From a virus: DNA of 64,000 nucleotides. Under the pieces are notes generated by a model. The model saw nothing but the letters and a program-made list of their open reading frames with translations. It was not told the origin of the DNA and ran no database searches. The position numbers and the translations under genes were made by a program. Location: the IMG/VR virus record IMGVR_UViG_3300026097_000876, positions 62,001 to 126,000 of that record; one strand, given 5' to 3'. Of this stretch, positions 1 to 64,000 are shown piece by piece (positions within the stretch are counted from its first letter, which is position 1; each line of letters begins with the position of its first letter).

Positions 1-2
1 AT

Positions 3-368
3 ATGCAAAACTTTACACAAGCAGCACTTGCAGACGTGCAAGCACTAGTTAACACTTACGCTAATATTGCGGGCGATTACGAAGCAACGCTGTTATGCGG
101 CGTATGGCACTACATGTGCGACAGCGGCATATACACAGACGCATTTAGCGAAGCAGATGCGGAGTATGTAGAAGCGCACTACGACAACAATGTGCAATAC
201 TACAACGACGACGATTGCGGCTACACAGACGCATTTTATGCTGTAATATTTGACGACGATAAATTGCAATGCAATGCAGTGTTACAAGCACAAGATGCAA
301 TTGCAAACAAGCATAATTTGCATAACGAAGATGTTGCACGTATGTGTATGCAACTAGAAGCAAGTTAA
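3..368 (+). CDS. Small acidic early protein, function unknown
   Basis: A 121-residue protein with no recognisable family. It is rich in Asp, Ala, Asn, Tyr and Gln, strongly acidic (a run of three Asp occurs twice), and has no proline. The start is supported by similarity to the fourth gene at 1242, which begins with the same context (actatATGCAAAAC) after its leader; the promoter of this gene would lie just left of the window. It sits in the YC-free segment and uses AGC/AGT for every serine. Small acidic early phage proteins can be DNA mimics or inhibitors of host enzymes, but nothing here identifies a target. Confidence 0.75.
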   Translation: MQNFTQAALADVQALVNTYANIAGDYEATLLCGVWHYMCDSGIYTDAFSEADAEYVEAHYDNNVQYYNDDDCGYTDAFYAVIFDDDKLQCNAVLQAQDAIANKHNLHNEDVARMCMQLEAS

Positions 369-381
369 TTGTAAAAAACAC

Positions 382-410
382 TTGACAGCAGCATGCTTTT
401 GTAGTATGCT
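382..410 (+). promoter_or_regulatory. Early sigma-70 type promoter
   Basis: TTGACA at 382-387, 17 bp spacer, TATGCT at 405-410. It is followed by a leader ending in AGAGGGCA before the ATG at 449. Same architecture as the other early cassettes. Confidence 0.85.
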
Positions 411-448
411 GCTGCATATACACTAAAAAATTGCAAAGAGGGCAAACT

Positions 449-901
449 ATGCAATACAACAAGATTTTTACAAACTGCGCTGTAGTAAGCGACGAGAATT
501 TTGACTTGCTTACAGCAGAACAGCTAGAAGCATTTACACAAGCGGAACGTGCTTTTGTGCTTGTGTTTTTAGCAGACACACTTGCAAACTTGACACAGGT
601 TAACGCAGACTGTGCAGTAGAAAACGACAACTACTTTGTGCGACTAGCGGATGCGCAGGAGGTTATGCAAAATTTGCAAATGCTGTACGACACACTAGAC
701 GACAGCGACGACTGTACAAATATACAGTTTACGCTAGCGGATGCGGGTGCTGCGCTGTGTAGTTACGACACAGAATACAGGGAATGCATAGCGGAGCAAT
801 TTGAAGACGCATGCGACAACGCTGCTAAACTTGCAAAGCAAACTGGCAACACAAACGCAGACTACAGCACACTTGCTGTGCGTGTGCTGTGTAGTTATTA
901 A
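449..901 (+). CDS. Acidic early protein, function unknown
   Basis: 150 residues, no recognisable family. It is acidic (many Asp and Glu), rich in Ala, Leu and Thr, contains eight or so cysteines, and has no proline because the coding strand has no CC. The start at 449 is chosen because it follows the conserved AGAGGGCA Shine-Dalgarno leader; an upstream in-frame alternative codon would lie inside the leader. It is the second of three complete genes in the YC-free segment and has its own promoter. Composition resembles its neighbours, which suggests a common origin or common constraint. No function is proposed. Confidence 0.75.
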   Translation: MQYNKIFTNCAVVSDENFDLLTAEQLEAFTQAERAFVLVFLADTLANLTQVNADCAVENDNYFVRLADAQEVMQNLQMLYDTLDDSDDCTNIQFTLADAGAALCSYDTEYRECIAEQFEDACDNAAKLAKQTGNTNADYSTLAVRVLCSY

Positions 902-908
902 AAAGGGG

Positions 909-937
909 TTGACAAATGTGTTTATGTGTGCTACTAT
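909..937 (+). promoter_or_regulatory. Early sigma-70 type promoter
   Basis: TTGACA at 909-914, 17 bp spacer, TACTAT at 932-937, then a leader with AGAGGGCA before the ATG at 974. It lies immediately after the stop of the preceding gene. Confidence 0.8.
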
Positions 938-973
938 GTACACATAAACAATTAATTGCAAAGAGGGCACGCT

Positions 974-1177
974 ATGCAAAAACTAAACGAAAAAGCACTA
1001 CAGCAGTGGAACGCAACACGGCGTTTTATGCGTACACTAGACGAAGCGCAGCTGCATTTATTAATAGCGGCGCTAGACGGCGACAACAAGTTGCAAGTTA
1101 CGCAAACGCTAGTAGACAGCGCATATGACGCAATAGACGACAACATGCGCAAACAATATGCACAACACTTAAAATAG
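974..1177 (+). CDS. Small early protein, function unknown
   Basis: 67 residues, predicted largely helical (rich in Ala, Leu, Gln and Lys), with no proline. Start at 974 follows the AGAGGGCA leader. It lies entirely in the YC-free segment and is followed after 3 bases by the next promoter. Not recognised as any family. Confidence 0.7.
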   Translation: MQKLNEKALQQWNATRRFMRTLDEAQLHLLIAALDGDNKLQVTQTLVDSAYDAIDDNMRKQYAQHLK

Positions 1178-1180
1178 GGG

Positions 1181-1208
1181 TTGACAACTGTGCATATTGT
1201 GTTATACT
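1181..1208 (+). promoter_or_regulatory. Early sigma-70 type promoter
   Basis: TTGACA at 1181-1186 and TATACT at 1203-1208 (16 bp spacer), leader with AGAGGGCA before the ATG at 1242. Confidence 0.85.
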
Positions 1209-1241
1209 GTATGCACAGTTAAACAATATAGAGGGCACTAT

Positions 1242-1502
1242 ATGCAAAACACTACATACTATCCTGCCGCAGTCGCAAACGTTATAACACATTACGCACA
1301 AGCAATTGCACGTGCTAGTTATGACAGCGTAGTGGAAGCAGGCGACTACAGCATAACAGACAACTGTGCAAAAATACAGTACCTGTTGTCTGCTAGTGCG
1401 CAACACACCTCAGTTAAAAGTCTAGCAGTTGCCGCACTAAACAGCGCAGAGGATACAGTGCTGCGCGAATGCATGTACACACAATTAATGCAACACGCAT
1501 AA
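1242..1502 (+). CDS. Small early protein, function unknown
   Basis: 86 residues rich in Ala, Ser and Thr; not recognised. The start follows the AGAGGGCACTAT leader and repeats the ATGCAAAAC opening of the gene at position 3. The YC-free rule ends inside this gene: its third-to-sixth codons bring the first TC and CC, and only about ten YC dinucleotides occur over its length, so it is still depleted. A hairpin terminator follows. Confidence 0.7.
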   Translation: MQNTTYYPAAVANVITHYAQAIARASYDSVVEAGDYSITDNCAKIQYLLSASAQHTSVKSLAVAALNSAEDTVLRECMYTQLMQHA

Positions 1503-1527
1503 TCTAAATAAGAATCATTTGCATTTA

Positions 1528-1558
1528 GGAGGCTGTAAATAATTACAGTCTTCTTTTT
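1528..1558 (+). terminator. Rho-independent terminator
   Basis: An 11 bp stem (1528-1538 with 1543-1553, two G-T pairs) with loop ATAA, followed by five T. It closes the first early block before the promoter at 1571. Confidence 0.75.
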
Positions 1559-1570
1559 GCAAATTAGGGG

Positions 1571-1599
1571 TTGACAGGCGCAACCTTTGAGACTATACT
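1571..1599 (+). promoter_or_regulatory. Early sigma-70 type promoter
   Basis: TTGACA at 1571-1576, 17 bp, TATACT at 1594-1599. Leader contains GAGAGAGGG upstream of the ATG at 1636. Confidence 0.85.
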
Positions 1600-1635
1600 G
1601 TATAAACAATGAAGCATTAGAGAGAGGGTTTTGAA

Positions 1636-1920
1636 ATGCGAGTAGTTGAGCAATATGGCATGTTTACCGACGCTGGTGACAAGATGGTAGACCGCATAGT
1701 ACGTGCCGCACTCCAGTTGGGGCAAGAGCAGGCAGCTACCAATGCCGATGTGTGGGGATTTGCATATCGCGAGTTGGAGAAGCTCCAGACCAGCTTAGAG
1801 TTCTCGGAAGCAACAGACACCGTAGTACGTGAGGAAGTGTTCTCAGCACTGTGGGACAACCTTCCAGGATTTAATCTAACAGAAGAAGAGTACTGGTTCT
1901 TTGTTGAGGAGACAGCGTAA
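1636..1920 (+). CDS. Small early protein, function unknown
   Basis: 94 residues, acidic, predicted helical; no family recognised. The start follows a strong Shine-Dalgarno (AGAGAGGG). From here on codon use is ordinary, with TC and CC present. The stop overlaps the start of the next gene (TAATG), so it heads a three-gene operon ending at 2320. Confidence 0.75.
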   Translation: MRVVEQYGMFTDAGDKMVDRIVRAALQLGQEQAATNADVWGFAYRELEKLQTSLEFSEATDTVVREEVFSALWDNLPGFNLTEEEYWFFVEETA

Positions 1921-2081
1921 TGATGAATCAATATTTCGTTTACTATGATGGTCGGTTCCAAGGAACTGTGATGGCACTGAGTGAACAGAGTGCAAAGCAA
2001 AAGGCCGGACAGATGGTTGGTGTGAGTGCAAGTGCCTACACCGGCCGAGCAAGTCGTTTGGTAGAGGTAGTAAGACGATGA
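1920..2081 (+). CDS. Small basic protein, function unknown
   Basis: 53 residues if translation begins at the ATG that overlaps the preceding stop; a second ATG follows directly. Rich in Val, Ser and Arg with a basic C-terminus (VVRR). Its stop overlaps the start of the next gene (ATGA), so translational coupling is likely. No family recognised. Confidence 0.65.
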   Translation: MMNQYFVYYDGRFQGTVMALSEQSAKQKAGQMVGVSASAYTGRASRLVEVVRR

Positions 2082-2320
2082 AATTTCTATTGCTGAGCAC
2101 AGCACTGATGGGAAGCGAACCCATGCTGTACCAAGACCGTGCGGTTTGCGTGGAGGCCGCAGAGAAGATCACTCTGAGCATGGGACTGGGCGAAGCGACT
2201 TGTATCCCCGCACCCATGAACCTGCAACAGGATCCACAAACAGTATTCGAGAACATGATCAAACTGATAAACAGCCAAAAGCAGTTGACAGACACTAAAC
2301 CAGGTGCGCCGATAAACTAG
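2078..2320 (+). CDS. Small protein, possible exported or lipid-associated N-terminus
   Basis: 80 residues. The N-terminus is hydrophobic (MKFLLLSTALMGSEP) and resembles a short signal-like segment, followed by a mixed region with two cysteines. Translationally coupled to the gene before it (start and stop overlap by 4 bases). It ends just before the next promoter. Function unknown; export is inference only. Confidence 0.65.
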   Translation: MKFLLLSTALMGSEPMLYQDRAVCVEAAEKITLSMGLGEATCIPAPMNLQQDPQTVFENMIKLINSQKQLTDTKPGAPIN

Positions 2321-2323
2321 GGG

Positions 2324-2352
2324 TTGACAACTCGGGGTGCTCTTGCTATACT
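2324..2352 (+). promoter_or_regulatory. Early sigma-70 type promoter
   Basis: TTGACA at 2324-2329, 17 bp, TATACT at 2347-2352. The leader (cacagttaggagggcatcca) carries AGGAGGG. Confidence 0.85.
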
Positions 2353-2377
2353 AGTTTCACAGTTAGGAGGGCATCCA

Positions 2378-2542
2378 ATGGCTAAGAAAGTTCGTACACC
2401 GCAGAAACCTAAACCACGCAACTGGGTTGCCAAGTCCGTCCGTGACCTAGACGGTCCTTATCGTCCTCGAGCAGAACGGGATCGCACCAAGTTCACTCGC
2501 AAGAAAAAACATAAAAAAGAGGTTGACAACGATCCTAGTTGA
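2378..2542 (+). CDS. Small very basic protein, function unknown
   Basis: 54 residues, rich in Lys, Arg and Pro, with a C-terminal run of Lys (TRKKKHKK). The ATG at 2378 follows the AGGAGGGCA leader. The high positive charge would suit nucleic-acid or ribosome binding, but there is no motif. The last codons (EVDNDPS) are encoded by the -35 region of the next promoter, so gene and promoter overlap. Confidence 0.7.
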   Translation: MAKKVRTPQKPKPRNWVAKSVRDLDGPYRPRAERDRTKFTRKKKHKKEVDNDPS

Positions 2543-2551
2543 TCATATACT
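2523..2551 (+). promoter_or_regulatory. Early sigma-70 type promoter embedded in a gene end
   Basis: TTGACA at 2523-2528, 17 bp, TATACT at 2546-2551. The -35 box lies inside the last codons of the preceding gene. Confidence 0.85.
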
Positions 2552-2582
2552 GTATATAACAGTTAGGGCATTGGAGGGCAAC

Positions 2583-2864
2583 ATGGCATACTACACTTAC
2601 ACCCAAGCACCGATAGGTTGTTTCGTAGAGCGGGACACCGGCAATTACTTTGAGTATAGCCTCAACGAAGAATGCTATGACAAGCCCATGGCCATCTTTC
2701 CACACAAGGTATGGGTAGGTGGAGAAGGCGTATGCGGCATGACTGGCTGGCGCTATGCAATCGTCAAGAAGACTGTGGCAACTGTTGTGGTAGACGAAGA
2801 CGAGTATGGTTATCCTGTGCTAGAGAAATGGAAGCTCAAGTCCAACAAGGAGTATGCGGTATGA
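2583..2864 (+). CDS. Small early protein, function unknown
   Basis: 93 residues with many Tyr, Gly and Val, probably a compact beta-rich fold. The start at 2583 follows TTGGAGGGCAAC. The stop overlaps the next start (ATGA). Not recognised. Confidence 0.7.
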   Translation: MAYYTYTQAPIGCFVERDTGNYFEYSLNEECYDKPMAIFPHKVWVGGEGVCGMTGWRYAIVKKTVATVVVDEDEYGYPVLEKWKLKSNKEYAV

Positions 2865-3049
2865 TTAGGATCTTCAACTCAGCTTACCCAGGCACAGACA
2901 CCAAACTGTCACTGGAAGAAGTCAACATTGTCACACAGCAGATTGACTGGATGGGCCGTCCTTTCATTATGTTTGAGCACAGTGACTATCCACTGGGCGC
3001 TGTGGTCGCAACCTTTGATGGAGAATATTGGCAGGCTGATCTAGATTAG
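2861..3049 (+). CDS. Small early protein, function unknown
   Basis: 62 residues, start overlapping the preceding stop by 4 bases, so translationally coupled. No motif recognised. It ends three bases before the next -35 box. Confidence 0.65.
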   Translation: MIRIFNSAYPGTDTKLSLEEVNIVTQQIDWMGRPFIMFEHSDYPLGAVVATFDGEYWQADLD

Positions 3050-3052
3050 GGG

Positions 3053-3081
3053 TTGACAAACCCAGCCGTTGAGCATATACT
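3053..3081 (+). promoter_or_regulatory. Early sigma-70 type promoter
   Basis: TTGACA at 3053-3058, 17 bp, TATACT at 3076-3081, leader with AGAGGGCA before the ATG at 3114. Confidence 0.85.
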
Positions 3082-3113
3082 GTATAGACACTGAAGCATT
3101 AGAGGGCAATCAA

Positions 3114-3434
3114 ATGCAAGCACAAATCGAAAAACTCATCCAAGACATCAAAGACAACTACGCTGAGTTCTGTGATCGTGAAGACATGGTCACTGCGTTC
3201 AACGAAGGTGTTACCGCCAAAGCTGGTAAGAAGTATGTGAAGATCCTCAAGAAGCTGGGATCGCAGACAATGGTGTGGGGTTTCATCGTAAATGTAGATG
3301 ACGATAAGAAGTTCCGCAAGGGCGACTTGTTGATGGCGGCGGGCTTCAATGCTCCTGCTCGTAACAAGCCGCGTGGTAACATCCTAGACGGTGGATATAC
3401 TATTCGTTGGACCGGTCCGGGGTACTTGAAATGA
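3114..3434 (+). CDS. Early protein, function unknown
   Basis: 106 residues: a helical acidic N-terminal half and a C-terminal half with basic and Gly-rich patches (KKFRKGDLL, ARNKPRGN). Start at 3114 follows AGAGGGCA. The stop overlaps the next start (ATGA). The charged C-terminus could bind nucleic acid, but no family is recognised. Confidence 0.7.
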   Translation: MQAQIEKLIQDIKDNYAEFCDREDMVTAFNEGVTAKAGKKYVKILKKLGSQTMVWGFIVNVDDDKKFRKGDLLMAAGFNAPARNKPRGNILDGGYTIRWTGPGYLK

Positions 3435-3538
3435 GAGAGTACAACGAGAAAGCGGTAGAGCGAGAGATCCGAAAGGATCCTCGCATCAAGGGCAAAGAAG
3501 CCAAACTCATTAAGGCACTGTTAAAGGGACGCAAGTAA
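3431..3538 (+). CDS. Very small basic protein
   Basis: 35 residues, mostly Lys, Arg and Glu, predicted a single helix. It is coupled on both sides (ATGA with the gene before, TAATG with the gene after), which is the main support that it is translated. Function unknown. Confidence 0.55.
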   Translation: MREYNEKAVEREIRKDPRIKGKEAKLIKALLKGRK

Positions 3539-3750
3539 TGGCTTTGGAAACTCTACAGGAGACCACTGAAGGTCTCCACCCTCATACCTATCTCGTGGAC
3601 AACACCAAAGGCAAGATGTATGCCTATAGACGAGAGGACGGAGAGATCAATGTATTCTCCAAGCCGCTGACGTTTGGAAAAAAATACAGAAAGTTTAATA
3701 AAGTGGTTGACAACGAACTCGAACGAGCATATACTATATATAACAGTTAG
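3538..3750 (+). CDS. Small early protein whose end is encoded by a promoter
   Basis: 70 residues. The C-terminal stretch (VVDNELERAYTIYNS) is read straight through the next promoter and into its leader: the TTGACA at 3707 and the TATACT at 3730 are both inside the coding region. Coupled to the upstream gene by TAATG. No family recognised. Confidence 0.65.
   Translation: MALETLQETTEGLHPHTYLVDNTKGKMYAYRREDGEINVFSKPLTFGKKYRKFNKVVDNELERAYTIYNS
3707..3735 (+). promoter_or_regulatory. Early sigma-70 type promoter inside a coding region
   Basis: TTGACA at 3707-3712, 17 bp, TATACT at 3730-3735. The leader is nearly identical to that following the promoter at 7891 (acagttagggcaaagaggg). Confidence 0.85.
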
Positions 3751-3768
3751 GGCAAAGAGGGAATACAC

Positions 3769-3942
3769 ATGCAAGGCACAATCCGAATCGTAGCAGGCTT
3801 CTTCCTTATGTTAGGCGGCGTAGGCGCCATCGAAAGCAACACAGAAGTCACAGTTCCGCTAGATAGCTTGGCAATTGCTGTTGCGGGTTTGGTTATTATG
3901 GCAAGCGGTGCATTGGCCGCGGCTCGACAGGAGACAGTGTAA
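3769..3942 (+). CDS. Small two-helix membrane protein
   Basis: 57 residues with two hydrophobic segments, about residues 5-20 (IRIVAGFFLMLGGVGA) and 33-51, separated by a short polar loop; predicted inner-membrane protein. Start follows AGAGGGAATACAC. The stop overlaps the next start (TAATG). Early phage membrane proteins often act in superinfection exclusion or lysis control, but no assignment can be made. Confidence 0.7.
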   Translation: MQGTIRIVAGFFLMLGGVGAIESNTEVTVPLDSLAIAVAGLVIMASGALAAARQETV

Positions 3943-4142
3943 TGGAAACGGTAACAGTCTACAAAGACTCATATGATCAACTTTGTGAAGAGCGGAATGC
4001 TGCCAGCTATAACTTGGCCACGCTCAAAGGTATGCTGATCGGCCTAAGCGGCTACTGTGATGAGCATCCGCAGATTGTATCGGACCGCATTAAAGAAATT
4101 GCACAAAAACTTGAATTAGAGGTTGACATCTCTAAACTTTGA
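3942..4142 (+). CDS. Small early protein, function unknown
   Basis: 66 residues, predicted helical with a likely coiled-coil tendency. Coupled to the membrane protein upstream. Its last codons (LEVDISKL) run through the -35 element of the next promoter. Confidence 0.65.
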   Translation: METVTVYKDSYDQLCEERNAASYNLATLKGMLIGLSGYCDEHPQIVSDRIKEIAQKLELEVDISKL

Positions 4143-4151
4143 TCGTATACT
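4123..4151 (+). promoter_or_regulatory. Early sigma-70 type promoter overlapping a gene end
   Basis: TTGACA at 4123-4128, 17 bp, TATACT at 4146-4151; the -35 and spacer are coding for the gene ending at 4142. Confidence 0.85.
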
Positions 4152-4187
4152 GTATAGACAATGTTAAACAACGCGAGGGCAAACGCA

Positions 4188-4346
4188 ATGGATTACAGAG
4201 ATTACGCAATTGAAATGGTTGAAGACGGCATAGTAGATCCTATGATGATGCTTACGGCCGCTCTCAAATATATGAGCCAAGACGACGTTCGTGATATGCT
4301 TACAGCGAACGAACTGGACTCACGCTTCGAAGAGGAGGACGCATAA
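4188..4346 (+). CDS. Small acidic early protein
   Basis: 52 residues, acidic, Met- and Asp-rich. Two ATG codons are possible; 4188 is chosen because it follows the GCGAGGGCA Shine-Dalgarno at normal spacing, whereas the ATG at 4161 would lie inside the leader. The stop overlaps the next start (TAATG). Function unknown. Confidence 0.65.
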   Translation: MDYRDYAIEMVEDGIVDPMMMLTAALKYMSQDDVRDMLTANELDSRFEEEDA

Positions 4347-4831
4347 TGCCTAACTGGTGCATGAACAATGCAGACATCACAGCCACAACAGAAGAGCAGA
4401 AGGCACTGTTGTATCGTGTAAGCACAGCAGAAGCCGCAGACGGATTCTTCGAACTGCTTCGTCCACTGGGAGAGTGGGACTACAATAACTCAGTGGACAA
4501 CTGGGGAACCAAGTGGGATGTAGAACCTCTGAGTATGGAATACGATGGCACAACACTCACAGCATCGTTCGACTCAGCCTGGGCACCACCAGTGGCACTG
4601 TATGAGTATTTGAAAGAACAGGGCTTCGAAGTATCAGCCAACTATTACGAACCCGGCATGGACTTCGCAGGCGAGTGGACGGATGGTGATGACTTCGTGT
4701 TAGAGGATGTAGCAGAACTTGCTCGTGGTGATGAGAGTGCTCTGAGCAAACGCGAATACGACATCCTGGAGCAATGGGGCATCTTTGAAGACGTTGCCAT
4801 GTGGGATGAAGAACTTCAGGAAATAGATTAA
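4346..4831 (+). CDS. YubB/Api92-like (DUF1281) ferredoxin-fold protein
   Basis: 161 residues opening with MPNWCMNN, the signature start of the YubB/Api92-like family found in plasmids and phages, with conserved Trp and acidic residues and a segment (FDSAWAPP) typical of the family. The biochemical role of the family is not established. It is translationally coupled to the gene upstream and directly precedes the tRNA cluster. The C-terminal third is strongly acidic. Confidence 0.7.
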   Translation: MPNWCMNNADITATTEEQKALLYRVSTAEAADGFFELLRPLGEWDYNNSVDNWGTKWDVEPLSMEYDGTTLTASFDSAWAPPVALYEYLKEQGFEVSANYYEPGMDFAGEWTDGDDFVLEDVAELARGDESALSKREYDILEQWGIFEDVAMWDEELQEID

Positions 4832-4841
4832 TTAAAGTTAT

Positions 4842-4918
4842 CTCCGCGTAGCTCAGCTGGATAGAGCATGGGATTTCTAATCCCAGGGTCGCAGGTTCGA
4901 ATCCTGCCGCGGAGGCCA
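4842..4918 (+). tRNA. tRNA-Arg (anticodon UCU)
   Basis: 77 nt cloverleaf: acceptor CTCCGCG pairs with CGCGGAG, T arm GGTTCGAATCC, anticodon loop TTTCTAA giving UCU, encoded CCA end. Reads AGA. Confidence 0.92.
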
Positions 4919-4924
4919 AATTTA

Positions 4925-5011
4925 GCTCCCTTGGTGGAATAGGTAGACACAAGAGACTTAAAATCTCTCGCTGGAAACAGTGTCCCGGTTCGAGTCCGGG
5001 AGGGAGCACCA
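4925..5011 (+). tRNA. tRNA-Leu (anticodon UAA)
   Basis: 87 nt with the long variable arm of class II tRNAs: acceptor GCTCCCT pairs with AGGGAGC, anticodon loop CTTAAAA giving UAA, T arm GGTTCGAGTCC, encoded CCA. Reads UUA. Confidence 0.93.
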
Positions 5012-5017
5012 AGTTAA

Positions 5018-5093
5018 GGACCTATAGCTCAGTGGTTAGAGCACCCCACTCATAATGGGTTGGTCCCTGGTTCGAGTCCAGGTGGGTCCACCA
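5018..5093 (+). tRNA. tRNA with CAU anticodon, probably tRNA-Ile2 (lysidine type)
   Basis: 76 nt: acceptor GGACCTA with TGGGTCC, anticodon loop CTCATAA, encoded CCA. The D arm (TAGCTCAGTGGTTAGAGCA), the CTCATAA loop and the variable region (TTGGTC) match the bacterial tRNA-Ile2 pattern more closely than elongator tRNA-Met. If C34 is changed to lysidine by the host TilS it reads AUA. Assignment as Ile2 is by remembered comparison; Met remains possible. Confidence 0.8.
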
Positions 5094-5111
5094 ATACAAA
5101 GGAGAAGACGA

Positions 5112-5381
5112 ATGTCAATTTACGAAGTGTCACCGGAATACAAGAAGCTATGCCACGTCGGTGCTGATATGCAGGACTGGTCCGAGAACTATGGTAAGCT
5201 CCACGGACTGAAAGATGTCACGGACGATGGTTTACGCATGCTCAATCAAATGAGCCAAGTAGGCTGTATGCTCACACGTTTGGGCACTACCTTTGGCACA
5301 ACTGAGAAGAGCTTCACAGATGAAGACAAGCAATTAATTTCAAAATTTATGCAGAATAAGGTTGACATCGAGCGCAAGTGA
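5112..5381 (+). CDS. Small early protein, function unknown
   Basis: 89 residues, start at 5112 after GGAGAAGACGA, 18 bases past the last tRNA and therefore likely co-transcribed with the tRNAs. Mixed helical, Met-rich. The last codons (NKVDIERK) are encoded by the next promoter. Confidence 0.65.
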   Translation: MSIYEVSPEYKKLCHVGADMQDWSENYGKLHGLKDVTDDGLRMLNQMSQVGCMLTRLGTTFGTTEKSFTDEDKQLISKFMQNKVDIERK

Positions 5382-5390
5382 CCATATACT
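5362..5390 (+). promoter_or_regulatory. Early sigma-70 type promoter overlapping a gene end
   Basis: TTGACA at 5362-5367, 17 bp, TATACT at 5385-5390; -35 and spacer lie in the gene ending at 5381. Confidence 0.85.
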
Positions 5391-5422
5391 ATATATAACA
5401 GTTAGGGCAAAGGGCAATCCAA

Positions 5423-5818
5423 ATGACAACACTTCTTCAGCACATCGAATCTCTTAACGCAAAAGCAGACCTTATGATGGAGCAGGAGCCAGGCCTGTGG
5501 ATGAGCAAGTACACAGACGACATGAGCTTCTGGGCTGACATGGGAGTCTACACTGTAGAGGACTTCAAGCGCAGCCAACTGATCGATGGCATTAGTGATG
5601 CGTCTAAGGATCTCAACGGATGTCGTTTGCGCCTCAACTGGGATGTGATGAGCATGGAAGAACTAGAAGATACTTACGACAGCATCTGTTCTGCACTGAA
5701 CCGCCAGTTCGAAGCTGAGCAGGAAGCAGAGGCTTATGAAGCAGAACTGCGCAAAGGGTTGTCAGACAACTGTGAGCCACTACCCTACGAAGAATACGCA
5801 GACTTGGAGGCAGTGTAA
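5423..5818 (+). CDS. Acidic early protein, function unknown
   Basis: 131 residues, strongly acidic and helical, rich in Glu, Asp, Leu and Met, with a C-terminal Glu/Ala-rich helix. The start follows AAAGGGCAATCCAA. The stop overlaps the next start (TAATG). No family recognised. Confidence 0.7.
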   Translation: MTTLLQHIESLNAKADLMMEQEPGLWMSKYTDDMSFWADMGVYTVEDFKRSQLIDGISDASKDLNGCRLRLNWDVMSMEELEDTYDSICSALNRQFEAEQEAEAYEAELRKGLSDNCEPLPYEEYADLEAV

Positions 5819-5994
5819 TGATCAACTTGATAATTGGATTTGTGTTAGGGGCACTGTACATGAACGGAACCCTTGCTGAGTTTGGAGACATCATGTTGAA
5901 CCTTGTGAACAGCACAGCAGAGCAAGTGTCAGCGGCTACTGAGCCAACCACACTAGAAAAATTAGAACAGAAAATGGTTGACCTAACTGACTAA
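5818..5994 (+). CDS. Small membrane-anchored protein
   Basis: 58 residues: a hydrophobic N-terminal helix (LIIGFVLGALYM) followed by an acidic soluble tail, so probably a single-pass membrane protein. Coupled to the acidic protein upstream. The end of the gene (EQKMVDLTD) runs through the next -35 box. Confidence 0.6.
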   Translation: MINLIIGFVLGALYMNGTLAEFGDIMLNLVNSTAEQVSAATEPTTLEKLEQKMVDLTD

Positions 5995-6006
5995 AGGTCG
6001 TATACT
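5978..6006 (+). promoter_or_regulatory. Early sigma-70 type promoter
   Basis: TTGACC at 5978-5983, 17 bp, TATACT at 6001-6006; leader ends GAGGGCAACC before the ATG at 6037. Confidence 0.8.
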
Positions 6007-6036
6007 TAAACAATAGCAAAACACATGAGGGCAACC

Positions 6037-7047
6037 ATGCAGAACATTAGAATTTTAGAAGGCACTTACAAGATCCGCGGCAAAGAAGTTGAACTGGCCG
6101 GAATGGTATTTCCACTGGTAGAAGAGTTCAAGGTTGGTGCGGGCGGCGGCTACGTAACGGTGAATGGTGCAACGGTCGCAGGCTTTCCGGACCGCAACAT
6201 CAAGATCAAATGCGAGAGCGCACAGTCATACGAGATTGTAGACAGCTCCGTAGCCGTCGTCCAGCGTGAGGAGACCGATGAAGAGACTATCGATCGCCTG
6301 CGTGAACGTTTCGACATGTTGGAGGAGATGACCAAAGCCTGCAAGAAAGGCGATGTACGTGCAATGATTGTGAGTGGCCCTCCAGGTGTTGGTAAGAGTC
6401 ACGGTGTAGAAAAAGTACTAGGCAAGCACGATCTTCTAGCAGAGATTGCCAACGACGAGAAGCTGAAGAAGTACGAAGTGGTCAAGGGCGCGATGAGTGC
6501 GATTGGTTTGTATGTAAAGCTATACAAGATGGCAGACAAAGACAACGTGGTAGTGTTCGATGACTGTGACAGTATCTTTTCAGATGAACTCAGCCTTAAT
6601 ATTTTAAAAGCGGCACTGGACACAAAGAAGACACGTCGCATCTGTTGGAACACTGACAGCTTCAAGCTGCGCAACGAAGGTGTGCCAGATAGCTTTGAGT
6701 TCAAAGGTAGTGCGATCTTTATCACCAACATCAAGTTCGACAACGTCAAGAGCAAGAAGATGCGTGATCACCTAGAAGCACTTGAAAGCCGTTGCCACTA
6801 TGTTGATCTAACAATCGACACAGAGCGAGAGAAGATGTTGCGCATCAAGCAGATTGTTACCGACGGTATGCTGGACGAATACAGATTCGACGAAGAAGTA
6901 CATCAAGAGATTGTAGACTTTGTTGATATTAATAAGAAGCGACTGCGTGAGCTGTCATTAAGAACAGTGTTGAAAGTCGCCGACTTAGCCAAAGCATTTC
7001 CCAGCAATTGGGAAGCGATGGCAGAGAACACAGTGATGAAACGTTAA
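6037..7047 (+). CDS. AAA+ ATPase
   Basis: 336 residues. Walker A GPPGVGKS at about residues 114-121, Walker B VVVFDD at about 171-176, a sensor-1 type Asn in FITNIKF and a Ser-Arg-Cys that may supply the arginine finger. The first 100 residues form a separate beta-rich domain. Relatives occur in marine T4-like phages as hypothetical or MoxR-like ATPases; substrate unknown. It lacks the DnaX-type features expected of the gp44 clamp loader. The ATG at 6037 is preferred over 6025 because it follows GAGGGCAACC at normal distance. It is the largest early gene and is followed by a strong terminator. Confidence 0.85.
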   Translation: MQNIRILEGTYKIRGKEVELAGMVFPLVEEFKVGAGGGYVTVNGATVAGFPDRNIKIKCESAQSYEIVDSSVAVVQREETDEETIDRLRERFDMLEEMTKACKKGDVRAMIVSGPPGVGKSHGVEKVLGKHDLLAEIANDEKLKKYEVVKGAMSAIGLYVKLYKMADKDNVVVFDDCDSIFSDELSLNILKAALDTKKTRRICWNTDSFKLRNEGVPDSFEFKGSAIFITNIKFDNVKSKKMRDHLEALESRCHYVDLTIDTEREKMLRIKQIVTDGMLDEYRFDEEVHQEIVDFVDINKKRLRELSLRTVLKVADLAKAFPSNWEAMAENTVMKR

Positions 7048-7117
7048 GCCCTCAACGACATCACTGGGTAGAAGTAGAGCATCCCTCATATGCCCTCACG
7101 CTCTACTTCGAAACTAG

Positions 7118-7156
7118 CCTCACTTGGACCGCCCTCATCCAAGTGGGGTTTTTTTT
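7118..7156 (+). terminator. Rho-independent terminator
   Basis: Stem CCTCACTTGGA (7118-7128) with TCCAAGTGGGG (7138-7148), one mismatch, followed by eight T. A second hairpin (AGTAGAGC with GCTCTACT) lies just upstream. Ends the AAA+ ATPase transcript. Confidence 0.9.
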
Positions 7157-7158
7157 GG

Positions 7159-7187
7159 TTGACATCTCACCCCAACGACCTTATACT
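7159..7187 (+). promoter_or_regulatory. Early sigma-70 type promoter
   Basis: TTGACA at 7159-7164, 17 bp, TATACT at 7182-7187; leader with AGAGGGCAATCTT before the ATG at 7218. It abuts the T-run of the preceding terminator. Confidence 0.87.
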
Positions 7188-7217
7188 ATAAACAGTTAAA
7201 GCAAAGAGGGCAATCTT

Positions 7218-7502
7218 ATGTCGCAACGTCAAGCATTCGCAAATAACCACAACACACAACTCGCTCGCATAGTCAGCAAGCTCATCCGCAAGCACATTCC
7301 CACAAACCCACAGCTCACCACAGCATTCAATCAATTCAATCACAGCATGTATCTGCATCGTGTGTTGTACAAATATCATGTCAGCGCACTCAAGCACACA
7401 ATCCACAAGCCGCGCATGCAAGCCTATTTCGTTCGCATCCTGCGCAACAATCCACAAATCCTAGTCAACACCGCCCATACACCCACAGCATATCAAAAGT
7501 AA
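7218..7502 (+). CDS. Basic early protein with no Asp, Glu, Gly or Trp
   Basis: 94 residues, rich in His, Asn, Gln, Lys and Arg, not recognised. The plus strand from 7211 to 7507 contains no GA and no GG, so codons GAN, GGN and TGG are all absent and every Arg is CGN. This mirrors the first 1262 bases, where YC is missing instead. The gene has the standard early promoter, leader and Shine-Dalgarno, so the plus strand is taken as coding; an open frame also exists on the minus strand but has no promoter or ribosome site. The strong positive charge suggests nucleic-acid binding, by inference only. Confidence 0.7.
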   Translation: MSQRQAFANNHNTQLARIVSKLIRKHIPTNPQLTTAFNQFNHSMYLHRVLYKYHVSALKHTIHKPRMQAYFVRILRNNPQILVNTAHTPTAYQK

Positions 7503-7510
7503 AAAAGAGG

Positions 7511-7539
7511 TTGACAGCGTACGGCTTAGGTCGTATACT
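7511..7539 (+). promoter_or_regulatory. Early sigma-70 type promoter
   Basis: TTGACA at 7511-7516, 17 bp, TATACT at 7534-7539; leader ends GAGGGCAACAAG before the ATG at 7575. Confidence 0.85.
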
Positions 7540-7574
7540 TAATATAACAGTTAGCACGCCATGAGGGCAACAAG

Positions 7575-7736
7575 ATGAAGACTTCAGAAGAAATACAGGC
7601 TCAGATCCTCGAGTTGGAAGAGGAGATTGAAAACTACGAGTTTGGATCTTACCCGTATGATGTAGTGAATGCCGAGCTTCAATACCTGTATGCCTTCAAC
7701 TCAAATTCGGTTGACAGCAAACGGGGCACACCATGA
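7575..7736 (+). CDS. Small acidic early protein
   Basis: 53 residues, Glu-rich helical N-terminal half (LELEEEIEN). The start follows ATGAGGGCAACAAG. A TTGACA at 7711 inside the gene end has no matching -10 box. The stop overlaps the next start (ATGA). Function unknown. Confidence 0.62.
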   Translation: MKTSEEIQAQILELEEEIENYEFGSYPYDVVNAELQYLYAFNSNSVDSKRGTP

Positions 7737-7894
7737 ACGACTTTCAAGCACTACTAGAAGCACTAATTCCTTTCGTACAGTATGGATTCATCGCGGGCGT
7801 GACCATTGCTGTGATTGTGGCCGCGGCAAAGATCGGATTTAAGATTGCACCATACGTATTATTATTTGCTGCGATTGTTTACTTTTTCGGTTGA
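7733..7894 (+). CDS. Small two-helix membrane protein
   Basis: 53 residues with two hydrophobic stretches, roughly residues 17-32 (YGFIAGVTIAVIVAAA) and 38-52, joined by a short basic turn; predicted membrane protein. Coupled to the gene upstream. Its TGA stop is part of the TTGACA of the next promoter. Function unknown. Confidence 0.6.
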   Translation: MNDFQALLEALIPFVQYGFIAGVTIAVIVAAAKIGFKIAPYVLLFAAIVYFFG

Positions 7895-7919
7895 CAACAC
7901 AGCACATTGATCATATACT
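7891..7919 (+). promoter_or_regulatory. Early sigma-70 type promoter
   Basis: TTGACA at 7891-7896, 17 bp, TATACT at 7914-7919. The leader to the ATG at 7953 is almost the same sequence as the one after the promoter at 3707. Confidence 0.87.
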
Positions 7920-7952
7920 GCATATAACAGTTAGGGCAAAGAGGGAATACAC

Positions 7953-8126
7953 ATGCATATCAACGACATCTACGCATTGCGTTCAGAGTTATCAAAGCTG
8001 TTAGCAAACGAAACTCCTGATCGACCAACCGTCCGTGCATTGATGAGTGCGGCCTGCGACGAGATCACAGAGTTCGAAGCACACCTAGAACTGATGGCAG
8101 AACGTGAGGAGGCAGCACAATGTTGA
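7953..8126 (+). CDS. Small early protein, function unknown
   Basis: 57 residues, helical and acidic at the C-terminus. Start follows AGAGGGAATACAC. The end overlaps the next gene by 7 bases. Not recognised. Confidence 0.65.
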   Translation: MHINDIYALRSELSKLLANETPDRPTVRALMSAACDEITEFEAHLELMAEREEAAQC

Positions 8127-8332
8127 AACTGTTACAACGACTGGTAGCACTACAAGAGAACCGTGACTATCGTACTAATGAGATCATATGGAACTATGTG
8201 GATGCTGATGCGTATCACTATGCGAGAGAACTGTACAACACAGACGATGAGTTCTATGATGCATTCAACGCAGCCGCTGACGAAATAGATCGTGAAATAG
8301 CACAGAAAATGGTTGACAACACAGCACACTGA
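8120..8332 (+). CDS. Small early protein, function unknown
   Basis: 70 residues, helical, rich in Asp, Ala and Tyr. Start overlaps the preceding gene; a GAGGAGG site lies just upstream. The last codons (MVDNTAH) lie in the next promoter. Confidence 0.65.
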   Translation: MLKLLQRLVALQENRDYRTNEIIWNYVDADAYHYARELYNTDDEFYDAFNAAADEIDREIAQKMVDNTAH

Positions 8333-8341
8333 CCATATACT
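8313..8341 (+). promoter_or_regulatory. Early sigma-70 type promoter overlapping a gene end
   Basis: TTGACA at 8313-8318, 17 bp, TATACT at 8336-8341; leader with AGAGGGCATACT before the ATG at 8377. Confidence 0.85.
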
Positions 8342-8376
8342 GTATACACAATGAAGCAATAGATAGAGGGCATACT

Positions 8377-8724
8377 ATGCAATTGGAACAACACAACATT
8401 GAACTAGCACACACTAACGCACTAGCAGCAGCTGAGGCAGCAAGCCAAGCGTTCGTGGACAAACACTTTGGTGGTAGAGACGCAGGCGCTTGTGGCTTTG
8501 CGCACGTAGCAGTGTTTGGTGTACGTGCTAACAGCAAGCTGGGCAAAGCACTAGAAGCAGTAACAGGAGCGCGGAAGTGTTATGATGGAGCATTCCAAAT
8601 CCGCAACACATGGTACCGTGGACAGAGTGTAGACGCAGCTGACGCAGGTGCGCAAGCATACAAGGACACATTCAAAGCACTAACAGGACTTGACAAAGTC
8701 TACGCAGCAAGTAGACTAGACTAA
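8377..8724 (+). CDS. Small early protein, function unknown
   Basis: 115 residues, Ala-rich with an N-terminal helix and a Gly/Ala/Arg-rich centre (GGRDAGACGFAHVAVFG). The plus strand is depleted of YC (nine in 348 bases), a weaker version of the pattern at the left end of the window. Followed by a terminator. No family recognised with confidence. Confidence 0.7.
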   Translation: MQLEQHNIELAHTNALAAAEAASQAFVDKHFGGRDAGACGFAHVAVFGVRANSKLGKALEAVTGARKCYDGAFQIRNTWYRGQSVDAADAGAQAYKDTFKALTGLDKVYAASRLD

Positions 8725-8764
8725 CAACAAGAGTGTAGGCAGCAGGCTCGGATCTGCATGCAAG

Positions 8765-8795
8765 AAAGGGACGGTGGCAACACTGTCCTTTTTTC
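8765..8795 (+). terminator. Rho-independent terminator, plus strand
   Basis: Hairpin GGACGGTG, loop GCAA, CACTGTCC, followed by six T; ends the early transcription block. Confidence 0.88.
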
Positions 8796-8818
8796 TTATG
8801 CGCACAAAACACACAGCC

Positions 8819-8847
8819 AAAAAAAAGCACAGCGTATGTGCTGTGCT
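8819..8847 (-). terminator. Rho-independent terminator, minus strand
   Basis: On the minus strand AGCACAGC, a 6 nt loop, GCTGTGCT and then seven or more T. It terminates the minus-strand gene at 8865-9047, back to back with the plus-strand terminator. Confidence 0.85.
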
Positions 8848-8864
8848 TGTGTGTTAACTAAACA

Positions 8865-9047
8865 CTACACATCAAAGTGCAGTGTTACTGATTCAGGAAT
8901 ATAGTCTGCGTCAGTTACTTCGCCCATTTGCTCAAACAGTTCCGCACTGTGCAGTTCAAGTTCTTTTGCTGAGTAGTGCGAAAACGCTGTTACTTGCAAG
9001 TGTTGCGGTAGTGCTTGCAGCTGTGCTACTAGTTCGCTTACTAACAT
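8865..9047 (-). CDS. Small acidic protein, function unknown
   Basis: 60 residues if translation starts at 9047 (MLVSELV), after GGAGCAATACATA; a longer frame upstream would read through the promoter. Acidic, Leu- and Glu-rich. Its coding strand is also low in YC. Monocistronic, between its own promoter and terminator. Function unknown. Confidence 0.65.
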   Translation of the reverse strand: MLVSELVAQLQALPQHLQVTAFSHYSAKELELHSAELFEQMGEVTDADYIPESVTLHFDV

Positions 9048-9079
9048 TATGTATTGCTCCGTTTTGTTACTGTTTATAT

Positions 9080-9107
9080 ATAATAACACAACACAACAAA
9101 AAGTCAA
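9080..9107 (-). promoter_or_regulatory. Sigma-70 type promoter, minus strand
   Basis: TTGACT at 9107-9102 and TATTAT at 9085-9080 (16 bp spacer) upstream of the gene starting at 9047. Confidence 0.7.
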
Positions 9108-9250
9108 CACATTTGGCTGTGAAAAAAATTTCAATCACATCAAGGGGTTACCAAAACAATTTAAAAAATTTCTGAGGGGCGGGGCGTAGTAAGCTATTGT
9201 TTTTAAAGCTGTTTTTTAGTAGTAGTGGTACAAAATCACCAACCAACTTC

Positions 9251-9366
9251 TGTAAGTACTTCTCTATAATTTTTCGCACGGGATCTCGCACACTGTGTAG
9301 AACCCATTTCGGAAATGTGTAAGTACTTCCCTAAATTTTTTTGCGCACTATTTTTTTACTGTGTAG
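9251..9366. repeat. Imperfect direct repeat, two copies of about 50 bp
   Basis: Copy 1 (9251-9300) and copy 2 (9318-9366) share TGTAAGTACTTC, a T-rich stretch, a CGCAC or GCGCAC word and ACTGTGTAG, in the same order, 67 bases apart. Each holds the palindrome AAGTACTT, a possible protein-binding site. Confidence 0.7.
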
Positions 9367-9474
9367 GGAGTCTTTTCGGAGGAAGGCGACTCTTGAACCC
9401 TTTTCTCTACTGTAAGCTAGCGAAGCGAACACACACGTGAGTGCAGGGGTCGCTTGCTGAAAGCAAAGACTCCC
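9366..9474. other. Long-range inverted repeat, possible structured element
   Basis: GGGAGTCTTT at 9366-9375 is complementary to AAAGACTCCC at 9465-9474; the intervening 89 bases contain further partly complementary words (GCGAC and GTCGC). It could fold as a structured RNA or regulatory element. No covariation evidence is available. Confidence 0.35.
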
Positions 9475-9555
9475 AACGAACGTGTATGTACACAGTACAT
9501 TTATATGTGTCTAAACAAGAACCTCTTAGCTGTGTGCTAGGATAGCAAGTGTGGA

Positions 9556-9726
9556 TTACTCGCTGATGCTCCAATCGAACGGTGCGTCATACATGTGTAC
9601 ACCTTGACAGTCTTTGCGATGCTGTGTGTATTCGTCATAGTCATCAAACATGCTTCCACATGTACTACAGTGTACCCAACCCATCTTTTGATAGAACTCT
9701 TGTTTGTCTTTTGGTTTATCCGTCAT
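9556..9726 (-). CDS. Small zinc-finger-like protein
   Basis: 56 residues with the pattern Cys20-x2-Cys23 ... His36-x3-Cys40, a likely C2HC zinc site, within an acidic sequence containing three aromatic-acidic segments. Its start (9726) overlaps the end of the preceding gene by 11 bases. Comparable small zinc-binding proteins occur in T4-like phages as transcription or host-takeover factors, but no partner is identified. Confidence 0.65.
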   Translation of the reverse strand: MTDKPKDKQEFYQKMGWVHCSTCGSMFDDYDEYTQHRKDCQGVHMYDAPFDWSISE

Positions 9727-9985
9727 GTTGCTCTAGCTTAGGACTGTTACTAAAGAACTTTCTACTGTCAAGCGGATCACAGCCAGCTGCTTGTAGAGTG
9801 CGTGTGCCTTTTACTGTAAGCCATATCTCACCTGAGCGATTGGTTTCTAGATATCCCAGTGTAAAGTAAGGCTGAAGAGCTCGCATAGCATCTTTGTCTT
9901 TCTTGTCCCAGTGCCCGCTCTTGGCCTTGACAATCTTATCGTAGTCTTCTAGTGTTAGTTGAGGATTGTAATACTTTTCGTACAT
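9716..9985 (-). CDS. Small protein, function unknown
   Basis: 89 residues, mixed alpha/beta with basic centre (KAKSGHWDKKDKDAMRAL) and a segment GYLETNRSGEIWLTVKG that resembles a small winged-helix, so DNA binding is possible. Start follows AGGAGACAGC; a late-type promoter motif lies 16 bases upstream. Confidence 0.65.
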   Translation of the reverse strand: MYEKYYNPQLTLEDYDKIVKAKSGHWDKKDKDAMRALQPYFTLGYLETNRSGEIWLTVKGTRTLQAAGCDPLDSRKFFSNSPKLEQHDG

Positions 9986-10000
9986 GCTGTCTCCTTTTGA

Positions 10001-10008
10001 ATATTTAG
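10001..10008 (-). promoter_or_regulatory. Late-type promoter motif (CTAAATAT)
   Basis: CTAAATAT on the minus strand, resembling the T4 late consensus TATAAATA, 15 bases before the ATG at 9985. The region 9986-10219 holds nothing else recognisable beyond repeated TTAGCG/CGCTAA words. Confidence 0.45.
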
Positions 10009-10219
10009 CGTTTGGTGCTGCGTTAGCTTGTAAAATTCTGCGCTAACGCTTCGCGCTTTTTAGCGTAAACCGCTCTGCGGCTGCGGGCCATAAATGGCTC
10101 TTAATTGCATGGGTTTTCGGTTTTGCTACCCAATATACCATTTAGTGGTTAAACGGCAATTTAAGGCTCATTTATGCTGGTAAAACCTTTATTTACGGTG
10201 TCTGTCGCACGGGTGATTT

Positions 10220-11023
10220 TTAGTCCTGGGTGTTGTTTTTTGGCCAATGCTGTGGGGGAATGGTATTGCCCGGCTGCATGGCCATTTGTACCAGTTGTTC
10301 ACACAGTCCCGGATGGGTCAGCTTGTGCTCCAGTTTGAGGAATCCAGTTTGAAAACGCTCGTGCTCTAGATCCAGTAGTCCAGCGCCTGGCTTGGTGAAT
10401 CTTTCCAACAGTAGGTCTGCAAACACCCGGTGATTGTGGGCGGTCATGTGATTGGCTCTGGTGTCAATGCTTTGACCGTACCACTGTTCAATGTCCCTAC
10501 AATCTGCAAACTCTCTGTCGCATATGCTCCAAGTCATGTTGCCCTTGCAGGGGTATAGGTCGGTCCAGTCTATGTTCATGGTAAACGCTGGAATAACCTG
10601 TAGGTTGATCTGTCGTTCAATACCTTTCACACGCAGGAAGTCAGTGATCATCTGTAGGCGAAGATCTGACAAGTCGTCTCTGTGCAGATGTTCATAGTAA
10701 CCGATCACAGCATCATATTTTTCTCTAGAGGCTTCTTTGACGTCTGCTGCATCCGCCGTGTTCAAAATGCTTACTAGGTTGCTGAGATGCGGTTCATCCT
10801 CAAAGAACCATTGCCTTGCGGGTTCAGTAAGAAATACTATCACACAGTCACCAGGCTCATGCGCATCGTCTCTAAATGTTTTGAGAATCCACTCGTTGCT
10901 GGTTCCTGCACAGGCCTGTATGTAACAGTGCGATGTTTTCAACCTGGGTGCCAACAGTCTCTGCCATCCCCAATCCACTTTCCAGTCTGTGGCAAAACTG
11001 TCTCCGTAGATCCACAGCTTCAT
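10220..11023 (-). CDS. SGNH-hydrolase-like protein
   Basis: 267 residues. The N-terminus (MKLWIYGDSFATDW) carries the GDS block of SGNH/GDSL hydrolases; an Asn block (AGTSNEW) and Gly follow as in block II, and a C-terminal HP-type block (KLTHPG) is present. Such enzymes act as esterases or acyltransferases on carbohydrates; the substrate is unknown. The start overlaps the stop of the nitrilase-like gene upstream by 4 bases, so the two are coupled. Two other SGNH-like proteins are encoded at 21054 and 33198. Confidence 0.65.
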   Translation of the reverse strand: MKLWIYGDSFATDWKVDWGWQRLLAPRLKTSHCYIQACAGTSNEWILKTFRDDAHEPGDCVIVFLTEPARQWFFEDEPHLSNLVSILNTADAADVKEASREKYDAVIGYYEHLHRDDLSDLRLQMITDFLRVKGIERQINLQVIPAFTMNIDWTDLYPCKGNMTWSICDREFADCRDIEQWYGQSIDTRANHMTAHNHRVFADLLLERFTKPGAGLLDLEHERFQTGFLKLEHKLTHPGLCEQLVQMAMQPGNTIPPQHWPKNNTQD

Positions 11024-11799
11024 AGATCAATCTCCACCGTGACACTGTGCATGCCCTGGGTGTTGCACTTGGCTATCCACTCACCGTCAGGCCCTATTAT
11101 GCCCGAGGGTGCTTGCATAAAGTTTACGGTGCCTCCCAGCATGTCTGTGCTGGCGCTGGCCACTACTACGTGCATGCCACACAGCTTGGCCTGTAGCTGT
11201 AGATGATTTTCGTGCCATGTGTATACGTGTGGGTCGTAGGCTTCAGCGTTACAATTGGCGCTCACAAACACACAGCATGCACCCTGGTCTTTGATAGTGT
11301 TCCATAGGTAAGGGTCACCCTTGGGTGCCGCTGAGGGGAATGCCCAGGCGTCATTGCAAATAAGGCTGCCCAACCTAGGGCCAGTGTTGCTGAGTTCAAC
11401 TATGCTGCTTTCTAGGCCTGGTAGGTAAAAATAGTATTCACCCAGGCCATTGTGTGTGCGGGTCAATAGTTGTTTGTTGTATGCTGATATGAGCTGCCCT
11501 TCACGATAGTAGCGTATCTGATTGTAGGGGAAGCCATCCTGTTCGTAGTGGCCTGTGCCCAGTGCTATGCTGCGTTTGTTTTTGATCAGATAAGTTTCCA
11601 GGGTGTCCAAGGCTTTGAAGTATTCGTTCTTTTGCTCTTGGGTACCCTCATGACACACGTTGGCACAATAGCCGCTGAGGCTACCCTCGGGGGTAAGGAT
11701 CCAATCTGAATCAGGGTGGGTTTCTAGTACGTCTAACAAACACTCAAGATTTTCTTGAACGCTGTCAAACACAGGCTGTTGACTAGCGGTGATCTTCAT
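11020..11799 (-). CDS. Nitrilase-superfamily carbon-nitrogen hydrolase, copy 2
   Basis: 259 residues with the Glu-Lys-Cys catalytic triad visible: Glu38 in TPEGSLSGY, Lys109 in AYNKQLLT, Cys148 in LICNDAW. Family members hydrolyse amides or nitriles or transfer amines. It is a diverged tandem copy of the gene at 11783-12643 (same closing GPDGEWIAKC and VTVE segments) and overlaps it by 17 bases. Substrate unknown; position next to an SGNH-like protein suggests a small metabolic module. Confidence 0.88.
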   Translation of the reverse strand: MKITASQQPVFDSVQENLECLLDVLETHPDSDWILTPEGSLSGYCANVCHEGTQEQKNEYFKALDTLETYLIKNKRSIALGTGHYEQDGFPYNQIRYYREGQLISAYNKQLLTRTHNGLGEYYFYLPGLESSIVELSNTGPRLGSLICNDAWAFPSAAPKGDPYLWNTIKDQGACCVFVSANCNAEAYDPHVYTWHENHLQLQAKLCGMHVVVASASTDMLGGTVNFMQAPSGIIGPDGEWIAKCNTQGMHSVTVEIDL

Positions 11800-12643
11800 C
11801 TGGGTCCTTCCTTACAAAAATATGGCTGCTGGCTTTTTCTACAGCCAGTCTTGGTTTGATGTCTAGCTCTACTGTGACACTGTCCATGCCTAGGTCTTTG
11901 CACTTGGCTATCCACTCACCGTCTGGTCCGATCACTCCTGAAGAGCACTGTAGGAAATCTGTTTCTTTGTGATTAATACTAGTAGCACTTCCAGCATGCA
12001 CTACATACATACCAAACTCTCTAGCAAATATCTGTAGATGTGATTCGTTCCATACTTTTGCTAGGTGGTCTGGTTCTTCGCCGTTACAGTTGCTGCTTAC
12101 AAACAAAATGTCTACACCGTTCTTTGCTAGCTCTACTTGGTAGTAGGGATTACCGGCAGGTGCTACTCTTGGCATACACCAAAAGTCATTGCATATCATA
12201 GATGATGCTAGAACAGTTTGTTCTTGATCTAAATAAAAATAGTTAGGCACATGTCCTGCAAGATAGTGATGATGTTCCCCACCGCCTTCCCAGCCACGGG
12301 TAATAATACGTTTCTTGTACATGCTGACTAGGTTGCCCTGATCGTATATCAACATGCTGTTGTAGGGATAACCATCGTTGTCTTTTATGCCCGAGCCTAG
12401 TGCTAGGTTTATGCTTAGTTCCTTTGCACGATCCTTGATTTTTTGTATAATCTTCTCTACTTGTGTTGTTCTTACATCGAACACATTATTCAGCGTAGGC
12501 GGCATACAGTATCCGCTTACAGCACACTCTGGAGTTAACAGCCAATCGGTATCTGCATTTGCTTCCAGCACATCTAGTGTGCATTCGTAGTTCATTAGTA
12601 GGTCTCTAAAAATAGGCTGTTGGCTTACAGTAACTTTGATCAT
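11783..12643 (-). CDS. Nitrilase-superfamily carbon-nitrogen hydrolase, copy 1
   Basis: 286 residues. Triad Glu39 (TPECAVSGY), Lys110/111 (MYKKRIIT) and Cys151 (MICNDFW) are intact, so activity is expected. It shares its overall layout with the downstream copy but is diverged, with a longer C-terminal tail, which suggests an old duplication with different specificity. It follows the gene ending at 12640 with a 4-base overlap. Confidence 0.88.
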   Translation of the reverse strand: MIKVTVSQQPIFRDLLMNYECTLDVLEANADTDWLLTPECAVSGYCMPPTLNNVFDVRTTQVEKIIQKIKDRAKELSINLALGSGIKDNDGYPYNSMLIYDQGNLVSMYKKRIITRGWEGGGEHHHYLAGHVPNYFYLDQEQTVLASSMICNDFWCMPRVAPAGNPYYQVELAKNGVDILFVSSNCNGEEPDHLAKVWNESHLQIFAREFGMYVVHAGSATSINHKETDFLQCSSGVIGPDGEWIAKCKDLGMDSVTVELDIKPRLAVEKASSHIFVRKDPDEDHR

Positions 12644-13332
12644 TTATATTTTTTCTTCCTGTGAAATATTTTAGCATATGCATCGCTAAGAAAAAACTTA
12701 AGACTAGTGTCACGCTTTAGACCGTTTTCATCTACTTCAAGTGACATCTTCCAATCGTCCCGCTTGAATGGAACTATCTGTGCTAAAGGCTCTCCTGGCT
12801 GTAATACAAATCTATCTTGTAGCATAGCACCGGGCCAGTTGTTCCAAGGTACGTCGATTGTGTCAGTATCGATTACAGCTGGAAATAATTGATAGCGTTC
12901 CTCGAAGTGATAGAACGGACTCATAATAAGACAGCTATACCCCGGCGGTGTTTCAATACGCCACGGTACACTAAACGTGATATAATCCCTACGTCTTCCC
13001 TGAAGCTCTACTGGACACTGAGCATGCTCGTGACCCTCTTGCGGACATTGCATAGCCCAACCCTGGGGATACTCACGACTAAAACCTTCTACCCCTGTGT
13101 CTAGTCTAGGTGCATTAGAAATTTCTTGTTCTACAGGATTCATTACCATGTAGCCCATATTGATATAGTCGCCAACAGGCATGCATTTTTTAATTGTAGG
13201 GTAGCTCTGATGAGGCTGACCTAGCCATGGAGTTGTTTTCTTGTACCAATCTGGTTTAGCTTGACTTGCAGGGACTACAGGGTAGTGCTCAGCAACTTTA
13301 GGTTCTCCACATATAAACTTAATATCTAGCAC
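12640..13332 (-). CDS. DUF6065-like protein
   Basis: About 230 residues when started at the GTG at 13332 (VLDIKFIC); there is no ATG near the expected N-terminus, and earlier starts would lie inside the previous gene. Resembles the DUF6065 type (motif PASQAKPDWYKKTTPW, then KKCMP and a long beta-rich region). Family function is unknown; members occur in phages and in sugar-modification clusters. Overlaps the nitrilase gene downstream by 4 bases. Confidence 0.6.
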   Translation of the reverse strand: MLDIKFICGEPKVAEHYPVVPASQAKPDWYKKTTPWLGQPHQSYPTIKKCMPVGDYINMGYMVMNPVEQEISNAPRLDTGVEGFSREYPQGWAMQCPQEGHEHAQCPVELQGRRRDYITFSVPWRIETPPGYSCLIMSPFYHFEERYQLFPAVIDTDTIDVPWNNWPGAMLQDRFVLQPGEPLAQIVPFKRDDWKMSLEVDENGLKRDTSLKFFLSDAYAKIFHRKKKYK

Positions 13333-13336
13333 AGGT

Positions 13337-14056
13337 TTAATTTTCCCAAACTGCCGCGGAATAACCTTTTCCGTTAGTTTCTGCACCGTCGTTGTCAACT
13401 TCAACACCGTCGTAGTATACTTCTGTTACAGTGTCTTCGCCGTTCAAATACTCTGTGGTATGGAACTTTAGTTTCTTAGGATCGAACTCACCCACAGTTT
13501 CAATACGACCATCAAAGAACCCGCCCTTTTCACTTGAATACATCTGTGCAATATACTTGTGTTCTTCATGTTCGTCGCAACATCCCATTTCGATGATTTC
13601 TACTTCCCAATCGCTTTCTTCTGATACCGTGTCAATATATTCTTGTAGATCGTCACCGCTTACTACTTCTGCAATATTTTGAGCACCGTAGTCTTCTCCG
13701 TCAACTTCGTCAACGTACAAACGAGCACTGCCGTACTCTACACCATATGTATGTTCAAGTTCGTTCGGCGGTTCAAACCAAGGACGAGCATCTCCGTCTT
13801 CGTCAGTCATAAACTCTGCTTCTGTTGGTACGCCTTCGATGTCCTCGAAGTCAAAGTCATTATCTTCTGCACCTATCATATAGTTTACAAGATCACTGTC
13901 ACCATATTGCTCTGTGTGATCCTTCCAAAAGTCATGTGCTTCTTTCGAAATACTCATGTATGAACTTTCACCGCCATATCCTGTTAGTTGAATACGATAG
14001 TAGCGTGGACCACTAAGTGTGTCTACTAGTTCTTGTTTTTCTTCTGATGTTGCCAT
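13337..14056 (-). CDS. Acidic protein, function unknown
   Basis: About 239 residues from MATSEE at 14056. Very acidic, with repeated Asp/Glu runs and Gly/Tyr-rich segments. No family recognised. Follows gp41 after 4 bases, so probably co-transcribed. The acidity could fit a single-strand-binding or helicase-partner protein, but this is speculation. Confidence 0.7.
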   Translation of the reverse strand: MATSEEKQELVDTLSGPRYYRIQLTGYGGESSYMSISKEAHDFWKDHTEQYGDSDLVNYMIGAEDNDFDFEDIEGVPTEAEFMTDEDGDARPWFEPPNELEHTYGVEYGSARLYVDEVDGEDYGAQNIAEVVSGDDLQEYIDTVSEESDWEVEIIEMGCCDEHEEHKYIAQMYSSEKGGFFDGRIETVGEFDPKKLKFHTTEYLNGEDTVTEVYYDGVEVDNDGAETNGKGYSAAVWEN

Positions 14057-14060
14057 TTCA

Positions 14061-15500
14061 TTATTCCTCGTTGTCAAGATTTGCTAAAAATGATCTAAGT
14101 TTAGTAGACTCTGCTTCTACTTTGATTTTTCCTACTGACGAGCCTTGTGATGGATCGTCATTTGTTTCCGTATTATCTACGGCAGAATTGCGTTTGAGAT
14201 TACCTACAATGTTATTCACTGTTTTGTTAGTACCAAACGAATTAGTATTTTCATCTTCGTCTTCGTCCAAGTTTCGAATACGTAATGTGTCTACATCAAA
14301 CTCTAGATCAATTTTTTGTCCCACACCACTCGACGAACGTGTCTTCATTAACTGGATCTGATAGCGTCCTCGCTCACGCATTGCTCTACTAGTAAAGATA
14401 CCAATCAAGTTATCTGCTGTGTTGATCTTAGATATACCGCCCGAGATGTGCGAGTGATCAAATTCAATTTCTTCTACTGAACTTCTGTTCAACTGAGATG
14501 CTGTAACAAAGATAGTGTTCAACTCCATAGCCAAGTTACGTAACTCTTCCGATACATACTTGTCTTTCACAAACAAGTTCTCTGCGCTAATCTTTGCGGC
14601 AATAGGATGCATCAAATCCAAGTAGTCAACTAATAGTACATCTACCTTACGTCCTGTTTTAATTTCGTATTCTTTCAAATAGCTTCTGATATCGTTTGCG
14701 TTTTTGCCTGTGGGCATATACTTGACCTGGAATGCACCCGACTTCTTGCCAATCATCTTGACTTTCATTTCTACATCGTCAATACTTTTAAACACATCGC
14801 GACTAGGAATATCTGTAGTCATCGAATCAAGACGCATACTTACTAAGTTTTCTGAAAGCTCAAATGTCAAGTACACCACGTTCAATCCTTGTAGTGCCCA
14901 GTTCACTCCCATGTTTGCTAAGAATAAACTCTTACCAGATCCTGAACCACCTGCAAAGATATTCAGTTCGCCTCTGTTAAATCCGCCAAATAATTTTTTA
15001 TCTAAACTTGGCCAGCCTGTAGATATCTGTCCGTTCTTGTCTTTAATTGCTTCAAGACGAGACTTAGGATCAGCAAAGTAATCAGTACCTAGATCTTTCT
15101 GTAGACCAATTTGCACAGCTTTCTTAACCAAGTCTTCAACAGGCCCGTACTCGCCCTTTTCTAATAAGTCAGCACTATCAAGGATTGCTTTCTCTAATGC
15201 TTTGTGTCTACTAAATGTTTCAAATTCTTTGAGCAACCAGTCATAGTGATTTTCTGCTAAGTCGCCCGGGTGTTTTAAATCTACCTGAGTTGCTGCATTT
15301 ATCATTTCAAAAGTAGGTAATGCATTGTGTTCGACAACATAATCATTTAAAAACTTTGCAGGGTCTTGTAAGCGTCTATCAAAAGATAACGGATCAAACA
15401 CAGCTTGACATCGCACAAAACTCTCGGCGTCAGTCAGCATCATTTCTAGATAGATTTTTTGTATATCGTAACCGTAGTCTGTATTTTGTCTTGTGCTCAT
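14061..15500 (-). CDS. Replicative DNA helicase gp41 (DnaB family)
   Basis: 479 residues from the ATG at 15500 (MSTRQN). RecA/DnaB core: Walker A GGSGSGKSLF, Walker B LLVDYLD, and a C-terminal TASQLNRSS segment characteristic of replicative helicases. It unwinds the fork and works with primase gp61. Length matches T4 gp41 (475). Its sigma-70 promoter ends six bases before the start codon, so the message should be leaderless. Confidence 0.93.
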   Translation of the reverse strand: MSTRQNTDYGYDIQKIYLEMMLTDAESFVRCQAVFDPLSFDRRLQDPAKFLNDYVVEHNALPTFEMINAATQVDLKHPGDLAENHYDWLLKEFETFSRHKALEKAILDSADLLEKGEYGPVEDLVKKAVQIGLQKDLGTDYFADPKSRLEAIKDKNGQISTGWPSLDKKLFGGFNRGELNIFAGGSGSGKSLFLANMGVNWALQGLNVVYLTFELSENLVSMRLDSMTTDIPSRDVFKSIDDVEMKVKMIGKKSGAFQVKYMPTGKNANDIRSYLKEYEIKTGRKVDVLLVDYLDLMHPIAAKISAENLFVKDKYVSEELRNLAMELNTIFVTASQLNRSSVEEIEFDHSHISGGISKINTADNLIGIFTSRAMRERGRYQIQLMKTRSSSGVGQKIDLEFDVDTLRIRNLDEDEDENTNSFGTNKTVNNIVGNLKRNSAVDNTETNDDPSQGSSVGKIKVEAESTKLRSFLANLDNEE

Positions 15501-15506
15501 ATTAGT

Positions 15507-15536
15507 ATTATAAAGCCTTATGCCATTTGTTGTCAA
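15507..15536 (-). promoter_or_regulatory. Sigma-70 type promoter for gp41
   Basis: TTGACA (15536-15531), 18 bp, TATAAT (15512-15507), then six bases and the ATG at 15500; no room for a Shine-Dalgarno site. Confidence 0.75.
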
Positions 15537-16476
15537 TTGATATATGCTGTTTTGAATGTGCTAGAAACGTACCGATACAACTTCCAGGATCGCCTGGGTT
15601 CTTAGGCACATGCACATTTTGCCATTGATCTCTAATTTTATCAATAGCTTGTTTGTTTAGTGCGCCTCCGCCTGCTAGTGCTAAGTTAGAACTCTTAGTT
15701 TTATTTTTTGCCCAACAGCTTAGACCAAACACAGCATCTTCAAATATTTCTTGAGTAGTTGCTGCTAACATTCCTAAAGCTCTTTCAGTGCTTATTTCTG
15801 GACGGAACCATCGACAGCCTCTATGTAAATTTTCTTTAAATCTCCACCTAGGGTCTCGAAAGCTAGGTAAACGGTCTACTATCTCAGTCATTACAGCGTT
15901 GCGAAAATGTTCCGGGTCGTGACCTTCCCCCATGCTTGCTACCATGTACTCGTCACGTTGTGGTACTAATCCTAAACGTTGAGTCATTGCCGAATAAAAT
16001 AAGCCAGGACTGTGTGGATAACCTTGACTGTAAATCTTTCTAAGTTTATTGTTCTTTCCGTGCCATATAGTTAAAGTTTCAAACTCACCTATACTATCTA
16101 AACAGATTACAGCACAATCATCATGAGGTTGTGTGTAATAAGCATAGGCAGCATGACTTAGATGATGCTGAGTATATTTAATTTTACAATTGATATCCCA
16201 TTGCTTTAAATATTTTTTTATGTTATTTTCTTTGTATAACCAACCCTGTCCTGCTTTGAACTGACGCAGTGTTTTTAGTACAGGTTTTTCATACCAATAA
16301 ATCTTAGATGGCGTTCCAAATTTTTGTTTGGCTACTTCTAGCTGTGTCCAATTAAAGTCTGGGTCATTAGGAATTTTGGAGAAGTCCTTTGCAAGACTTG
16401 CCCATAGTAACTTATTGTCATCAAATACAGCTAGGCTAGCATCGTGACTATTGCCAACCATTCCCCAATTAATCAT
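15508..16476 (-). CDS. Carbamoyltransferase, NodU/CmcH type, short form
   Basis: 322 residues matching the N-terminal ASKHA-like domain of the O-carbamoyltransferases: NSHDASLAVF near the N-terminus, HHLSHAAYAYY at about residue 103, LDSIGEFET, and the late glycine motif LAGGGALN. The family uses carbamoyl phosphate and ATP to carbamoylate sugars or nodulation factors. Full-length relatives are about 550-600 residues; the C-terminal transfer domain is absent, as in some phage members. Start overlaps the preceding small gene (ATGA). Confidence 0.85.
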   Translation of the reverse strand: MINWGMVGNSHDASLAVFDDNKLLWASLAKDFSKIPNDPDFNWTQLEVAKQKFGTPSKIYWYEKPVLKTLRQFKAGQGWLYKENNIKKYLKQWDINCKIKYTQHHLSHAAYAYYTQPHDDCAVICLDSIGEFETLTIWHGKNNKLRKIYSQGYPHSPGLFYSAMTQRLGLVPQRDEYMVASMGEGHDPEHFRNAVMTEIVDRLPSFRDPRWRFKENLHRGCRWFRPEISTERALGMLAATTQEIFEDAVFGLSCWAKNKTKSSNLALAGGGALNKQAIDKIRDQWQNVHVPKNPGDPGSCIGTFLAHSKQHISIDNKWHKAL

Positions 16477-16595
16477 TTGTAAATAAAAGGATCCCGTTTT
16501 TTAAGTTCTTCAATCTTCTTTTTTAGATCTTGTTTCTTCTTCCATTTAGTATAGGGAATTATTAACCAATTCCAGAATTTTTTTAAGTGAACCAT
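16473..16595 (-). CDS. Small basic protein between gp61 and carbamoyltransferase genes
   Basis: 40 residues: a hydrophobic-aromatic N-terminus (FWNWLIIPY), then a Lys-rich helix ending RDPFIYK. The closing motif RDPFIYK is recalled from tiny proteins beside replication genes of marine T4-like phages. Start overlaps the gp61 end by 13 bases; its stop overlaps the next start (ATGA). Function unknown. Confidence 0.65.
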   Translation of the reverse strand: MVHLKKFWNWLIIPYTKWKKKQDLKKKIEELKKRDPFIYK

Positions 16596-17566
16596 TTTTT
16601 TGCTCTCAGTCTAATTTTAAGTGGCGATTCTTCTGCAGCATTTGCAATGCTATGTAACGTATACAGTCTTCCGTATTTACTTACAGCATCTCCGATGTCG
16701 CCTATCTCTGGCATCCAATCAGGTAAACTAACACTCCAACCTAGTTCAATAGCACGTTCTACTAGTTTGCTACCAGCCTTGTCTCTGTCAGGTACTACAA
16801 TGATCTGTTTCTGTAGCCTGTTGAGTAGCATTGCTTGTTGATCGCTAATCTCTGAACCGCCTAGGGCACAGCCTTCTACATGGATAGCATCGATCTGTCC
16901 TTCGCATACAATAGCAAACACTTTAGTATGACGCTGTTCATCTAGCCCATACACGAACCCGGGCTGTATCTCACTCAAGTACTTGGGCTTCTTGTCTGCT
17001 AGTATTGAACGTCCTGTCCACCCTACGATGCGTCCTTCGTAGTAGAAGGGTATGATCAATCTATCACGATAGCCTAGGCTTGGGCTCCAGTAGTAGTCAG
17101 TGTCATCTACATTCAAGTGACGTGCTGCCATGTACTCTAGTATAGCCATGCTAAACTTGTTGAAGTCTGTGATGTCTGTGATCTTAATCGCATCGTCTGG
17201 CAACGGGACAGTATTGAAGGTAGGCAGTTCCGCTATACGGTTCTTGACCTCAACGCCTTCGTTCTCTCTCATAACCTCAAGTGCCACCTTGTTGATTATA
17301 TCGTCAGGTGCTCCCATCCACTGGAGAAGTTTACGCAGCTTGTGGCTAAAGTTCCTGCCCGGTTGCCAGGATGCTTTGAAGCCGCAGTTAAAACAGTGAT
17401 AACTTACGCCACCATCCGGATTGGCAATTAAGCCGCCACGTTGTCTTGTGTCCGCAGTTGTACCATTATGATTACAACACGGAGCATTAAACGAAACCCA
17501 ACCACTAGGAGTTGTCTTACGCTTTGGTGGCAAATATGTTAGAACTGTATCAGATACTATACTCAT
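16583..17566 (-). CDS. DNA primase gp61
   Basis: 327 residues. N-terminal zinc-binding cysteines (CCNH and CFNCGF), then a Toprim domain with the Glu motif VCEGQIDAIH and the Asp motif VVPDRDKAG. Makes RNA primers for lagging-strand synthesis with gp41. Length close to T4 gp61 (342). The ATG lies six bases after the -10 box of its promoter, and there is no in-frame ATG further in, so the transcript is predicted to be leaderless. Confidence 0.93.
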   Translation of the reverse strand: MSIVSDTVLTYLPPKRKTTPSGWVSFNAPCCNHNGTTADTRQRGGLIANPDGGVSYHCFNCGFKASWQPGRNFSHKLRKLLQWMGAPDDIINKVALEVMRENEGVEVKNRIAELPTFNTVPLPDDAIKITDITDFNKFSMAILEYMAARHLNVDDTDYYWSPSLGYRDRLIIPFYYEGRIVGWTGRSILADKKPKYLSEIQPGFVYGLDEQRHTKVFAIVCEGQIDAIHVEGCALGGSEISDQQAMLLNRLQKQIIVVPDRDKAGSKLVERAIELGWSVSLPDWMPEIGDIGDAVSKYGRLYTLHSIANAAEESPLKIRLRAKKWFT

Positions 17567-17572
17567 ACTAAG

Positions 17573-17601
17573 AGTATACGATATATCTATAATAAAGTCA
17601 A
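17573..17601 (-). promoter_or_regulatory. Sigma-70 type promoter for gp61
   Basis: TTGACT (17601-17596), 17 bp, TATACT (17578-17573), six bases, ATG at 17566. Confidence 0.78.
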
Positions 17602-18366
17602 CTAATTTCTTAAAAGAATTTTATCAATAGTTCCAGTGTTACCAGAATTATTACTATACTTAAATCTCAAATGGCTAAAAACACCATTGAAATTTTCGTA
17701 TACTGGAGTTGAAGGAGTTGACATATTAATAGTACTAATGTCAAACCAAGACTGAGTTGTATTATCATCCAACGTACCCTGTATAGTTACAGTGCCGTCG
17801 AATCCTGTTGAATAAATTGCAGCTGTGTGTAAGCCTTCATTGCTATTGATCTGTGGTTCTGCATCTATAGCTGAACTAGTATTTTCTACAAATGTTGAAA
17901 TTGTTTTTGAAACAATAGGTCCTGGGAACGCAGAAGTTATTAGTTCGATTGTGCCGCTGGTTCCAAATTGATCGTCTGCATATGTAATATTGTTTGTGCT
18001 ATCAGCAATTTTATTTAGATACACAGTATACATCATATATTGTCCGTCAATATTTAATATGTCGCCATCTGCAATATTAATTGTAAACTGACCTTTATAT
18101 AATGAACTAGTTTCTTTAACAGTGCCCTGATACTTTTTTAATAATACCTTGTCTTCTGTAAAAACTTCTACATAAGGAATATATGTGTTTAAAATTGAAA
18201 CTGGTTTGTGATCACTATTTTTAACTTCAAACGTTATCACGTTATCAATTCCTTTTATTACTTTTATATTTCTTTGATACAATTTTCTATACTCCACGTT
18301 GCCTGCAAAGTCATCTGCGATAACTACGGTTCTGTTTGAAACTAAATACCTTGTCACTAGCTGCAT
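17602..18366 (-). CDS. Probable virion structural protein
   Basis: 254 residues, beta-rich, with repeated Asn/Thr/Ser segments and a C-terminal half like a jelly-roll or carbohydrate-binding domain (GTLDDNTTQSWFDIS). It follows a TATAAATAC late promoter, which supports a virion or tail role although it lies among replication genes. No named homologue. Confidence 0.6.
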   Translation of the reverse strand: MQLVTRYLVSNRTVVIADDFAGNVEYRKLYQRNIKVIKGIDNVITFEVKNSDHKPVSILNTYIPYVEVFTEDKVLLKKYQGTVKETSSLYKGQFTINIADGDILNIDGQYMMYTVYLNKIADSTNNITYADDQFGTSGTIELITSAFPGPIVSKTISTFVENTSSAIDAEPQINSNEGLHTAAIYSTGFDGTVTIQGTLDDNTTQSWFDISTINMSTPSTPVYENFNGVFSHLRFKYSNNSGNTGTIDKILLRN

Positions 18367-18388
18367 AATGAATTAATCCTAACTAGTG

Positions 18389-18396
18389 TATTTATA
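18389..18396 (-). promoter_or_regulatory. Late promoter (TATAAATA)
   Basis: Exact TATAAATA on the minus strand, 22 bases before the ATG at 18366. Confidence 0.7.
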
Positions 18397-18401
18397 AGAG
18401 C

Positions 18402-18773
18402 ATGTTAAGAAAAGATATAGAAGAAAAATTTCCGTTTTTGAGTGTTGTCACGTATGGTGGTTCCGAGTACATCGGTATCATTAATAATCAGGACAACTAT
18501 ATTACTAGTATGTATGTGTATACTGAATTACGCACCCAAGAAGATAAACAAAGGTTTATCGAACTTGGCGAAGTATGGTGGTGGGAATCAAATAGAATGA
18601 TCCCTATTAATATATTTTTAAATTCTGATATGCAACAATTTAGATATGCACAAATAACTATGAATTCTAAAGATGTTAAAATAACACTAGGGCCAACTGT
18701 AAATCTTAACAGACTACATGTTAAGAGAGTAAAACGTAAAAGTGTACAGTTAGTTAAAAAGCCTAAGAACTAA
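18402..18773 (+). CDS. Conserved hypothetical protein of marine T4-like phages
   Basis: 123 residues. It resembles remembered cyanophage hypothetical proteins (motifs VTYGGSEYIGII, ELGEVWWWESNR, LGPTVNL) and has a basic C-terminus (RVKRKS). Alone on the plus strand in this block; AAGAG precedes its start. It converges with and overlaps the neighbouring minus-strand gene by 11 bases. Function unknown. Confidence 0.75.
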   Translation: MLRKDIEEKFPFLSVVTYGGSEYIGIINNQDNYITSMYVYTELRTQEDKQRFIELGEVWWWESNRMIPINIFLNSDMQQFRYAQITMNSKDVKITLGPTVNLNRLHVKRVKRKSVQLVKKPKN

Positions 18774-19323
18774 TTTGTTCGCAAAGTAAATTCATATGTA
18801 CTACAACAGCTACAGCATACGAGAAGGCATGGCTTTTCTTAAAGTAGTACCCGCCGTCAGTCGGCTTCGTCCACACTTCCTTCATTATCGTTTCCCAACC
18901 CTTGTCCGCTAGATGTCTCTTCGCTGGACGTATTATCGCTAGTGTCGCTGCCAATTGTTCTACCGATTGCGGCTTCAATTGTTTCAGCAGTGCTCCGTGC
19001 CCGTTTAGATGAAAGACGCTTTCGCTGAAGTCTTCGTGTTCCAGAAGTTGCCATAAAGGAGTCCTTTCCATTAATTCTTGAAGATGTCGACTGTCCTTAA
19101 CGTCTTTGTAAATGTTGACGTTAAGGAAGTCTAGTTTAAAGTAGCCGCGTTCTTCTGCGGTCTTATGATCAATTGTAGATAGATTATCTACAGGATTGTG
19201 TGGAATTTCAGTAGCATAAATTCCAGTATTGTGTTTTTTCCCAGTGTCTAATTTTGCTACTCGATGTTGTAGCTTAGACAATATAATATCTCTGTTAGGA
19301 AAATCAATATCAATATCAGGCAT
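18763..19323 (-). CDS. Miniature C-family DNA polymerase (DnaE-like) fragment
   Basis: 186 residues. It starts with PDIDIDF, the two-aspartate palm motif of bacterial Pol III alpha (E. coli PDFDVDF), followed by RGYFKLDFLNV (like KFDFLGL), LKPQSVEQLAA..RP and KSHAFSYAVAV (like KSHAAAYALVS). These landmarks occur in DnaE order, but the PHP, most of the fingers, the third palm aspartate and the beta-binding region are absent. Polymerase activity is therefore unlikely; a structural or dNTP/DNA-binding role is possible. Similar short proteins are recalled in cyanophages. Overlaps the preceding gene by 8 bases. Confidence 0.75.
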   Translation of the reverse strand: MPDIDIDFPNRDIILSKLQHRVAKLDTGKKHNTGIYATEIPHNPVDNLSTIDHKTAEERGYFKLDFLNVNIYKDVKDSRHLQELMERTPLWQLLEHEDFSESVFHLNGHGALLKQLKPQSVEQLAATLAIIRPAKRHLADKGWETIMKEVWTKPTDGGYYFKKSHAFSYAVAVVVHMNLLCEQISS

Positions 19324-19804
19324 TTGCTAGTGCTTCTTTCCATTTTGAAGGAGTTACGTGTTCTTGCATAGTAACACCGTTAAGCAAATCTATCAAGCGC
19401 AAGAATGTTCTAGCTGAATAACCACTTAACCATTCCTCTCTAGTTTTTCCTAATTCGTTAGTCCAGCGAGCAAGTACTTTGCATGGCCTTGAAATTTGTA
19501 AAGTAACACCTGGAAAACTTAAACAAGATTCCCACATATCAACTTCTTGTTCGTCTACTTCAATAATTTCAGGATTAATAGCAAGCATTTTTCGCTCATT
19601 AATGTTGTTTGTTGACGAATTCATCATAGCAAAAGCCCTAAAAGTTTCTCCTATTTGATTTGCTGATACTCCAGTTCCGTTATTTTTAATTATAACATCA
19701 AACATTTCTTCTTTAAGTTCAGTAAAATTAACTGGTGCATTGTCAATATCAATCTGGTCGCACACAGTTTCTAAAAGTTTATTTGGGTGTGTAATTACTT
19801 CCAT
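19316..19804 (-). CDS. Peptide deformylase family protein lacking the HExxH metal motif
   Basis: 162 residues from the ATG at 19804, which follows AGGAGAAATAAG. The first two deformylase motifs are recognisable (GTGVSANQ at 43-50 and ESCLSFPG with Cys94). In motif three, where the family has QHExDH, the sequence is F134-LRLIDL: the two metal-binding His and the catalytic Glu are Arg136, Leu140 and Leu137. Deformylase activity is therefore not expected. It may be a pseudoenzyme binding formyl-Met peptides or ribosomes. The reading frame is intact and coupled to its neighbours, so it is not simply decaying. Confidence 0.8.
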   Translation of the reverse strand: MEVITHPNKLLETVCDQIDIDNAPVNFTELKEEMFDVIIKNNGTGVSANQIGETFRAFAMMNSSTNNINERKMLAINPEIIEVDEQEVDMWESCLSFPGVTLQISRPCKVLARWTNELGKTREEWLSGYSARTFLRLIDLLNGVTMQEHVTPSKWKEALANA

Positions 19805-19805
19805 C

Positions 19806-20366
19806 TTATTTCTCCTCATAAAAATAGTCTACTACAAACACTCTTTTGTCTTGCCTAGTCGGATATGATCCATATAGGACTGTGCTTTTAAAAATTAACA
19901 CATCGCCTCTATTAGGTTTATAACAGAGGTCGTGTGTATTTCCTAACCCGTCATAAAGAAACGCAAAAGTTCCTCCATGCCATGTCGATTCATCGCTGTC
20001 TGGTTCTGTTAAGTAACAAATTGCACTAATTTTCTTTACAGTTTGATCACTGTGTCTGTGCGCCTTTTGCCACCCTCCTTTCTTGTAATCAACAATCCAT
20101 AGTGCGCATAAATCTGTTAGTTGTATATTTAACCCAACTTCGTCAATTTTATCCTGTAAAAAAGGTTTATACTTCCATTCGTTGAGATATGCACGTTCGT
20201 GTACATTAAATTGCTGTCCTCGATATGTAGTGGTTTGATCGCTTACATCGGTTCGAGTATCTTTAGGGAATACTTTTTTATCCCAATGAAAATCAAACTC
20301 TTCGCAATCAGGATAGTGTGATTCTATGATCCATTGGTGTTCGTTTCCTAATAAACATGTTTTCAT
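19806..20366 (-). CDS. 2OG-Fe(II) oxygenase-like protein
   Basis: 186 residues with a cupin-like double-stranded helix pattern: the HxD motif at His105-Ser-Asp107 (HRHSD) and a late Arg (RQDKRVF) for 2-oxoglutarate. The second metal His expected near residue 165 (FKSTVLYGSYPT) appears to be replaced, so activity is uncertain. Phage members of this family are common and their substrates mostly unknown. Start overlaps the gene upstream by 4 bases. Confidence 0.65.
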   Translation of the reverse strand: MKTCLLGNEHQWIIESHYPDCEEFDFHWDKKVFPKDTRTDVSDQTTTYRGQQFNVHERAYLNEWKYKPFLQDKIDEVGLNIQLTDLCALWIVDYKKGGWQKAHRHSDQTVKKISAICYLTEPDSDESTWHGGTFAFLYDGLGNTHDLCYKPNRGDVLIFKSTVLYGSYPTRQDKRVFVVDYFYEEK

Positions 20367-21049
20367 AGTTTTGATTCCTTGGCTACTTCTTTTACTATTT
20401 CAACATCAGCAACTTTCTTTTTAAATTTGAGTGCCCAGTGTTGAGGATTTAATACAACATATACAAAGCCTAATTGCTCGTCATTAAACTTGTTTAGCAT
20501 TTCTTTTCCGCTTGAACAATTCAACACTAACCAAGGACTTATCTTTCCGTCCTTAATATCTCGTACAATTCGATTTAAACTTGCGTAACGAAAATAATCA
20601 TTCCACGGAGTATCTTTTTCTTCGCCCCAATCCATCATTGTTTCGATAGAACGTTTAACTGCTGTATCCATATTTTCTTTCAGGATCAAATCAATGACAT
20701 ACTTTTCGTATAGTTCATCTTTACACCAGTGATCTAATTTAATACCACTAGTTACTACATGGTCGATATAACGTTCAGGATATAATGGACGTACATTGCT
20801 AACAAATGATCCAAATTTTACAAATGCATTGTAGTACTGAGAATTGCAAAATTCTTTATATGTTTTATCCTGTTTAGCACCTGCACTTAGTTTGTAAAAT
20901 CTTTGAAATGCGTATAATCCTAGTTGTACTCGCTTTTCATTTTTCTGTAAAGCTCTGCGTTTTTTTTCGCACATATGCACAGCAAGAGTTTTTTCTCTTA
21001 CATACGCTGTGTTGCAATATTCACACACATAAGGCTTTTCTACAGACAT
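20363..21049 (-). CDS. Zinc-finger protein conserved in marine T4-like phages
   Basis: 228 residues from MSVEKP at 21049. N-terminal C2HC finger: Cys9-x2-Cys12 ... His25-x-Cys27 (CEYC, HMC). The remainder is helical with conserved segments (YYNAFVKFGSFV, YIDHVVTSGIKLDHWC) remembered from cyanophage hypothetical proteins. DNA or RNA binding is likely; role unknown. Confidence 0.72.
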   Translation of the reverse strand: MSVEKPYVCEYCNTAYVREKTLAVHMCEKKRRALQKNEKRVQLGLYAFQRFYKLSAGAKQDKTYKEFCNSQYYNAFVKFGSFVSNVRPLYPERYIDHVVTSGIKLDHWCKDELYEKYVIDLILKENMDTAVKRSIETMMDWGEEKDTPWNDYFRYASLNRIVRDIKDGKISPWLVLNCSSGKEMLNKFNDEQLGFVYVVLNPQHWALKFKKKVADVEIVKEVAKESKL

Positions 21050-21053
21050 TTGT

Positions 21054-21782
21054 TTAAATGACCCATTCGATTGTTTTTGACGATTCAAAAATTCTATCAT
21101 ACTCTTTTGATTCCATGGTGTGTAATTTTATTTGCCAGTCATTAATAAACTCTTTTGTACTGTCAGTTATCTTATAGTGTAACACGTTTTCTACAAAATT
21201 ACAATGTTCTAATGGCAGAGGATGATCTTCAATATACCATTCATTATCTCGTAAATATTGCGGTCTTGTTTTATCCTTTTCAATATTAGGATACCAGGAT
21301 AATTCAGTAAGTGTTTTAGTTTTAGGTTCAACCCATTGTTTATACATGTCTAATATTTTAGATATTGTTTCATGTTCTAATAGTATATCGTCAGTATAAG
21401 GATTGTTGATACTAGTACTGATTACATTAGCACCAGTTGTTTTTAATGCCAATAGTGTACTTGCAATTAAATTACAATCTCGATAAACATAATATTCTAA
21501 ATCATCATGTTCGATATTCTGATTAAAGATATTTCCTCTAGTTACCCATTCGCCATTATATCTATCTTCTCTAAAAAAGTTACTCCACATAATTATAATT
21601 GTATCGTCTTTGTTAAACTTTTTTATAGCATTTGTTTCCCAGATTCTATTAGCAATTAATTGGTTACCGCTGCCTAACTTTCCACAGTTGTAACCTTCCT
21701 GAGATTCTCTAATTATAATATCTGCCCATGTAGGATAATAGTATTTTGTAAAGCTGCATCCATAAGCAAACACTCGACTCAA
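21054..21782 (-). CDS. SGNH-hydrolase-like protein
   Basis: About 242 residues. FAYGCSFT near the N-terminus matches block I in the GCSHT style; GSGNQ forms block II, and HPLP near residue 203 may be the catalytic His block. No ATG exists: translation would begin at the TTG overlapping the gp62 stop or at the GTG at 21773. Related to the protein at 33198. Probable carbohydrate esterase or acyltransferase. Confidence 0.6.
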   Translation of the reverse strand: MSRVFAYGCSFTKYYYPTWADIIIRESQEGYNCGKLGSGNQLIANRIWETNAIKKFNKDDTIIIMWSNFFREDRYNGEWVTRGNIFNQNIEHDDLEYYVYRDCNLIASTLLALKTTGANVISTSINNPYTDDILLEHETISKILDMYKQWVEPKTKTLTELSWYPNIEKDKTRPQYLRDNEWYIEDHPLPLEHCNFVENVLHYKITDSTKEFINDWQIKLHTMESKEYDRIFESSKTIEWVI

Positions 21783-22234
21783 AGTTTAACTCCGTCGAAT
21801 CCGTTGTCTTTAGCTAACTGTTGTAATTCTTTTTTAGTATACATAGATGCAAGCATTTCTATTTCATCTATTTTTTTGTTCGGATAAAGCTCTTTTAAAA
21901 ACTTAGATGCTTTACTGTTGTCCTGAGTTTTTTTCTTGTGCCCTATCCACTGATGATATTCTATTTTACCTGTGTTTCCGCTTAAACATAACAGTTGCCA
22001 TAATAATTTTTTATGTCGTTGCAACGTAAAAAAATGTTTGTTGTAATATTCATTAGTTTTAAAAACCGCTAGTTCTTGTTTTTCTCGCGACCCCTTAACA
22101 CAACTGACATATCTGTTTAAAAGATAAAAGCTAACTTGCTTTCGATCGTCCTCTGTTAATTCGTCCCACACAGACATACCGCCCATGTCAATTGCGGCTA
22201 ATATATCTTTTAATGGAAGTTTTTGTGATGCCAT
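21779..22234 (-). CDS. Clamp-loader small subunit gp62-like
   Basis: 151 residues from MASQK at 22234 (an earlier TTG start is less likely). Matches the remembered cyanophage gp62 pattern: DILAAIDMGG, ELTEDDRKQVSFYLLNRY, TNEYYNKHFFTL, LLWQLLC. With gp44 it loads the sliding clamp gp45; neither of those is in the window. No enzymatic motif expected. Confidence 0.7.
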   Translation of the reverse strand: MASQKLPLKDILAAIDMGGMSVWDELTEDDRKQVSFYLLNRYVSCVKGSREKQELAVFKTNEYYNKHFFTLQRHKKLLWQLLCLSGNTGKIEYHQWIGHKKKTQDNSKASKFLKELYPNKKIDEIEMLASMYTKKELQQLAKDNGFDGVKL

Positions 22235-22242
22235 ATGAGTTC

Positions 22243-22500
22243 TCAATTACTATCTTTTATAATATAATACGTTGTTACTATTTTGTCAAGTTGTTTTTTT
22301 AATGTAGGATTTGTTAGTGCAAGTTCACATAGTTCCTTCCAAGCACTATAATCTAATAGTTCGCCTTGTGCTCTAGCAACAGAAAAAGGATCTCCACCTA
22401 CGATCCAGCGTTTAATCTCAGGAAGATCGCGATACCGAGCGTAGACAACACCGTCGCTACGCTCGTATATCAATGGCTCGCCTGGAATTAATTTAGCCAT
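22243..22500 (-). CDS. Conserved hypothetical protein of marine T4-like phages
   Basis: 85 residues beginning MAKLIPGEPLIYERSDGVVY, similar to remembered cyanophage hypothetical proteins, with WIVGGDPFSVARAQG in the middle. Function unknown. Overlaps its upstream neighbour by 8 bases. Confidence 0.72.
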   Translation of the reverse strand: MAKLIPGEPLIYERSDGVVYARYRDLPEIKRWIVGGDPFSVARAQGELLDYSAWKELCELALTNPTLKKQLDKIVTTYYIIKDSN

Positions 22501-22753
22501 TCAATCGTGCAATTAGCTCTTCTTTTTTAAGACTAGCATTTGCTTTGATTCCTTTTTCCTTGCAAAGAGCAAGCAAGTCTTTTTTAGCCATAGTAGTTAA
22601 ATCAGCCTTTGTACTTTTAGTCGAAACTGTTTTTGTTTTGATTGACATAGGCGACTTTGTTTCTTCTTTTACTTCTGATTTTTGCGCATCTTGTGTAATA
22701 ACCGGAGTGTCCGGAATATCTAATCCAAATAACTTCTTTAACCAATTAAACAT
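22493..22753 (-). CDS. Small protein with SAP/HeH-like C-terminal domain
   Basis: 86 residues: an amphipathic N-terminus (MFNWLKKLFGL), a Lys/Thr-rich linker, and a C-terminal helix-extended-helix (KDLLALCKEKGIKANASL) like SAP/HeH or Rho-N DNA-binding domains. Probably binds nucleic acid. Cotranscribed with the cupin gene upstream. Confidence 0.65.
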   Translation of the reverse strand: MFNWLKKLFGLDIPDTPVITQDAQKSEVKEETKSPMSIKTKTVSTKSTKADLTTMAKKDLLALCKEKGIKANASLKKEELIARLNG

Positions 22754-22763
22754 AATACTTCCT

Positions 22764-23117
22764 TTAGTTTGTTTTAGTGCCTACTGTGCGACGAACAATG
22801 TCGTCGTGATTAAATTCAGCCCAGTATAGTTCAAAAGCGACACCGTCTTCTAAACCTTCAAACTGGTGAATCTTACCTGGCTTCACCTGCGTGAAGTCTC
22901 CTGCTTCAAGAATAGTCTCGTCAACTAGTCCTTCCTGCTCTCCGTCTTGCCAAACACGAACAATCATCTTGCCCGACTCTACAAAGAACCCGTTCCATTT
23001 GTACTGATGTTCATGTTCTGAACATTTGTATCCTGCTTTGTATTCAATCCGGTGGAACTCTAGTACACCGTTTGCGTGGATCAATTCTGTAGATCCCCAA
23101 ATTTTTCCTGACTTCAT
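22764..23117 (-). CDS. Cupin-domain protein
   Basis: 117 residues with cupin motif 1 (CSEHEHQYKWNGFFVESGKM) and motif 2 (ADFT/GKIHQFE): His, His, Glu and later His metal ligands are visible. Small cupins act as sugar isomerases, epimerases or sensors; the substrate is unknown. Starts on the stop of the gene before it (TAATG). Confidence 0.78.
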   Translation of the reverse strand: MKSGKIWGSTELIHANGVLEFHRIEYKAGYKCSEHEHQYKWNGFFVESGKMIVRVWQDGEQEGLVDETILEAGDFTQVKPGKIHQFEGLEDGVAFELYWAEFNHDDIVRRTVGTKTN

Positions 23118-23623
23118 TATAACAATTCTCCGTATCTAATAAGTTCCGTTTGTCGAGTAACATCCTTAATAAAAAATGCACAAATTGGATCGTCTCCATC
23201 CTGCAATGGTATACTCAAAAGTTGTCCATTTTTAACTTTAGGAAAATACCATTTCACATCGTTATAATAATTAGTTACCTTGATTTCTGCAAACTCGGCC
23301 TTGAAGCTGGTAAGAGGATTAAACAAGAATGCTTCGAATCCCCTATCGCCGATACTAGTTAACGGTAGTACTTCTAAGTCATTTCCGCTGTCACTACAGC
23401 CAACAGCAATATGCCAATCAATTGGCATTTGTATCTCTACTTGACCAATTTGTAGTACAATACTAGGAGAGCTAAATGCTTCTAAAAATATTAAAGGTAT
23501 GTAAAAAAAGTCAGGTGTAGTTTGATCGCTATTATCCAATACACTAAATCTAATATCTTCTTCTATTTGATCTGGCAGGGTATTTAAATCCAATGCTTTA
23601 TTTTCTAATGTTAGTATATTCAT
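23117..23623 (-). CDS. Conserved protein downstream of uvsW, function unknown
   Basis: 168 residues, beta-rich, with FYIPLIFLEAFSSPSIVLQIG and KWYFPKVKNGQLLSIPL segments. Follows uvsW by one base and precedes the cupin gene with a TAATG junction, so it is part of the uvsW operon. No family assignment. Confidence 0.7.
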   Translation of the reverse strand: MNILTLENKALDLNTLPDQIEEDIRFSVLDNSDQTTPDFFYIPLIFLEAFSSPSIVLQIGQVEIQMPIDWHIAVGCSDSGNDLEVLPLTSIGDRGFEAFLFNPLTSFKAEFAEIKVTNYYNDVKWYFPKVKNGQLLSIPLQDGDDPICAFFIKDVTRQTELIRYGELL

Positions 23624-25087
23624 TTAATTCCAATCCACCTTTTCTATAGTAAATGGGTATTGCGCCTCTTTGTAAAACTTTTTACGTTGTGTGAGATGCC
23701 GCTTCGCATACTTGCATGTTGATGTCAAGTCCCATATTTGTACGAAGTCTTTGTCCTTTGCCTTTCTTACGCCTCTACCAATTGATTGAATAACTCTAAC
23801 AAAACTTTTGCCAGGCTCAAGAAGAACAAGATTAAAGATACGTGGAATGTTAAGTCCAACAGCCGCTACACCATATGTTGCAATAATAACTTCGTTAGTG
23901 CCTTCCTTGATTGTATCGTATGTTTCTTTTCTATCTTTATTCTTAACAGCGCCACTTACAAATGTGCTGCCTGGTATAAGTTCTGCTAGTGCTTCTCCTG
24001 CACTAATTCTATCTACTAGTATAAGTGTGTTGCCTGATTCTTTTACTGTGCTTAATAATTTGCCTATGTATTCTAATCGTTTTGTATTTGTTGTTAGATA
24101 TTTTAATTCTTCTTGATAGCCTGCATGTGCTACTGTATCAATTAACTGTACTACGTTAACGTGACACTCAGATAATACACCTTTATCCTGTAGTTCTTTT
24201 GCACTGATCTGTCCAATTACTGGACCTAGGCTAGCATGAATACTTTCAAACTCAAACTTCTCTTTGGGTACTGTACCAGTTAGTCCCCAACGGATCGGTG
24301 CATTGCGTAAGTTACGAGTCAGTAAGTTTTTAAGAACTTCTGCCTTTGCCTGGTGTACTTCGTCGACAATAATAGTGCTCACATCTTCTAAGAACTCTGC
24401 AAGGCTTAGTACAGCCGTGCCGTCTTTATGCTTCTTGTCTAGAATATTCAAACTCTGCCAAGTGCAAATAGTGTGAGTCTTACCTAACATCTTTCTGTCG
24501 CCAAAGTATACACCTACATCTAGTCCACAGTTGATGTAGTCTTCTTCTGTTTGTTCTACCAACGACTTGTTAGGTACAATAACTAAACTACGTCCATACT
24601 TCTCGCTCATATGCGACAGTGTAGCTGTTGTAATTGTTTTTCCTGCGCCTGTTGCAATCTGCTGTAGACTCTGCGGGTTCTTTGCAAAGTTGTTAATTGC
24701 TTCTACTTGATAGTCACGAAGAATAATATCTTCGCCTTCTGCTGGATGACCTTTGGGCCATACAACACCTTGCTCTTTCCAGTAGTTCTCTGTTACTTCC
24801 GGAAAGTTTAAATCGATAGGATGACGTCTATCTTCAATATCAACTATTTGAACGTTGTTTTTTGCAAGTACATCACTAACAACATCGAGATGATTAACAT
24901 AGCCGGTTCCGCCAATACCAAAGAACGCAACTTTGCCGTCCCAGCGTCCTAGCTTATATTGCGGCATATATTTTGCATACGGCACTTCAAATTTTAGTGC
25001 ATTAGCGAGTTTTCGTCGTACATCTACATCTAGTCCTTCTAGCTTGATGTTTACTTCATCTTCGATTATTAGTTTACACGCTGACAT
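23624..25087 (-). CDS. DNA helicase UvsW (SF2)
   Basis: 487 residues. Superfamily 2 motifs in order: Q-like region, motif I ATGAGKTIT, motif II IVDEVH, motif III GLTGT, motif V ATYGVAAVGLNIP, motif VI QSIGRGVRKAK. UvsW unwinds branched DNA and R-loops and turns off origin initiation late in T4 infection. The N-terminal 90 residues match the UvsW N-domain style (GRWDGKVAFF). Overlaps the 417-residue gene upstream by 14 bases. Confidence 0.93.
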   Translation of the reverse strand: MSACKLIIEDEVNIKLEGLDVDVRRKLANALKFEVPYAKYMPQYKLGRWDGKVAFFGIGGTGYVNHLDVVSDVLAKNNVQIVDIEDRRHPIDLNFPEVTENYWKEQGVVWPKGHPAEGEDIILRDYQVEAINNFAKNPQSLQQIATGAGKTITTATLSHMSEKYGRSLVIVPNKSLVEQTEEDYINCGLDVGVYFGDRKMLGKTHTICTWQSLNILDKKHKDGTAVLSLAEFLEDVSTIIVDEVHQAKAEVLKNLLTRNLRNAPIRWGLTGTVPKEKFEFESIHASLGPVIGQISAKELQDKGVLSECHVNVVQLIDTVAHAGYQEELKYLTTNTKRLEYIGKLLSTVKESGNTLILVDRISAGEALAELIPGSTFVSGAVKNKDRKETYDTIKEGTNEVIIATYGVAAVGLNIPRIFNLVLLEPGKSFVRVIQSIGRGVRKAKDKDFVQIWDLTSTCKYAKRHLTQRKKFYKEAQYPFTIEKVDWN

Positions 25088-26327
25088 GTATAAATTTCCT
25101 CTGACTCCTACTCCAGTATCCTTCAGATACCTTGTCGTTGCATATAATTTGTAAATCGCATTGTTGCGAAAATGCTGTTACATGATTAAAACGTAAACTC
25201 CTAGAATCGTAATTAACTACACAATTAGGAACCCATCCTGATTTAATTAAAGGTTTAGGAAGTTTACTACTATTAATATACACTATTTTTGTATTTTCTG
25301 CAACTGGATTATTAAGTTTCTTTTGTTTTACATATTCGTTAAATGGATCAGAACCGTCTAGTCTAAACAATACAGATACGTCTTCAGAGTTTATAGAATA
25401 TTTTAAAGAATTATACGTTTCTACTAATTTATCAAATGCGTTATTTTCATCAAGTACAATTAGTATTGGAAATCTTTTTAATTCGGTTACACTAGATATA
25501 ATTTGATCAAAATTAAATTCATTATTGATTACTATTTCAGGATTATCTCTATTAATTATGATCTGAGACAAAGTTGAGTACTCTCTAATATATTGATTAA
25601 TATTATCAAATGAATGTAAACCATATAAGTACCTTCTTTCGTAATATAATACTATGTTATCTTTAGGATCGCCTATTGTTTTTAACAAATAGTTTACAGC
25701 ATTATCAGGTAAGTTTTTAATTTTATAATCATAAACTCCTGGAATGTACTCTTCTTTATTTTCATAATAACCTAAAAGAACATTGTATGCATCTAATATT
25801 TCTTGCTGTATTTCAAATTTGTGTTCGAATCGTTTAGCAATTTGCATTAGCTTAAACAAGTTTTCTGCATTTACTGGGAAGTGATGCGTGTGCTTATCAT
25901 ATTGTGTATTACGTAACGGATTTAAGTTTTTAATCTCTTGTACACGTTTAATAATTTTATTAGAAAAAGGAAATCTAATTGCTAAAAATTCTTCGTTATT
26001 TCGAGACACTATTCTAAGCCAGTGAGAGCGATCTATTTCTCTAAGGCCGTATTTTTTAATTTTAGAAATTGCTAAAACATCAATGTTTTTTTCGTTAAAC
26101 TGATCTGCATAATCATTAGTTAACTTTTCTTTAACTAGTGCATATTGTCTATCAGTCATCGCAACACCTTTAGACAATTGCCTAGCAATGCTAATTAAAA
26201 TAGTTGCATCGTTTTGTTTTAGATGAAATCCAAAATCTTCATAAGAAGTTTTTCCTTGTTTAGGAATTCTAACACCAGTTAGTAATGTTAGACAGTCCTC
26301 GCAAGTCGTAGGTTCTAGTACATTCAT
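25074..26327 (-). CDS. Large protein coupled to UvsW, function unknown
   Basis: 417 residues. N-terminal pair CEDCL may bind metal; the middle has a basic helical segment (FSNKIIKRVQEIKNL) and HTHHFPV; the C-terminal half has alternating hydrophobic strands (FPILIVLDENN) suggesting a Rossmann-like or inactive helicase domain. No Walker motif. Its overlap with uvsW and own promoter suggest a partner or regulator of UvsW. The start is six bases after a sigma-70 -10 box, hence leaderless. Confidence 0.7.
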   Translation of the reverse strand: MNVLEPTTCEDCLTLLTGVRIPKQGKTSYEDFGFHLKQNDATILISIARQLSKGVAMTDRQYALVKEKLTNDYADQFNEKNIDVLAISKIKKYGLREIDRSHWLRIVSRNNEEFLAIRFPFSNKIIKRVQEIKNLNPLRNTQYDKHTHHFPVNAENLFKLMQIAKRFEHKFEIQQEILDAYNVLLGYYENKEEYIPGVYDYKIKNLPDNAVNYLLKTIGDPKDNIVLYYERRYLYGLHSFDNINQYIREYSTLSQIIINRDNPEIVINNEFNFDQIISSVTELKRFPILIVLDENNAFDKLVETYNSLKYSINSEDVSVLFRLDGSDPFNEYVKQKKLNNPVAENTKIVYINSSKLPKPLIKSGWVPNCVVNYDSRSLRFNHVTAFSQQCDLQIICNDKVSEGYWSRSQRKFIHVSV

Positions 26328-26333
26328 AATAGT

Positions 26334-26362
26334 ATTATACGATACTATAGTTTAGAAGTCAA
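26334..26362 (-). promoter_or_regulatory. Sigma-70 type promoter for the uvsW operon
   Basis: TTGACT (26362-26357), 17 bp, TATAAT (26339-26334), six bases, ATG at 26327. Confidence 0.78.
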
Positions 26363-27190
26363 GCGTTTAAGTGGTAAACCTGATGCAATTTCTTCTACAG
26401 TCCATTCAGTATGAGCGTAGTCGTTTAGCCATTGTTGCCTGTCAGGTTGGGGAGGATTGTTTATGTTGGTAAGACTCTTAATACTTACGTCCCATGCTAG
26501 GCTTGATTGTGATGTATATGCCGGTACACCTTCTAAGACGCTGTGTATGCCTGGGTTAGACGTCCAACTAACAGTACAGTATATGTCGTTGAAATTCATA
26601 TCGAAGTCGTCGTATGTGTCTTTTAATTGTATAGGTTCTTGCCTGTACACGTTCCTATATTGTCTTTCGATTGCTTCTAGTCTACATCTTGGATGTGCTC
26701 GAAATATAATAGGACGATCTGTGTGTGCTTGTACGTTTTCGATAGTGTCCATTACCCATCGACTCATACGTGGTTGATTGCGCCACTGTTCGCTCTTTTC
26801 GTGTTGTCCTGCTATTAGAACATAATCGCCGTCGGATCTCCAAGGCTTACAAACCAGTCCCAAGCTATCAGCCCTAGTCCTATCATTGTTTTGCTCACCA
26901 AAGTAAGCATCTCTGTTAATTCCATTTAATCCTACCTTCCATGTTGTTCCACGTTTGATACCACCTACTTCTAAGACAACCACCGGTTTGGATCTGGCTC
27001 TAGCGGCTTCCCAAATAGCTTTGTTTCCAGACATACGACCATTCCAAAGAACGCTCCAAATAACATCAACGTCGGCACTAGGATCATTGTCAACACAATC
27101 ATAGCCAAGAGACTCAGCACCGCTAACAAAAGCGTCAAACACAGGTCGGCTGTTGAGTGCTCCATATTGTCTCCAAAGGCTAAACTTCAT
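26345..27190 (-). CDS. Capsule-type glycosyltransferase-like protein (paralogue A)
   Basis: 281 residues. The C-terminal half carries the KpsC/LipB-like pattern: IIFRAHPRCR, then TVSWTSNPGIHSVLEGVPAY and DRQQWLNDYAHTEWTVEEIASG. The same layout occurs in three more genes of this island (28007, 28935, 39203). It probably transfers or binds an activated sugar. Last gene of the sugar island; overlaps the gene before it by 11 bases. Confidence 0.68.
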   Translation of the reverse strand: MKFSLWRQYGALNSRPVFDAFVSGAESLGYDCVDNDPSADVDVIWSVLWNGRMSGNKAIWEAARARSKPVVVLEVGGIKRGTTWKVGLNGINRDAYFGEQNNDRTRADSLGLVCKPWRSDGDYVLIAGQHEKSEQWRNQPRMSRWVMDTIENVQAHTDRPIIFRAHPRCRLEAIERQYRNVYRQEPIQLKDTYDDFDMNFNDIYCTVSWTSNPGIHSVLEGVPAYTSQSSLAWDVSIKSLTNINNPPQPDRQQWLNDYAHTEWTVEEIASGLPLKRLTSKL

Positions 27191-28019
27191 TCCAGTACGC
27201 TTCTGTTCTATTTACCATTAAATCTTTAGACAAACTTTTTCCAGAATTTTTTCGACCACCTTTCATGTGATCAATCCATTTTCCAAGTTCGCTATTAATT
27301 AACGGGTGACCACCTCCGCCTGTCTTAGCGGTGTTGTTGTAAATATTAGCACTATAATCGTATGACTGGAAATCTTTATATTTGTTCAATAAATGTCCGA
27401 ACACATAACTGTCATGCCATTCTTCTAATGTGAAGATTCCGTTGTCTGCATCTTCATACATAAGTTCAAAATCCTCTAAGAAACTATGACACACAGGATG
27501 ATTTAGATTCATTCCGTAAAACCCACACTCCGGCCATGTTTGTGATCCTTTGCCTCGGCCAACGTATGTAATGTATGCACTATTAGGAAGCAATTCTTTA
27601 AACTGTTCATAACTCCAGTCACTGTGTACATATGTATCCGCATCCATCCATACACACCAGCCCGTAGACCGCGCACAAGCGTCGTACACAGCATAAGTTT
27701 TGTTAGCGAACCGTATAGCGTCCCATTTAAATTCTTTGTGCCAGTCGCGTGGCCTACGTGCTTTAATTGCATCAGGAGGGATGCCATTTGCCTTAGGATC
27801 ATCTTTCCATCGTTCTTTAAATGCTGTTAGTTTAGGTAGATGTTCTTTTGCATCTAGTACAGTGATACGATCGTCATCTACAACAGGTGTACAATCTTCT
27901 GTATATACTAACAATTCAATACGTGAATCTACACGTTTACTAAAACTATCTAAAAATCTTTGACCATATAATTCTAATCCAGGCTTGTGAAATGTTGTTA
28001 CTACTGTTATTTTTTCCAT
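27180..28019 (-). CDS. Glycosyltransferase with GT-A fold
   Basis: 279 residues from MEKITVV at 28019. Early Rossmann-like strand (ITVVTTFHKPG), DxD motif in VWMDADTYVH, and acceptor-side Gly/Trp segments (GSQTWPECGFYGMN). A nucleotide-sugar glycosyltransferase; donor and acceptor unknown. Overlaps both neighbours by about a dozen bases. Confidence 0.75.
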   Translation of the reverse strand: MEKITVVTTFHKPGLELYGQRFLDSFSKRVDSRIELLVYTEDCTPVVDDDRITVLDAKEHLPKLTAFKERWKDDPKANGIPPDAIKARRPRDWHKEFKWDAIRFANKTYAVYDACARSTGWCVWMDADTYVHSDWSYEQFKELLPNSAYITYVGRGKGSQTWPECGFYGMNLNHPVCHSFLEDFELMYEDADNGIFTLEEWHDSYVFGHLLNKYKDFQSYDYSANIYNNTAKTGGGGHPLINSELGKWIDHMKGGRKNSGKSLSKDLMVNRTEAYWNEV

Positions 28020-28948
28020 GCATATTCTCTCATATGTTTCCAGCATTCGCCGGATCTTAATTCATCTAATGTCCAATGACTCATCGCAAGTCTTCTAAGC
28101 CATGCTTCTCTGTCAAACTCAAAATTTGGATTTTCAATATTTTTAAGATTTGTATTTGCCACATCTCTAGCTTGACTGCGTTTAGGATCAATTACAAAAA
28201 TTGGAACACCTTCAATAGCGGCAATTACCGCCGGACTGCTATTGTAACTAATCACAGCGCATGCATCATGTAAGTCTTTTAACAAAGAACTAGTCGGAGA
28301 TGAAATTTCTACTTTATGTCCTATTGCTTTGAGCTGTTGAATGTGTTTGTCAATTTTTTTGTCACCTGGATGAAATCGTACAAGGATACGTTTATCTGTA
28401 AATTTTCTTAAATTTTGTAACAAGGGATGTAACCAATTAATAATTTTTAATCCGTCCATACTCCATCCACCATCACGTTGACAAGTAATCAGAATATAAT
28501 CACCATACTTTTTCCAAGGTTTGAGTTGTAGTCCTAATCTATCTCGCAACTTGCCCCAACGTGCAGGATCAATTTTATCGTCACAGTATTCTCCCGTGGT
28601 TGGAAAAATACCATCATAGCTGTATCTTAAATATGATTTAGTATTTCCAGGATCGTATGCTAAAAATAAGTTACTGTCAGCAATAATAGTTCTACCTCCT
28701 AATTCAGATTGCGAAGATAATACTCGACGGCGTAAATCTAAATGAGGTACATTTTTACTACCTGGATGAACAAACCCTTGTAATATACCAACATCTGCTG
28801 GCTCGTATTGAAACGTATTAATTAGTTGACCTTTATCTTCTAATGAACGCACACCTTGAATAAAATACTCTAAAAGTTTTGGTTTTTCTTGATTCTTATT
28901 TCCAGGTGGTATTGCTTTCATATAAGCATTAACTTTAAAAGGCCTCAT
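28007..28948 (-). CDS. Capsule-type glycosyltransferase-like protein (paralogue B)
   Basis: About 313 residues from MRPFKV at 28948. Shows the paralogue pattern most clearly: ILVRFHPGDKK, AVISYNSSPAVIAAIEGVPI, IENPNFEFDREAWLRRLAMS, HWTLDELRSG. Compare genes at 26345, 28935 and 39203. Likely glycosyl transfer on a cell-surface or virion glycan. Confidence 0.68.
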   Translation of the reverse strand: MRPFKVNAYMKAIPPGNKNQEKPKLLEYFIQGVRSLEDKGQLINTFQYEPADVGILQGFVHPGSKNVPHLDLRRRVLSSQSELGGRTIIADSNLFLAYDPGNTKSYLRYSYDGIFPTTGEYCDDKIDPARWGKLRDRLGLQLKPWKKYGDYILITCQRDGGWSMDGLKIINWLHPLLQNLRKFTDKRILVRFHPGDKKIDKHIQQLKAIGHKVEISSPTSSLLKDLHDACAVISYNSSPAVIAAIEGVPIFVIDPKRSQARDVANTNLKNIENPNFEFDREAWLRRLAMSHWTLDELRSGECWKHMREYAWKK

Positions 28949-29807
28949 CGTATAATCCTTTTTCTTCAATCATTTTTACTACACTTCCGCTTCCTAATTC
29001 TGGTACTGTATATTGACAGTACGCTAAGAAATGTAATAGTTCAATAAATTGTTCTTCTGGGGGGTAATAAGGATCTTCAATATTGGATAGGTCTTTATTA
29101 GCAACTTGGTCGACACAAGATGGCGCCATAGTAAACGCAGGAATACCATAATGCATAGCTTCAAGAGCTGCCATACTTTGATAGGTTACTACCGAATGAA
29201 TCTGTTCTCTAAAACACTGTGCTGCCACACTATTATCTTTAATGCGTTCAAATCTTAAACCTTTATCTCTAATAATAATAGGACGATCTGTGTGTTTTTT
29301 AATTTCAGCAATTGTAGAGTTTAACCATTCTTGTTTAGTAATATTATAAAACTGACAAGGCTTTTCTGACGGAGTAACAACTAAGATAGGACCGTTTTGT
29401 TTAGACTGATCTTTTTTGCCGTTGTATTGCATATAAGGAGCAACTTTGACTAATTTTTCAAATCTATCACCTGGCATACTTTTGTATTTTGTATGCTGAA
29501 TATTATTTTTTACAACTCTATAAAAAATTTTCTTTTTCATTAAGTTGCCCATATAACCGTTATCAATATAATAAAACGGTCGACCAGTTTCCCAACATTT
29601 ATAAATTTCTTTACGTTTAGTCATGCTTCTGAATGCTACTGGAATTTCTATCGGCCAGGGTGATTGAGAAATTTTACTTGCAATTTCTTTTCGATCTATA
29701 ATCCTTGCATTAGTGCCCGCACCCCAATGTTTTAAAATTTCATCATCGCCGTTAATCATAAGCATAGATGGCTTATCATTTTTCCCTAGCATATCAAATG
29801 TACCCAT
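28935..29807 (-). CDS. Capsule-type glycosyltransferase-like protein (paralogue C)
   Basis: 290 residues with FYYIDNGYMGN, IIIRDKG, SVVTYQSMAALEAMHYGIPA and YTVPELGSGS, the same set as the gene at 39203. The DNGYxGN block is shared only by paralogues C and D, so these two are the closer pair. Confidence 0.66.
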   Translation of the reverse strand: MGTFDMLGKNDKPSMLMINGDDEILKHWGAGTNARIIDRKEIASKISQSPWPIEIPVAFRSMTKRKEIYKCWETGRPFYYIDNGYMGNLMKKKIFYRVVKNNIQHTKYKSMPGDRFEKLVKVAPYMQYNGKKDQSKQNGPILVVTPSEKPCQFYNITKQEWLNSTIAEIKKHTDRPIIIRDKGLRFERIKDNSVAAQCFREQIHSVVTYQSMAALEAMHYGIPAFTMAPSCVDQVANKDLSNIEDPYYPPEEQFIELLHFLAYCQYTVPELGSGSVVKMIEEKGLYDEAF

Positions 29808-30481
29808 TATACCTCCATCATCTCAAATAATTCGTTTTTCCACAGTTCGTTAAACTCACAGTTACGATAGTTTTCAAACCAAGGGCCGCCTTCTGTGTAG
29901 TGTATTAGTTTAGGAGTTTCGATATCGTCATATACTCCTACTAGGTAGTTCCATGTGTGATCTAGTTTGCCAATCTCTTCGTCCTTGAGCCAACTGAATC
30001 TATGGAAGTATGCTCCGTTTAGTTCTGGATCGTTTACCATATCCTGTGTTAGTCTAGCGTTACTAGGGTGCGCACAGTTAAATAGTACAGCACTAGACCA
30101 GTTCTTGCGTGGATAGATGGTTTGCTTTTGTCCGTCCATCTTCATACCTTCTTTAGGAGTGTAATCATGTTGCACACACATGACAGCGTACTTGTCATCT
30201 GCTTGATCAAACAACTCTTTAATATCTGTTGTAAGGATCATGTCACAATCTATAAACAAAGCCCAGCCTTTGAAGTTAGCCAATTCAGGTACTAAGAAGC
30301 GTGTAAATGTAAATTCAGTACTTGCTAACTTATCCACAGGGCGTGTGTACCAACCTGCATCACGCAATTCTTGTTGTACTAGAGGACGTACTTCTGCTGT
30401 TGGTGATCTACTTATAATACTATGCTTGCACACTTGATATGCAATGTCCTCTCGAGGATCGTAACCTACAAATACTTTCAT
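29807..30481 (-). CDS. Glycosyltransferase, GT8-like
   Basis: 224 residues from MKVFVGYDPRED at 30481, whose ATG overlaps the stop of the gene before it. DxD motif in LFIDCDMI, with the GT8-type opening VGYDPRE. Probable retaining transferase using a nucleotide sugar. Acceptor unknown. Confidence 0.75.
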   Translation of the reverse strand: MKVFVGYDPREDIAYQVCKHSIISRSPTAEVRPLVQQELRDAGWYTRPVDKLASTEFTFTRFLVPELANFKGWALFIDCDMILTTDIKELFDQADDKYAVMCVQHDYTPKEGMKMDGQKQTIYPRKNWSSAVLFNCAHPSNARLTQDMVNDPELNGAYFHRFSWLKDEEIGKLDHTWNYLVGVYDDIETPKLIHYTEGGPWFENYRNCEFNELWKNELFEMMEV

Positions 30482-31251
30482 TAATCTCTTCTTTCTATAT
30501 CTTCTTCTGTTAGAGTGTCGCCCAACCATACTTCTATAACTTTAGCAGTTGTATCGCCCAAATTGGTTGCTTTGTGCCATGTGTTTTTTGGAATGTCAAT
30601 ACTATAACCAGAAATAAGATTTTGTATTTCAATTCTTCCATCTGCATGTTCTAGTTTCATTTGAATAGTGCCTTCAACAACGTGCCAGTGTTCACTACGT
30701 TCAAAATGTCTTTGGTCACTTAGTGCATTACCAGCATCAAATGCAAGTTGCTTAACTTGCCAGCCTTCGCCTTTGTCTAATACAGTATATCTACCCCAGT
30801 CACGTTCTGTAGTGGGTTGACTCCATTCTTTGAGTATCCAGCTGCTTGAGTTTTTCTTATCTTCGCCTCCGACAGCAAATGCAAACTCTACATCTTGATG
30901 CTCTCCGTATATAGTGTATTCTGGAGTAGTAGTATTTGTTCTGTCGCCGCCATTAGCAAATACTACTTTCCAACTACTGCCTTTGGTTTGTAGTACTTGG
31001 CCTATGGCACTAAGTGCAGTATTGTCGTCGTCGTTAAAACCGATAACTTCGTCAACACATGCAAGTTCTTTAATGATTGCTGCACGTTCTTCAAACGGCA
31101 TAAATGGTCTACCTTTTTTGCGTGTAAGCCACTCGTCTGAATTGACACCTACTACTAAATGATTGCCGAGTTCTTTTGCTGATTTAAAATAGGCGATGTG
31201 CCCTGAGTGTAAGGGATCAAAGCCGCCAGTAACCAATACCACTTTATTCAT
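30481..31251 (-). CDS. Sugar nucleotidyltransferase fused to a cupin domain
   Basis: 256 residues. Residues 1-140: cytidylyltransferase-like fold with the nucleotide-binding signature GGFDPLHSGHI and the later motif for RfaE2/HldE-type adenylyl transfer to heptose-1-phosphate or similar. Residues about 150-250: a cupin like the C-terminal domain of mannose-1-phosphate guanylyltransferase (HFERSEHWHVVEGT, NTWHKATN). The fusion suggests activation of a sugar phosphate followed by isomerisation or binding. A heptose-kinase-like gene occurs at 63284. Confidence 0.85.
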   Translation of the reverse strand: MNKVVLVTGGFDPLHSGHIAYFKSAKELGNHLVVGVNSDEWLTRKKGRPFMPFEERAAIIKELACVDEVIGFNDDDNTALSAIGQVLQTKGSSWKVVFANGGDRTNTTTPEYTIYGEHQDVEFAFAVGGEDKKNSSSWILKEWSQPTTERDWGRYTVLDKGEGWQVKQLAFDAGNALSDQRHFERSEHWHVVEGTIQMKLEHADGRIEIQNLISGYSIDIPKNTWHKATNLGDTTAKVIEVWLGDTLTEEDIERRD

Positions 31252-31256
31252 ATAGA

Positions 31257-31264
31257 TATTTATA
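31257..31264 (-). promoter_or_regulatory. Late-type promoter motif abutting a start codon
   Basis: TATAAATA with five bases before the ATG at 31251. If used, transcription would begin at about the start codon. Weaker evidence than elsewhere because the gene lies inside an island. Confidence 0.4.
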
Positions 31265-31271
31265 TTAGCAC

Positions 31272-31931
31272 TTATTTGCTAGTAGTTGATTTGATACCTT
31301 GAACTTTTGTAAAGTAAGGTTTATATGTACGTAACCAAGGACATAATTGTTTACACATTATAGCGTCGTTGGGCCACCATCCGATTGTATCTTGTATTTT
31401 TATAATTTCTTTGGCAGCCTCTGGTTTAATAATATAAGCACTATGTCCAGGAAGTCCTTGAGGAATAGATTTGTCTGTGACCCAAGGAACCTGTTGTTCT
31501 CCTGAATTATCTAGCGCATCGTACAACTTACTATTAAATGTTGCATGATCAGGATTATTGATACTAATTGCGCCGCCAGAGAACTCAAAAGGTTTAAATT
31601 GTCTAGTAAAAATTGCATCGTGCTCTAATATCATAATAGTTTCATTAAGCTCGACACTCTTCTCCCATAGTTTATAATGACTTCCGGCGGCAGCTATACG
31701 TTTAGACATGTCGTATGTCTTGTATGCTTTTAATATCATGCCAGTCGTAGGACAAACTGATTTTTTATTATATGGCCATTTCCAATTTATCTTCCACATA
31801 GTATTAGGAGTAATTGCTGTAAATTTTTCTACTTCTATTTGAGAGTTTGTATCTGTAATAGATTGTATACAGCGATCTGCATGACTTTGACTATCGTCAT
31901 GATCATCTATTGTAATTATGTACGCTTTCAT
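31272..31931 (-). CDS. Glycosyltransferase, GT25-like
   Basis: 219 residues: short opening strand AYIITIDD, a basic middle, MILEHDAIF (E-x-D in place of the usual DxD) and PGHSAYIIKPEAA, typical of LPS GT25 enzymes. Overlaps the methyltransferase gene upstream by 4 bases. Confidence 0.72.
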   Translation of the reverse strand: MKAYIITIDDHDDSQSHADRCIQSITDTNSQIEVEKFTAITPNTMWKINWKWPYNKKSVCPTTGMILKAYKTYDMSKRIAAAGSHYKLWEKSVELNETIMILEHDAIFTRQFKPFEFSGGAISINNPDHATFNSKLYDALDNSGEQQVPWVTDKSIPQGLPGHSAYIIKPEAAKEIIKIQDTIGWWPNDAIMCKQLCPWLRTYKPYFTKVQGIKSTTSK

Positions 31932-32503
31932 TTAGATAACACATAAACTCTACAAGGTACTTTGCCCTTTAATCCAGTTGATTCAAAAACTGATTCTAAT
32001 TGTAATCCTGTGTTTTTAAACAGTTGTCGTAATTCGTCGTCATTAATTTCCACAGGGTCCCATGGTCTTGCATTATTATCACTAGGCCCGTAGCCGTGTT
32101 CTAAATACAATTTACCGTTTGACGAAAGTTGATCTGCCCAAACTTTAATAGTTCTAACAGGGTCAAATGCATGATCAAATGCATTTGAATAAACAACATC
32201 AAAATAGCCAAGCCAGTCTTCGCGTATATTATTAAAATCATGTTGTACTGTCATTGGAAATTTGCTTGCGGTGTGTGATACTTCAGTTCCAATAATCTCA
32301 GCTTCTGGAAAATTTTCTTTAAAATAAAATTGTTCTGCGGCATTACGAGTACCATGACATAATATTCTTGTTGCCTGTTTTTTATCTTCACAGATTTTTT
32401 TAATTGTTTTCTTTTCTACATAAATCATTTTAAGTTTAGCAACATTTGCTTCGACTTGATTTTCTAAATACTCTTCATAATTTTTATATTCGTAAACTTT
32501 CAT
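31928..32503 (-). CDS. SAM-dependent methyltransferase
   Basis: 191 residues with a class I fold: weak motif I region (IIGTEVS), motif-post I, FDVVYSNAFDHAF (motif II) and NGKLYLEHG (motif III). Likely modifies a sugar or small molecule. Poor motif I glycine content lowers the confidence that it is active. Confidence 0.65.
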   Translation of the reverse strand: MKVYEYKNYEEYLENQVEANVAKLKMIYVEKKTIKKICEDKKQATRILCHGTRNAAEQFYFKENFPEAEIIGTEVSHTASKFPMTVQHDFNNIREDWLGYFDVVYSNAFDHAFDPVRTIKVWADQLSSNGKLYLEHGYGPSDNNARPWDPVEINDDELRQLFKNTGLQLESVFESTGLKGKVPCRVYVLSK

Positions 32504-32514
32504 TGTATTTCCTT

Positions 32515-33201
32515 TTAAGTTATTTTTTGTACAAACCCGTGAACACTAGTATGTATGTCTTTGTACGGTTCGCTTAGTATTTGATACCATCCCCATTCGT
32601 TAGGGTATAATTTATGTTCTTTAACTAATTTGCGTAATAATGCATGATCAAAATGTTTTCGATGATGAATTAAAAAATCATAAGGCAAAAATCCATACCA
32701 GTCGTCTTCAGGATTGTCTTTGTTAACTTCTGTCCATTGTCCTGAGCCAAACTGACTGCCGCGATTTTCTCTAGTCATAAATCCTACCGGGCCAACTTCA
32801 TATGCTTTGCGCAACCAATGATTTAAATCTACTTGTCTGTCTATTTTAGTATTCCAGTCAACTCTTATAATTAGATCATGATGTGAAGGTATTTTTCTAA
32901 TTAAATCCGAGTGTGCTAAAATAGGAACTATTCCAAAATAAAATTCATCTTTTAATTTTCCCGACTCAACATATTTTTTATATTTTCCATGTTTAGAATG
33001 AGGAGTAACCTCCATAGGATGATAATGCCATTTCGGATAGTGCATTGTACTTAATCTGTTGTGTAAATTTTCAGGCACTAAATTTGTTCGATTTGTGAAC
33101 GTGTGATAATAGAAATTACAGCCAGGAATTTTGTGCTGAAGCTGTTCAACAATTTTGCTGTCTTTATCATTCACACCAGAAATACAAATTGCAATATTCA
33201 T
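32515..33201 (-). CDS. Putative glycosyltransferase
   Basis: 228 residues. Opens with a Rossmann-like strand (NIAICISGVND), has LIIRVDWNTKI that may correspond to a DxD-type acidic site, and a C-terminal aromatic region. Weak match; assigned mainly from its location in a glycosyltransferase island. Confidence 0.5.
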   Translation of the reverse strand: MNIAICISGVNDKDSKIVEQLQHKIPGCNFYYHTFTNRTNLVPENLHNRLSTMHYPKWHYHPMEVTPHSKHGKYKKYVESGKLKDEFYFGIVPILAHSDLIRKIPSHHDLIIRVDWNTKIDRQVDLNHWLRKAYEVGPVGFMTRENRGSQFGSGQWTEVNKDNPEDDWYGFLPYDFLIHHRKHFDHALLRKLVKEHKLYPNEWGWYQILSEPYKDIHTSVHGFVQKIT

Positions 33202-33908
33202 TTAAAAAACCATTTCTTTAGATTGGCAGCAAAGAGCGCATGACTGTTGTGTCCAGGATGGGGATTTGGTTTATCTAATGCTTCATCTATGTAAAAATTT
33301 GTTTCCCATATAAAGTTTTTTAGATTAACATTTTTTACATAAAAATTATCAAAATATTCTTTGTGTTTTTTTGGAATCTCATGTTCGGGAAAAACATGAA
33401 AACTTTTTATTCCTTTGTTTTTAAGGTATCCGTGAACATAATTTATTCTAATTAATTGATCAAAAATTGTGTCAAACTGTTCGTAGTAATTTTCGTAATA
33501 AGTTTTTACTGTTTTTATAAATTCAGTTTTTTCTGACTTGTGTCTTCTCCAAAATGTTAAGGGCATATTTTGTTTTATAAATGCTGGTAGCATATGTATT
33601 CTAATGTTTTTTTGATCTTCAAATATAGTCTGCCTATTAAAGTTAGACCAAAGTATTACTACTACAGTGTTTTTTGTGTAATGGGGATATTCTATTATAG
33701 ACTTAGTAATCATTTTATTAGACGAGCCGGGTATTGCACAATTATCTACAGAAGTAAAGTTAACTAAATCTTTTAACTTTTCGGGCCAAGCGTATTTACT
33801 AGGATACGGGCCTTCTGAGCGACTGTCCTCGCCTAAGCAATCTTTTAGTCCGTGACCGTATGTATGACTGCATCCAAACGTAACTAATTTGTAATTTGAC
33901 CAAGCCAT
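33198..33908 (-). CDS. SGNH-hydrolase-like protein
   Basis: 236 residues: block I VTFGCSHTYG, block II AIPGSSNK with NFNRQ as block III, and a C-terminal HPGHNS with the expected catalytic His (NPHPGHNSHA). Same architecture as the gene at 21054 and the gene at 10220. Probably acts on sugar acyl groups. Confidence 0.68.
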   Translation of the reverse strand: MAWSNYKLVTFGCSHTYGHGLKDCLGEDSRSEGPYPSKYAWPEKLKDLVNFTSVDNCAIPGSSNKMITKSIIEYPHYTKNTVVVILWSNFNRQTIFEDQKNIRIHMLPAFIKQNMPLTFWRRHKSEKTEFIKTVKTYYENYYEQFDTIFDQLIRINYVHGYLKNKGIKSFHVFPEHEIPKKHKEYFDNFYVKNVNLKNFIWETNFYIDEALDKPNPHPGHNSHALFAANLKKWFFK

Positions 33909-34570
33909 GTGTTTTTCCTTGCACTTGTATCGAAATCAAAGTTCCAATACTCAATATCTTGTTTGTACCAGTCTGCTACAATTTGTATTGTTTGAGGCGT
34001 GTATATTTCTTTATAAGAATCTATTAGTCCTGTAACATTTCGAGAACGTGGCATAGTTGCTAAATTTAAATATTTTGTTAGGTCAGTGTCAAGATTTTCT
34101 TGTCTTAATATATCGCATCGAACATTGTTATCTTCGTCAATGACATAATCAAATTGATTGTACCATCCTCGTACAGCACGATGCCACATAAATTCCATTC
34201 CGCCCCATTTGTGCCGCTCTTCTAAAAATGCTTCAAAGGAAGATATGTCAGCATAACCAATTGGAGAATTTTTTTCAATTTCGATAACTTTTTTAGCAAA
34301 GTAAAAACGAGAAGCAACTCTTGCCCACGGATTTCGAACTATAGTAAATGCTGTATGTTTTTCTCTCAAAGACACATTAAAATCTCTCCATCGTGCATGT
34401 GCGTAGCCGTGGTGATCTCCAAGAGCATTCATAGTACTAAGAAGATTAGCTGTGTACTCTTTACTAATATGTGTTTTAGGACTAGCATCGATTATTTTAT
34501 TTTTTAAATCTTTGTTAAGTCTAATTGTACATCCTGCATTTTTTGGTATGTGTATAAAAAGTTTTTTCAT
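33884..34570 (-). CDS. Sulfotransferase-family protein
   Basis: 228 residues. LFIHIPKNAG at the N-terminus is the PAPS 5'-phosphosulfate binding loop, and TIVRNPWARVASRF is the 3'-phosphate binding motif. Probably sulfates a glycan. It needs host PAPS; no PAPS synthesis gene is in the window. Confidence 0.85.
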   Translation of the reverse strand: MKKLFIHIPKNAGCTIRLNKDLKNKIIDASPKTHISKEYTANLLSTMNALGDHHGYAHARWRDFNVSLREKHTAFTIVRNPWARVASRFYFAKKVIEIEKNSPIGYADISSFEAFLEERHKWGGMEFMWHRAVRGWYNQFDYVIDEDNNVRCDILRQENLDTDLTKYLNLATMPRSRNVTGLIDSYKEIYTPQTIQIVADWYKQDIEYWNFDFDTSARKNTWLGQITN

Positions 34571-34947
34571 TAGTATTTTGTATAATTCTTTTCTTCTATT
34601 ATAGACGAATTTGTTATTGTGTTGATCATTTTTTTAATTTCTGCTCTATTGTCATTTTTTATATAAACCTGCCTAGCAAGTTCTACAAACTTAGGACCAA
34701 AGTCCTTTGTGATTTCACATTTACGTTTATCATTTTCTATATTCCAAAGTGCTAGATTTATTTCATATAATTCGTGCACTAGGTGATTTACTTCTGCGTC
34801 ATCAGTAAATGCTTTACTTTCTAGTAAAGACAATTCTTTACTAACATTTATTAGTTGCTTTTCGTCTGTTAACTTTTCCTGTTTGATTTTTAATATTGTA
34901 ATTTTATCAAACAGCTCACCGACAGATACTTCAATCGATACCATCAT
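34570..34947 (-). CDS. DUF6165-like protein
   Basis: About 125 residues from MMVSIEVSVGELFDKITILKIK at 34947. The opening SVGELFDKITIL and the heptad helix that follows match DUF6165, found with LPS synthesis genes; function unknown. The beginning overlaps the end of the heptosyltransferase-like gene by 17 bases. Confidence 0.72.
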   Translation of the reverse strand: MMVSIEVSVGELFDKITILKIKQEKLTDEKQLINVSKELSLLESKAFTDDAEVNHLVHELYEINLALWNIENDKRKCEITKDFGPKFVELARQVYIKNDNRAEIKKMINTITNSSIIEEKNYTKY

Positions 34948-35692
34948 TAATTTTGATCCTATTGTCTTTAGCCCTGTGCATATGATGACTCCAACGATCC
35001 TTAGCACTTGTTGTATATATGTGAATGTTCTCTGGGGCAAAGTATATTTGTGACATGTGCAAAAATCCACTATCAACGCCAACATGATAAGTTGCTTTAG
35101 ACATTGCATATGCAATATGTTTGAGACTATCTTTTAATAGTATATTTTTAGATTCGCCGCCTACAACAACTATTTCATAGTCTTTATACTTGTCTAGTAT
35201 TGCTTGTCGTAGATTAGGCTTAATCATACGTTTTTTTGATGTACTATCAAACTGTACAGTAATAAATTTTTTAGGGAGTTTAATATCTTGGTATTCTGCT
35301 GCGATTTGTGGAAAATGTTTAAGATATTGTGTTGAGTCAATACCTTGTGCAGGTTCAAAACGTTGTGGATAATCAGTATATATATGTGCTTCTGCGTCGT
35401 ATCCTTGAGACCTTACATAGTCTACAAAATCATTATTGTCTTTGGGTTCGAAATCTAAGTGAGGCATAATTGAAATATTTTTATTAGGAAATAGGTCTAG
35501 TATTTCAGGCCAACTTTCAGGCTTATGTCTATTCCATTGATATTTTGTAAGGTGTAAAGTTACTGGGGTGTTTTCTATTAGTCCGTAGTTGTATGCTAGT
35601 AATACACTGTGTATTCTATCACCTAAACCAGGAGCACCGTAGTGAAAGTTTTTCTTTACGGTGCTATATGCTCTCATAGCTATATGTTTCAT
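34931..35692 (-). CDS. Heptosyltransferase-like protein (GT9 style)
   Basis: 253 residues. GAPGLGDRIHSVLLAYN near the N-terminus and GVDSGFLHMSQ near the C-terminus are characteristic of GT9/GT-B heptosyltransferases and related enzymes. Together with the nucleotidyltransferase at 30481 and the kinase at 63284 it completes an outline for heptose transfer, by inference. Confidence 0.68.
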   Translation of the reverse strand: MKHIAMRAYSTVKKNFHYGAPGLGDRIHSVLLAYNYGLIENTPVTLHLTKYQWNRHKPESWPEILDLFPNKNISIMPHLDFEPKDNNDFVDYVRSQGYDAEAHIYTDYPQRFEPAQGIDSTQYLKHFPQIAAEYQDIKLPKKFITVQFDSTSKKRMIKPNLRQAILDKYKDYEIVVVGGESKNILLKDSLKHIAYAMSKATYHVGVDSGFLHMSQIYFAPENIHIYTTSAKDRWSHHMHRAKDNRIKINDGID

Positions 35693-35694
35693 AA

Positions 35695-36321
35695 TTACAC
35701 TCTAATTTCAAACTGAGTCATTCCGTGTCGATAAAAATTATTACGTAAATTATGGTTATCAACAAATTGGTTTACAGCTCGCGTTACTCCTGGTTTACTC
35801 CAAGTAGCTTTAGGCCATTTAAAATCATCTCCTAATATTAATCCTCCAGGTTTGACTTTTTTATATGCGTTTATAAGATCAGCATAACACCCTTCATAAG
35901 AATGATCGCCATCGATATAAATCCAATCTAAATGATTATCTTGACAGGAATCAAACCAAACAGTAGACGATTGTCTTATAATTTTAACTTCTGGATTATT
36001 AGCAAATTTTGTTTTGACTTTTTGATATACATTGTCATAGTACTTGTCAAACTCTTTTTCTAATTCCGCAGGATCCTTAATTTCAGGAGATATATTGAGA
36101 AGTTTTTGATATTTCCATAACCACTTATCATATGTCATTTCACTATTATCTTTGAACGGGTCAACTGAATATGGATCAACTAGATATAATTTTTTTAACT
36201 TTTTCTTTGCAAATTCAAATGAAGTATTTCCCATCCATACTCCTATTTCAGCGCCTACTGTGTCTTTTTTAATTAGGTGTAAAATATTCGGTGCATCGCT
36301 ATTTCTTTCTTTTACCATCAT
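35695..36321 (-). CDS. SAM-dependent methyltransferase, cephalosporin hydroxylase-like type
   Basis: 208 residues: motif I GAEIGVWMGNTS, then YLVDPYS, and LDWIYIDGDHSYEG with the catalytic Asp and His of the Methyltransf_24-like group. Probably O-methylates a sugar. Overlaps the gene upstream by 4 bases. Confidence 0.78.
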   Translation of the reverse strand: MMVKERNSDAPNILHLIKKDTVGAEIGVWMGNTSFEFAKKKLKKLYLVDPYSVDPFKDNSEMTYDKWLWKYQKLLNISPEIKDPAELEKEFDKYYDNVYQKVKTKFANNPEVKIIRQSSTVWFDSCQDNHLDWIYIDGDHSYEGCYADLINAYKKVKPGGLILGDDFKWPKATWSKPGVTRAVNQFVDNHNLRNNFYRHGMTQFEIRV

Positions 36322-37115
36322 AAAGGGTGTTCTCCAATTTCTTTCATCAAGGTTAGAATATTTTCTCCCCTTTGTGGTAATAAATCTTTTAAGAAAAAAT
36401 GAATAAAATATGCTTCGGACAAATAATTGTCGTCAATACCTTTGTATAATCCATTCCATCTCCAGTCCATGTTCAGCGATGGAATATTTTCTTTTTTTAT
36501 CCACCAGTTGAGTAACATTTGATCTGTAGACCATTTTCGATATCCTACGCCATCAACAAAATCCTTAAATTCAGGACGTTCTAAAAATTCTTTAGGAGTT
36601 TGATTTTTTAAGTAAGGTTTAAATTTTTCACAATTAATTACCATCATACCCATATTATAAAATTCAGCGCCTGTGTTGTTCCATTTCCAATCAACATCAG
36701 TACATGGCTCAAACGCTGCTTTAGAATACTTTTTAATTTTAGACTTATATTTTTTAGAACAAGGTAGCTCTCGTTCAACAACTGCACCAAATGCATATTC
36801 TCCAGTTAGGTCTTTAAAAATATTTGGAGCATTATGTTTAATAAAAATATCACTATCTATAATTGCAATTTGGTCATAATCTTTAATGTACTGAAATGCA
36901 TTTTCTTTTTCGTAGATCGGCAAGTACCCTAGTCGCTCGACCGCTTCTTTACTACGGCCCGTTCTGTCCATATCGGGTCTAATTTTTAAAAGAGGTTCTG
37001 TTTGCACAATATGTGTAATGTTGTATGCAGCGCAATATTTTTCAACGCTTTGTATACAATGAGTATACAGTTTACTGGGTGTTCCAACAGCAACTTGGTA
37101 GATCATTCTCTTCAT
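36318..37115 (-). CDS. Glycosyltransferase, GT8-like
   Basis: 265 residues with DxD motif IAIIDSDIF and a typical GT8 C-terminal AYFIHFF. Donor and acceptor unknown. Overlaps the GT25-like gene upstream by 4 bases. Confidence 0.73.
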   Translation of the reverse strand: MKRMIYQVAVGTPSKLYTHCIQSVEKYCAAYNITHIVQTEPLLKIRPDMDRTGRSKEAVERLGYLPIYEKENAFQYIKDYDQIAIIDSDIFIKHNAPNIFKDLTGEYAFGAVVERELPCSKKYKSKIKKYSKAAFEPCTDVDWKWNNTGAEFYNMGMMVINCEKFKPYLKNQTPKEFLERPEFKDFVDGVGYRKWSTDQMLLNWWIKKENIPSLNMDWRWNGLYKGIDDNYLSEAYFIHFFLKDLLPQRGENILTLMKEIGEHPL

Positions 37116-37690
37116 GATAAATCCTTAGTAAAACTAACTTTTGTTTCGTATGTTACTTTGTTATACTTATCAAATTGCATATTAACAATTCCGTCACATA
37201 ACATCCAATCTGCTGGCATAACGCCGTATGTGTCTACCCAATTTAAAATTTTTCTAGCACCTGTTGGAGTAATTCGATATGCTCGGGCTCCCTCATACCA
37301 ATTTCCAGCCGGGATAGGTTTAGCTTTTTTAAAGCCTTCAAATTTATATACATCGCAATCTGTATACTTGCCGATAGGTTTTTTAAATACTACGTCGTGT
37401 TCAAATATACATATTGACGTATTAGTTTCTGCGCATTCCTTCCATAATAACCATTGACTTAGAAAACACCCTTGTGTTCCAGGACGTTGCAAAAGTTTTT
37501 TTGCTTTTTTACTTTGATTAGTTACCGATAGATTATAGTCTGCTAGTCCAGTAATTAATCCGTTAACACCTGGTCGTAATTCTAGATTCCATCCGTGATG
37601 TGTGCCAGTTTGAATAGCACGAGATGCCATTTGAACGCTTTGATCATAATCTGGAAGATAGATAACATAACCTCTATCTTCCACTAACAT
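37112..37690 (-). CDS. Glycosyltransferase, GT25-like
   Basis: 192 residues: opening VIYLPDYDQS, SICIFEHDVVF, ARAYRITPTGARK and ADWMLCD match LPS GT25 enzymes. A second gene of this type lies at 31272. Overlaps the gene upstream by 17 bases. Confidence 0.72.
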   Translation of the reverse strand: MLVEDRGYVIYLPDYDQSVQMASRAIQTGTHHGWNLELRPGVNGLITGLADYNLSVTNQSKKAKKLLQRPGTQGCFLSQWLLWKECAETNTSICIFEHDVVFKKPIGKYTDCDVYKFEGFKKAKPIPAGNWYEGARAYRITPTGARKILNWVDTYGVMPADWMLCDGIVNMQFDKYNKVTYETKVSFTKDLS

Positions 37691-38537
37691 TTTCTAAGTT
37701 CCTAATTTCTCGCTCTATTTTAGTACGCCAATGATCTGGAAGCCACCTAAGTTGAGCTGATTTAAATCGCCTATCTTCTTTTTTATTACCTTTGCCTGTA
37801 CTAAAAATGTCATCCTTTTTTTGACCCCATGCATTCCATTTATACGGAATTTTAGAATATGTTTTTCCTAACCGTGTCCACTCCGCCATTGTATCTTTTA
37901 ATACATCTTGATCAATAAACCAATAACATCCTTGTTCAAACCCTTTTATTAAATTGTTACTAAACAAATTTCTGAATTCTATACCTTCTTGATTTGTCCC
38001 TGGTGTTAATGCACTAGCAATAAAAATTCCTTGATCTTTTGGCTTAGGCATTACTCCTACGTATCTAGTAAGATTTTCAAAGTCTCGTAAATGAAATCCA
38101 TTTTTTAAAATGCTATCGCAATCAATTTGTAATATATACTGATTGCTATTTTTAAATAATTCGTTTAATCTCATAAAACGAGCACTAGCTAAATAGGTTC
38201 TTCTTGCAACATAGTCTACATCTGAAGTTTTAAAAATATCAAAACCTTCTTTCATTTTTTTATTATTTTTTGGCAAATTATTATAAAAGTCTTGTGTAAC
38301 AGTTTCCCAAGTATAGGTAAATTTAAAATTATTAGAAAGAAATTTTAAAACATCGTGATCTATATTTCCTTCGTCAATGATATGGCAATGTACGTGTACC
38401 CAAGAAAGGGTTCGATTTATACTCTGCTGTAGTGCATAACCGTGCCTATCAAAATATTTGTAGTCGCAACTAAAATATACAACATAGTTATTTTCTTTAG
38501 GACACAGAGTGCCATTTAATTTTGGTAGATTAAACAT
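37674..38537 (-). CDS. Glycosyltransferase with DxD motif
   Basis: About 287 residues from MFNLPKL at 38537, preferred over the codon 12 residues upstream because it leaves only an 8-base overlap. YVVYFSCDYKYF opening strand and ILQIDCDSIL (DxD). GT-A fold assigned; specificity unknown. Confidence 0.7.
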   Translation of the reverse strand: MFNLPKLNGTLCPKENNYVVYFSCDYKYFDRHGYALQQSINRTLSWVHVHCHIIDEGNIDHDVLKFLSNNFKFTYTWETVTQDFYNNLPKNNKKMKEGFDIFKTSDVDYVARRTYLASARFMRLNELFKNSNQYILQIDCDSILKNGFHLRDFENLTRYVGVMPKPKDQGIFIASALTPGTNQEGIEFRNLFSNNLIKGFEQGCYWFIDQDVLKDTMAEWTRLGKTYSKIPYKWNAWGQKKDDIFSTGKGNKKEDRRFKSAQLRWLPDHWRTKIEREIRNLENVSGR

Positions 38538-39210
38538 CGGGTGCCATCCTTGGTCGATATCCAATAATTGCATTCTTTTCTCCGCGGCCGACTTTTCTAA
38601 TCATTCTATACCCTAGAGACATTAAAATTTCTCTAATGCTTTCTTCAGTGTATCCATAACGTCGGGGATGTTGTTTTCTTTCGTATAAAATAATCGGCTT
38701 GCACCTTTCAATAGTTTCTAAGCCTCCGATTGCAACAAACGGCTCATATCCTTCAGCATCAATTTTAATAAAGTCTACATCTCGAAAATTAAAAAAGTCT
38801 AAAGGTTTTATAGCAATGCTACCTTTGTCTTGACTGTTAGGTTTTACATGTGTGCCAAAACTTTTGTTAGTAGTAACAATATCAACAGTTTCCTCTTTTC
38901 TGCCTACGCCAACTGGATATGTTGTTACGTTAGTGACCTTTTTATGTGCAAGGTTATGCACTAAGCATTGATATATTTTTGGATTAATTTCAAAAGCATG
39001 TATATGTTCAAATGTTTTTGACATTTGATATGAAGTAATTCCTACATGTGCTCCTACATCAATAGCAACTCTTAGTTTTTCACAATAGCTCATTGCTATC
39101 TGTAGTTCCAAGTTTTGGTAATCTTCTATTTTACCGACTCCTTGTTTTTTAGCACTTTTTAAACAAATATCTCCGCTTACTGTGCGCCACCCGTCAATTT
39201 CATTATACAT
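38530..39210 (-). CDS. FkbM-family methyltransferase
   Basis: 226 residues: motif I AIDVGAHVGITS, HAFEINPK, VDFIKIDAEGYEP and a basic C-terminus. FkbM enzymes methylate sugar hydroxyls, so a modified glycan is indicated. Confidence 0.85.
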   Translation of the reverse strand: MYNEIDGWRTVSGDICLKSAKKQGVGKIEDYQNLELQIAMSYCEKLRVAIDVGAHVGITSYQMSKTFEHIHAFEINPKIYQCLVHNLAHKKVTNVTTYPVGVGRKEETVDIVTTNKSFGTHVKPNSQDKGSIAIKPLDFFNFRDVDFIKIDAEGYEPFVAIGGLETIERCKPIILYERKQHPRRYGYTEESIREILMSLGYRMIRKVGRGEKNAIIGYRPRMAPDV

Positions 39211-39982
39211 TATTTTCTACCTGATATTTAAATGTGCATTTCCATGCTGTTCCATTTGCAAATTCGTCTCTAGAAAATTGACTCCATGCAATATGTTCTA
39301 GCATCTCTTGACGATCAAAGTTTGTTTGATTTTGCCAATGTTGCACTGCACTTTGGCCTAGTATTTCTACTGGAGTGCCAAGACAAAGAGATTCAACAGC
39401 AGCCATGCTATGATATGTTATTACTTTTTTTGCTTCTTTTATCATAGGCAATATTTCTTTGAATCTTTGTTTACGTTTACCCTGCTTTTCTCTAATAATT
39501 AGCGGAACATCTAAATTATTATATTTTTCAATAGTTTCTTCTCGCCAAGTATTATAGTTTTTACCTAAGTATTTAAAAATATTACTAGACTGTGACATAA
39601 CTAAAAGATTATATTTTCCTTTTAGATTCCAGTCTTGCCATAAACTATTATCTATTTCTAACTTTGATATTCTGCTTGTACTAACCGGGTATGGTTTAGT
39701 ATTTTGTAATGAGTTGTAACTAATACGATAATAGTACGGAGTTTTATAAAGATGATTACCGATATAACCATTATCAATATGGAAAAAATTTAATTTTTTA
39801 TTTTTACTAATTTCGTCAAACACCCAGTCATCAAATGGATGACTGAATGCTAAGTATCTGTTCGGATCGATTTGGTCTTGCGAATTAATTGTTATAGTGT
39901 CAAAGTTATTGTATAGATAACTAAAGACTTGTCCTCTCAGATTTTTTGAGTTTTCGGGTACTTGAAATTTATAAGGATGCAT
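39203..39982 (-). CDS. Capsule-type glycosyltransferase-like protein (paralogue D)
   Basis: 259 residues. FFHIDNGYIGN, LIIREKQGK, KVITYHSMAAVESLCLGTPV and FDRQEMLEHIAWSQFSRDEFANG align with the other three paralogues. First gene of the sugar island, starting inside the end of the UvsY-like gene. Confidence 0.66.
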   Translation of the reverse strand: MHPYKFQVPENSKNLRGQVFSYLYNNFDTITINSQDQIDPNRYLAFSHPFDDWVFDEISKNKKLNFFHIDNGYIGNHLYKTPYYYRISYNSLQNTKPYPVSTSRISKLEIDNSLWQDWNLKGKYNLLVMSQSSNIFKYLGKNYNTWREETIEKYNNLDVPLIIREKQGKRKQRFKEILPMIKEAKKVITYHSMAAVESLCLGTPVEILGQSAVQHWQNQTNFDRQEMLEHIAWSQFSRDEFANGTAWKCTFKYQVENNV

Positions 39983-40424
39983 CTTCCATGCCCGCGACCC
40001 TAAGTTTAACTACGTTTGTAATTTGCCACTGTTTTTGATCAAGTCCTTTTAATAAGCCTAACCATTTATTACGAAGTAAAGCAAATTCATTGATAATTTT
40101 TTCATAATCAACAACATCGGCTTCGCCTTCTACATATTTTTCTACGTCTCGACTACTCAATGCTCTTTGATAATTTTCAAGATATTTTTTAAAATACGAG
40201 CTACGTAGTCTACGTAGCTCGATATTCATATAGTTAAGGATTGCTTCAATTTCTTGAAGTTGATTGAATCGATGTTCAACTATACCAGGAAGCTCAGAGG
40301 CAGCTCTTTCAACGTTTCCTTTAAGTTTTACTTCGTTTTTAGCCTCAACTAATTCTTTTTCAAAATGATCAATTGCATTAGGTATTTTACTGATATCTCT
40401 CGATACTTCAGAGTACCATCCCAT
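39969..40424 (-). CDS. UvsY-like or conserved T4-type helical protein
   Basis: 151 residues, predicted all helical with central basic residues (MNIELRRLRSSYFKKYL) and a C-terminal KLRVAGMED. Position two genes after uvsX and its length suggest the recombination mediator UvsY, but the resemblance is weak. Alternatively a T4-like conserved protein of unknown role. Confidence 0.5.
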   Translation of the reverse strand: MGWYSEVSRDISKIPNAIDHFEKELVEAKNEVKLKGNVERAASELPGIVEHRFNQLQEIEAILNYMNIELRRLRSSYFKKYLENYQRALSSRDVEKYVEGEADVVDYEKIINEFALLRNKWLGLLKGLDQKQWQITNVVKLRVAGMEDASL

Positions 40425-40426
40425 AC

Positions 40427-40663
40427 TTAATCATCCCACTCGTCTTCGTCTTCATCATATTCGATATTTTCGTCAACGTCAAGATAATATGTAATTGCTG
40501 AATCTAAAATATCACATATTCCCATAGCATCTTTTAAATGTATATCATCTGCACCATGATCGGCACAAGTATCAATAAATTTTTCTGCTACTACTTCAAT
40601 ATTTTTTTTGTCAATGCTATCTTTAAATGTGTTCCACATATCAACAATAAGGCTTGCTTGCAT
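40427..40663 (-). CDS. Small acidic protein beside uvsX
   Basis: 78 residues, strongly acidic C-terminus (DEDEDEWDD). Resembles small cyanophage proteins found next to uvsX. Function unknown. Preceded by AGGAGTAATTCT. Confidence 0.65.
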   Translation of the reverse strand: MQASLIVDMWNTFKDSIDKKNIEVVAEKFIDTCADHGADDIHLKDAMGICDILDSAITYYLDVDENIEYDEDEDEWDD

Positions 40664-40667
40664 AGAA

Positions 40668-41750
40668 TTACTCCTGATTTTCTAGTTCTTCGATTGATTC
40701 TTCGATTGATTCTTCAATCTCGGTATTTACCGTCGGAGCCGTCTTTTCAGCGTACTCTGACATAATTAAATCAAGTTTTTCACCGATCCATTGTTTGCGA
40801 TAATCAAGATGTTCGTTGCCTTCTAAGTCAATATATTTGAGACGATTGCCTTGCTTTTCTAACAAGCCTTTTTTCTCAAACAATTCAACAAGGCCACTAT
40901 AAGGGTTCATTCCTGTTTCGTAAGGAATCTTAACTTGTACACCTTCGAACGGTTTTGCATAACGTGTCTTCATAACTTTACAGCCAGCACGGATACCCAT
41001 AACTTCTGAAATTTTATTACCATCCTCATCTTCTTTGAGTTTCATTTTTTTCATTGCAACTACAATAGATGAGGCATAGATAAAGCCTTGACCGCCTGAA
41101 ATCTTATCGTCTGGATCAAACATATCTTGCGATGCATATGTATGGTTAGTACATACAAGTCCTACGTTATAACTACCGATCATATTAACTGTATTACGAA
41201 CAAGTGCTGTTAATTGCTTGGGCTTACGTCCCATGTCACCTTTCATATCACCTTTTTGAAACTGATCCATGTCGGTAGGTGTAAGTAACATGCCTAGCGA
41301 ATCAACTACAAACAATACTTTAGGTCGATCTTCCTCATTCATTGCTTTATAGTCTGCCATGAATGTTGAAATAGTTTTAGCAACATCGTCGATCATTGAC
41401 ATATTAAGTTTGAGAAGTTTCTCTTCACTTGTGTCAACATCTAATGCTTGTAGCCATGTTTCATCAAGTGCATTTTCCGAGTCAATAAGAACTACAAAAA
41501 TGCCCTGATCTTGTGCATGTTTTACAATATTGCCTGAACAAAAATACGATTTGCCTGCTCCTGATTCTCCAGCAAATACTGTTACTTTACCTAGTGGAAC
41601 ACCTTTGTTAAAGTCTCCTGAGATAAGATAGTTAAGAGCATAACTACCTGTACTGATCCAGTCTGTAGGATCGTTGAATCCGCTACTCATACCTGTAATG
41701 GATTTTGTTAAGTCCTTGCGGAACTTACTAACATCGAATGATTTAGCCAT
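40668..41750 (-). CDS. Recombinase UvsX (RecA family)
   Basis: 360 residues. Walker A GESGAGKSYF, Walker B VLFVVDSLG, and the GDMGRKPKQL and NHTYAS regions resembling the DNA-binding loops and switch of UvsX. Catalyses strand exchange with gp32 and UvsY. The start follows AGGAGAAATT. Ends in a Glu-rich repeat (IEESIEESIEEL). Confidence 0.94.
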   Translation of the reverse strand: MAKSFDVSKFRKDLTKSITGMSSGFNDPTDWISTGSYALNYLISGDFNKGVPLGKVTVFAGESGAGKSYFCSGNIVKHAQDQGIFVVLIDSENALDETWLQALDVDTSEEKLLKLNMSMIDDVAKTISTFMADYKAMNEEDRPKVLFVVDSLGMLLTPTDMDQFQKGDMKGDMGRKPKQLTALVRNTVNMIGSYNVGLVCTNHTYASQDMFDPDDKISGGQGFIYASSIVVAMKKMKLKEDEDGNKISEVMGIRAGCKVMKTRYAKPFEGVQVKIPYETGMNPYSGLVELFEKKGLLEKQGNRLKYIDLEGNEHLDYRKQWIGEKLDLIMSEYAEKTAPTVNTEIEESIEESIEELENQE

Positions 41751-41772
41751 AATTTCTCCTAAAATAAAAAAT

Positions 41773-41811
41773 AAAAACCCCTAAGCAGTCCTTTTCAGCA
41801 ACTGATAGGGG
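41773..41811 (-). terminator. Rho-independent terminator after gp32
   Basis: On the minus strand CCCCTA and TAGGGG flank a second small hairpin and are followed by TTTTTA. Separates gp32 from uvsX. Confidence 0.75.
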
Positions 41812-41819
41812 CCGTGTTA

Positions 41820-42818
41820 TTATTGTCCTTGACGTGAACGAATCATTGCAAGGATGTCATTTGCATCGCCACCGGTTGCTGGCTTTTCATCTGATGCTGC
41901 TGGAGTGTCGTTTACTACAGTCTCTGTTACAGGAGCAGGTGCTTCTGTAGTAGTTTCTGTCGGAAGCGGAGCAGGAGCAGGAGTTGTAGCCGCCGAAGAA
42001 GACATGTTAGGATCTCCTGTACGTGACGCCATGCCTGCTGGACGGAAGTAATTACTCCAACGATCTGGATCGTATGGCTCGCCGTCTACTGATGCTTCGA
42101 ACATTTCTTGCATCACTTTAACTTCAACTTCACCTGGCTTTTTAGGAAGAAAATCATTAAGATTAAACAATCCGTTTGTGTTAATAGAATTCATTTCTGA
42201 ATCACCTAATGGACGATCTCGACGTGCCCAGTTAGATGTTGAATAGTCAGCAAACCCACCTTTTGAACTTTTGTTAAGACGGAAGTCTACACCAGCAGTA
42301 TAATCTGTTGGCAATTCTTCCATGTCTGGGTCCATAAGTGCTTGCTTAATGATCTGGAAGATCTGTGGCCCAATAATAAATCGACGAATCGGATTATCTG
42401 GCGTTGTATCTTCTGCTAAAGGATTATCTGTAACAAATCCTTGGAACAAGTATGAACGCTTTTTCCAGTACTTACGACCCATGTCTTCTAAACTAGGATC
42501 CTTAAACCAACCGCGCACTTCTTGTAGAATACTACAACTATCGCCATACATTTCCATACAAGGAATTTGTACTTGTACTGGTCGCGAATCAGTCTGACCC
42601 TTTACTCCGCTAAATGGGAGTTTGATCATTAAACGCTCTTTCCAGAAAAATGTATTAGATTCGTCTCCATCTGGAAGGAACCGCAAAGTTGCTGTTTGAC
42701 CTTCTTGCATGTTCCAGAATGGATAGATTGCGTTGTCGCCACCGCCTGACTGACGGTTACCTGAAGCGCCTGCTTCTTGTTCTTTGAGCTTCGCTCGAAT
42801 TTCTGCTAATGATGCCAT
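41820..42818 (-). CDS. Single-strand DNA-binding protein gp32
   Basis: 332 residues from MASLAEIRAK at 42818, after TAGGAGAATAGGCACT; a longer frame reads into the leader. Has the gp32 layout: N-terminal LAST-like basic segment, OB-fold core with aromatic residues, and a Pro/Thr/Glu-rich acidic C-terminal tail. Coordinates replication, recombination and repair by covering ssDNA. The zinc site looks reduced: only C-x6-C (CMEMYGDSC) is apparent. Confidence 0.92.
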   Translation of the reverse strand: MASLAEIRAKLKEQEAGASGNRQSGGGDNAIYPFWNMQEGQTATLRFLPDGDESNTFFWKERLMIKLPFSGVKGQTDSRPVQVQIPCMEMYGDSCSILQEVRGWFKDPSLEDMGRKYWKKRSYLFQGFVTDNPLAEDTTPDNPIRRFIIGPQIFQIIKQALMDPDMEELPTDYTAGVDFRLNKSSKGGFADYSTSNWARRDRPLGDSEMNSINTNGLFNLNDFLPKKPGEVEVKVMQEMFEASVDGEPYDPDRWSNYFRPAGMASRTGDPNMSSSAATTPAPAPLPTETTTEAPAPVTETVVNDTPAASDEKPATGGDANDILAMIRSRQGQ

Positions 42819-42850
42819 AGTGCCTATTCTCCTATAATGTTTGCCTATGT

Positions 42851-42869
42851 AGAACAACTAAATTGTTCT
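42851..42869 (-). promoter_or_regulatory. Hairpin in the gp32 leader
   Basis: AGAACAA, loop TTTAG, TTGTTCT: 7 bp stem in the 5' leader of the gp32 message. T4 gp32 represses its own translation through a leader structure, so this hairpin is a candidate autoregulatory site by analogy. Confidence 0.5.
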
Positions 42870-42896
42870 TGTGCCTTTATATGTAGCACAGTGTTT

Positions 42897-42925
42897 ATTA
42901 TATACTGTACTACTTAGTAAGTCAA
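42897..42925 (-). promoter_or_regulatory. Sigma-70 type promoter for gp32
   Basis: TTGACT (42925-42920), 17 bp, TATAAT (42902-42897). Unlike gp41 and gp61 this promoter leaves a leader of about 70 bases. Confidence 0.85.
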
Positions 42926-42951
42926 GTATTTTCTTGACTGTATTTAAGAAA

Positions 42952-45519
42952 TTATCTTAATCCTGCTAACTGCTGAATTCTAGACATTTCTTTATCTTGC
43001 CCTTGAAGTAATGTTGTTATCACTTCTTGAGCATCATCAACTGCACTATCACCGTACTGTTTTTGTACCGCTGTTAGTACCGCTGTTTCTCCCTTTGGAA
43101 AAGAATTTTGTGTATAATCATACATAGTTTTAACAAACTCTTCTAATGAAATTTCATCTGGTGCGCTTGGCTCATCGTCAAATGATTCTTTTTCTTTACC
43201 TTTTCCAAATAATGCTTGAAATACTTTATATCCGCCAAATAATAATGCTAATACAACTGCTGCAGGTAATGCATGTTTCTTAGCCATACTAACAATATTA
43301 TCTATATTTGGAAGTTTGTCTAATGCGCCGCCTGCCATAGCTTTTAGTTCATCTGCTGTTTGAGCAACTTTATTGCCTGCAGCTTTTACATTGTTTTGTA
43401 CAGTTGCCATTGTATCTGCTGCCTGCTGAGGTAATTGAGAAATTGTATCGGCCGCCGAAGCAACACCTTTCGCGGTATCAACAGCGCCTTGTGCAATTTT
43501 GGCTGTTGTGTCTGGATTAGCAGCTGCTACACCTCCTACTGTGGTTTTTACAGGATTTTTGACAGCAAACTTAGCAATTTCTTTTGCTCCTTTTGCTGCT
43601 GTAGGAAGTAATTTAGGTGCAATATATCTAGCAGCGGCTGTAGCTGCCGGAATTAAAAATTGAATAAATTCGTTTAGTTGTTCACTTTCGTTCATCTGGC
43701 TGTCAGCTAACATCTTAGCCGCTGTACCTTTGTCCATTGTTACTTTACGCATTTTACCAGAACCTTTTGGATATTCGAATTCTGTCTCACCTTTGGCCGC
43801 CGCATTTGCCGCCGCCATTTTGAAATCTTCAAATGCTTGTTCTTCTGCTGTAACAGTTTCTGACTGTGCATCACTATCTTTTTCTGCTTCGTGATGCTGT
43901 GAAAGTTCAATCCATAATGCTCGAGGCTTTAATCCGGCTTCGTCTCTTTCTGCATCGTAGCCGGCCTTGGCTTCATCTGGTATGCTAATTTGCTTGCCTC
44001 TTCCGGCATCCAATACAGCCTGTGCTAGTTGTTCTTGATACTTTTCACTAATTCCTATAATACTCATGTAAGTTTTAAGATTCATATGTCCTGAAATACC
44101 TGCCTGGCCCGGCTTAAATTCATCGTCATAAGTTGTTACTAGTGGATTCTCATCTGTGGTAATTCTGTCGCCTTTCGGGGCGGCGACTCTGAAGTCTTCG
44201 CCTCTTCCTTCAAAAAATGTATCTAAATCTTCTAGTTCAACGCCCTCAATTCTCTTACAGCTACCTTTTTCGCCGCGCTTCTTGCCTTTCACACGTCTGT
44301 ATCCTTTCCAGCACTTGTCGTAGATCTCGTCGTCACTGCGTCTTTCGCCTTCTGCAAACTGTCCCATTAAGCTCTCAATGCTAGACTCGATTGTTTCATC
44401 ATATCCGCTAAAGTCTTCGTTGTTATCCTCGTGCGGTCCCGACCACTCTTTGCAATCACTGCAAATGCCGAGTCCGTCATTGTAGTTCAATAACGGAGCA
44501 TCGCAACATGCACTCATTGATTCGTCATCGTCGTCATCGCGATATTCACCTAGTAAATCTTCAGGACCAATTTCTTCAACAACATTTGCTTTACCTACCA
44601 GTTTATAGATGTACGGAAATACGTCTTTTAGTTCCTCATTAAACTGGCGAATAGTAAGTTCGTCGATCCAGTTTGCTGTAACGTCTTCTGGCACGTCTTC
44701 CATTACAGTTTCTTCAAAATTTTCTAGTGTTGTGGTATAATGATTTTGTTTTTGAAGGGACTCTACTGTTTTCTTTACTGTGTCAATTCTGTCATTTACT
44801 ACATCCATATACTGCGAAAGACCTTCTGCCATCACAGTTGAGCGATTCATGTATGTTTTAAATTTACGTAAGTTTGATAACTCTTCTGAAAGACTAGAAA
44901 TATGAGATCCAAATGTGTCATAAGGATTACCGCCTTCTGCTACATGACGAGCCATTGCTCTTGCACCATTTAAGTGTCTATACGGATATTTAAATCTTTC
45001 TCCGGCATTACTTTCGATATAGATGCTGTGAATACTAGAATTTCTTCCCGTTGCTGATTCTTGGTTAATCGGTGCAGAATGTTTAATAACCATTCTAGCT
45101 GATCCTATATTTTGGTAGCTAGTTCTGCTAGTACCGTATAACTTTGATTCGCTCATTTGTTTCTCCGTGCTAAGGTATTGGTAATCTCTTTTATCTAAAT
45201 TTGATTTAGTTATATCTCTTGTATCAAAATTTAACATTCTTTTTTTAGCAAAGATTCTAAGTTCCTTTAAAAAATCAAACCATTTTGATTTTAAAACTTC
45301 TTCGTGCTCTGCAAATAGATCTTTACTATACATAACAGTAAGATCTTCTTCATCTAATGTAATACTTACCTTTTTTCCACTAGTAAAATTAAACTCAAAA
45401 AATCTACCATTAGAAACTTCGTTAGTAATTGTAGCAGATTCGTCGCCGACTGTTACACTAGGAAATCGTCCTCTAATTTTGTTAAATAATTCTGTTGCAA
45501 TAGTGTCAAGGTTTTTCAT
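42952..45519 (-). CDS. Large virion-associated protein, function unknown
   Basis: 855 residues. N-terminal mixed domain; a Cys4-like zinc ribbon at about residue 338 (CCDAPL ... CSDC); a long Ala/Lys-rich helical region (residues 640-760) and one hydrophobic segment (AVVLALLFGGYKVFQALF) near residue 775. The zinc ribbon, the amphipathic repeats and the late promoter suggest an internal head or injected virion protein. No named family recognised. Confidence 0.65.
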   Translation of the reverse strand: MKNLDTIATELFNKIRGRFPSVTVGDESATITNEVSNGRFFEFNFTSGKKVSITLDEEDLTVMYSKDLFAEHEEVLKSKWFDFLKELRIFAKKRMLNFDTRDITKSNLDKRDYQYLSTEKQMSESKLYGTSRTSYQNIGSARMVIKHSAPINQESATGRNSSIHSIYIESNAGERFKYPYRHLNGARAMARHVAEGGNPYDTFGSHISSLSEELSNLRKFKTYMNRSTVMAEGLSQYMDVVNDRIDTVKKTVESLQKQNHYTTTLENFEETVMEDVPEDVTANWIDELTIRQFNEELKDVFPYIYKLVGKANVVEEIGPEDLLGEYRDDDDDESMSACCDAPLLNYNDGLGICSDCKEWSGPHEDNNEDFSGYDETIESSIESLMGQFAEGERRSDDEIYDKCWKGYRRVKGKKRGEKGSCKRIEGVELEDLDTFFEGRGEDFRVAAPKGDRITTDENPLVTTYDDEFKPGQAGISGHMNLKTYMSIIGISEKYQEQLAQAVLDAGRGKQISIPDEAKAGYDAERDEAGLKPRALWIELSQHHEAEKDSDAQSETVTAEEQAFEDFKMAAANAAAKGETEFEYPKGSGKMRKVTMDKGTAAKMLADSQMNESEQLNEFIQFLIPAATAAARYIAPKLLPTAAKGAKEIAKFAVKNPVKTTVGGVAAANPDTTAKIAQGAVDTAKGVASAADTISQLPQQAADTMATVQNNVKAAGNKVAQTADELKAMAGGALDKLPNIDNIVSMAKKHALPAAVVLALLFGGYKVFQALFGKGKEKESFDDEPSAPDEISLEEFVKTMYDYTQNSFPKGETAVLTAVQKQYGDSAVDDAQEVITTLLQGQDKEMSRIQQLAGLR

Positions 45520-45523
45520 ACTA

Positions 45524-45531
45524 GTATTTAT
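45524..45531 (-). promoter_or_regulatory. Late promoter (ATAAATAC) abutting a start codon
   Basis: ATAAATAC with four bases before the ATG at 45519; the transcript would start at about the start codon. Confidence 0.55.
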
Positions 45532-47114
45532 CCTAGACCGCCTGTAACAAAGATTGGCATTGGAGCTTCGTATTCTTCAAATTCTGTATCAGTTTGTGTA
45601 AAAGTATTATATATTCTAGGATCCCAATCTTTTAAAACTGTCATCATTCTTAATGCAAGAATAGTCGCCATAACTAAATCGTCTGTTGCTCCGGACTTAG
45701 CCTTAAAACTTGTACCAGTAGCTACAAATCCTTTTAACTCACTTATTAATGCACTACTATTAATTTTAAGTTTTTCGTTTTCGATCATAGTCTTTAATCG
45801 ACTACATGCTGAAATTTTAGTACCGTGCGTAGTGTTAAATCCTTTGCGGAACTTTCTTACATGTCCTTTGCGCATAGGCTCGCTAACAAACAAGCCCGGT
45901 ATATTCTCTTCACCAAAATCGTTAATTACAATTAATGCAGCTTCACCGATAGAATTATTTTCCACGCTCCAATATATATTTGTTCCGCTAGTTCCACATT
46001 GTTCTTTGATGTGTGTGCAGATATCTGTAAGTATTCTAATCTGTGCAGGTATGGGCGTTTCGTTATGCCTCCATTCTGCTACTTGAGTATACGACGGTAG
46101 TTCAAATACTTGTATAGCTGCATAATCACCGCCAGTGCCCATACTTGGATCAAGTGCAACAGCATAGTTTTCTGTAGACTTAGGTTTAGCAAACCATCGT
46201 GTTTGTCCCATGTTCATTATAGGATCAATGCCTTCCATGCCAGACAGTTTAAGTGAACTAATTAGTGTTTCGTCATAAACTAGAAATTCGCATCCATACT
46301 CTCGGCGAAATCTCTCTTCACCAATTCTTCCAATCTCTGCTCGTTTCCATTCGTCGTCACGATCTGGATGCTCATCCCAAGTAGCTGTAAAACCAAAAAA
46401 TCCATTAGTTCCGATTTCTTGTTCATTGCCATACTCGTCAAATTTATTTTGGCTTTCTTTCCAAATAGTAGCAAACGTATCTTCGTCTGAATTTGGTGTT
46501 GATGTAAGAATTGCACGACCACCAGTTGCTAGCGTAGGTGATATCGAAGTCCAAAATTCTTCAGCAATACCAGGATTTACAAATGCAAACTCGTCACAAT
46601 ATAATAACGATATTGACATGCCTCGTCCTGTGTTACCAGTTGTTGTTGAACTTACAATACGTGAACCGTTTTCAAATTCGATACTACCTTTATTGTAACT
46701 AGTAACACCTGCTCTAATATGATCTGGGCAAGTTTCGTATACAAATCGAATTCGTTGCATGATTTCTTGTGCACCCGAATACTTGTGTGCAGCAATAAGA
46801 ATTGTTTGGTCTGGATTAAACATAGCATACCATGCTAGATATACCGCTGCACAGGTTGTTTTTCCTGTTTGACGAGGTAGCATGTTAACATTGAACCTAT
46901 TATCATGATACGATTGTAAAAGTCGTACTTGATAATCAAAAGGATCGAATAGTAACTTTCCTTTTACAGGATGTTGAATATATGCAAATTTACGAGCAAA
47001 ATAAAGATACCCTAATTCAGGATCCATGCATTTTGCAAGATCAGTAATTTGTTCTTCTGTATATGTTTCTCGTTGATTTGCTTTTTTGGTTAATACGCCA
47101 TCTAATGATTTCAT
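45528..47114 (-). CDS. Terminase large subunit gp17
   Basis: 528 residues from the ATG at 47114 (the upstream TTG is less likely). ATPase: Walker A LPRQTGKTTCA, Walker B LYCDEFAFV. Nuclease domain with the first Asp in ALDPSMGTGGDYA. Packages DNA through the portal. The start lies three bases after GTAAATAC with no Shine-Dalgarno. Confidence 0.95.
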   Translation of the reverse strand: MKSLDGVLTKKANQRETYTEEQITDLAKCMDPELGYLYFARKFAYIQHPVKGKLLFDPFDYQVRLLQSYHDNRFNVNMLPRQTGKTTCAAVYLAWYAMFNPDQTILIAAHKYSGAQEIMQRIRFVYETCPDHIRAGVTSYNKGSIEFENGSRIVSSTTTGNTGRGMSISLLYCDEFAFVNPGIAEEFWTSISPTLATGGRAILTSTPNSDEDTFATIWKESQNKFDEYGNEQEIGTNGFFGFTATWDEHPDRDDEWKRAEIGRIGEERFRREYGCEFLVYDETLISSLKLSGMEGIDPIMNMGQTRWFAKPKSTENYAVALDPSMGTGGDYAAIQVFELPSYTQVAEWRHNETPIPAQIRILTDICTHIKEQCGTSGTNIYWSVENNSIGEAALIVINDFGEENIPGLFVSEPMRKGHVRKFRKGFNTTHGTKISACSRLKTMIENEKLKINSSALISELKGFVATGTSFKAKSGATDDLVMATILALRMMTVLKDWDPRIYNTFTQTDTEFEEYEAPMPIFVTGGLG

Positions 47115-47117
47115 AAA

Positions 47118-47125
47118 GTATTTAC
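47118..47125 (-). promoter_or_regulatory. Late promoter motif (GTAAATAC) abutting gp17
   Basis: GTAAATAC, three bases, ATG at 47114; follows the T-run of the terminator at 47128-47154. Confidence 0.5.
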
Positions 47126-47127
47126 CC

Positions 47128-47154
47128 AAAAAAATAGCGCCTTTCGACGCTATT
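47128..47154 (-). terminator. Rho-independent terminator
   Basis: Minus strand AATAGCG, 8 nt loop, CGCTATT, T-run. Ends the Gly-rich protein transcript just before the gp17 promoter. Confidence 0.82.
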
Positions 47155-47159
47155 GATTT

Positions 47160-48161
47160 TTACTTTTTATAGTTTTGATAAAAAGTTTCTAGTTCTTCTT
47201 TAATTTTATCTTTTAGTGCCATTGGATTATCTCCGCCTGCAACTTTTGGATATGATTTTTTGGATTTGTTTAAATCATTTCCGCTTCTACTCATATCCGA
47301 ATATGATGAATAATGTTCGTTTGGTTCGTTTTCATAATCTTCACCTGTTAGTTTATCGCCAATTGATGATCCAGCTACTGAACCTGCTAGTGCTGGGAGT
47401 GCTTTGCCAGCTGCTTGTCCTATTGCTGCTCCAGTGGGGCCAGCAATAGCACCGCCCAGGGCACCGCCTGCTGCACCCAATGCATCGGCGGCTCCTGCAC
47501 CTAATGTCGATCCTGCTGCTCCACCTAATACACCGCCTGCTAACGAACCTAACATACCGGCTTGTAAATCTTGATCGCCTTCAACATCGTCGCGACCTGG
47601 AATATTTGGGTCATCTTCATCGTCGCTGTTTAATGCTCCGCCAATTGCACCGCCTGCTGCGGCTCCTAAAGGTCCGCCGACCATGCCGCCCAGTGCCGCT
47701 CCTGCTGCTCCGCCAAGGCCACCACCGCCTGCTAATGCTCCTAAAGGTCCGCCGAGGGCACCGCCTGCTAATGCACTACCTGCTCCTGCGCCAATGCCTG
47801 AGCCAATAGCACCTGCTGTTAAGTCTTGGTCGCCGGGTACATCGTCCCTTCCAGGAATGTCTGGATTATCATCTAATGCTGATCTAAATTTTTCCATATC
47901 TGAACGCATATTTCCAGTTGGTGCTGAAACTTCCTGCGGATTCATTCCTGCATTACGCATCATTGCCATTAATTGCCCAACTTGACCTGCATCATCTGCT
48001 GTCATTGAAATGTTCATCGAGGCTGATTCGTTAACAACTTCTTTAGTTGACGCATCATGAAATCCTTCTAAAATAGCCTTCATGTCGTTTGCATCGGTTT
48101 TATTAGATGTGCCGCTAGTTGATACACCGTCCATTGCTTGTAAGATTTTTTTCATGTCCAT
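47160..48161 (-). CDS. Glycine-zipper structural protein with internal duplication
   Basis: 333 residues. Two copies of a block: IPGRDDVPGDQDL (about residue 101) and IPGRDDVEGDQDL (about residue 186), each followed by a Gly/Ala-zipper region (GSGIGAGAGSALAGG; GSLAGGVLGGAAG). The N-terminus is acidic and helical, the C-terminus polar. Glycine zippers insert into membranes or pack in virion cores. Its position between gp17 and other head genes suggests a virion protein. Confidence 0.6.
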   Translation of the reverse strand: MDMKKILQAMDGVSTSGTSNKTDANDMKAILEGFHDASTKEVVNESASMNISMTADDAGQVGQLMAMMRNAGMNPQEVSAPTGNMRSDMEKFRSALDDNPDIPGRDDVPGDQDLTAGAIGSGIGAGAGSALAGGALGGPLGALAGGGGLGGAAGAALGGMVGGPLGAAAGGAIGGALNSDDEDDPNIPGRDDVEGDQDLQAGMLGSLAGGVLGGAAGSTLGAGAADALGAAGGALGGAIAGPTGAAIGQAAGKALPALAGSVAGSSIGDKLTGEDYENEPNEHYSSYSDMSRSGNDLNKSKKSYPKVAGGDNPMALKDKIKEELETFYQNYKK

Positions 48162-48162
48162 A

Positions 48163-48723
48163 TTATTTGCTCCCTACTGGAGATATACTAACTCCAGAAT
48201 CTTTGATATCTGTTGTTTTACCTGGAGTGACGTCTGCAATAGGATCATTTTCTCTTTCTTTACGTGCTTCTTCCAGTTCTTTTAACAAATCCATAACTCT
48301 GTTTGTACCTACAGTATTTTGAGCATCTGGATCAGCTTGTTCCATTTCTAGTGTATCTAATTTTGATTGATAATTAGTTTCGTCTTCTTGTGTTTGATAG
48401 TCAATTCTTGGATCTTGTTTAGTTCTTACAATTACCGAAGCTCTTTCTACACCACAACACATTGAAAGATATTCTTCTAAAACTTGCGGAGTAGTAGGAT
48501 AGTTAAGTTCTGCTTCGTAGTATGTTACTTCACAATTAGAAAGTTGTGGGAAATCCAAAGGACGTTCTTGAATTGGTGTTTTTTTACCAGTGCTCATTGA
48601 TGCTACACTATAGCGATCTAGTGCAGATTCTAAGCTGTCTTCGAAACCCTCAGGGAGCTCTCCAGCAACACCAATACTGAATTCGTACACTTTTTTTGCT
48701 TCTGTTAGGTATTTCTCAAACAT
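48163..48723 (-). CDS. Probable virion protein, function unknown
   Basis: 186 residues: alpha/beta N-terminal half beginning MFEKYLTEAKKVYEFSI (an LTEAKK opening seen in several T4-like virion proteins) and an acidic charged C-terminal helix. Preceded by GATAAATA and AGGAAAAAG. Not otherwise recognised. Confidence 0.65.
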   Translation of the reverse strand: MFEKYLTEAKKVYEFSIGVAGELPEGFEDSLESALDRYSVASMSTGKKTPIQERPLDFPQLSNCEVTYYEAELNYPTTPQVLEEYLSMCCGVERASVIVRTKQDPRIDYQTQEDETNYQSKLDTLEMEQADPDAQNTVGTNRVMDLLKELEEARKERENDPIADVTPGKTTDIKDSGVSISPVGSK

Positions 48724-48743
48724 GTTCTTTTTCCTATTATAAA

Positions 48744-49232
48744 TTATTTATCCATATTCTTAAGTTTTTCTAGCAAACTATTACGGTCTGTGATAATAGC
48801 ACCTTCGCCCTGAACAATGTTGCCATCGACTTCGCTGTTATCTTTGTCCATTTTTTCTTTTTTGAGTTGTAGTTCAACCATTTTAAGTTTTTTATCTAAT
48901 TTTGCAACCTTAGCATCAAGACTAGTTTTTAACATTCCGCCGGCAACCTCAAATACTCTGCCGCTGTACCTAGAGTCTACATTCATACCAAGATCCATTA
49001 AGTCTTCATATGCTTCCATTGCCTTGTCTGCAACTTCATTAAGTTCTTTATCAGCCATCTCTCCTAAACCTTTTACAGCGGGAAGTGCTGAAGAAATTTT
49101 GTCAAACTCTGCAATATCTCTTAGAGTATCATTTTGTTGTTCAACAACTTCTTTTTTCTCTTTCTTCTGCTCTTTTTTGATCATTTCTTTACTGTCAGGT
49201 AAGTCAAGAAGGTCTTCTAGTTTTTTTGTCAT
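48744..49232 (-). CDS. Terminase small subunit gp16
   Basis: 162 residues. Matches the gp16 pattern of T4-like phages: KAMEAYEDLMDLGMNVD, SRVFEVAGGMLKTSLDAK, LDKKLKMVELQLKK. Regulates packaging with gp17. Its last codons (MDK and stop) contain the late promoter of the next gene. Confidence 0.88.
   Translation of the reverse strand: MTKKLEDLLDLPDSKEMIKKEQKKEKKEVVEQQNDTLRDIAEFDKISSALPAVKGLGEMADKELNEVADKAMEAYEDLMDLGMNVDSRYSGRVFEVAGGMLKTSLDAKVAKLDKKLKMVELQLKKEKMDKDNSEVDGNIVQGEGAIITDRNSLLEKLKNMDK
48745..48752 (-). promoter_or_regulatory. Late promoter (GATAAATA) in the gp16 gene end
   Basis: GATAAATA, 21 bases upstream of the ATG at 48723. Confidence 0.55.
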
Positions 49233-49257
49233 ATCTACTCACATTAACTACTAATAT

Positions 49258-49265
49258 TATTTATC
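49258..49265 (-). promoter_or_regulatory. Late promoter (GATAAATA) for gp16
   Basis: GATAAATA, 25 bases upstream of the ATG at 49232. Confidence 0.6.
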
Positions 49266-49272
49266 ATTAGTA

Positions 49273-49710
49273 TTATTTTCTATTTCCTTGATGAAACATA
49301 TCTTTTTCAGTGATAATTCTGAAACTAATTCCTTTAGACTTAGCATACTTACTTGCGGCTTCCCATTTTGCGGCATTGAGAACAGCATGTGCTTGATTGT
49401 GTTTAGAACGCCCTGCATTCTCCATAGTAGTTTGGTTATCAGGCTTTACTTCTATGAGTTCAACCATATTTTTGCCTTTTCTAGTTTTATATTGTATTAA
49501 GAAGTCGGGTACATATATTGTTGCTTTGCCAGTAAAAGGATTTCTGTAAGGTATTTTAACAGCTTCGCTAGCCCACATTTGAATTGCAGGATTTTCGTCA
49601 CAAAATTTCATAAATGCAAACTCCCAACTACTTCTATAAGTTGGAGTTAGTCTTCCTGCATATTTGTCAGGATTTTTTAGATTATATTTGCCTTGTGCAA
49701 ATCGTGACAT
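49273..49710 (-). CDS. Head completion protein gp4
   Basis: 145 residues with the gp4 landmarks: MSRFAQGKY, PTYRSSWEFAFMKFCD, KIPYRNPFTGKATIYVPDFL, ELIEVKP. The fold is restriction-endonuclease-like (PD...E-x-K: PDFL and EVKP). Closes filled heads. Confidence 0.92.
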   Translation of the reverse strand: MSRFAQGKYNLKNPDKYAGRLTPTYRSSWEFAFMKFCDENPAIQMWASEAVKIPYRNPFTGKATIYVPDFLIQYKTRKGKNMVELIEVKPDNQTTMENAGRSKHNQAHAVLNAAKWEAASKYAKSKGISFRIITEKDMFHQGNRK

Positions 49711-49714
49711 ATCA

Positions 49715-50098
49715 TTATCCTATGATATTTCTTGCTTCTAATGGATTAGTGGTGTTTGCGGATCTAAACCCTAGTGTGCTAGTTTTTTCACGATTAAAGT
49801 TTAACACTTGTGCTACAGCAAAACTTAATTGTAGTTTATTAAGTCCGTTAAGAGTATCAAGAAGTTCAAATACTTTTATCCCGTCAATTTTAGATTGCTG
49901 TAATAATACAGCCGAAGTCGAAATAGCTGCTTGTTTTTCAAAACCTTTAGATTCTAAAAATCCAATTACAGCATCAATTTCGTTGGATGGATACGAAAGT
50001 TGTTTTGAATAAAAAGTGTTAAACAATTTTTTAGTGTCACTTGCACTGTCAGTATTTTTCTTGACAGGCAAATTAAGTTCTACAGTTTTTGACGACAT
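49715..50098 (-). CDS. Structural-region protein, function unknown
   Basis: 127 residues, helical, with an N-terminal NLPVKKNTDSA and a central AVLLQQSKIDGIKVFELLDTL. It lies between the tube-like protein and gp4, so a virion or assembly role is likely. Not recognised. Confidence 0.62.
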   Translation of the reverse strand: MSSKTVELNLPVKKNTDSASDTKKLFNTFYSKQLSYPSNEIDAVIGFLESKGFEKQAAISTSAVLLQQSKIDGIKVFELLDTLNGLNKLQLSFAVAQVLNFNREKTSTLGFRSANTTNPLEARNIIG

Positions 50099-50109
50099 TA
50101 ATTTTTCTC

Positions 50110-51300
50110 CTATGGTCCAAAATCGTTAGGATTTGGTGGCGGTTTACTAGTTTCGCCTCCTCCTGGGTTGGCGCCACTTAATAAACTTGCACCCCCTACT
50201 AATGCCGCAGCAGCTGCAACTGTGCCTATACTACCGCTACCGCCTTTAGGAAATGCTACTCCTGCAACACCACTTACATCAATACCGGTTGTTTCTCCAA
50301 TGGCACCAATTGCGGCTCCTAATAATTCTCCTTTGAGTCCACTAGCACTTAAATTTGAAGCATTAGTAATTGCATTAGCAGCTTTCAATACAGTTCCAAA
50401 GTTTGCTTTACCACTAGTAATGTCATCCAGTACTCCAAAGCCTCCAGCAAGCACTCCGCCTACTCCGAGCAAACTTGCTGCGCCCCCACCAGATAATGAA
50501 TTAGGACTCGGAGTTTTATCGTATAGTTCTTGTGCAAAACCTTTAGGGCCTGCATCCCCAACTGGACCTCTACTGTAATGCACAGTTTCATAATCAATAG
50601 TCATTTGGTTAGTAACAGTATCGCTAACACTATTGTCCATAGTGTCGTGTTGCCACGCACTAATAATAGGATTAACTAATGTCATTGCTGTGTAGCGTTT
50701 TCTTGACATTTGATGAATTGTAATACTTGAAAAGAAAGGAGCAAAACTATCGTTATCAAGACCGTATCTATATTGTCTTTGACTAAACAAATTTCCTCTG
50801 TTAAATTCTTCACTAAAACTAGGCAACGTATCTTGGTATTCTTTAATTGTTGGATCGGGTGCGCCAGCTGGTCCTACTTTTGTATAATTTCCGTCTCTAT
50901 AATAATACCTATAGTATGCTTCCCACATGGCTGTAGTCACACCATATGAATCGTCATGAAACTGAATAGTTACTGGTTGGTAGTCAATTCTTTTTTGAAC
51001 TACTCTTTTTCTATTGTATTGATGCTTTACATCAGTTTGAATATTATATGCCGGTAGTTGAACATTTTTAACCAACATATTAAGTTCATTAAGATGCTTT
51101 TCTGAAAGCTGAGGAATAATCGCAGATGCATCTCTATTAATCGTGAAACTTACATGATAAAGAAATTTTACCTTAGGTGAAAGTCTATGACTATCGTCAA
51201 CATATAGTCTAGCCGCGTGTTGATAATCTGCTAAGTTGCCTTTAGGATTTAATGCACCTGATGCAACGTTGTCTAAAAAACCATTTAAAAAGTTTGCCAT
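50110..51300 (-). CDS. Tail-tube-fold protein, baseplate tube initiator/cap candidate (gp48/gp54 type)
   Basis: 396 residues. Residues 30-230 have the tail-tube-like pattern of long beta strands (FLYHVSFTIN, MLVKNVQLPAYNIQT, DYQPVTIQFHDD); the rest is Gly/Ala-rich. Located after sheath and tube genes, so a tube initiator or cap is the likeliest role. Start follows ATAAATAT by four bases; a second late motif (CTAAATAA) is 39 bases upstream. Confidence 0.55.
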   Translation of the reverse strand: MANFLNGFLDNVASGALNPKGNLADYQHAARLYVDDSHRLSPKVKFLYHVSFTINRDASAIIPQLSEKHLNELNMLVKNVQLPAYNIQTDVKHQYNRKRVVQKRIDYQPVTIQFHDDSYGVTTAMWEAYYRYYYRDGNYTKVGPAGAPDPTIKEYQDTLPSFSEEFNRGNLFSQRQYRYGLDNDSFAPFFSSITIHQMSRKRYTAMTLVNPIISAWQHDTMDNSVSDTVTNQMTIDYETVHYSRGPVGDAGPKGFAQELYDKTPSPNSLSGGGAASLLGVGGVLAGGFGVLDDITSGKANFGTVLKAANAITNASNLSASGLKGELLGAAIGAIGETTGIDVSGVAGVAFPKGGSGSIGTVAAAAALVGGASLLSGANPGGGETSKPPPNPNDFGP

Positions 51301-51304
51301 ATAA

Positions 51305-51312
51305 ATATTTAT
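51305..51312 (-). promoter_or_regulatory. Late promoter motif abutting a start codon
   Basis: ATAAATAT, four bases, ATG at 51300. CTAAATAA at 51340-51347 is an alternative with a normal leader. Confidence 0.45.
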
Positions 51313-51351
51313 CCATTTATATTAACTACATATATAACTTTATTTAGTCAC

Positions 51352-51374
51352 AAAAAAAGGAGCTTGCGCTCCTT
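51352..51374 (-). terminator. Rho-independent terminator after gp19
   Basis: Minus strand AAGGAGC, GCAA, GCTCCTT, then T-run. Confidence 0.85.
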
Positions 51375-51394
51375 AGTTTGTAGTACTATACTAG

Positions 51395-52024
51395 TTAGAT
51401 AGAGCCGCCACCTGTAATAGCAGTATTAACTGTTCTACCTACTGCTGTACCAATTCCAGTACCCTGTGGTGTTTGAATTGCGTTATCGTAACGAATAGAT
51501 AATCCAACAGTTACAACTTCTGATGTTGCATAGTTAAGTGCATTATAATTAGCACTTTCTAAGTAACAACCGTAAAGCTCAAATGTTTCAAGTACTCCTG
51601 GTACATTAGCACCGTTGCCACCGTCTAAGATTTCAATTCTAGTTACAAACTTGTAATCTGCTCCACTTGCTGCACTTGACTGTTCAAAGAAATCAAACTG
51701 TTTCTGAAGTTGTTCACCAACTAATTTTTGTACATTGTTACTTACATCTTCACGCAAGTTAAGTGAAATTGGCTCCCAGTTGTGCTTGCCTGCTAAGTGT
51801 ACTCTTGAATTGTAAATATTAACAGTCATTTGTTCAAAACTAACATTAGGTCGTGTTACGTCCATAACTTGTTTTGTCAACTCTGTTGTCGGACTTGATA
51901 CGCCAAAGTTTTCTAAAGATACTCTAAAACGGTACTGTAGTTTTGGCATTAACAGACCTTGGTTAGATGCACTTGCGTTGCTATCTAGTGGTACTGTTAA
52001 TTTTGAAAGTGTTGAAATTGCCAT
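51395..52024 (-). CDS. Tail tube protein gp19
   Basis: 209 residues. Matches T4-like tail tube: KLQYRFRVSLENFGV, VTRPNVSFEQMTVNIYNSRVHLAG, a central LREDVSNNVQKLVG, and FELYGCYLE. Forms the hexameric tube inside the sheath. Own late promoter GATAAATA and AGGAG. Confidence 0.9.
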   Translation of the reverse strand: MAISTLSKLTVPLDSNASASNQGLLMPKLQYRFRVSLENFGVSSPTTELTKQVMDVTRPNVSFEQMTVNIYNSRVHLAGKHNWEPISLNLREDVSNNVQKLVGEQLQKQFDFFEQSSAASGADYKFVTRIEILDGGNGANVPGVLETFELYGCYLESANYNALNYATSEVVTVGLSIRYDNAIQTPQGTGIGTAVGRTVNTAITGGGSI

Positions 52025-52043
52025 TATATGCTCCTGTTACTTT

Positions 52044-52051
52044 TATTTATC
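52044..52051 (-). promoter_or_regulatory. Late promoter (GATAAATA) for gp19
   Basis: GATAAATA, 19 bases upstream of the ATG at 52024 with AGGAG between. It lies just downstream of the gp18 stop. Confidence 0.65.
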
Positions 52052-52054
52052 TGT

Positions 52055-55000
52055 TTATAGCCCTGAAATTTCACCAGTGTTTTTCAAGCGTAGTGGAATG
52101 TAAATAAATTCAACTGCTTTAACTGGTTCAATAGCAATGTCTACATATAGTTCATTTCTGTCAATTCTGTTCGGAGTATTGTTAGACTCATCACAGACAA
52201 CCAAGAAGTCATACAGTGCTCTTTGCGACACAAGTTCAAGCATTAAACTATCAACTTGTGCTTTAATTTCATCACGTGTAATCTTATCATTTGGTTCAAA
52301 GATATACGGCTTAGCTAATTTCTTAAGTTGTGATCTTAAGTAAATTACCAAACGTGCTACGTTGATTCTATCTAATGCACTTGCATTTCTTGCACGAGTT
52401 TTTTGACCGTAGTTTACAAGTCCTGCTCCTGTTAAGAATGTAATTGGATTAATGTTTTGAGAATACAATGTATCACGTTGTCCTTCATTAAGTGCGATTG
52501 ACTTAAATTCGCCTTCTGCATCTATGAACCCGGACGCACTTGCATTAGTAATTCCGCCTCGTCTTGTTCCTGCTGGTGCAAACCATGGGAAGCTAACTTG
52601 ATCGCTCAGTGCAAGTGTTCTAATAATACCGTGACTTGGTGGAACAACAATATTGTTTCCTGCATTGTCACTTGTAAACAAGCTCGGATAGAACATACCT
52701 AAATACTCGTCTCTAGTAACAGCGCCGTCGTCGTTGTCCTCAACAGCTAGTGCAACATTGTTGCCGTAGTTGTTGAGCGTAGTTGCGTCTGATGTTAATC
52801 TAAATGGCGTATCCCCCACAACAAATGCTGTTAAGCCTCTGTCATAGTTTAATGAAACCATTTCACCGATTAGTTCAGGATATCCTGGACAAGCCATAAC
52901 GTTGAACAACCTTGATTCGTCATCTCGGATATCTTGGTTGCCATTGACCATTGATTGTAATGCTTGAACAATAACTTTACGCTGTGCTTTACGTCCGAAG
53001 CTACCAGCACCGTTTGGCTGATTAGCTGATTCAGTAACCCAACGGTGTGGGTAATAAGTTGCCATACTAACATCGCCCATTCTAACATTGTCTGCTGTTA
53101 AGTCAATGTAGTTACGCTCAAAACGCTTGACGTTAAATCCGCTTCTGCGTAGATTCCATAGCAGCATACCTTTTGGATATAGTGCAGGATCTGGTGCATC
53201 GGTATCTAAGAAATCGCTTACTAATAATTCTGCAATTGTACCGCTTGGTGCTTCTGTTGCAGTTCCGCCACTAGTACCGTAACGTGCATCAGCAAACAAA
53301 ATACCATCTTCTGTGGTTTGATCGCCTTCGTCTAGTGCAATCCATTTTTGTAAATCTGCATTATACTTGTGTACTTGTGGATAATTTTCTAAGTCTGCTG
53401 TTGATACCCAAATATCACCTGTTACTAGCGGACTAGTGTCTGATTGTTGTGTAGGTTGTGTTGCTGCTACGATAGGTCCTGCTGGGTCAGCGTCTGGATA
53501 TACATTAGCATAACCTTTCCATGTTGTCCCATCATGTACTAGCATATCAACTTCGTCAACAATTGAGCTATACCATAGTCTACCGTCTGTTGTCAATGCT
53601 GTTGGAGCGTCTTCGCTAGCTGTTTGTGTTAAGATTTTCCAGTTTGAAGCATGGAAATCATATGTACTATCACCAGAAGGTGCAGCATACAAATTAGCTG
53701 TTCCTAATTTTGTTGTATAGTTATATGCTGAAAAACCAATTCCGGCTAGTAAACTATCTGTATCAGCAATACGAATCTCTCCGCCGTCGTTATGTTCAAT
53801 AACAACCCTGTTACTTGCATCTACACTTGCAACAATATTTTCAAAACCAGCAGCATTAATTGCATCAGCAATTAGGTCTGCGTCACTTGCTGCACCTGTT
53901 GCTGTAACGCTTAGTGCTTTAGCTTCTTGAATAGCAGCCTTTGTTGGATCACTTTCGGCCATTATAAATCCATATGATTGGGCTGTAAGTGAACTTGCTG
54001 TAACCGCCGACGAAACAATTCTAGTTGCGCCTGAAACATTTCTAGCAAAAATTGTAAAATCTAATTCTTCATTTTCTGATTCGGAAGTGTGTGCTTGCAC
54101 ATATAACTGTCCTAGTGCAAGGTTAATTCCACCGCCTGTTCTATCTAAATTGTAAAGAGCTTCTTGATGCGTCTTATAAACTGGAGCATCTTTACTTTCC
54201 CAAAGTCTAGTAGTGCCGTTATAAACTTTAACATTTACTTGCGCACCTAAATTAGCTTCAGTTGTTTTGAACCAAACTGAACCAGTTGGTCTTGTTTGTG
54301 TGTCTGCTGTCTTAAATGCAGGTACTGAAGTATGAGGTGCAATTTCTAATGCCGGGGCATAATAAGTACCGGCTGTAATTCCTAAATCAGATAATAGTGT
54401 GCCCGAAGCACCTGCTGAAATTACAATAGCGCCGTCGTCGTCAGTAGACCCGTCAGTAGTTGAACTACCGTCACTATAAATGTAAAGTTTGCCATCAGTA
54501 ACGCCTGCTGATACACCAGTAATACCAGCGTCGTCGATAGCTGTTTCCATATCCGAAACTGCAGTTCCGCTAATAGTAACAGTTGTTCCGTTAATAATAA
54601 TTGTTTGGCTTGTTGTTAATGTTGGATTTGAAGCTGAGCCTTTAATAGTTGGCCAGCTCTTCACCCAGTCGGCTGTGCCTAGCTTAACCCATGCACCGCT
54701 TGTATTTTTATAATAAACTTTATTAACAGTTGTTGTTGCTACTACAGCATAGTCGCCCACGGCGCCTACAGCACCTTTTGGAGCTCCAGTATTTTGTTCG
54801 CCAACTAATTGTGTATTAGATGTAATTACCAAAGGAATTTTATTTGTGAATGTTTGTCCGCCTGTTACGGTTACTGCATTGCCGTTCCATTCAAAAATTC
54901 CGTATTTGGTTAATGCTGTATCAAACCAATATGTTCCGTTAGCCGGTGCTGCTGCCGGAGCCGATGCTGAAGGTTGTAATTCTCCTAAATCAACATCTGC

Positions 55001-55333
55001 TCTAACAACATATGCTCTGTTGCTTACTCCTAAATACGAATATGCTGCTTGTAAGCCATATTCGTTCAACTCTCCACCGTTTACTGGATTGTTGTTTGCG
55101 TCCACTTGGAAAGTTGGATCTCCAAATGTATCTGCTAAATCTCTTTGTGATGTAATTAAAAACGGAACGCCGGCATTTGCCTTTGTTGTTCCTGTTGCTG
55201 TACCGGTTCCGGCAGCGTTACTTTTATCTTGTTCCGAAGTAACGAAAAGCATTGGTGTGGTGCCTGGTTCTGCTGGAGTGTAAAAACTTTCGTCAATTAC
55301 ACTAACTTGAACTCCTGGTGATACTAAAGCCAT
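52055..55333 (-). CDS. Tail sheath protein gp18, enlarged
   Basis: 1092 residues. N-terminus ALVSPGVQVSVIDES is the sheath signature, and the C-terminal 400 residues (RRSGFNVKRFERNYIDL, ... RIDRNELYVDIAIEPVKAVEFI) hold the conserved sheath core. T4 gp18 has 659 residues. The extra length is a Thr/Ser/Gly-rich insertion of about residues 120-650 with several repeated strand motifs (WFDTALTKYGIFEWNG; TGDIWVSTADLENY). Insertions like this form exposed domains on the sheath surface. Confidence 0.92.
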   Translation of the reverse strand: MALVSPGVQVSVIDESFYTPAEPGTTPMLFVTSEQDKSNAAGTGTATGTTKANAGVPFLITSQRDLADTFGDPTFQVDANNNPVNGGELNEYGLQAAYSYLGVSNRAYVVRADVDLGELQPSASAPAAAPANGTYWFDTALTKYGIFEWNGNAVTVTGGQTFTNKIPLVITSNTQLVGEQNTGAPKGAVGAVGDYAVVATTTVNKVYYKNTSGAWVKLGTADWVKSWPTIKGSASNPTLTTSQTIIINGTTVTISGTAVSDMETAIDDAGITGVSAGVTDGKLYIYSDGSSTTDGSTDDDGAIVISAGASGTLLSDLGITAGTYYAPALEIAPHTSVPAFKTADTQTRPTGSVWFKTTEANLGAQVNVKVYNGTTRLWESKDAPVYKTHQEALYNLDRTGGGINLALGQLYVQAHTSESENEELDFTIFARNVSGATRIVSSAVTASSLTAQSYGFIMAESDPTKAAIQEAKALSVTATGAASDADLIADAINAAGFENIVASVDASNRVVIEHNDGGEIRIADTDSLLAGIGFSAYNYTTKLGTANLYAAPSGDSTYDFHASNWKILTQTASEDAPTALTTDGRLWYSSIVDEVDMLVHDGTTWKGYANVYPDADPAGPIVAATQPTQQSDTSPLVTGDIWVSTADLENYPQVHKYNADLQKWIALDEGDQTTEDGILFADARYGTSGGTATEAPSGTIAELLVSDFLDTDAPDPALYPKGMLLWNLRRSGFNVKRFERNYIDLTADNVRMGDVSMATYYPHRWVTESANQPNGAGSFGRKAQRKVIVQALQSMVNGNQDIRDDESRLFNVMACPGYPELIGEMVSLNYDRGLTAFVVGDTPFRLTSDATTLNNYGNNVALAVEDNDDGAVTRDEYLGMFYPSLFTSDNAGNNIVVPPSHGIIRTLALSDQVSFPWFAPAGTRRGGITNASASGFIDAEGEFKSIALNEGQRDTLYSQNINPITFLTGAGLVNYGQKTRARNASALDRINVARLVIYLRSQLKKLAKPYIFEPNDKITRDEIKAQVDSLMLELVSQRALYDFLVVCDESNNTPNRIDRNELYVDIAIEPVKAVEFIYIPLRLKNTGEISGL

Positions 55334-55369
55334 ATTATTTCTCCTGTTATTATTAACAACTGTTAAAAG

Positions 55370-55377
55370 TATTTATA
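55370..55377 (-). promoter_or_regulatory. Late promoter (TATAAATA) for gp18
   Basis: Exact TATAAATA, 36 bases upstream of the gp18 ATG, with AGGAG before the start. Confidence 0.75.
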
Positions 55378-55433
55378 TGATTTGGGTCAATTCACACAGT
55401 AAAACCACCAATAAAAGGTGGCGGAAAGGTGTG

Positions 55434-55441
55434 GTAAATAC
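55434..55441 (+). promoter_or_regulatory. Late promoter motif (GTAAATAC) abutting the HNH gene
   Basis: GTAAATAC, three bases, ATG at 55445. Confidence 0.4.
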
Positions 55442-55444
55442 AAT

Positions 55445-55783
55445 ATGAGACCATTATGTGAATGCGGATACCGTCCAGCGGCAATAAATTATAAAAAAGA
55501 CGGCAAAACATATTATCGAAAGTCGTGCGAAACTTGTTTACATCAAGGGAAGAAAAAATACGGAATTCCTAAATGGTATCAGGCAGGATATCGACAAAAA
55601 TCAGTATGTGAAAAATGTGGATTTAAAAGTCAACACAAAGAACAGTTTAATGTGTATCATATAGACGGTGATCTAAACAACGTGCTTCCTAGTAACTTAA
55701 AAACTATATGTGCTAATTGTCAGCGGTTAGTGCAGAAGCAAGACGTAAAGTGGAAGCAAGGCGACCTTGTACCTGACTTTTAA
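55445..55783 (+). CDS. HNH endonuclease-like zinc protein
   Basis: 112 residues from MRPLCECG. Two zinc-ribbon pairs (CECG ... CETC; CEKCGF ... CANC) bracket the HNH-like core VYHIDGDLNNVLPSNLKTI. Resembles free-standing HNH proteins of T4-like phages. It may be a homing endonuclease. It converges on and overlaps the dNMP kinase gene by 71 bases. Confidence 0.75.
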   Translation: MRPLCECGYRPAAINYKKDGKTYYRKSCETCLHQGKKKYGIPKWYQAGYRQKSVCEKCGFKSQHKEQFNVYHIDGDLNNVLPSNLKTICANCQRLVQKQDVKWKQGDLVPDF

Positions 55784-56339
55784 GATCCTCAAGCGTTCCT
55801 TCGTTATAAATATTGAAATCAAAATCAGTCTTTGCCCAAGACCACTCTGACCGATGAACATCAACAGGTTCAATATCCAAATCAACATATTGTCTAAACC
55901 AAAGAGGATCGGGACCTCTTTTTACACACCAAACTTTTCCACCTAAACTTTTAACAACAGATGCTTCGTTTTCAAAACGAAGATCAGGAATTACAAAACT
56001 AGTATTTGGATTTTCAATAATTTTCTTTTTAACGAAGCTAACCCAAACTCCGTCGTAAAATCCGTTGCGCATGCAATCTGTTCCAAATTCTTGTAGTACT
56101 AATCGAGGAGTAATAGATCTTCCAGTTTCTTTTGTCCAGAAAGTATCTTCTTGTTCTCGCCAATATCTGCTTTCTGCTGTATCTCCTTCGATCATATCAC
56201 GCGGCCAGTCAAACATGACACTTACGGCATCTTTAAGTTTGTCTGCAAAACTAATTTTTTGAAAGTTGTGTGTTTCAACTAGAATATCGGCAACAGTGCC
56301 TTTACCACTGCCAATTAAACCACAGATGCCTATAATCAT
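55713..56339 (-). CDS. Deoxynucleoside monophosphate kinase (gp1-like)
   Basis: 208 residues from MIIGICG at 56339, chosen because GGAG lies 7 bases before it. Walker A GLIGSGKGT and the P-loop-kinase features (FADKLKDAVS, PRLVLQEFGTDCMR, VIPDLRFENEA) match T4 gp1, which phosphorylates dGMP, dTMP and hm-dCMP. The end overlaps the HNH gene. Confidence 0.88.
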   Translation of the reverse strand: MIIGICGLIGSGKGTVADILVETHNFQKISFADKLKDAVSVMFDWPRDMIEGDTAESRYWREQEDTFWTKETGRSITPRLVLQEFGTDCMRNGFYDGVWVSFVKKKIIENPNTSFVIPDLRFENEASVVKSLGGKVWCVKRGPDPLWFRQYVDLDIEPVDVHRSEWSWAKTDFDFNIYNEGTLEDLKSQVQGRLASTLRLASALTADN

Positions 56340-56364
56340 AAAATTCTCCATACTATTTTAAAGT

Positions 56365-56393
56365 ATTATAAACTAAAAAATAAGATATGTCAA
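56365..56393 (-). promoter_or_regulatory. Sigma-70 type promoter for dNMP kinase
   Basis: TTGACA (56393-56388), 17 bp, TATAAT (56370-56365). Confidence 0.8.
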
Positions 56394-56396
56394 CTA

Positions 56397-57158
56397 TTAT
56401 CCTATAGTAAATCCGTATCCTGTGCCGCCTGGTACAGCAAGTGTTATATCACTTTCTAACTTTTCCATTTCGGCTTGTGCTTCTGCTTTTAGTGCATCGC
56501 CATTTAAAGAACTACCACCTTGAGGGCCGGCAATAGTAGCAAATTTACTACGTGCTTCGCCTAACATGTATTTGCACTTAGCAAGAGTGTAATCTTTAAT
56601 CCATTGGATTGCTAGATAATCTTCTAATAAATCAAAGTCCGGTCTATAGTTGTACACGTACAACAACAGTTCTTCTTCTGCTCTAGGTCGTTGTAATACT
56701 GTAAGTCTTTTATTTGATCTATTCCATTTAAATTCAATAAATGAACCAAACATGCGACCTACTAGTTCTTGATAACCTGCGAACATTTCATATGTTGCTA
56801 GGCCGCCCATGTTTGAACTACTCAGCAGATATGTATTTGTATAGGCCATGTTGAATGGTTCAAAAAGCGTACCGCCGTCACCGCCGCCGGTGCGTGAGCC
56901 AATGCTTCTGCGAAAAATTTGACGCACTTCCATTACTTCTGTTGGGAGAACATAATCATTTTGGTCAATTACTGTTGGTAGAAACATGTACGATTCTTCT
57001 ACACCGTTATCTGATCTCTGTCTAAATTTTGTTAGTGCTGTGTTTAACGCCGTCTCGTAATGTATAGGATCAAGTTCAACATCAACCATGCCGCCGCCGA
57101 GCATAGTTTCAGCATATTTGTAAACTTCTTGTTTCTTAGTATTAATGTTTGTAGTCAT
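56397..57158 (-). CDS. Neck protein gp13
   Basis: 253 residues matching the T4-like gp13 pattern: an acidic start, DPIHYETALNTALTKFRQRSDNGVEESY, FLPTVIDQNDYVLP and KYMLGEARSKF. Connects head and tail. Divergent from gp14; late promoter AATAAATA and GGAG upstream. Confidence 0.86.
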   Translation of the reverse strand: MTTNINTKKQEVYKYAETMLGGGMVDVELDPIHYETALNTALTKFRQRSDNGVEESYMFLPTVIDQNDYVLPTEVMEVRQIFRRSIGSRTGGGDGGTLFEPFNMAYTNTYLLSSSNMGGLATYEMFAGYQELVGRMFGSFIEFKWNRSNKRLTVLQRPRAEEELLLYVYNYRPDFDLLEDYLAIQWIKDYTLAKCKYMLGEARSKFATIAGPQGGSSLNGDALKAEAQAEMEKLESDITLAVPGGTGYGFTIG

Positions 57159-57176
57159 TTAATATTCTCCACATAG

Positions 57177-57184
57177 TATTTATT
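57177..57184 (-). promoter_or_regulatory. Late promoter (AATAAATA) for gp13
   Basis: AATAAATA on the minus strand, 18 bases upstream of the ATG at 57158. Confidence 0.6.
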
Positions 57185-57191
57185 CGTTACG

Positions 57192-57199
57192 ATAAATAT
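57192..57199 (+). promoter_or_regulatory. Late promoter motif (ATAAATAT) abutting gp14
   Basis: ATAAATAT, four bases, ATG at 57204; divergent from the gp13 promoter only a few bases away. Confidence 0.5.
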
Positions 57200-57203
57200 G
57201 TAT

Positions 57204-58361
57204 ATGCCAAGACTTAGTTTATATAGACCCGAACGCGGAAAAGATTATGCATTCTTAGATAAGACAATAACAGAAATGTTTACAGTCGGAGGTACTGACG
57301 TATTTGTACACAAATATCTAGGACCAAAAAATCCCGAAGAAGCTGATGCAACAGCAACTCAACCTCTTTATGACGCTGTAGCCGAAACTAATATTCAAGA
57401 TATGCTATTCATGGAAAATAGGGATCGCAAATATGATCCTGATGTTTACACTATGAGAGGTATCTATAACGTTAGTGATGTAGATTTTGACATGAGCCAA
57501 TTTGGTTTATTTTTGCAAAACGACATTGTGTTCATGACAATTCCAATTAACTACAGTGTTAGAACATTAGGAAGAAAAATTATGTCAGGAGATGTTATTG
57601 AACTTCCTCATTTAAAAGATGAAAATGCATTAAATGACTATAGTGTAGCATTAAAAAGATTTTATGTTGTAGAAGATGTTAACAGAGCTGCTGAAGGATT
57701 TTCGCCAACTTGGTATCCACACTTATATCGTGTGAAAATGAAACAAATTGTTGATTCGCAAGAGTTTAAAGAGATTCTTGATTTGCCAGCAGAAGAAGGA
57801 AGTAGTCAGACATTAAGAGATGTATTATCAACTTACGAATCAGAAATGCAAATTAATGATGCAATTATTTCTCAAGCCGAAGCTGATGCTCCTAAAAGTG
57901 GTTATGACACCAGTCATTTCTTTACACTACAAGTAGACGAAGATGGTAGACCGGAACTTGTAACAGCTGATCTTGACACAATGGATGCTAGTACAATTAA
58001 CGAATTTGCTGACAGAATAAATCAAACACCTGAAAGAGAAGGATATACTGGCTATTTGGTCGGCGACGGCATTGCTCCAAACGGCGAAGCATTTGGTAGT
58101 GGTATTAGTTTTCCTCTTAGTAGCATTAAGGGTGATTACTTTTTAAGAGTAGACATGTTTCCTAATAGATTGTTTAGGTATGACGGAACTAGGTGGGTCA
58201 AGATGGAAGATAATGTACGCATGACTATGACAAACTCTAGCGATAGAAAAACACAAAAAGGTACATTTGTTAACAATACAAATACTAATGAGATTGCGGG
58301 AGATACTGTACAAGAAAGACAAAGTATTTCGCAAGCACTTAGACCTAAGGCAGATAATTAA
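57204..58361 (+). CDS. Neck protein gp14
   Basis: 385 residues from MPRLSLYRPERGKDY. Matches T4-like gp14: the opening PRLSLYRPE, MFTVGGTDVFVHKYLGPKNP and the segment RDRKYDPDVY; a longer ATG (57198) is possible but would fall within the promoter motif. It has no Shine-Dalgarno site. Confidence 0.86.
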   Translation: MPRLSLYRPERGKDYAFLDKTITEMFTVGGTDVFVHKYLGPKNPEEADATATQPLYDAVAETNIQDMLFMENRDRKYDPDVYTMRGIYNVSDVDFDMSQFGLFLQNDIVFMTIPINYSVRTLGRKIMSGDVIELPHLKDENALNDYSVALKRFYVVEDVNRAAEGFSPTWYPHLYRVKMKQIVDSQEFKEILDLPAEEGSSQTLRDVLSTYESEMQINDAIISQAEADAPKSGYDTSHFFTLQVDEDGRPELVTADLDTMDASTINEFADRINQTPEREGYTGYLVGDGIAPNGEAFGSGISFPLSSIKGDYFLRVDMFPNRLFRYDGTRWVKMEDNVRMTMTNSSDRKTQKGTFVNNTNTNEIAGDTVQERQSISQALRPKADN

Positions 58362-59848
58362 TGGATCATTTTTACGACGGTCAGATAAGACGATATATTA
58401 CACAACTTGTTAGATTGTTTAGTAATTTTTCTTACAAAGACGGTGACGGCAAAGCAGTACAGATACCAGTAATGTATGGAGATATTACTCGACAAGTTGG
58501 TAATATTCTTAGAGATAACTCAGAAAATAAAATTCCAAGTGCTCCAAGAATTGCTGTTTATATCACATCATTAGACCAAGACAGATCAAGAACAAGTGAT
58601 AGTTCTTATACTAATAAAGTGCATATTCGTGAAAGAGCTTATGATAACAATAATAACGAATATCTAAATACTCAAGGTAAAAATTATACTGTTGAAAGGA
58701 TTATGCCTAGCCCTTATACACTAGGTATTAACATCGACATTTGGAGTACAAACACAGATCAAAAACTTCAAATTGTAGAACAAATTTTAATGCTTTTTAA
58801 TCCTAGTCTAGAAATACAAACTACAGACAATTATATTGATTGGAGTAGTTTGACTAGTGTTGAATTAACAAATATTAATTTTAGCAGTCGAACTATTCCG
58901 ATCGGAACAGAATCAGATATAGATATAGCACAGTTAAGTTTTACAACTCCAATCTATATAAACATGCCAGCTAAAGTTAAAAAGCTAGGTGTAATTACAG
59001 ATGTTGTTATGAGTATTTTTGATGAATCAAAAGGAACCATTGACCTGGGTAATAGTACTCCTGAATTAGAAGCATGGTCAGGAACTCGAGTGCCATCAAG
59101 TGATCTAGAAAACAATAAGTTAGAAATTAATATGATAGTTCGAGGCTACGATAATTATGACTTATCTGTATTAAACAATGTAGCACAACTAATAGATAAA
59201 GGACAAACTGGTGCAATAACTTGGACGGAATTTTTCCAGTCTCGACCCAACGATTATCTTGCAGGACTTTCTCAATTGCAATTAAAAAGAACTACAATAG
59301 AAGGGGAATCTGTTTCCGGAAGCGTTAACGGAACTGTTACAATAAATCCAATAGACGATACACAATTAATTATAAATTGGGACGAAGACACAATACCTAC
59401 TAATTCATCTTTGCCTTCGCCTAGCGGAAGGAATAATACCGGAAGTGTAGATTTTATTATTGACCCGTCTACGTATAATCCAAATGTTGATAGCACTAAT
59501 GCAGGGTTACGATTATTATTATTAGGTGCTATTAATAACAGTGAAAATGTTAATGGTCTTATGGACTTTGGTCAAGATCCAAGTGACGGAAGTTCTAAAG
59601 ATCCATATGATGGTCCAGATGCTTGGAAAAACGACGACGGTAGTGATTTTGTTGCCGACACAAATGACATTGTAGAATGGGACGGTAGCGAATGGAATGT
59701 TGTTTTTGATGCAAGCGAATATACCGAGCAAGATACTGTGTACGTTACTAATCTAAATACAGGTGTTCAGTACAAGTGGACCGGTGTTGAGTGGATTTTA
59801 TCATTCGAGGGCGAATACCGAAAAGGATCGTGGCGCATTACCTCTTAA
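58361..59848 (+). CDS. Tail completion/sheath stabiliser gp15, with C-terminal extension
   Basis: 495 residues. The first 270 match gp15 (MDHFYDGQIRRYITQLVRLFSNFSYKDG, VHIRERAY, INIDIWSTN). T4 gp15 is 272 residues; the extension of about 200 residues is Asp/Asn/Ser-rich with a beta-type domain (DIVEWDGSEWNVVFDAS; NTGVQYKWTGVEWI) resembling the repeat style of the sheath insertion. Coupled to gp14 (TAATGG overlap). Confidence 0.86.
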   Translation: MDHFYDGQIRRYITQLVRLFSNFSYKDGDGKAVQIPVMYGDITRQVGNILRDNSENKIPSAPRIAVYITSLDQDRSRTSDSSYTNKVHIRERAYDNNNNEYLNTQGKNYTVERIMPSPYTLGINIDIWSTNTDQKLQIVEQILMLFNPSLEIQTTDNYIDWSSLTSVELTNINFSSRTIPIGTESDIDIAQLSFTTPIYINMPAKVKKLGVITDVVMSIFDESKGTIDLGNSTPELEAWSGTRVPSSDLENNKLEINMIVRGYDNYDLSVLNNVAQLIDKGQTGAITWTEFFQSRPNDYLAGLSQLQLKRTTIEGESVSGSVNGTVTINPIDDTQLIINWDEDTIPTNSSLPSPSGRNNTGSVDFIIDPSTYNPNVDSTNAGLRLLLLGAINNSENVNGLMDFGQDPSDGSSKDPYDGPDAWKNDDGSDFVADTNDIVEWDGSEWNVVFDASEYTEQDTVYVTNLNTGVQYKWTGVEWILSFEGEYRKGSWRITS

Positions 59849-59861
59849 GATAATTACTTGT

Positions 59862-60311
59862 ATGAATCAAGAAATCATTTGTAGTGGTGCATTAATTTAT
59901 TCTTTAAAATCTAAACGTTTTTTACTTTTGCATAGAACACAAAGTAAACAAAAAAATGTTTGGGGATTAGTAGGAGGAACAAACGGAAAAAATGAACGTC
60001 CGTGGCCTGCACTACAAAGAGAAATCATAGAAGAAGTTGGTGAACTTCCTAATATTGTAAAAACAATTCCGCTCGAAACATTTGTTAGCACAGATGAAAA
60101 ATTTAGTTTTCATACATATCTAGTAGTTGTTAATGACGAATTTTTACCAATATTAAACGAAGAACACGATGGTTACGCATGGGTAAGTTTTGACAAATGG
60201 CCCAAGCCATTACATCAAGGCCTACGCAATACATTACAAAATAAAACAAATCAAACAAAATTAAAAACCGTTTTTGACCTAATAGGATATTTACAAAATG
60301 AAGCAGATTAA
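59862..60311 (+). CDS. Nudix hydrolase
   Basis: 149 residues. Complete Nudix box GGTNGKNERPWPALQREIIEEVGE (G-x5-E-x7-REUXEEXGU). Hydrolyses nucleoside diphosphates linked to another moiety; the substrate is unknown (nucleotide-sugars or caps possible). Start after 13 bases from gp15; end overlaps the halogenase gene by 14 bases. Confidence 0.85.
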   Translation: MNQEIICSGALIYSLKSKRFLLLHRTQSKQKNVWGLVGGTNGKNERPWPALQREIIEEVGELPNIVKTIPLETFVSTDEKFSFHTYLVVVNDEFLPILNEEHDGYAWVSFDKWPKPLHQGLRNTLQNKTNQTKLKTVFDLIGYLQNEAD

Positions 60312-61809
60312 AAACATTACTATTGTAGGTGGAGGTTCAGCCGCTTGGCTAGCAGCTACTTACATACAAAATAATCACTGGGACTTACCCATTACTGTAA
60401 TCGACAAAGAAGTAGGTAATCCTATAGGAGTGGGCGAAGCAACGGTGCTTACATTCCCACATTTTTTAAGAAAATGTGGTATAAATTTGCCAGAATGGTT
60501 TAGAAATATTGATGCTACATACAAGTCTGGCATTGAGTTTCCTCATTGGAAAAGACCTAACAATAATGTTTGGCATCCATTTTACCTAAATAGAAGTTAC
60601 TTTGCACAAGGATGTACAGCATATGACCTTTGGGCACAAAAGCAAGATCTAGATTTTAGAAAAACAGCACTTCCGACTTATAACGTTAATATGAATAACA
60701 AACTTGATATGTGGGGAGCATTTGAAACCCTTGCGTATCATATTGACGCTGGAAAACTTGTTACAGAGTTACAAACGATTTGTGGACAAAATGTTAATGT
60801 AATTAAAAGCGATGTTGTAAAAGTAAACAAAGATGGTAACAATGTAACTAGCGTTGAACTTAAAAACGGTGCTGTACATGAAAGTGACTTTTTTATCGAC
60901 TGTACAGGATTTGCTAGTATTCTTAAAGAAGCTGACCGTGTAGAGCTATTAGGTGAAGGAAGATTATTTACAAATGCTGCTGTTGCCGGACATATTCCGT
61001 ATGAAGATTTTGAAAAAGAATGTACTCCGTATGTAAAATGTCCTGCTGTTGATCACGGTTGGATCTGGAAGATACCTGTGCAATCACGCATCGGATCAGG
61101 ACTTGTATTTAATAAAGATATTACAGACCCAGAGGAAGCAAAACGTTATTTCTGCGAACACTGGGATAATCGAATAAAACCAGAAGATCTAAAGTTAATT
61201 GACTGGGTTCCTTATTACAGTAAAAACTTTTGGGAAGGTAACGTAGTTTCAATTGGACTAAGTGGCGGATTTATCGAACCGTTAGAGTCTACAGGGCTTG
61301 CTAGTATGACCACTGGTGTTGAAAAATTAATGGATATGATTCCTCAATATGCTTATACTGATGCTAATGTAGAAACTTATAATAGAGAAATGGAAGTTTG
61401 GTATAATGATGCTGTTGATTTTGTTAACAGCCATTATGCTGACACAGAATGGGATACACCTTTTTGGAATTATGTAAAAGAAACCCATGTAAAATCAGAA
61501 AAACATTTATGGTATGAAGATTGGTTAAAAGATCCACAACGTAAGTTTTATACTCCGGTGCAGTCACGCACACTGTTCCATCCGCCAAATTGGCATTTGT
61601 GGTTGGTACAAATGGGGTATCCAGTAAATGTAGATCTTAACTATATGCCTCCGCAAGAAATAGAGTTTCTTTTGAGAGATTTTCAACTGGCTGAAGAAAT
61701 TAGAATGCACACTAGTCAAAGTCATATAGATGCTATTGAATCAACTAATCTTGGATTAGACTGGTTAGTATTAGCACAGTCTAGGGGAGATAGGGGCCAA
61801 TTGGTATGA
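60298..61809 (+). CDS. Flavin-dependent tryptophan-halogenase-like protein, copy 1
   Basis: 503 residues. FAD-binding GGGSAAW at residues 11-17, GVGEATV, the catalytic Lys76 in ATYKSGIEF and the WxWxIP motif (HGWIWKIP). Such enzymes need a flavin reductase and chlorinate indoles; phage copies may have other substrates. Followed by a second copy with 4-base overlap. Confidence 0.9.
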   Translation: MKQIKNITIVGGGSAAWLAATYIQNNHWDLPITVIDKEVGNPIGVGEATVLTFPHFLRKCGINLPEWFRNIDATYKSGIEFPHWKRPNNNVWHPFYLNRSYFAQGCTAYDLWAQKQDLDFRKTALPTYNVNMNNKLDMWGAFETLAYHIDAGKLVTELQTICGQNVNVIKSDVVKVNKDGNNVTSVELKNGAVHESDFFIDCTGFASILKEADRVELLGEGRLFTNAAVAGHIPYEDFEKECTPYVKCPAVDHGWIWKIPVQSRIGSGLVFNKDITDPEEAKRYFCEHWDNRIKPEDLKLIDWVPYYSKNFWEGNVVSIGLSGGFIEPLESTGLASMTTGVEKLMDMIPQYAYTDANVETYNREMEVWYNDAVDFVNSHYADTEWDTPFWNYVKETHVKSEKHLWYEDWLKDPQRKFYTPVQSRTLFHPPNWHLWLVQMGYPVNVDLNYMPPQEIEFLLRDFQLAEEIRMHTSQSHIDAIESTNLGLDWLVLAQSRGDRGQLV

Positions 61810-63284
61810 AAATTGTAGTAGTCGGCGGCGGCACGGCTGGATGGCTTGCCGCATTAATGATTTCAAAAATACGTCCTGAACATGATGTCACTGTTATTGA
61901 AAGTAGTAAAATTGGCATTGTCGGTGCCGGGGAAGGTAGTACCGGAACACTTACAAATATTGTACAAAACGAAATGTGGAATCTTGGCTGTAACGAACAA
62001 GATTTTATCAAAGAGTGTGATGCTACAATCAAATTAGGAATTAAACATATAGGTTGGAATAAAGATCCTAAAAAATATTACATCGGTCCAATTGACGGAA
62101 CACCGACTTCTAACGACAGAGCCGATATTATTTTTCAACATGCCTTAGGTTACAGAGACGAAAATTTATTACATATTTCAACAGAGCTTGGTTATAAAAT
62201 TCATCATAATAAAAATAGTTTCGTTGAGACTGCTGGTAATCACGCATATCATTTTGATGCTCATAAAGTAGGAAAATACTTTAAAAAAGTTAGTAATACT
62301 GTAAAACATATTGACAGCGAAGTAGAACATGTTATACTAGACAGTGAATCAGGTAGAGTAAAAGAATTAAAATTGTCAAATGATGAAATAGTCCAAGGCG
62401 ATATGTTTATTGATGCAAGTGGCTTTCATCAAGTTTTAATGAAAGCTGTTGGAGGTAAATGGAAAAGTTATAAAGAAAATTTACCAGTTAATAGTGCATT
62501 ACCGTTTTTACTTCCATATGAAGAAGATGAAGTTATTGAACCTGTTACAAATGCATGGGCACAAAAAAACGGTTGGTGTTGGCAAATTCCAACAAAAGAA
62601 CGTCGAGGATGTGGATATGTATTTTGCGATGATTTTGTAACTCCTGATCAAGCACATGCTGAACTTGAGCAAACAATTGGTCGTAAAGTTGACCCAATTA
62701 GATTATTAAAATTTGATAGCGGAAGACAGGAAAAATTGTGGGTTAAAAATGTATTGTCTATCGGATTGTGTGCTGCGTTTGCAGAGCCGTTAGAAGCAAC
62801 AAGTATTCACACAACAATTATTCAGTTAAAACATTTTGTATTTGGTTGTTTAGGAGTTGATGTAGACGATACTTGTAATCCTGCACAAGTTGATAATTAC
62901 AATCAACAAAATGGTCATTTATACGACAATATGAAAGACTTTCTTGTTGCGCACTATACGTGTGGCAGAAATGATTCTGAATTTTGGAAACATATCGACA
63001 GCGGTGCAACAATTACTCCGTTTGTACAATCAATACACGAGATCTGCAAGCACAGGATGCCTAACTCAACTTTATTCCCACGCCAAGAGGGAAGTGCCGG
63101 ATGGCCTTTATGGAGTTTTGTTCTTGCAGGTACAGGAAAACTAACAGATACAATTGCTAGACAAGAACTTAAATTTAATCATGATGAAATGTTAAGCGAT
63201 AGTGCATATCAATATCACACAAAAGAACATCACTCAATGAGTGAATCATTACCGGATAATACCAACTACATAAAAGGCATTTAA
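61806..63284 (+). CDS. Flavin-dependent tryptophan-halogenase-like protein, copy 2
   Basis: 492 residues with GGGTAGW, GAGEGSTG, Lys76 in ATIKLGIKH and WxWxIP (NGWCWQIP). Diverged from copy 1, so probably a different substrate. The stop overlaps the start of the kinase (TAATG). Confidence 0.9.
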   Translation: MKIVVVGGGTAGWLAALMISKIRPEHDVTVIESSKIGIVGAGEGSTGTLTNIVQNEMWNLGCNEQDFIKECDATIKLGIKHIGWNKDPKKYYIGPIDGTPTSNDRADIIFQHALGYRDENLLHISTELGYKIHHNKNSFVETAGNHAYHFDAHKVGKYFKKVSNTVKHIDSEVEHVILDSESGRVKELKLSNDEIVQGDMFIDASGFHQVLMKAVGGKWKSYKENLPVNSALPFLLPYEEDEVIEPVTNAWAQKNGWCWQIPTKERRGCGYVFCDDFVTPDQAHAELEQTIGRKVDPIRLLKFDSGRQEKLWVKNVLSIGLCAAFAEPLEATSIHTTIIQLKHFVFGCLGVDVDDTCNPAQVDNYNQQNGHLYDNMKDFLVAHYTCGRNDSEFWKHIDSGATITPFVQSIHEICKHRMPNSTLFPRQEGSAGWPLWSFVLAGTGKLTDTIARQELKFNHDEMLSDSAYQYHTKEHHSMSESLPDNTNYIKGI

Positions 63285-64000
63285 TGATTAGAGTATATGG
63301 CGATATTATGCTGGACAAATGGATCATTGGCAATGCCAATCGAATTAGTCCAGAAGCACCTGTTCCTGTCTTGCACGAAACAGAGCAAAAACATTGTCCT
63401 GGTGGTGCTGGTAATATTGCAATTAATATTGCAAGCCTTAACGAAAATGTAGGAGTATACGGAACTATTGCTCCTGATTATGAAGGCAACTTACTTGCTG
63501 AATGTTTTAGAAATTATGAAAAAATTGCATTCAATGTTACTACAGACTCTAAAATTACTACTACTAAAAATAGACTTGTTGGTCAAGGTGGACAGCATAT
63601 TTTGCGCTGGGACAGAGAAGAAAAATATCAAAATTCAAATGCATTCAAAAAATTATTAGCAGATGTGCAATCACAAGATGTTGTTTGTGTAAGTGATTAT
63701 AATAAAGGAACAATTCAAAAAAATACAATTAGTGATTTGTTAGATAAAGGTTGCACTGTGTTAGTTGATCCTAAACAAGATGCTGAAACATATAGAGGTG
63801 CATTTTTAGTTAAGCCAAATATGAAGGAATATAATTCATGGTTTGGAGAGTTTAAAAAAGAAAACGCAATACTAAAACTTAAAGAGTATAATTGGACATA
63901 TCTTGTAGTTACAGACGGTGCTAATGGAATTCATGTACTAAAAGATGATTTAACTTATCGTCACTATCAAGAACCTGCACAAGAAGTAGCTGATGTTGTA
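63284..64000 (+). CDS. Heptose-7-phosphate kinase-like protein (HldE/RfaE1 domain), cut by window end
   Basis: At least 239 residues, still open at base 64000. PfkB-family start GDIMLDKWIIGNANRISPEAPVPVL is diagnostic of RfaE1, followed by CPGGAGNIAINIA and VDPKQDAETY. The adenylyl part of HldE is not in this piece, but a nucleotidyltransferase of the matching type is at 30481. ADP-heptose or a related sugar may be made. Confidence 0.88.
   Translation, partial: MIRVYGDIMLDKWIIGNANRISPEAPVPVLHETEQKHCPGGAGNIAINIASLNENVGVYGTIAPDYEGNLLAECFRNYEKIAFNVTTDSKITTTKNRLVGQGGQHILRWDREEKYQNSNAFKKLLADVQSQDVVCVSDYNKGTIQKNTISDLLDKGCTVLVDPKQDAETYRGAFLVKPNMKEYNSWFGEFKKENAILKLKEYNWTYLVVTDGANGIHVLKDDLTYRHYQEPAQEVADVV

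Follow-up and report, generated by a model that had tools for sequence, protein, structure and literature searches.

The window analysed here is a stretch of 64,000 nucleotides that corresponds to bases 62,001-126,000 of a 261,806-base virus record, and its left end carries four small genes, each with a promoter of its own, where the hairpin found 3' of each of the first three genes overlaps the promoter of the next one (Table 1). The proteins of this cluster and of its relatives are small and mostly acidic, and those encoded in the segment considered below contain neither proline nor UCN-encoded serine, as the initial annotation had stated. No match above cut-offs was obtained for cluster proteins in Pfam, NCBIfam, PHROGs or PDB. 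The gene 2 product is predicted to be all-helical (pLDDT 77), and its predicted fold had no structural relative below E 1. A tblastn search of GenBank phages with three cluster proteins gave no match, a search of genome contigs for relatives found none, and DNA-pattern scans for the common terminator hairpin and the leader returned only contigs that were already known.

Table 1. Coordinates of the cluster, of further window features and of related loci (positions in the window unless another record is named; YC, TC or CC; GR, GA or GG).
Feature	Position	Strand	Remarks	Basis
YC-free segment	1-1262, plus 96 record bases left of the window	+		dinucleotide count
Gene 1 promoter	immediately left of the window	+	TTGCTT-17-TATACT	sequence
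Gene 1	3-368	+	121 aa, acidic, 0 YC	codon-shuffle null
Gene 2 promoter	382-410	+	TTGACA-17-TATGCT	sequence
Hairpin 3' of gene 1	386-414	+	12 bp, perfect, overlaps promoter 2, no YC or GR in stem
Gene 2	449-901	+	150 aa, family founder, in all five clusters, 0 YC
Gene 3 promoter	909-937	+	TTGACA-17-TACTAT	sequence
Hairpin 3' of gene 2	919-950	+	13 bp, overlaps promoter 3
Gene 3	974-1177	+	67 aa, 0 YC
Gene 4 promoter	1181-1208	+	TTGACA-16-TATACT	sequence
Hairpin 3' of gene 3	1186-1220	+	12 bp, overlaps promoter 4
Gene 4	1242-1502	+	partial depletion, 10 YC vs 19-20 expected (ratio 0.53)
Mirror gene	7218-7502	+	small, basic, no GA/GG on sense strand, 45 sense-strand YC, YC-free template
Intermediate gene	8377-8724	+	9 YC vs 22 expected (0.41)
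Intermediate gene	8866-9047	-	6 YC vs 15 expected on own sense strand
QueE-like gene	L013 7885-8784 (record 253,885-254,784)			sequence reading, tblastn
FolE-like gene	L013 10028-10714 (record 256,028-256,714)			sequence reading
YC-free runs, L015 (G001)		+	1,258, 428 and 775 nt
YC-free run, L015 (G001)		-	779 nt
YC-free run, L021 (G002)			911 nt and more
YC-free run, L022 (G003)		+	1,495 nt
YC-free run, L022 (G003)		-	484 nt
Cluster, L024 (G004)			about 1.6 kb, 8 exceptions
PA5oct islands	27587-27701, 239311-239514, 253397-253542, 264925-265144, 267264-267557, 277061-277223
GGCCCCGCTG motif sites	L015 8454, 8896; L024 1155; L021 8029, 8428, 8636, 12095; L022 8682, 8722, 11280; L003 18729, 18769

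The peculiarity of this segment is that the dinucleotide YC (TC or CC on one strand; GR, which is GA or GG, is YC on the opposite strand) is missing from its plus strand. A recount of positions 1-1262 gave neither TC nor CC among 256 C, where about 110 YC are predicted by composition, and the absence reported in the initial annotation is certain. The other 14 dinucleotides are each present (base counts A433, C256, G285, T288), and the lack of YC is the sole absolute k-mer rule. Read in the 43.9-kb contig L014, which has 0 differences to the window phage across 8.9 kb, the full YC-free run measures 1,358 nt (record positions 61,905-63,262), with its left end inside the promoter region upstream of gene 1. 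The right end had been placed at 1262-1264, and the rule indeed stops at 1263 (TATCCTGCCGC), but the depletion tapers on through gene 4, which holds all 10 YC of positions 1251-1500. In the remainder of the 261,806-base record the YC-free runs on either strand are at most 183 nt long, with one exception of 297 nt on the minus strand (window 7210-7506). YC is normal in the late genes, a comparison that had been singled out from the start, and genome-wide GA/TC and GG/CC are near expectation, the depletion being confined to few units and mainly to one strand.

When every protein sequence is held fixed, codon shuffling leads one to expect 18, 29 and 12 YC in genes 1-3, while 0 are observed in each (z -4.7, -6.4 and -3.7, respectively), and in the reversed-sequence control, based on the CY rule, the maximum score among all phages scanned was 12.4 vs 140.8 for the window segment. 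Chance was rejected on these grounds and on the per-gene bimodality described below; an assembly artefact was rejected because the segment is identical in a second record and the rule is found in four diverged ones. Avoidance of a restriction site or CRISPR PAM, or else an effect of codon usage or protein composition, is the least probable of the explanations considered, and highly improbable. YC does resemble some short PAMs, and the composition of the proteins is in line with such an effect; however, an ordinary restriction system or PAM is expected to act on either strand and genome-wide, and so to deplete both strands of the whole genome, whereas here a dinucleotide is lost from the sense strand of few units, and genome-wide depletion of the target in both orientations was not found. 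This part of the initial proposal does not account for the pattern. The codon or protein effect is contradicted by an exclusion which extends over codon boundaries and into non-coding DNA and persists with the protein fixed.

Deamination of YC had also been suggested initially. The assumption here is that a cytosine deaminase turns each YC of the non-template strand into YT. Deaminases typically act in such a context, TC being preferred by DddA and YCY by a BaDTF2 toxin (PMC7901873), and non-template polarity would match the single strands exposed by transcription. At fourfold sites after a pyrimidine, however, the share lost by C in the window phage goes to A, similarly in L015: the GCA share of Ala rises from 0.46 to 0.57 and the ACA share of Thr from 0.41 to 0.71, while the T share falls from 0.26 to 0.10 in Thr ACN and from 0.21 to 0.16 in Ala GCN. 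Moreover, C content is not lowered in the YC-free segment, GC and AC being raised. An APOBEC/SsdA-type hypermutation footprint, with T enriched where C was lost, was thus not found, and because C-to-T conversion predicts a rise of T, a deaminase acting as mutator is contradicted and was judged very improbable.

Relatives of gene 2 are present in four other virus contigs with 65, 52, 43 and 46% protein identity, and all four of them sit in clusters that obey the YC rule, the homologous clusters having a length of 0.9-1.6 kb. The clusters of L015 and L022 include minus-strand genes, at which it is the minus strand that is YC-free, and the rule therefore tracks the sense strand. When the genes in the early region of each of the five phages are taken one by one, observed/expected YC is bimodal: about 20 cluster genes have values of 0.00-0.12 and their neighbours values of about 1.0, with few intermediates such as gene 4 and the gene at 8377-8724; the ortholog of the latter in L015 has 5 YC vs 15 expected (0.33), and the orthologs of gene 4 have 2 YC in L021 and 0 in L024. 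A longer hidden motif was rejected, since the residual YC of intermediate genes have no significant 3' preference. The gene 2 ortholog pairs differ at 132-154 nt, including 27-42 synonymously changed codons, where random substitution would leave 27-36 YC, yet the number of YC is still 0. Thus, strong selection maintains the exclusion, and, judging from the sequences compared, it is very likely that whole units are under selection against sense-strand YC. Among the causes listed in the initial annotation, selection against a nuclease motif, or the need for a modification, is supported as a class by a rule that is absolute, kept through more than 100 substitutions and all-or-none per unit.

The rule had been described for coding regions, leaders and promoters, and it does hold in promoter spacers, leaders and ORFs, as well as in intergenic DNA and in the 3' region with its hairpin. 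The -35 to -10 spacers of the first genes of clusters contain 20 RC and 0 YC vs 71:67 for ordinary promoters with TTGACA (n = 33; p about 1e-5, in a small and partly homologous sample), or 12 RC to 0 YC without the conserved last C, while upstream of -35 of the same genes there is no YC depletion (22:24). At the other end of the unit, a strong hairpin (z below -2) lies within about 60 nt 3' of 20 of the 26 cluster genes vs 24% of 59 ordinary early genes (p = 8e-7), the mean z being -4.2 and -1.0, respectively. These cluster hairpins usually have a perfect stem without a U-tract, overlap the next promoter and differ in sequence between genes; their stems contain 1 YC and 4 GR in 420 steps, ordinary hairpins 27 and 35 in 252 steps. 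Because the promoter dyads are mostly found behind an upstream gene, they are read as 3' hairpins of that gene, and hairpin promoters for single-stranded DNA were rejected on this ground. Unstructured mRNA was rejected as the cause as well, since the predicted folding of window 1-1000 is stronger than that of shuffled sequences (z -4).

The 3' hairpin at each cluster unit could instead mean an RNA-stability theme. In such an explanation a YC-specific endoribonuclease, either a host abortive-infection enzyme or a phage shut-off enzyme, is active in infection, and only YC-free messages with a 3' hairpin resist decay and get translated. The sense-strand polarity, the all-or-none behaviour and the inclusion of leaders and 3' UTRs agree with it, the excess of strong hairpins is what selection for message stability would produce, and a preference for certain bases is described in reviews of Cas13 collateral cleavage, mostly for U/pyrimidine in the case of Cas13b (PMC8209922). 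However, perfectly paired stems and untranscribed promoter spacers are also without YC, and the avoidance of sense-strand GR, and of TGR in G004, is not predicted by a YC ribonuclease, which makes this explanation rather unlikely, though it carries more weight than the others set against our reading.

Termination by Rho requires several YC within a C-rich unstructured stretch, and YC-free transcripts would escape the Rho-dependent termination of foreign genes. The likeness to rut sites lies in the same dinucleotide on the same (sense) strand and in a role against foreign transcription. The motif matches exactly, as the primary RNA-binding site of Rho contacts repeats of 5'-YC dimers (PMC9160355), and Rho is reported to counter phage gene expression (PMC3526286); YC is indeed avoided in Rho-accessible RNA, and the sense-strand polarity fits. 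Nevertheless, a factor that reads C-rich unstructured RNA with repeated YC should not be affected by an isolated YC in a translated ORF, whereas the exclusion is absolute and bimodal and the overall C content is not lowered; the avoidance is not limited to transcribed, unpaired RNA, given that stems and promoter spacers are YC-free too, and that of GR is left unexplained. Escape from Rho is therefore distinctly unlikely.

The opposite strand follows a weaker form of the rule. GA and GG persist in the window segment, as had been noted, but their O/E is only 0.69 and 0.54, and TGA/TGG number 11 vs 36 expected. With the protein fixed, nearly every cluster gene has less sense-strand GR than expected, most of them with z of about -2 to -4, and TGA serves as stop codon in 0 of 26 cluster genes vs 16 of 59 ordinary early genes. 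In G004 (L024, positions 325-2011) TGA and TGG are absent from the sense strand with the same ends as the YC rule, and consequently YCA is missing there from both strands. Two G001 genes, 9509-9751 (minus strand) and 10006-10257 (plus strand), are without any YC or GR. The polarity is reversed in the mirror gene at 7218-7502, where the absence of GR is confined to the ORF; its ortholog in L019 (1-234) is GR-free as well.

A cultured relative is indicated by the neighbouring AAA+ gene of the T4 nrdC.10 family, for which the best GenBank match is Pseudomonas phage PA5oct and kin. In this jumbo phage (MK797984), YC and GR are scarce or absent on both strands in at least six islands, 100-290 nt long, which score 12-21 where the reversed control has a maximum of 11.6; the island at 267264-267557 is located upstream of a tRNA array, with two TTGCAA-17-TATAAT promoters. 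Neither YC-free units nor islands were found in the 57 kb of T4 scanned, nor islands in the 50 kb scanned of Vibrio phage nt-1.

We tentatively propose, at somewhat less than even confidence, that whole transcription units have been purged of the YC/GR DNA target of an agent that blocks expression. The agent would act at the step 5'-YC-3'/5'-GR-3' on DNA, or on RNA polymerase reading the DNA, and any unit hit by it would lose expression; one site may suffice, as the zero-tolerance sense-strand rule spans whole units. The hits that count would be those on the side of the sense-strand C and template-strand G, and on the template strand the fatal feature would be G followed by a purine. The few small early genes that are needed while the agent acts would have been purged from promoter core to 3' hairpin, and neighbour genes not needed during its action would have been left with ordinary YC. 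Candidates are a modified G in the GR context, at which host RNA polymerase would be stopped, and, alternatively, a YC-directed nuclease, or a deaminase whose products undergo lethal repair, of either host or phage origin. An agent working at the level of DNA or polymerase, to which we give a little under an even chance, is favoured over one acting on single-stranded RNA because stems and promoter spacers obey the rule and the template strand obeys a weaker one. That the cluster products counter this agent is only a guess. Against the proposal it should be said that YC is normal in adjacent early genes whose promoters are similar, so that timing or need would have to differ between these and the purged genes, and that the opposite polarity of the mirror gene, in the ORF only, speaks against it.

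We know of no mechanism which predicts a strand-polar, absolute loss of a dinucleotide over units that is selected across diverged phages; no relevant paper turned up in a literature search on the strand-specific avoidance of dinucleotides by phages, and, no counterpart having been found, the phenomenon is apparently new. In phage T7 a type III restriction site is avoided with a strand bias, the target being kept in one orientation only; unlike here, it concerns a site of 5-6 bases and the whole genome, not a dinucleotide in few transcription units. Phages with 7-deazaguanine-modified DNA, such as CAjan, 9g and nt-1, are comparable with regard to preQ0 synthesis genes, which occur in the window phage, its relatives and PA5oct: FolE and QueE were read from sequence in the window phage (QueE being confirmed by tblastn to annotated QueE), QueC is found in G003 and QueD in G002, and FolE, QueD and QueE are annotated in PA5oct. 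G modified in the GR context would turn sense-strand YC into a template lesion. The difference is that no match to a transglycosylase (TGT/DpdA or DpdA2) was found here, in records that may be incomplete and with a search that may miss divergent families, and that nt-1, whose DNA is reported to hold dPreQ0 (PMC6884629), is without islands in the part scanned. A HhH-GPD/endonuclease III-like ORF was observed near the QueE- and FolE-like genes (record 255,544-255,981). In T4, EndoIV (DenB) and Alc distinguish unmodified-cytosine DNA from phage DNA, which likewise is a discrimination of DNA depending on C context; unlike in T4, no DenB homolog was found in the present phage, which, like the missing transglycosylase match, weighs against the proposal, and YC-free units are absent from the scanned stretch of T4 itself. 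On single-stranded DNA, DenB is described as specific for dC (PMC12405507).

The chances are about equal for and against an undescribed host or phage system which senses bare 5'-YC/GR and, during infection, silences the DNA carrying this step, with a lineage including PA5oct that keeps target-free units in order to act in that period. The units would then be the genetic footprint of an unseen agent, from which one can read its target (YC, and most strongly YCA in one of the phages), the strand on which a hit matters and the limits of what needs protection. Since PA5oct is laboratory-grown and an RNA-seq-based annotation of it exists, it offers a direct test bed, and the same scan could reveal such footprints in further phages.

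Two minor observations concern the surroundings and the interior of the clusters. Several DnaA-box-like repeats (TGTGGATAA and variants) lie just left of the YC-free segment in L003 19300-19720 (record 61,300-61,720) and, by their sequence, mark a possible candidate replication origin; a linkage of the rule with replication origins was rejected, as no DnaA-box-like repeats were seen in the sequence to the left of the L015 cluster. A non-coding motif, (A)GGCCCCGCTG(T/C)(A), recurs in the window phage and its relatives, and in the clusters of L015 and L024, which otherwise lack YC, several of the few exceptions belong to this motif.

Follow-up and report, generated by a model that had tools for sequence, protein, structure and literature searches.

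A sugar-enzyme island between uvsY and uvsW of a T4-like jumbo phage combines a constant, putatively late core with an exchangeable front

Between its uvsY and uvsW genes, a T4-like jumbo phage (record of 261.8 kb; an uncultured aquatic virus that infects bacteria) carries an island of sugar enzymes that is divided into two halves: a six-gene constant core beside uvsW and a hypervariable front between uvsY and this core. The island occupies positions 26345-39982 of the window, the 64,000-nucleotide stretch that we have analyzed, and consists of 19 contiguous ORFs, all on the minus strand (table 1). Islands of this kind are already known from the clusters of P-SSM2 type; the organization is new. 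The computed evidence (gene content, selection, folds, promoter-like elements and the division into constant core and variable front) leads us to favor, with confidence just short of even, a phage assembly line for glycans in two layers, having a late core and a virion protein as its most likely acceptor.

The first-pass annotation had described the region as a gapless sugar island of 17 genes, mostly with overlaps of 4-17 bases, flanked by the uvsW and uvsX operons. The minus-strand run of sugar-enzyme ORFs does fill the interval without interruption, but the ORF list gives 19 genes, whose junctions overlap by up to 44 bases or leave a gap of at most 20, and the actual neighbors are UvsY and a conserved 417-aa ORF that parts the island from UvsW. 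The widest gap, 31252-31271, is the site of a late-promoter element. Since homologues of 18 of the 19 ORFs occur in other contigs and pairwise dN/dS values are low (approximately 0.04-0.46, with dS often saturated), the island is more than a chance run. Among the enzymes recognized earlier, the sulfotransferase, the nucleotidyltransferase-cupin (NT-cupin) fusion and the DUF6165 protein are all backed by Pfam matches, as are two of the three proposed methyltransferases (FkbM and Methyltransf_24/TylF), while the third, ORF 31928, was recognized by eye without Pfam hit and has no homologue among the relatives' loci compared. The SGNH-like gene was assigned from its sequence by eye and a sub-threshold match to DUF6071. 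The perceived resemblance to LPS or capsule assembly is borne out by the KpsC/WbbB fold, the GT25, GT8 and GT9-like enzymes and the homologues of HldE, HldD and GmhB elsewhere in the genome. No hydrophobic TM-like segments were detected in the 18 island proteins scanned; when the island was compared by megablast with 50,697 phage records, nothing matched, and the literature that we searched contains no paper on this island.

Table 1. Features of the island and its surroundings, in window coordinates
Feature	Position	Strand	Basis or remark
UvsY (neighbor, one end of island)	39969-40424		phrog_231
Front: GTB4, KpsC/WbbB-fold-like transferase paralogue	39203..39982	-	blastp 30% to 28935-29807
Front: FkbM-type methyltransferase	38530..39210	-	PF05050 E 2e-14
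Front: protein without assignment	37674..38573	-	no match in Pfam or PHROG; relatives recur in other fronts
Front: GT25 glycosyltransferase	37112..37690	-	PF01755 E 2e-10
Front: GT8 glycosyltransferase	36318..37115	-	PF01501 E 1e-5
Front: class I methyltransferase (Methyltransf_24/TylF)	35695..36321	-	PF13578 E 3e-14
Front: GT9/heptosyltransferase-like	34931..35692	-	PF01075 E 0.0024, TIGR02193 E 3e-5; both below cut-off
Front: DUF6165 protein	34570..34944	-	PF19662 E 2e-13
Front: carbohydrate sulfotransferase-like (Sulfotransfer_2)	33884..34570	-	PF03567 E 6e-6; phrog_3347 E 6e-10
Front: SGNH-like, by eye	33198..33908	-	PF19547 (DUF6071) E 8e-4, below cut-off
Front: protein without assignment	32515..33201	-	no family match; homologues in L181, L133
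Front: probable methyltransferase, by eye	31928..32503	-	no family match
Front: GT25 glycosyltransferase	31272..31931	-	PF01755 E 2e-13
T4-type late-promoter element TATAAATA	31257..31264	-	ends 5 bases before ATG at 31251, whose A is the predicted +1
Core: NT-cupin fusion (HldE domain II-like + GMP/PMI-type cupin)	30481..31251	-	PF01467 E 1e-16, PF01050 (MannoseP_isomer) E 2e-22, TIGR02199 E 2e-21
Core: GT8-like transferase	29807..30484	-	PF01501 E 8e-6
Core: GTB3, KpsC/WbbB-fold-like paralogue	28935..29807	-	paralogy; aligned with GTB1 (alignment A1)
Core: GTB2, KpsC/WbbB-fold-like paralogue	28007..28969	-	paralogy; alignment A1
Core: GT-A transferase (GT6/A064R/glycogenin-like fold)	27180..28046	-	AF2 pLDDT 91.2; fold matches
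Core: GTB1, KpsC/WbbB-fold transferase	26345..27190	-	AF2 pLDDT 94.7; fold match
Sigma-70-like promoter of 25074-uvsW unit (flank, outside island proper)	26328..26362	-	TTGACT-17-TATAAT; -10 ends 6 bases before start codon
Flank: conserved 417-aa ORF	25074..26327	-	present also in island-free relatives
UvsW	23624-25087		set apart from island by the 25074-26327 ORF
HldE homologue, start (heptose-7-P kinase/adenylyltransferase)	63284..64000	+	downstream of gp15; runs on outside window

The division into two halves emerges from the comparison of approximately 250 environmental contigs. The core, made up of the NT-cupin, the GT8 and GT-A enzymes and as many as three transferases of KpsC/WbbB fold, keeps its order between uvsY and uvsW and is present in 57 of the 60 uvsW-anchored loci having at least 4.2 kb upstream; within it, the gene of the 27180 (GT-A) family is inverted in 63 of 112 relatives. 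The fronts of 102 loci contain 298 ORFs distributed in 71 families, and 38% of locus pairs have no front family in common, even at 90-95% UvsX identity. A GTB4-type gene, which in our phage overlaps uvsY by 14 bases, also follows UvsY in six other loci (L178, L180, L181, L188, L195 and L231). The uvsW tree indicates a single origin, strictly for GTB1 only, because L062, scored as empty for lack of GTB1, holds other core genes.

Among the core enzymes, the GT8-like transferase is the most conserved of the island, with 72% mean column identity in 30 sequences. ORFs 26345, 28007, 28935 and 39203 are mutual paralogues by blastp, none of them having a Pfam match, and GTB1 is the sole one of the four that was modeled. 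Its model aligns with KpsC at Z 14.6 over 229 residues (3.5 A; Foldseek E 8e-8) and with WbbB at Z 12-13, the next unrelated fold lying at about Z 10; as modeled, GTB1 has a GT-B fold of the type of the bacterial KpsC/WbbB beta-Kdo transferases, yet with an identity of 12-15% to these best matches. By eye, an R-x-HP-like motif is kept in GTB1 and GTB2, the HP-like motif is absent from GTB3 and GTB4, and alignment A1 contains no invariant Asp. In PDB, sequence-profile searches starting from the GTB family, 27180 and 25074 returned no usable match; the best hits, which included a de novo TIM barrel and A064R (E 0.4), were chance-like. ORF 27180 has the GT-A fold in common with chlorovirus PBCV-1 A064R (Z 14.0), but BoGT6a and glycogenin tie within 1 Z and a specific relationship to A064R was consequently dropped. 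The NT-cupin has no match covering 80% of the query in the 50,697 phage records; its closest relatives there, in the NT domain, are S-SSM7, S-SSM6a and P-TIM68 (55-56% over half the query).

How would such a core be expressed? In front of its first gene, the TATAAATA element lies at -13 to -6 of the ATG, the register that T4 late promoters have with respect to the start site (PMC1524935). Of 109 loci, 83% have a TAAATA ending 4-6 nt ahead of the ATG of the core's first gene, a spacing that occurs at 0-1% in other families and in 3% of the phage's own ORFs. In this genome the element marks late genes: 12 of the 23 copies of TATAAATA sit 8-120 nt upstream of ORFs (P 7e-10), among them genes for the tail sheath, a baseplate connector, fibres and the hub. 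The association follows gene orientation: TAAATA is found upstream of the GT-A gene in 38 of 39 inverted cases versus 2 of 43 co-directional ones, and before GTB1 in 32 of 40 loci when this is divergent from GT-A versus 1 of 29 otherwise. These inverted genes would remain unexplained if TATAAATA at the NT-cupin start were a recombination site, as it may be. A general translation signal was rejected, for TAAATA is absent before other families and before the SAR11/SAR86 homologues; so was a late element serving uvsW, which does not need it because the 25074-uvsW unit has a sigma-70-like promoter of its own. We thus predict from the promoter-like elements that the core is transcribed late. The front has no late element of its own and overlaps uvsY, and may therefore be expressed earlier.

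Additional sugar genes lie elsewhere in the record. The HldE homologue following the tail gene gp15 forms one plus-strand run with an HldD-like epimerase and then a cupin, and three of the four steps of the ADP-heptose pathway appear to be encoded, with HldE, HldD-like and GmhB-like best matches that are all below NCBI cut-offs; SIS_2/GmhA was not found in the record, leaving the pathway incomplete.

From this evidence we infer the timing, donors, acceptor and benefit of the following scheme. The activated-sugar enzyme, the GT8-like and GT-A transferases and two to three KpsC/WbbB-fold transferases of the core would build a conserved inner oligosaccharide, using probably ADP-heptose supplied by the phage and perhaps a Kdo-like sugar. 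In the late phase the core would be driven by T4-type late promoters, the first one yielding a leaderless mRNA. The exchangeable front would add variable outer sugars, methyl and sulfate groups, so that the particle itself would receive phage-made sugars whose outer structure varies. Because the core appears to be late and has no predicted membrane-spanning component, and because some of the heptose genes lie directly behind gp15, a virion protein is the most likely acceptor and the host envelope a less likely one; of the three targets initially proposed (host surface, virion or DNA), the virion fits best, short of proof. Several observations sit uneasily with it: KpsC, WbbB, HldE and GT9 are enzymes of envelope polysaccharides in bacteria, NT-cupin genes of other phages (L060, L080) have apparently metabolic neighborhoods, the SAR11/SAR86 homologues are not virion-linked, the front may precede the late phase, and loci without NT-cupin have no element before GT8. 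In its favor, the gene for the NT-cupin is found amid fibre, neck and terminase genes in another T4-like lineage.

The main rival holds that the island remodels the LPS or capsule of the host, late masking or alteration of receptors stopping progeny from re-adsorbing to the lysing cell or its debris, and the front, possibly earlier, adding superinfection exclusion. We judge this rather unlikely, even if the KpsC/WbbB fold, the ADP-heptose genes and the GT9/GT25 domains agree with it and P-SSM2-type clusters have been published as modifying outer polysaccharides (PMC7824862); membrane proteins, flippases, polymerases and polyprenol-P transferases are not predicted in the island, and a core that stays constant throughout a diverse clade of phages would be less expected if the acceptor were each host's surface. 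An early block of superinfection, as initially suggested, is weakened for the core by its late elements, though not for the front overlapping uvsY. Phage glycosyltransferases frequently modify DNA bases, as in T4, and the island sits amid recombination genes, but this option of the earlier annotation now looks very unlikely: PF00303 (the thymidylate-synthase/hydroxymethylase family, including pyrimidine hydroxymethylase) has no match in this record of uncertain completeness, with positive control. Two further records with the core, of 200.8 and 299.9 kb, have none either, although a third, of 357.6 kb, has a strong one (E 2e-100), and the late elements speak against DNA modification. A TET/JBP search, silent in the controls too, carries no information on this point.

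Three tryptophan halogenases, a carbamoyltransferase and a 2OG-Fe(II) oxygenase are encoded elsewhere in the record. Together with them, the island might produce a small molecule derived from sugars, either secreted or intracellular, as proposed for such clusters in cyanophages (PMC7824862); we consider this improbable, for about ten transferases of several types better suit a polymer or oligosaccharide and the island showed neither an assembly-line gene nor one for export. Hardly credible is a role as stuffer DNA for headful packaging, an idea raised for cyanophage LPS clusters (PMC3037559), or as a silent acquired block: dN/dS well below 1, conserved order, promoter-like elements and lineage-wide presence contradict it. 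Recent silent acquisition, which the first-pass annotation had named as refuting a function, is thus at odds with the core, even if the front turns over rapidly.

The closest known systems are the LPS clusters of the jumbo cyanophages P-SSM2, S-SSM7 and S-SM2 (PMC3037559; PMC7824862), which likewise combine, in T4-like phages, many glycosyltransferases with HIGH-type nucleotidyltransferases, cupins and PfkB sugar kinases, and are polymorphic between relatives. Our island resembles them as a multi-gene run of several glycosyltransferase families and sugar-nucleotide enzymes in a T4-like phage. The cyanophage clusters, however, lie near hli03, phoH and tRNAs instead of uvsY-uvsW, while ours has a constant core, a variable front and core-specific late-promoter elements; in protein searches of the phage collection, conducted with NT-cupin and GTB1, the NT domain matches cyanophages and GTB1 does not. 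For glycosylated particles, the proposed analogy is PBCV-1, the capsid of which is modified by virus-encoded transferases and methyltransferases. Phage-encoded glycosylation of capsid and tail-tube subunits is reported for mycobacteriophages (Freeman et al. 2023, cited in PMC12619734), other phages with other hosts that we liken to the present case by description only. Moraphages, aquatic jumbo phages also having uvsW, possess four glycosyltransferase orthogroups in their core genome (PMC12619734); the portion of that account considered here describes no uvsY-uvsW island or late promoter.

The purpose of phage-borne polysaccharide clusters, stuffer DNA or functional, has been open since the cyanophage genomes (PMC3037559). 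The present clade constitutes a natural experiment: with one site, one origin of GTB1 on the uvsW tree, late-promoter elements belonging to the constant core and a front that differs between near-identical phages, timing and target become directly testable. Since the core is common to many relatives and apparently late while the front is freely swapped, many versions of a coat could exist on particles or on the dying host. Returning to virion decoration, we tentatively extend it to a widespread clade of aquatic jumbo phages, which might coat their virions with a phage-built, capsule-like glycan of heptose/Kdo type, its inner part made by the late, partly leaderless core and its outer part, with serotype-like variation, by the exchanged cassette. 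If true, such a sugar coat, its outer chemistry open to exchange, would have consequences for host range, receptor-trapping and defence.

The virus record has 261,806 bases, the window covering its bases 62001-126000, and its UvsX is about 61-66% identical to UvsX of jumbo phages in culture, among them Vibrio 2.275.O and Agrobacterium Atu_ph07. The run of sugar genes that the first-pass annotation had described stands as a run of minus-strand ORFs, although these number 19 rather than 17. Examined with Pfam and PHROGs for domain content, it is a phage polysaccharide cluster of known kind, in which four ORFs without family match are paralogues of each other (28-30% identity); none of the 18 island proteins scanned (all but DUF6165) has a TM-like segment. 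The AlphaFold2 model of GTB1, one of the KpsC/WbbB-fold-like paralogues GTB1-GTB4, was built from 55 aligned sequences and is confident (pLDDT 94.7); its best structural matches are the beta-Kdo transferases KpsC and WbbB (Foldseek E ~1e-7), with Z 14.6 to KpsC over 229 residues at 3.5 A, against about Z 10 for the next unrelated group. The neighboring ORF is, as modelled (pLDDT 91.2), a GT-A enzyme, which GT6, A064R and glycogenin fit equally well.

Features of the window, with one further locus (L086)
Feature	Position	Strand	Remarks
Sugar island	39982 down to 26345	-	19 ORFs
Sole island copy of TATAAATA	31264-31257	-	Largest intergenic gap, 5 bases before NT-cupin ATG
GT-A gene	27180-28046		
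GTB1	26345-27190		
Sigma-70-like promoter of the 25074-uvsW unit	26328-26362		-10 box ends ~6 bases before start codon, as in most relatives
ORFs weakly similar to island SGNH-like protein	10220-11023; 21054-21782		blastp E 0.004; 0.002
NolO/NodU-like carbamoyltransferase	15508-16476		Flanked by DnaB-like helicase and primase genes
Two neighboring carbon-nitrogen hydrolase (nitrilase-superfamily) genes	11020-12643		Beside DUF6065-like gene
Three tryptophan-halogenase homologues	60298-63284; L086:13744-15210		E 1e-85 to 1e-95; two directly behind gp15

Related loci were collected from viral contigs, first as relatives of the nucleotidyltransferase-cupin fusion (NT-cupin) and then by independent anchoring on UvsW and UvsX. 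The recurring order is UvsX-UvsY-[variable]-NTcupin-GT8-GTB3-GTB2-GT27180-GTB1-25074-UvsW, 25074 being a conserved ORF. In the 60 UvsW-anchored loci whose upstream flank reaches 4.2 kb or more, GTB1 and the GT-A gene each occur in 57, GTB2 in 56, GT8 in 55, NT-cupin in 44 and GTB3 in 38, frequencies that, like those of the front (the variable genes), are valid for this clade only, since the search returned these loci as nearest relatives and some of them may be redundant. The interval from UvsY to NT-cupin ranges from 0 to 7.3 kb among 128 relatives and reaches about 8.7 kb in the window; 298 front ORFs from 102 distinct loci fall into 71 families, 31 of them singletons. Even at 90-95% UvsX identity, mean overlap of front families is 0.20, and 38% of pairs have no family in common; the window's own front order is mostly common to one relative, L181. 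This constant core and variable front at a fixed uvsY-uvsW site is a new architecture.

In evolutionary terms, nothing separates UvsY from the 25074 homologue in four island-free relatives (L169, L170, L173, L175), and UvsW comes next. Among cultured jumbo phages, the same site holds one gene in Vibrio 2.275.O and CBB and several in Phosso. In the UvsW tree, a single branch sets the GTB1-bearing loci apart from the rest (support 97/99; 98% of bootstrap trees), but the core as a whole has a less tidy history, because locus L062 lacks GTB1 and keeps other core genes. That the island might be a silent acquired block, as the first-pass annotation had considered, is contradicted as far as decay is concerned: dN/dS against nearest relatives lies around 0.04-0.46, rough values given that dS is often saturated, and these sequence comparisons speak against decay. 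A complete copy of this phage locus also occurs in a Neomarinimicrobiota genome bin (L259, L260; PBPT01000082, PBPT01000016), apparently as phage contigs binned with the bacterium.

How is the core controlled? The T4 late promoter is TATAAATA, spanning positions -13 to -6 relative to the transcription start (PMC1524935), and its S-PM2 counterpart is NATAAATA (PMC2984593). The whole record has 23 copies of TATAAATA, 12 of which lie 8-120 nt upstream of a same-strand ORF of at least 90 aa (5.6% expected by position; P 7e-10), the genes downstream including tail sheath, baseplate-fibre connector, tail fibre and baseplate hub. The element before NT-cupin is kept at exactly the same register across relatives: of 109 island loci, 83% have a TAAATA whose end lies 4-6 nt ahead of the ATG, against 0-1% in other families and 3% in own-genome ORFs (Fisher P 6e-49), and a Shine-Dalgarno-like sequence is nearly missing there (6%). 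TAAATA precedes none of 71 SAR11/SAR86 NT-cupin homologues, and is also missing before NT-cupin genes of the other phage settings examined. If T4 geometry applies, transcription would start at the A of the ATG, giving a leaderless message. Such control of the core, predicted to be late and probably leaderless, is new.

The GT-A gene, inverted in 63 of 112 loci, offers a natural control. Of 39 distinct inverted cases, 38 have TAAATA in the 60 nt before the gene, versus 2 of 43 co-directional ones; it also lies within 80 nt upstream of GTB1 in 32 of 40 loci where GTB1 diverges from the inverted gene, versus 1 of 29 otherwise. In L042 and L044, TATAAATA ends about 5 bases before the inverted ATG, the geometry of NT-cupin. 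Could the late element instead be the promoter of uvsW? This is ruled out, for the 25074-uvsW unit has its own sigma-70-like promoter, present in 75% of 92 loci with at most one mismatch and 90% with at most two (0-2% before other genes at the stricter level); together with the inverted-gene data, this assigns the late elements to the sugar core. Given the position of its -10 box, the 25074-uvsW transcript may be leaderless too.

Regarding sugar supply, the genome encodes elsewhere homologues of HldE (E 9e-106), ADP-heptose 6-epimerase (4e-65) and GmhB (7e-39), all below NCBI cut-offs; a genome search for GmhA found none. The plus-strand order is gp15, two tryptophan halogenases, HldE, epimerase and cupin. 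NT-cupin itself recurs in a second T4-like lineage (L079, L081, L257) amid fibre, neck, gp15 and terminase genes; adjoining it there (L257:5718-7998), among tail/neck genes, are a 349-aa protein that matches no Pfam family and another resembling TPR plus FkbM methyltransferase. A third lineage (L060, L080) has it amid apparently metabolic genes. In bacteria, homologues of this common marine enzyme (L262-L335; ~43-50% identical) occur as lone genes, both in SAR11, where the homologue adjoins polA and an MFS transporter, and in SAR86.

The first-pass annotation had left three roles for the island: host-surface change blocking superinfection, virion decoration and DNA modification. An enzyme of PF00303, the family that holds the hydroxymethylases of DNA glucosylation, is absent from the virus record and from two other large island-carrying records, and found in one. 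The acceptor and donor sugars we can only infer. The island may instead alter the host envelope late in infection, and expression of the front may precede that of the core. Because the predicted timing of the core is late, the analysis favors virion decoration over both early superinfection exclusion and DNA modification.
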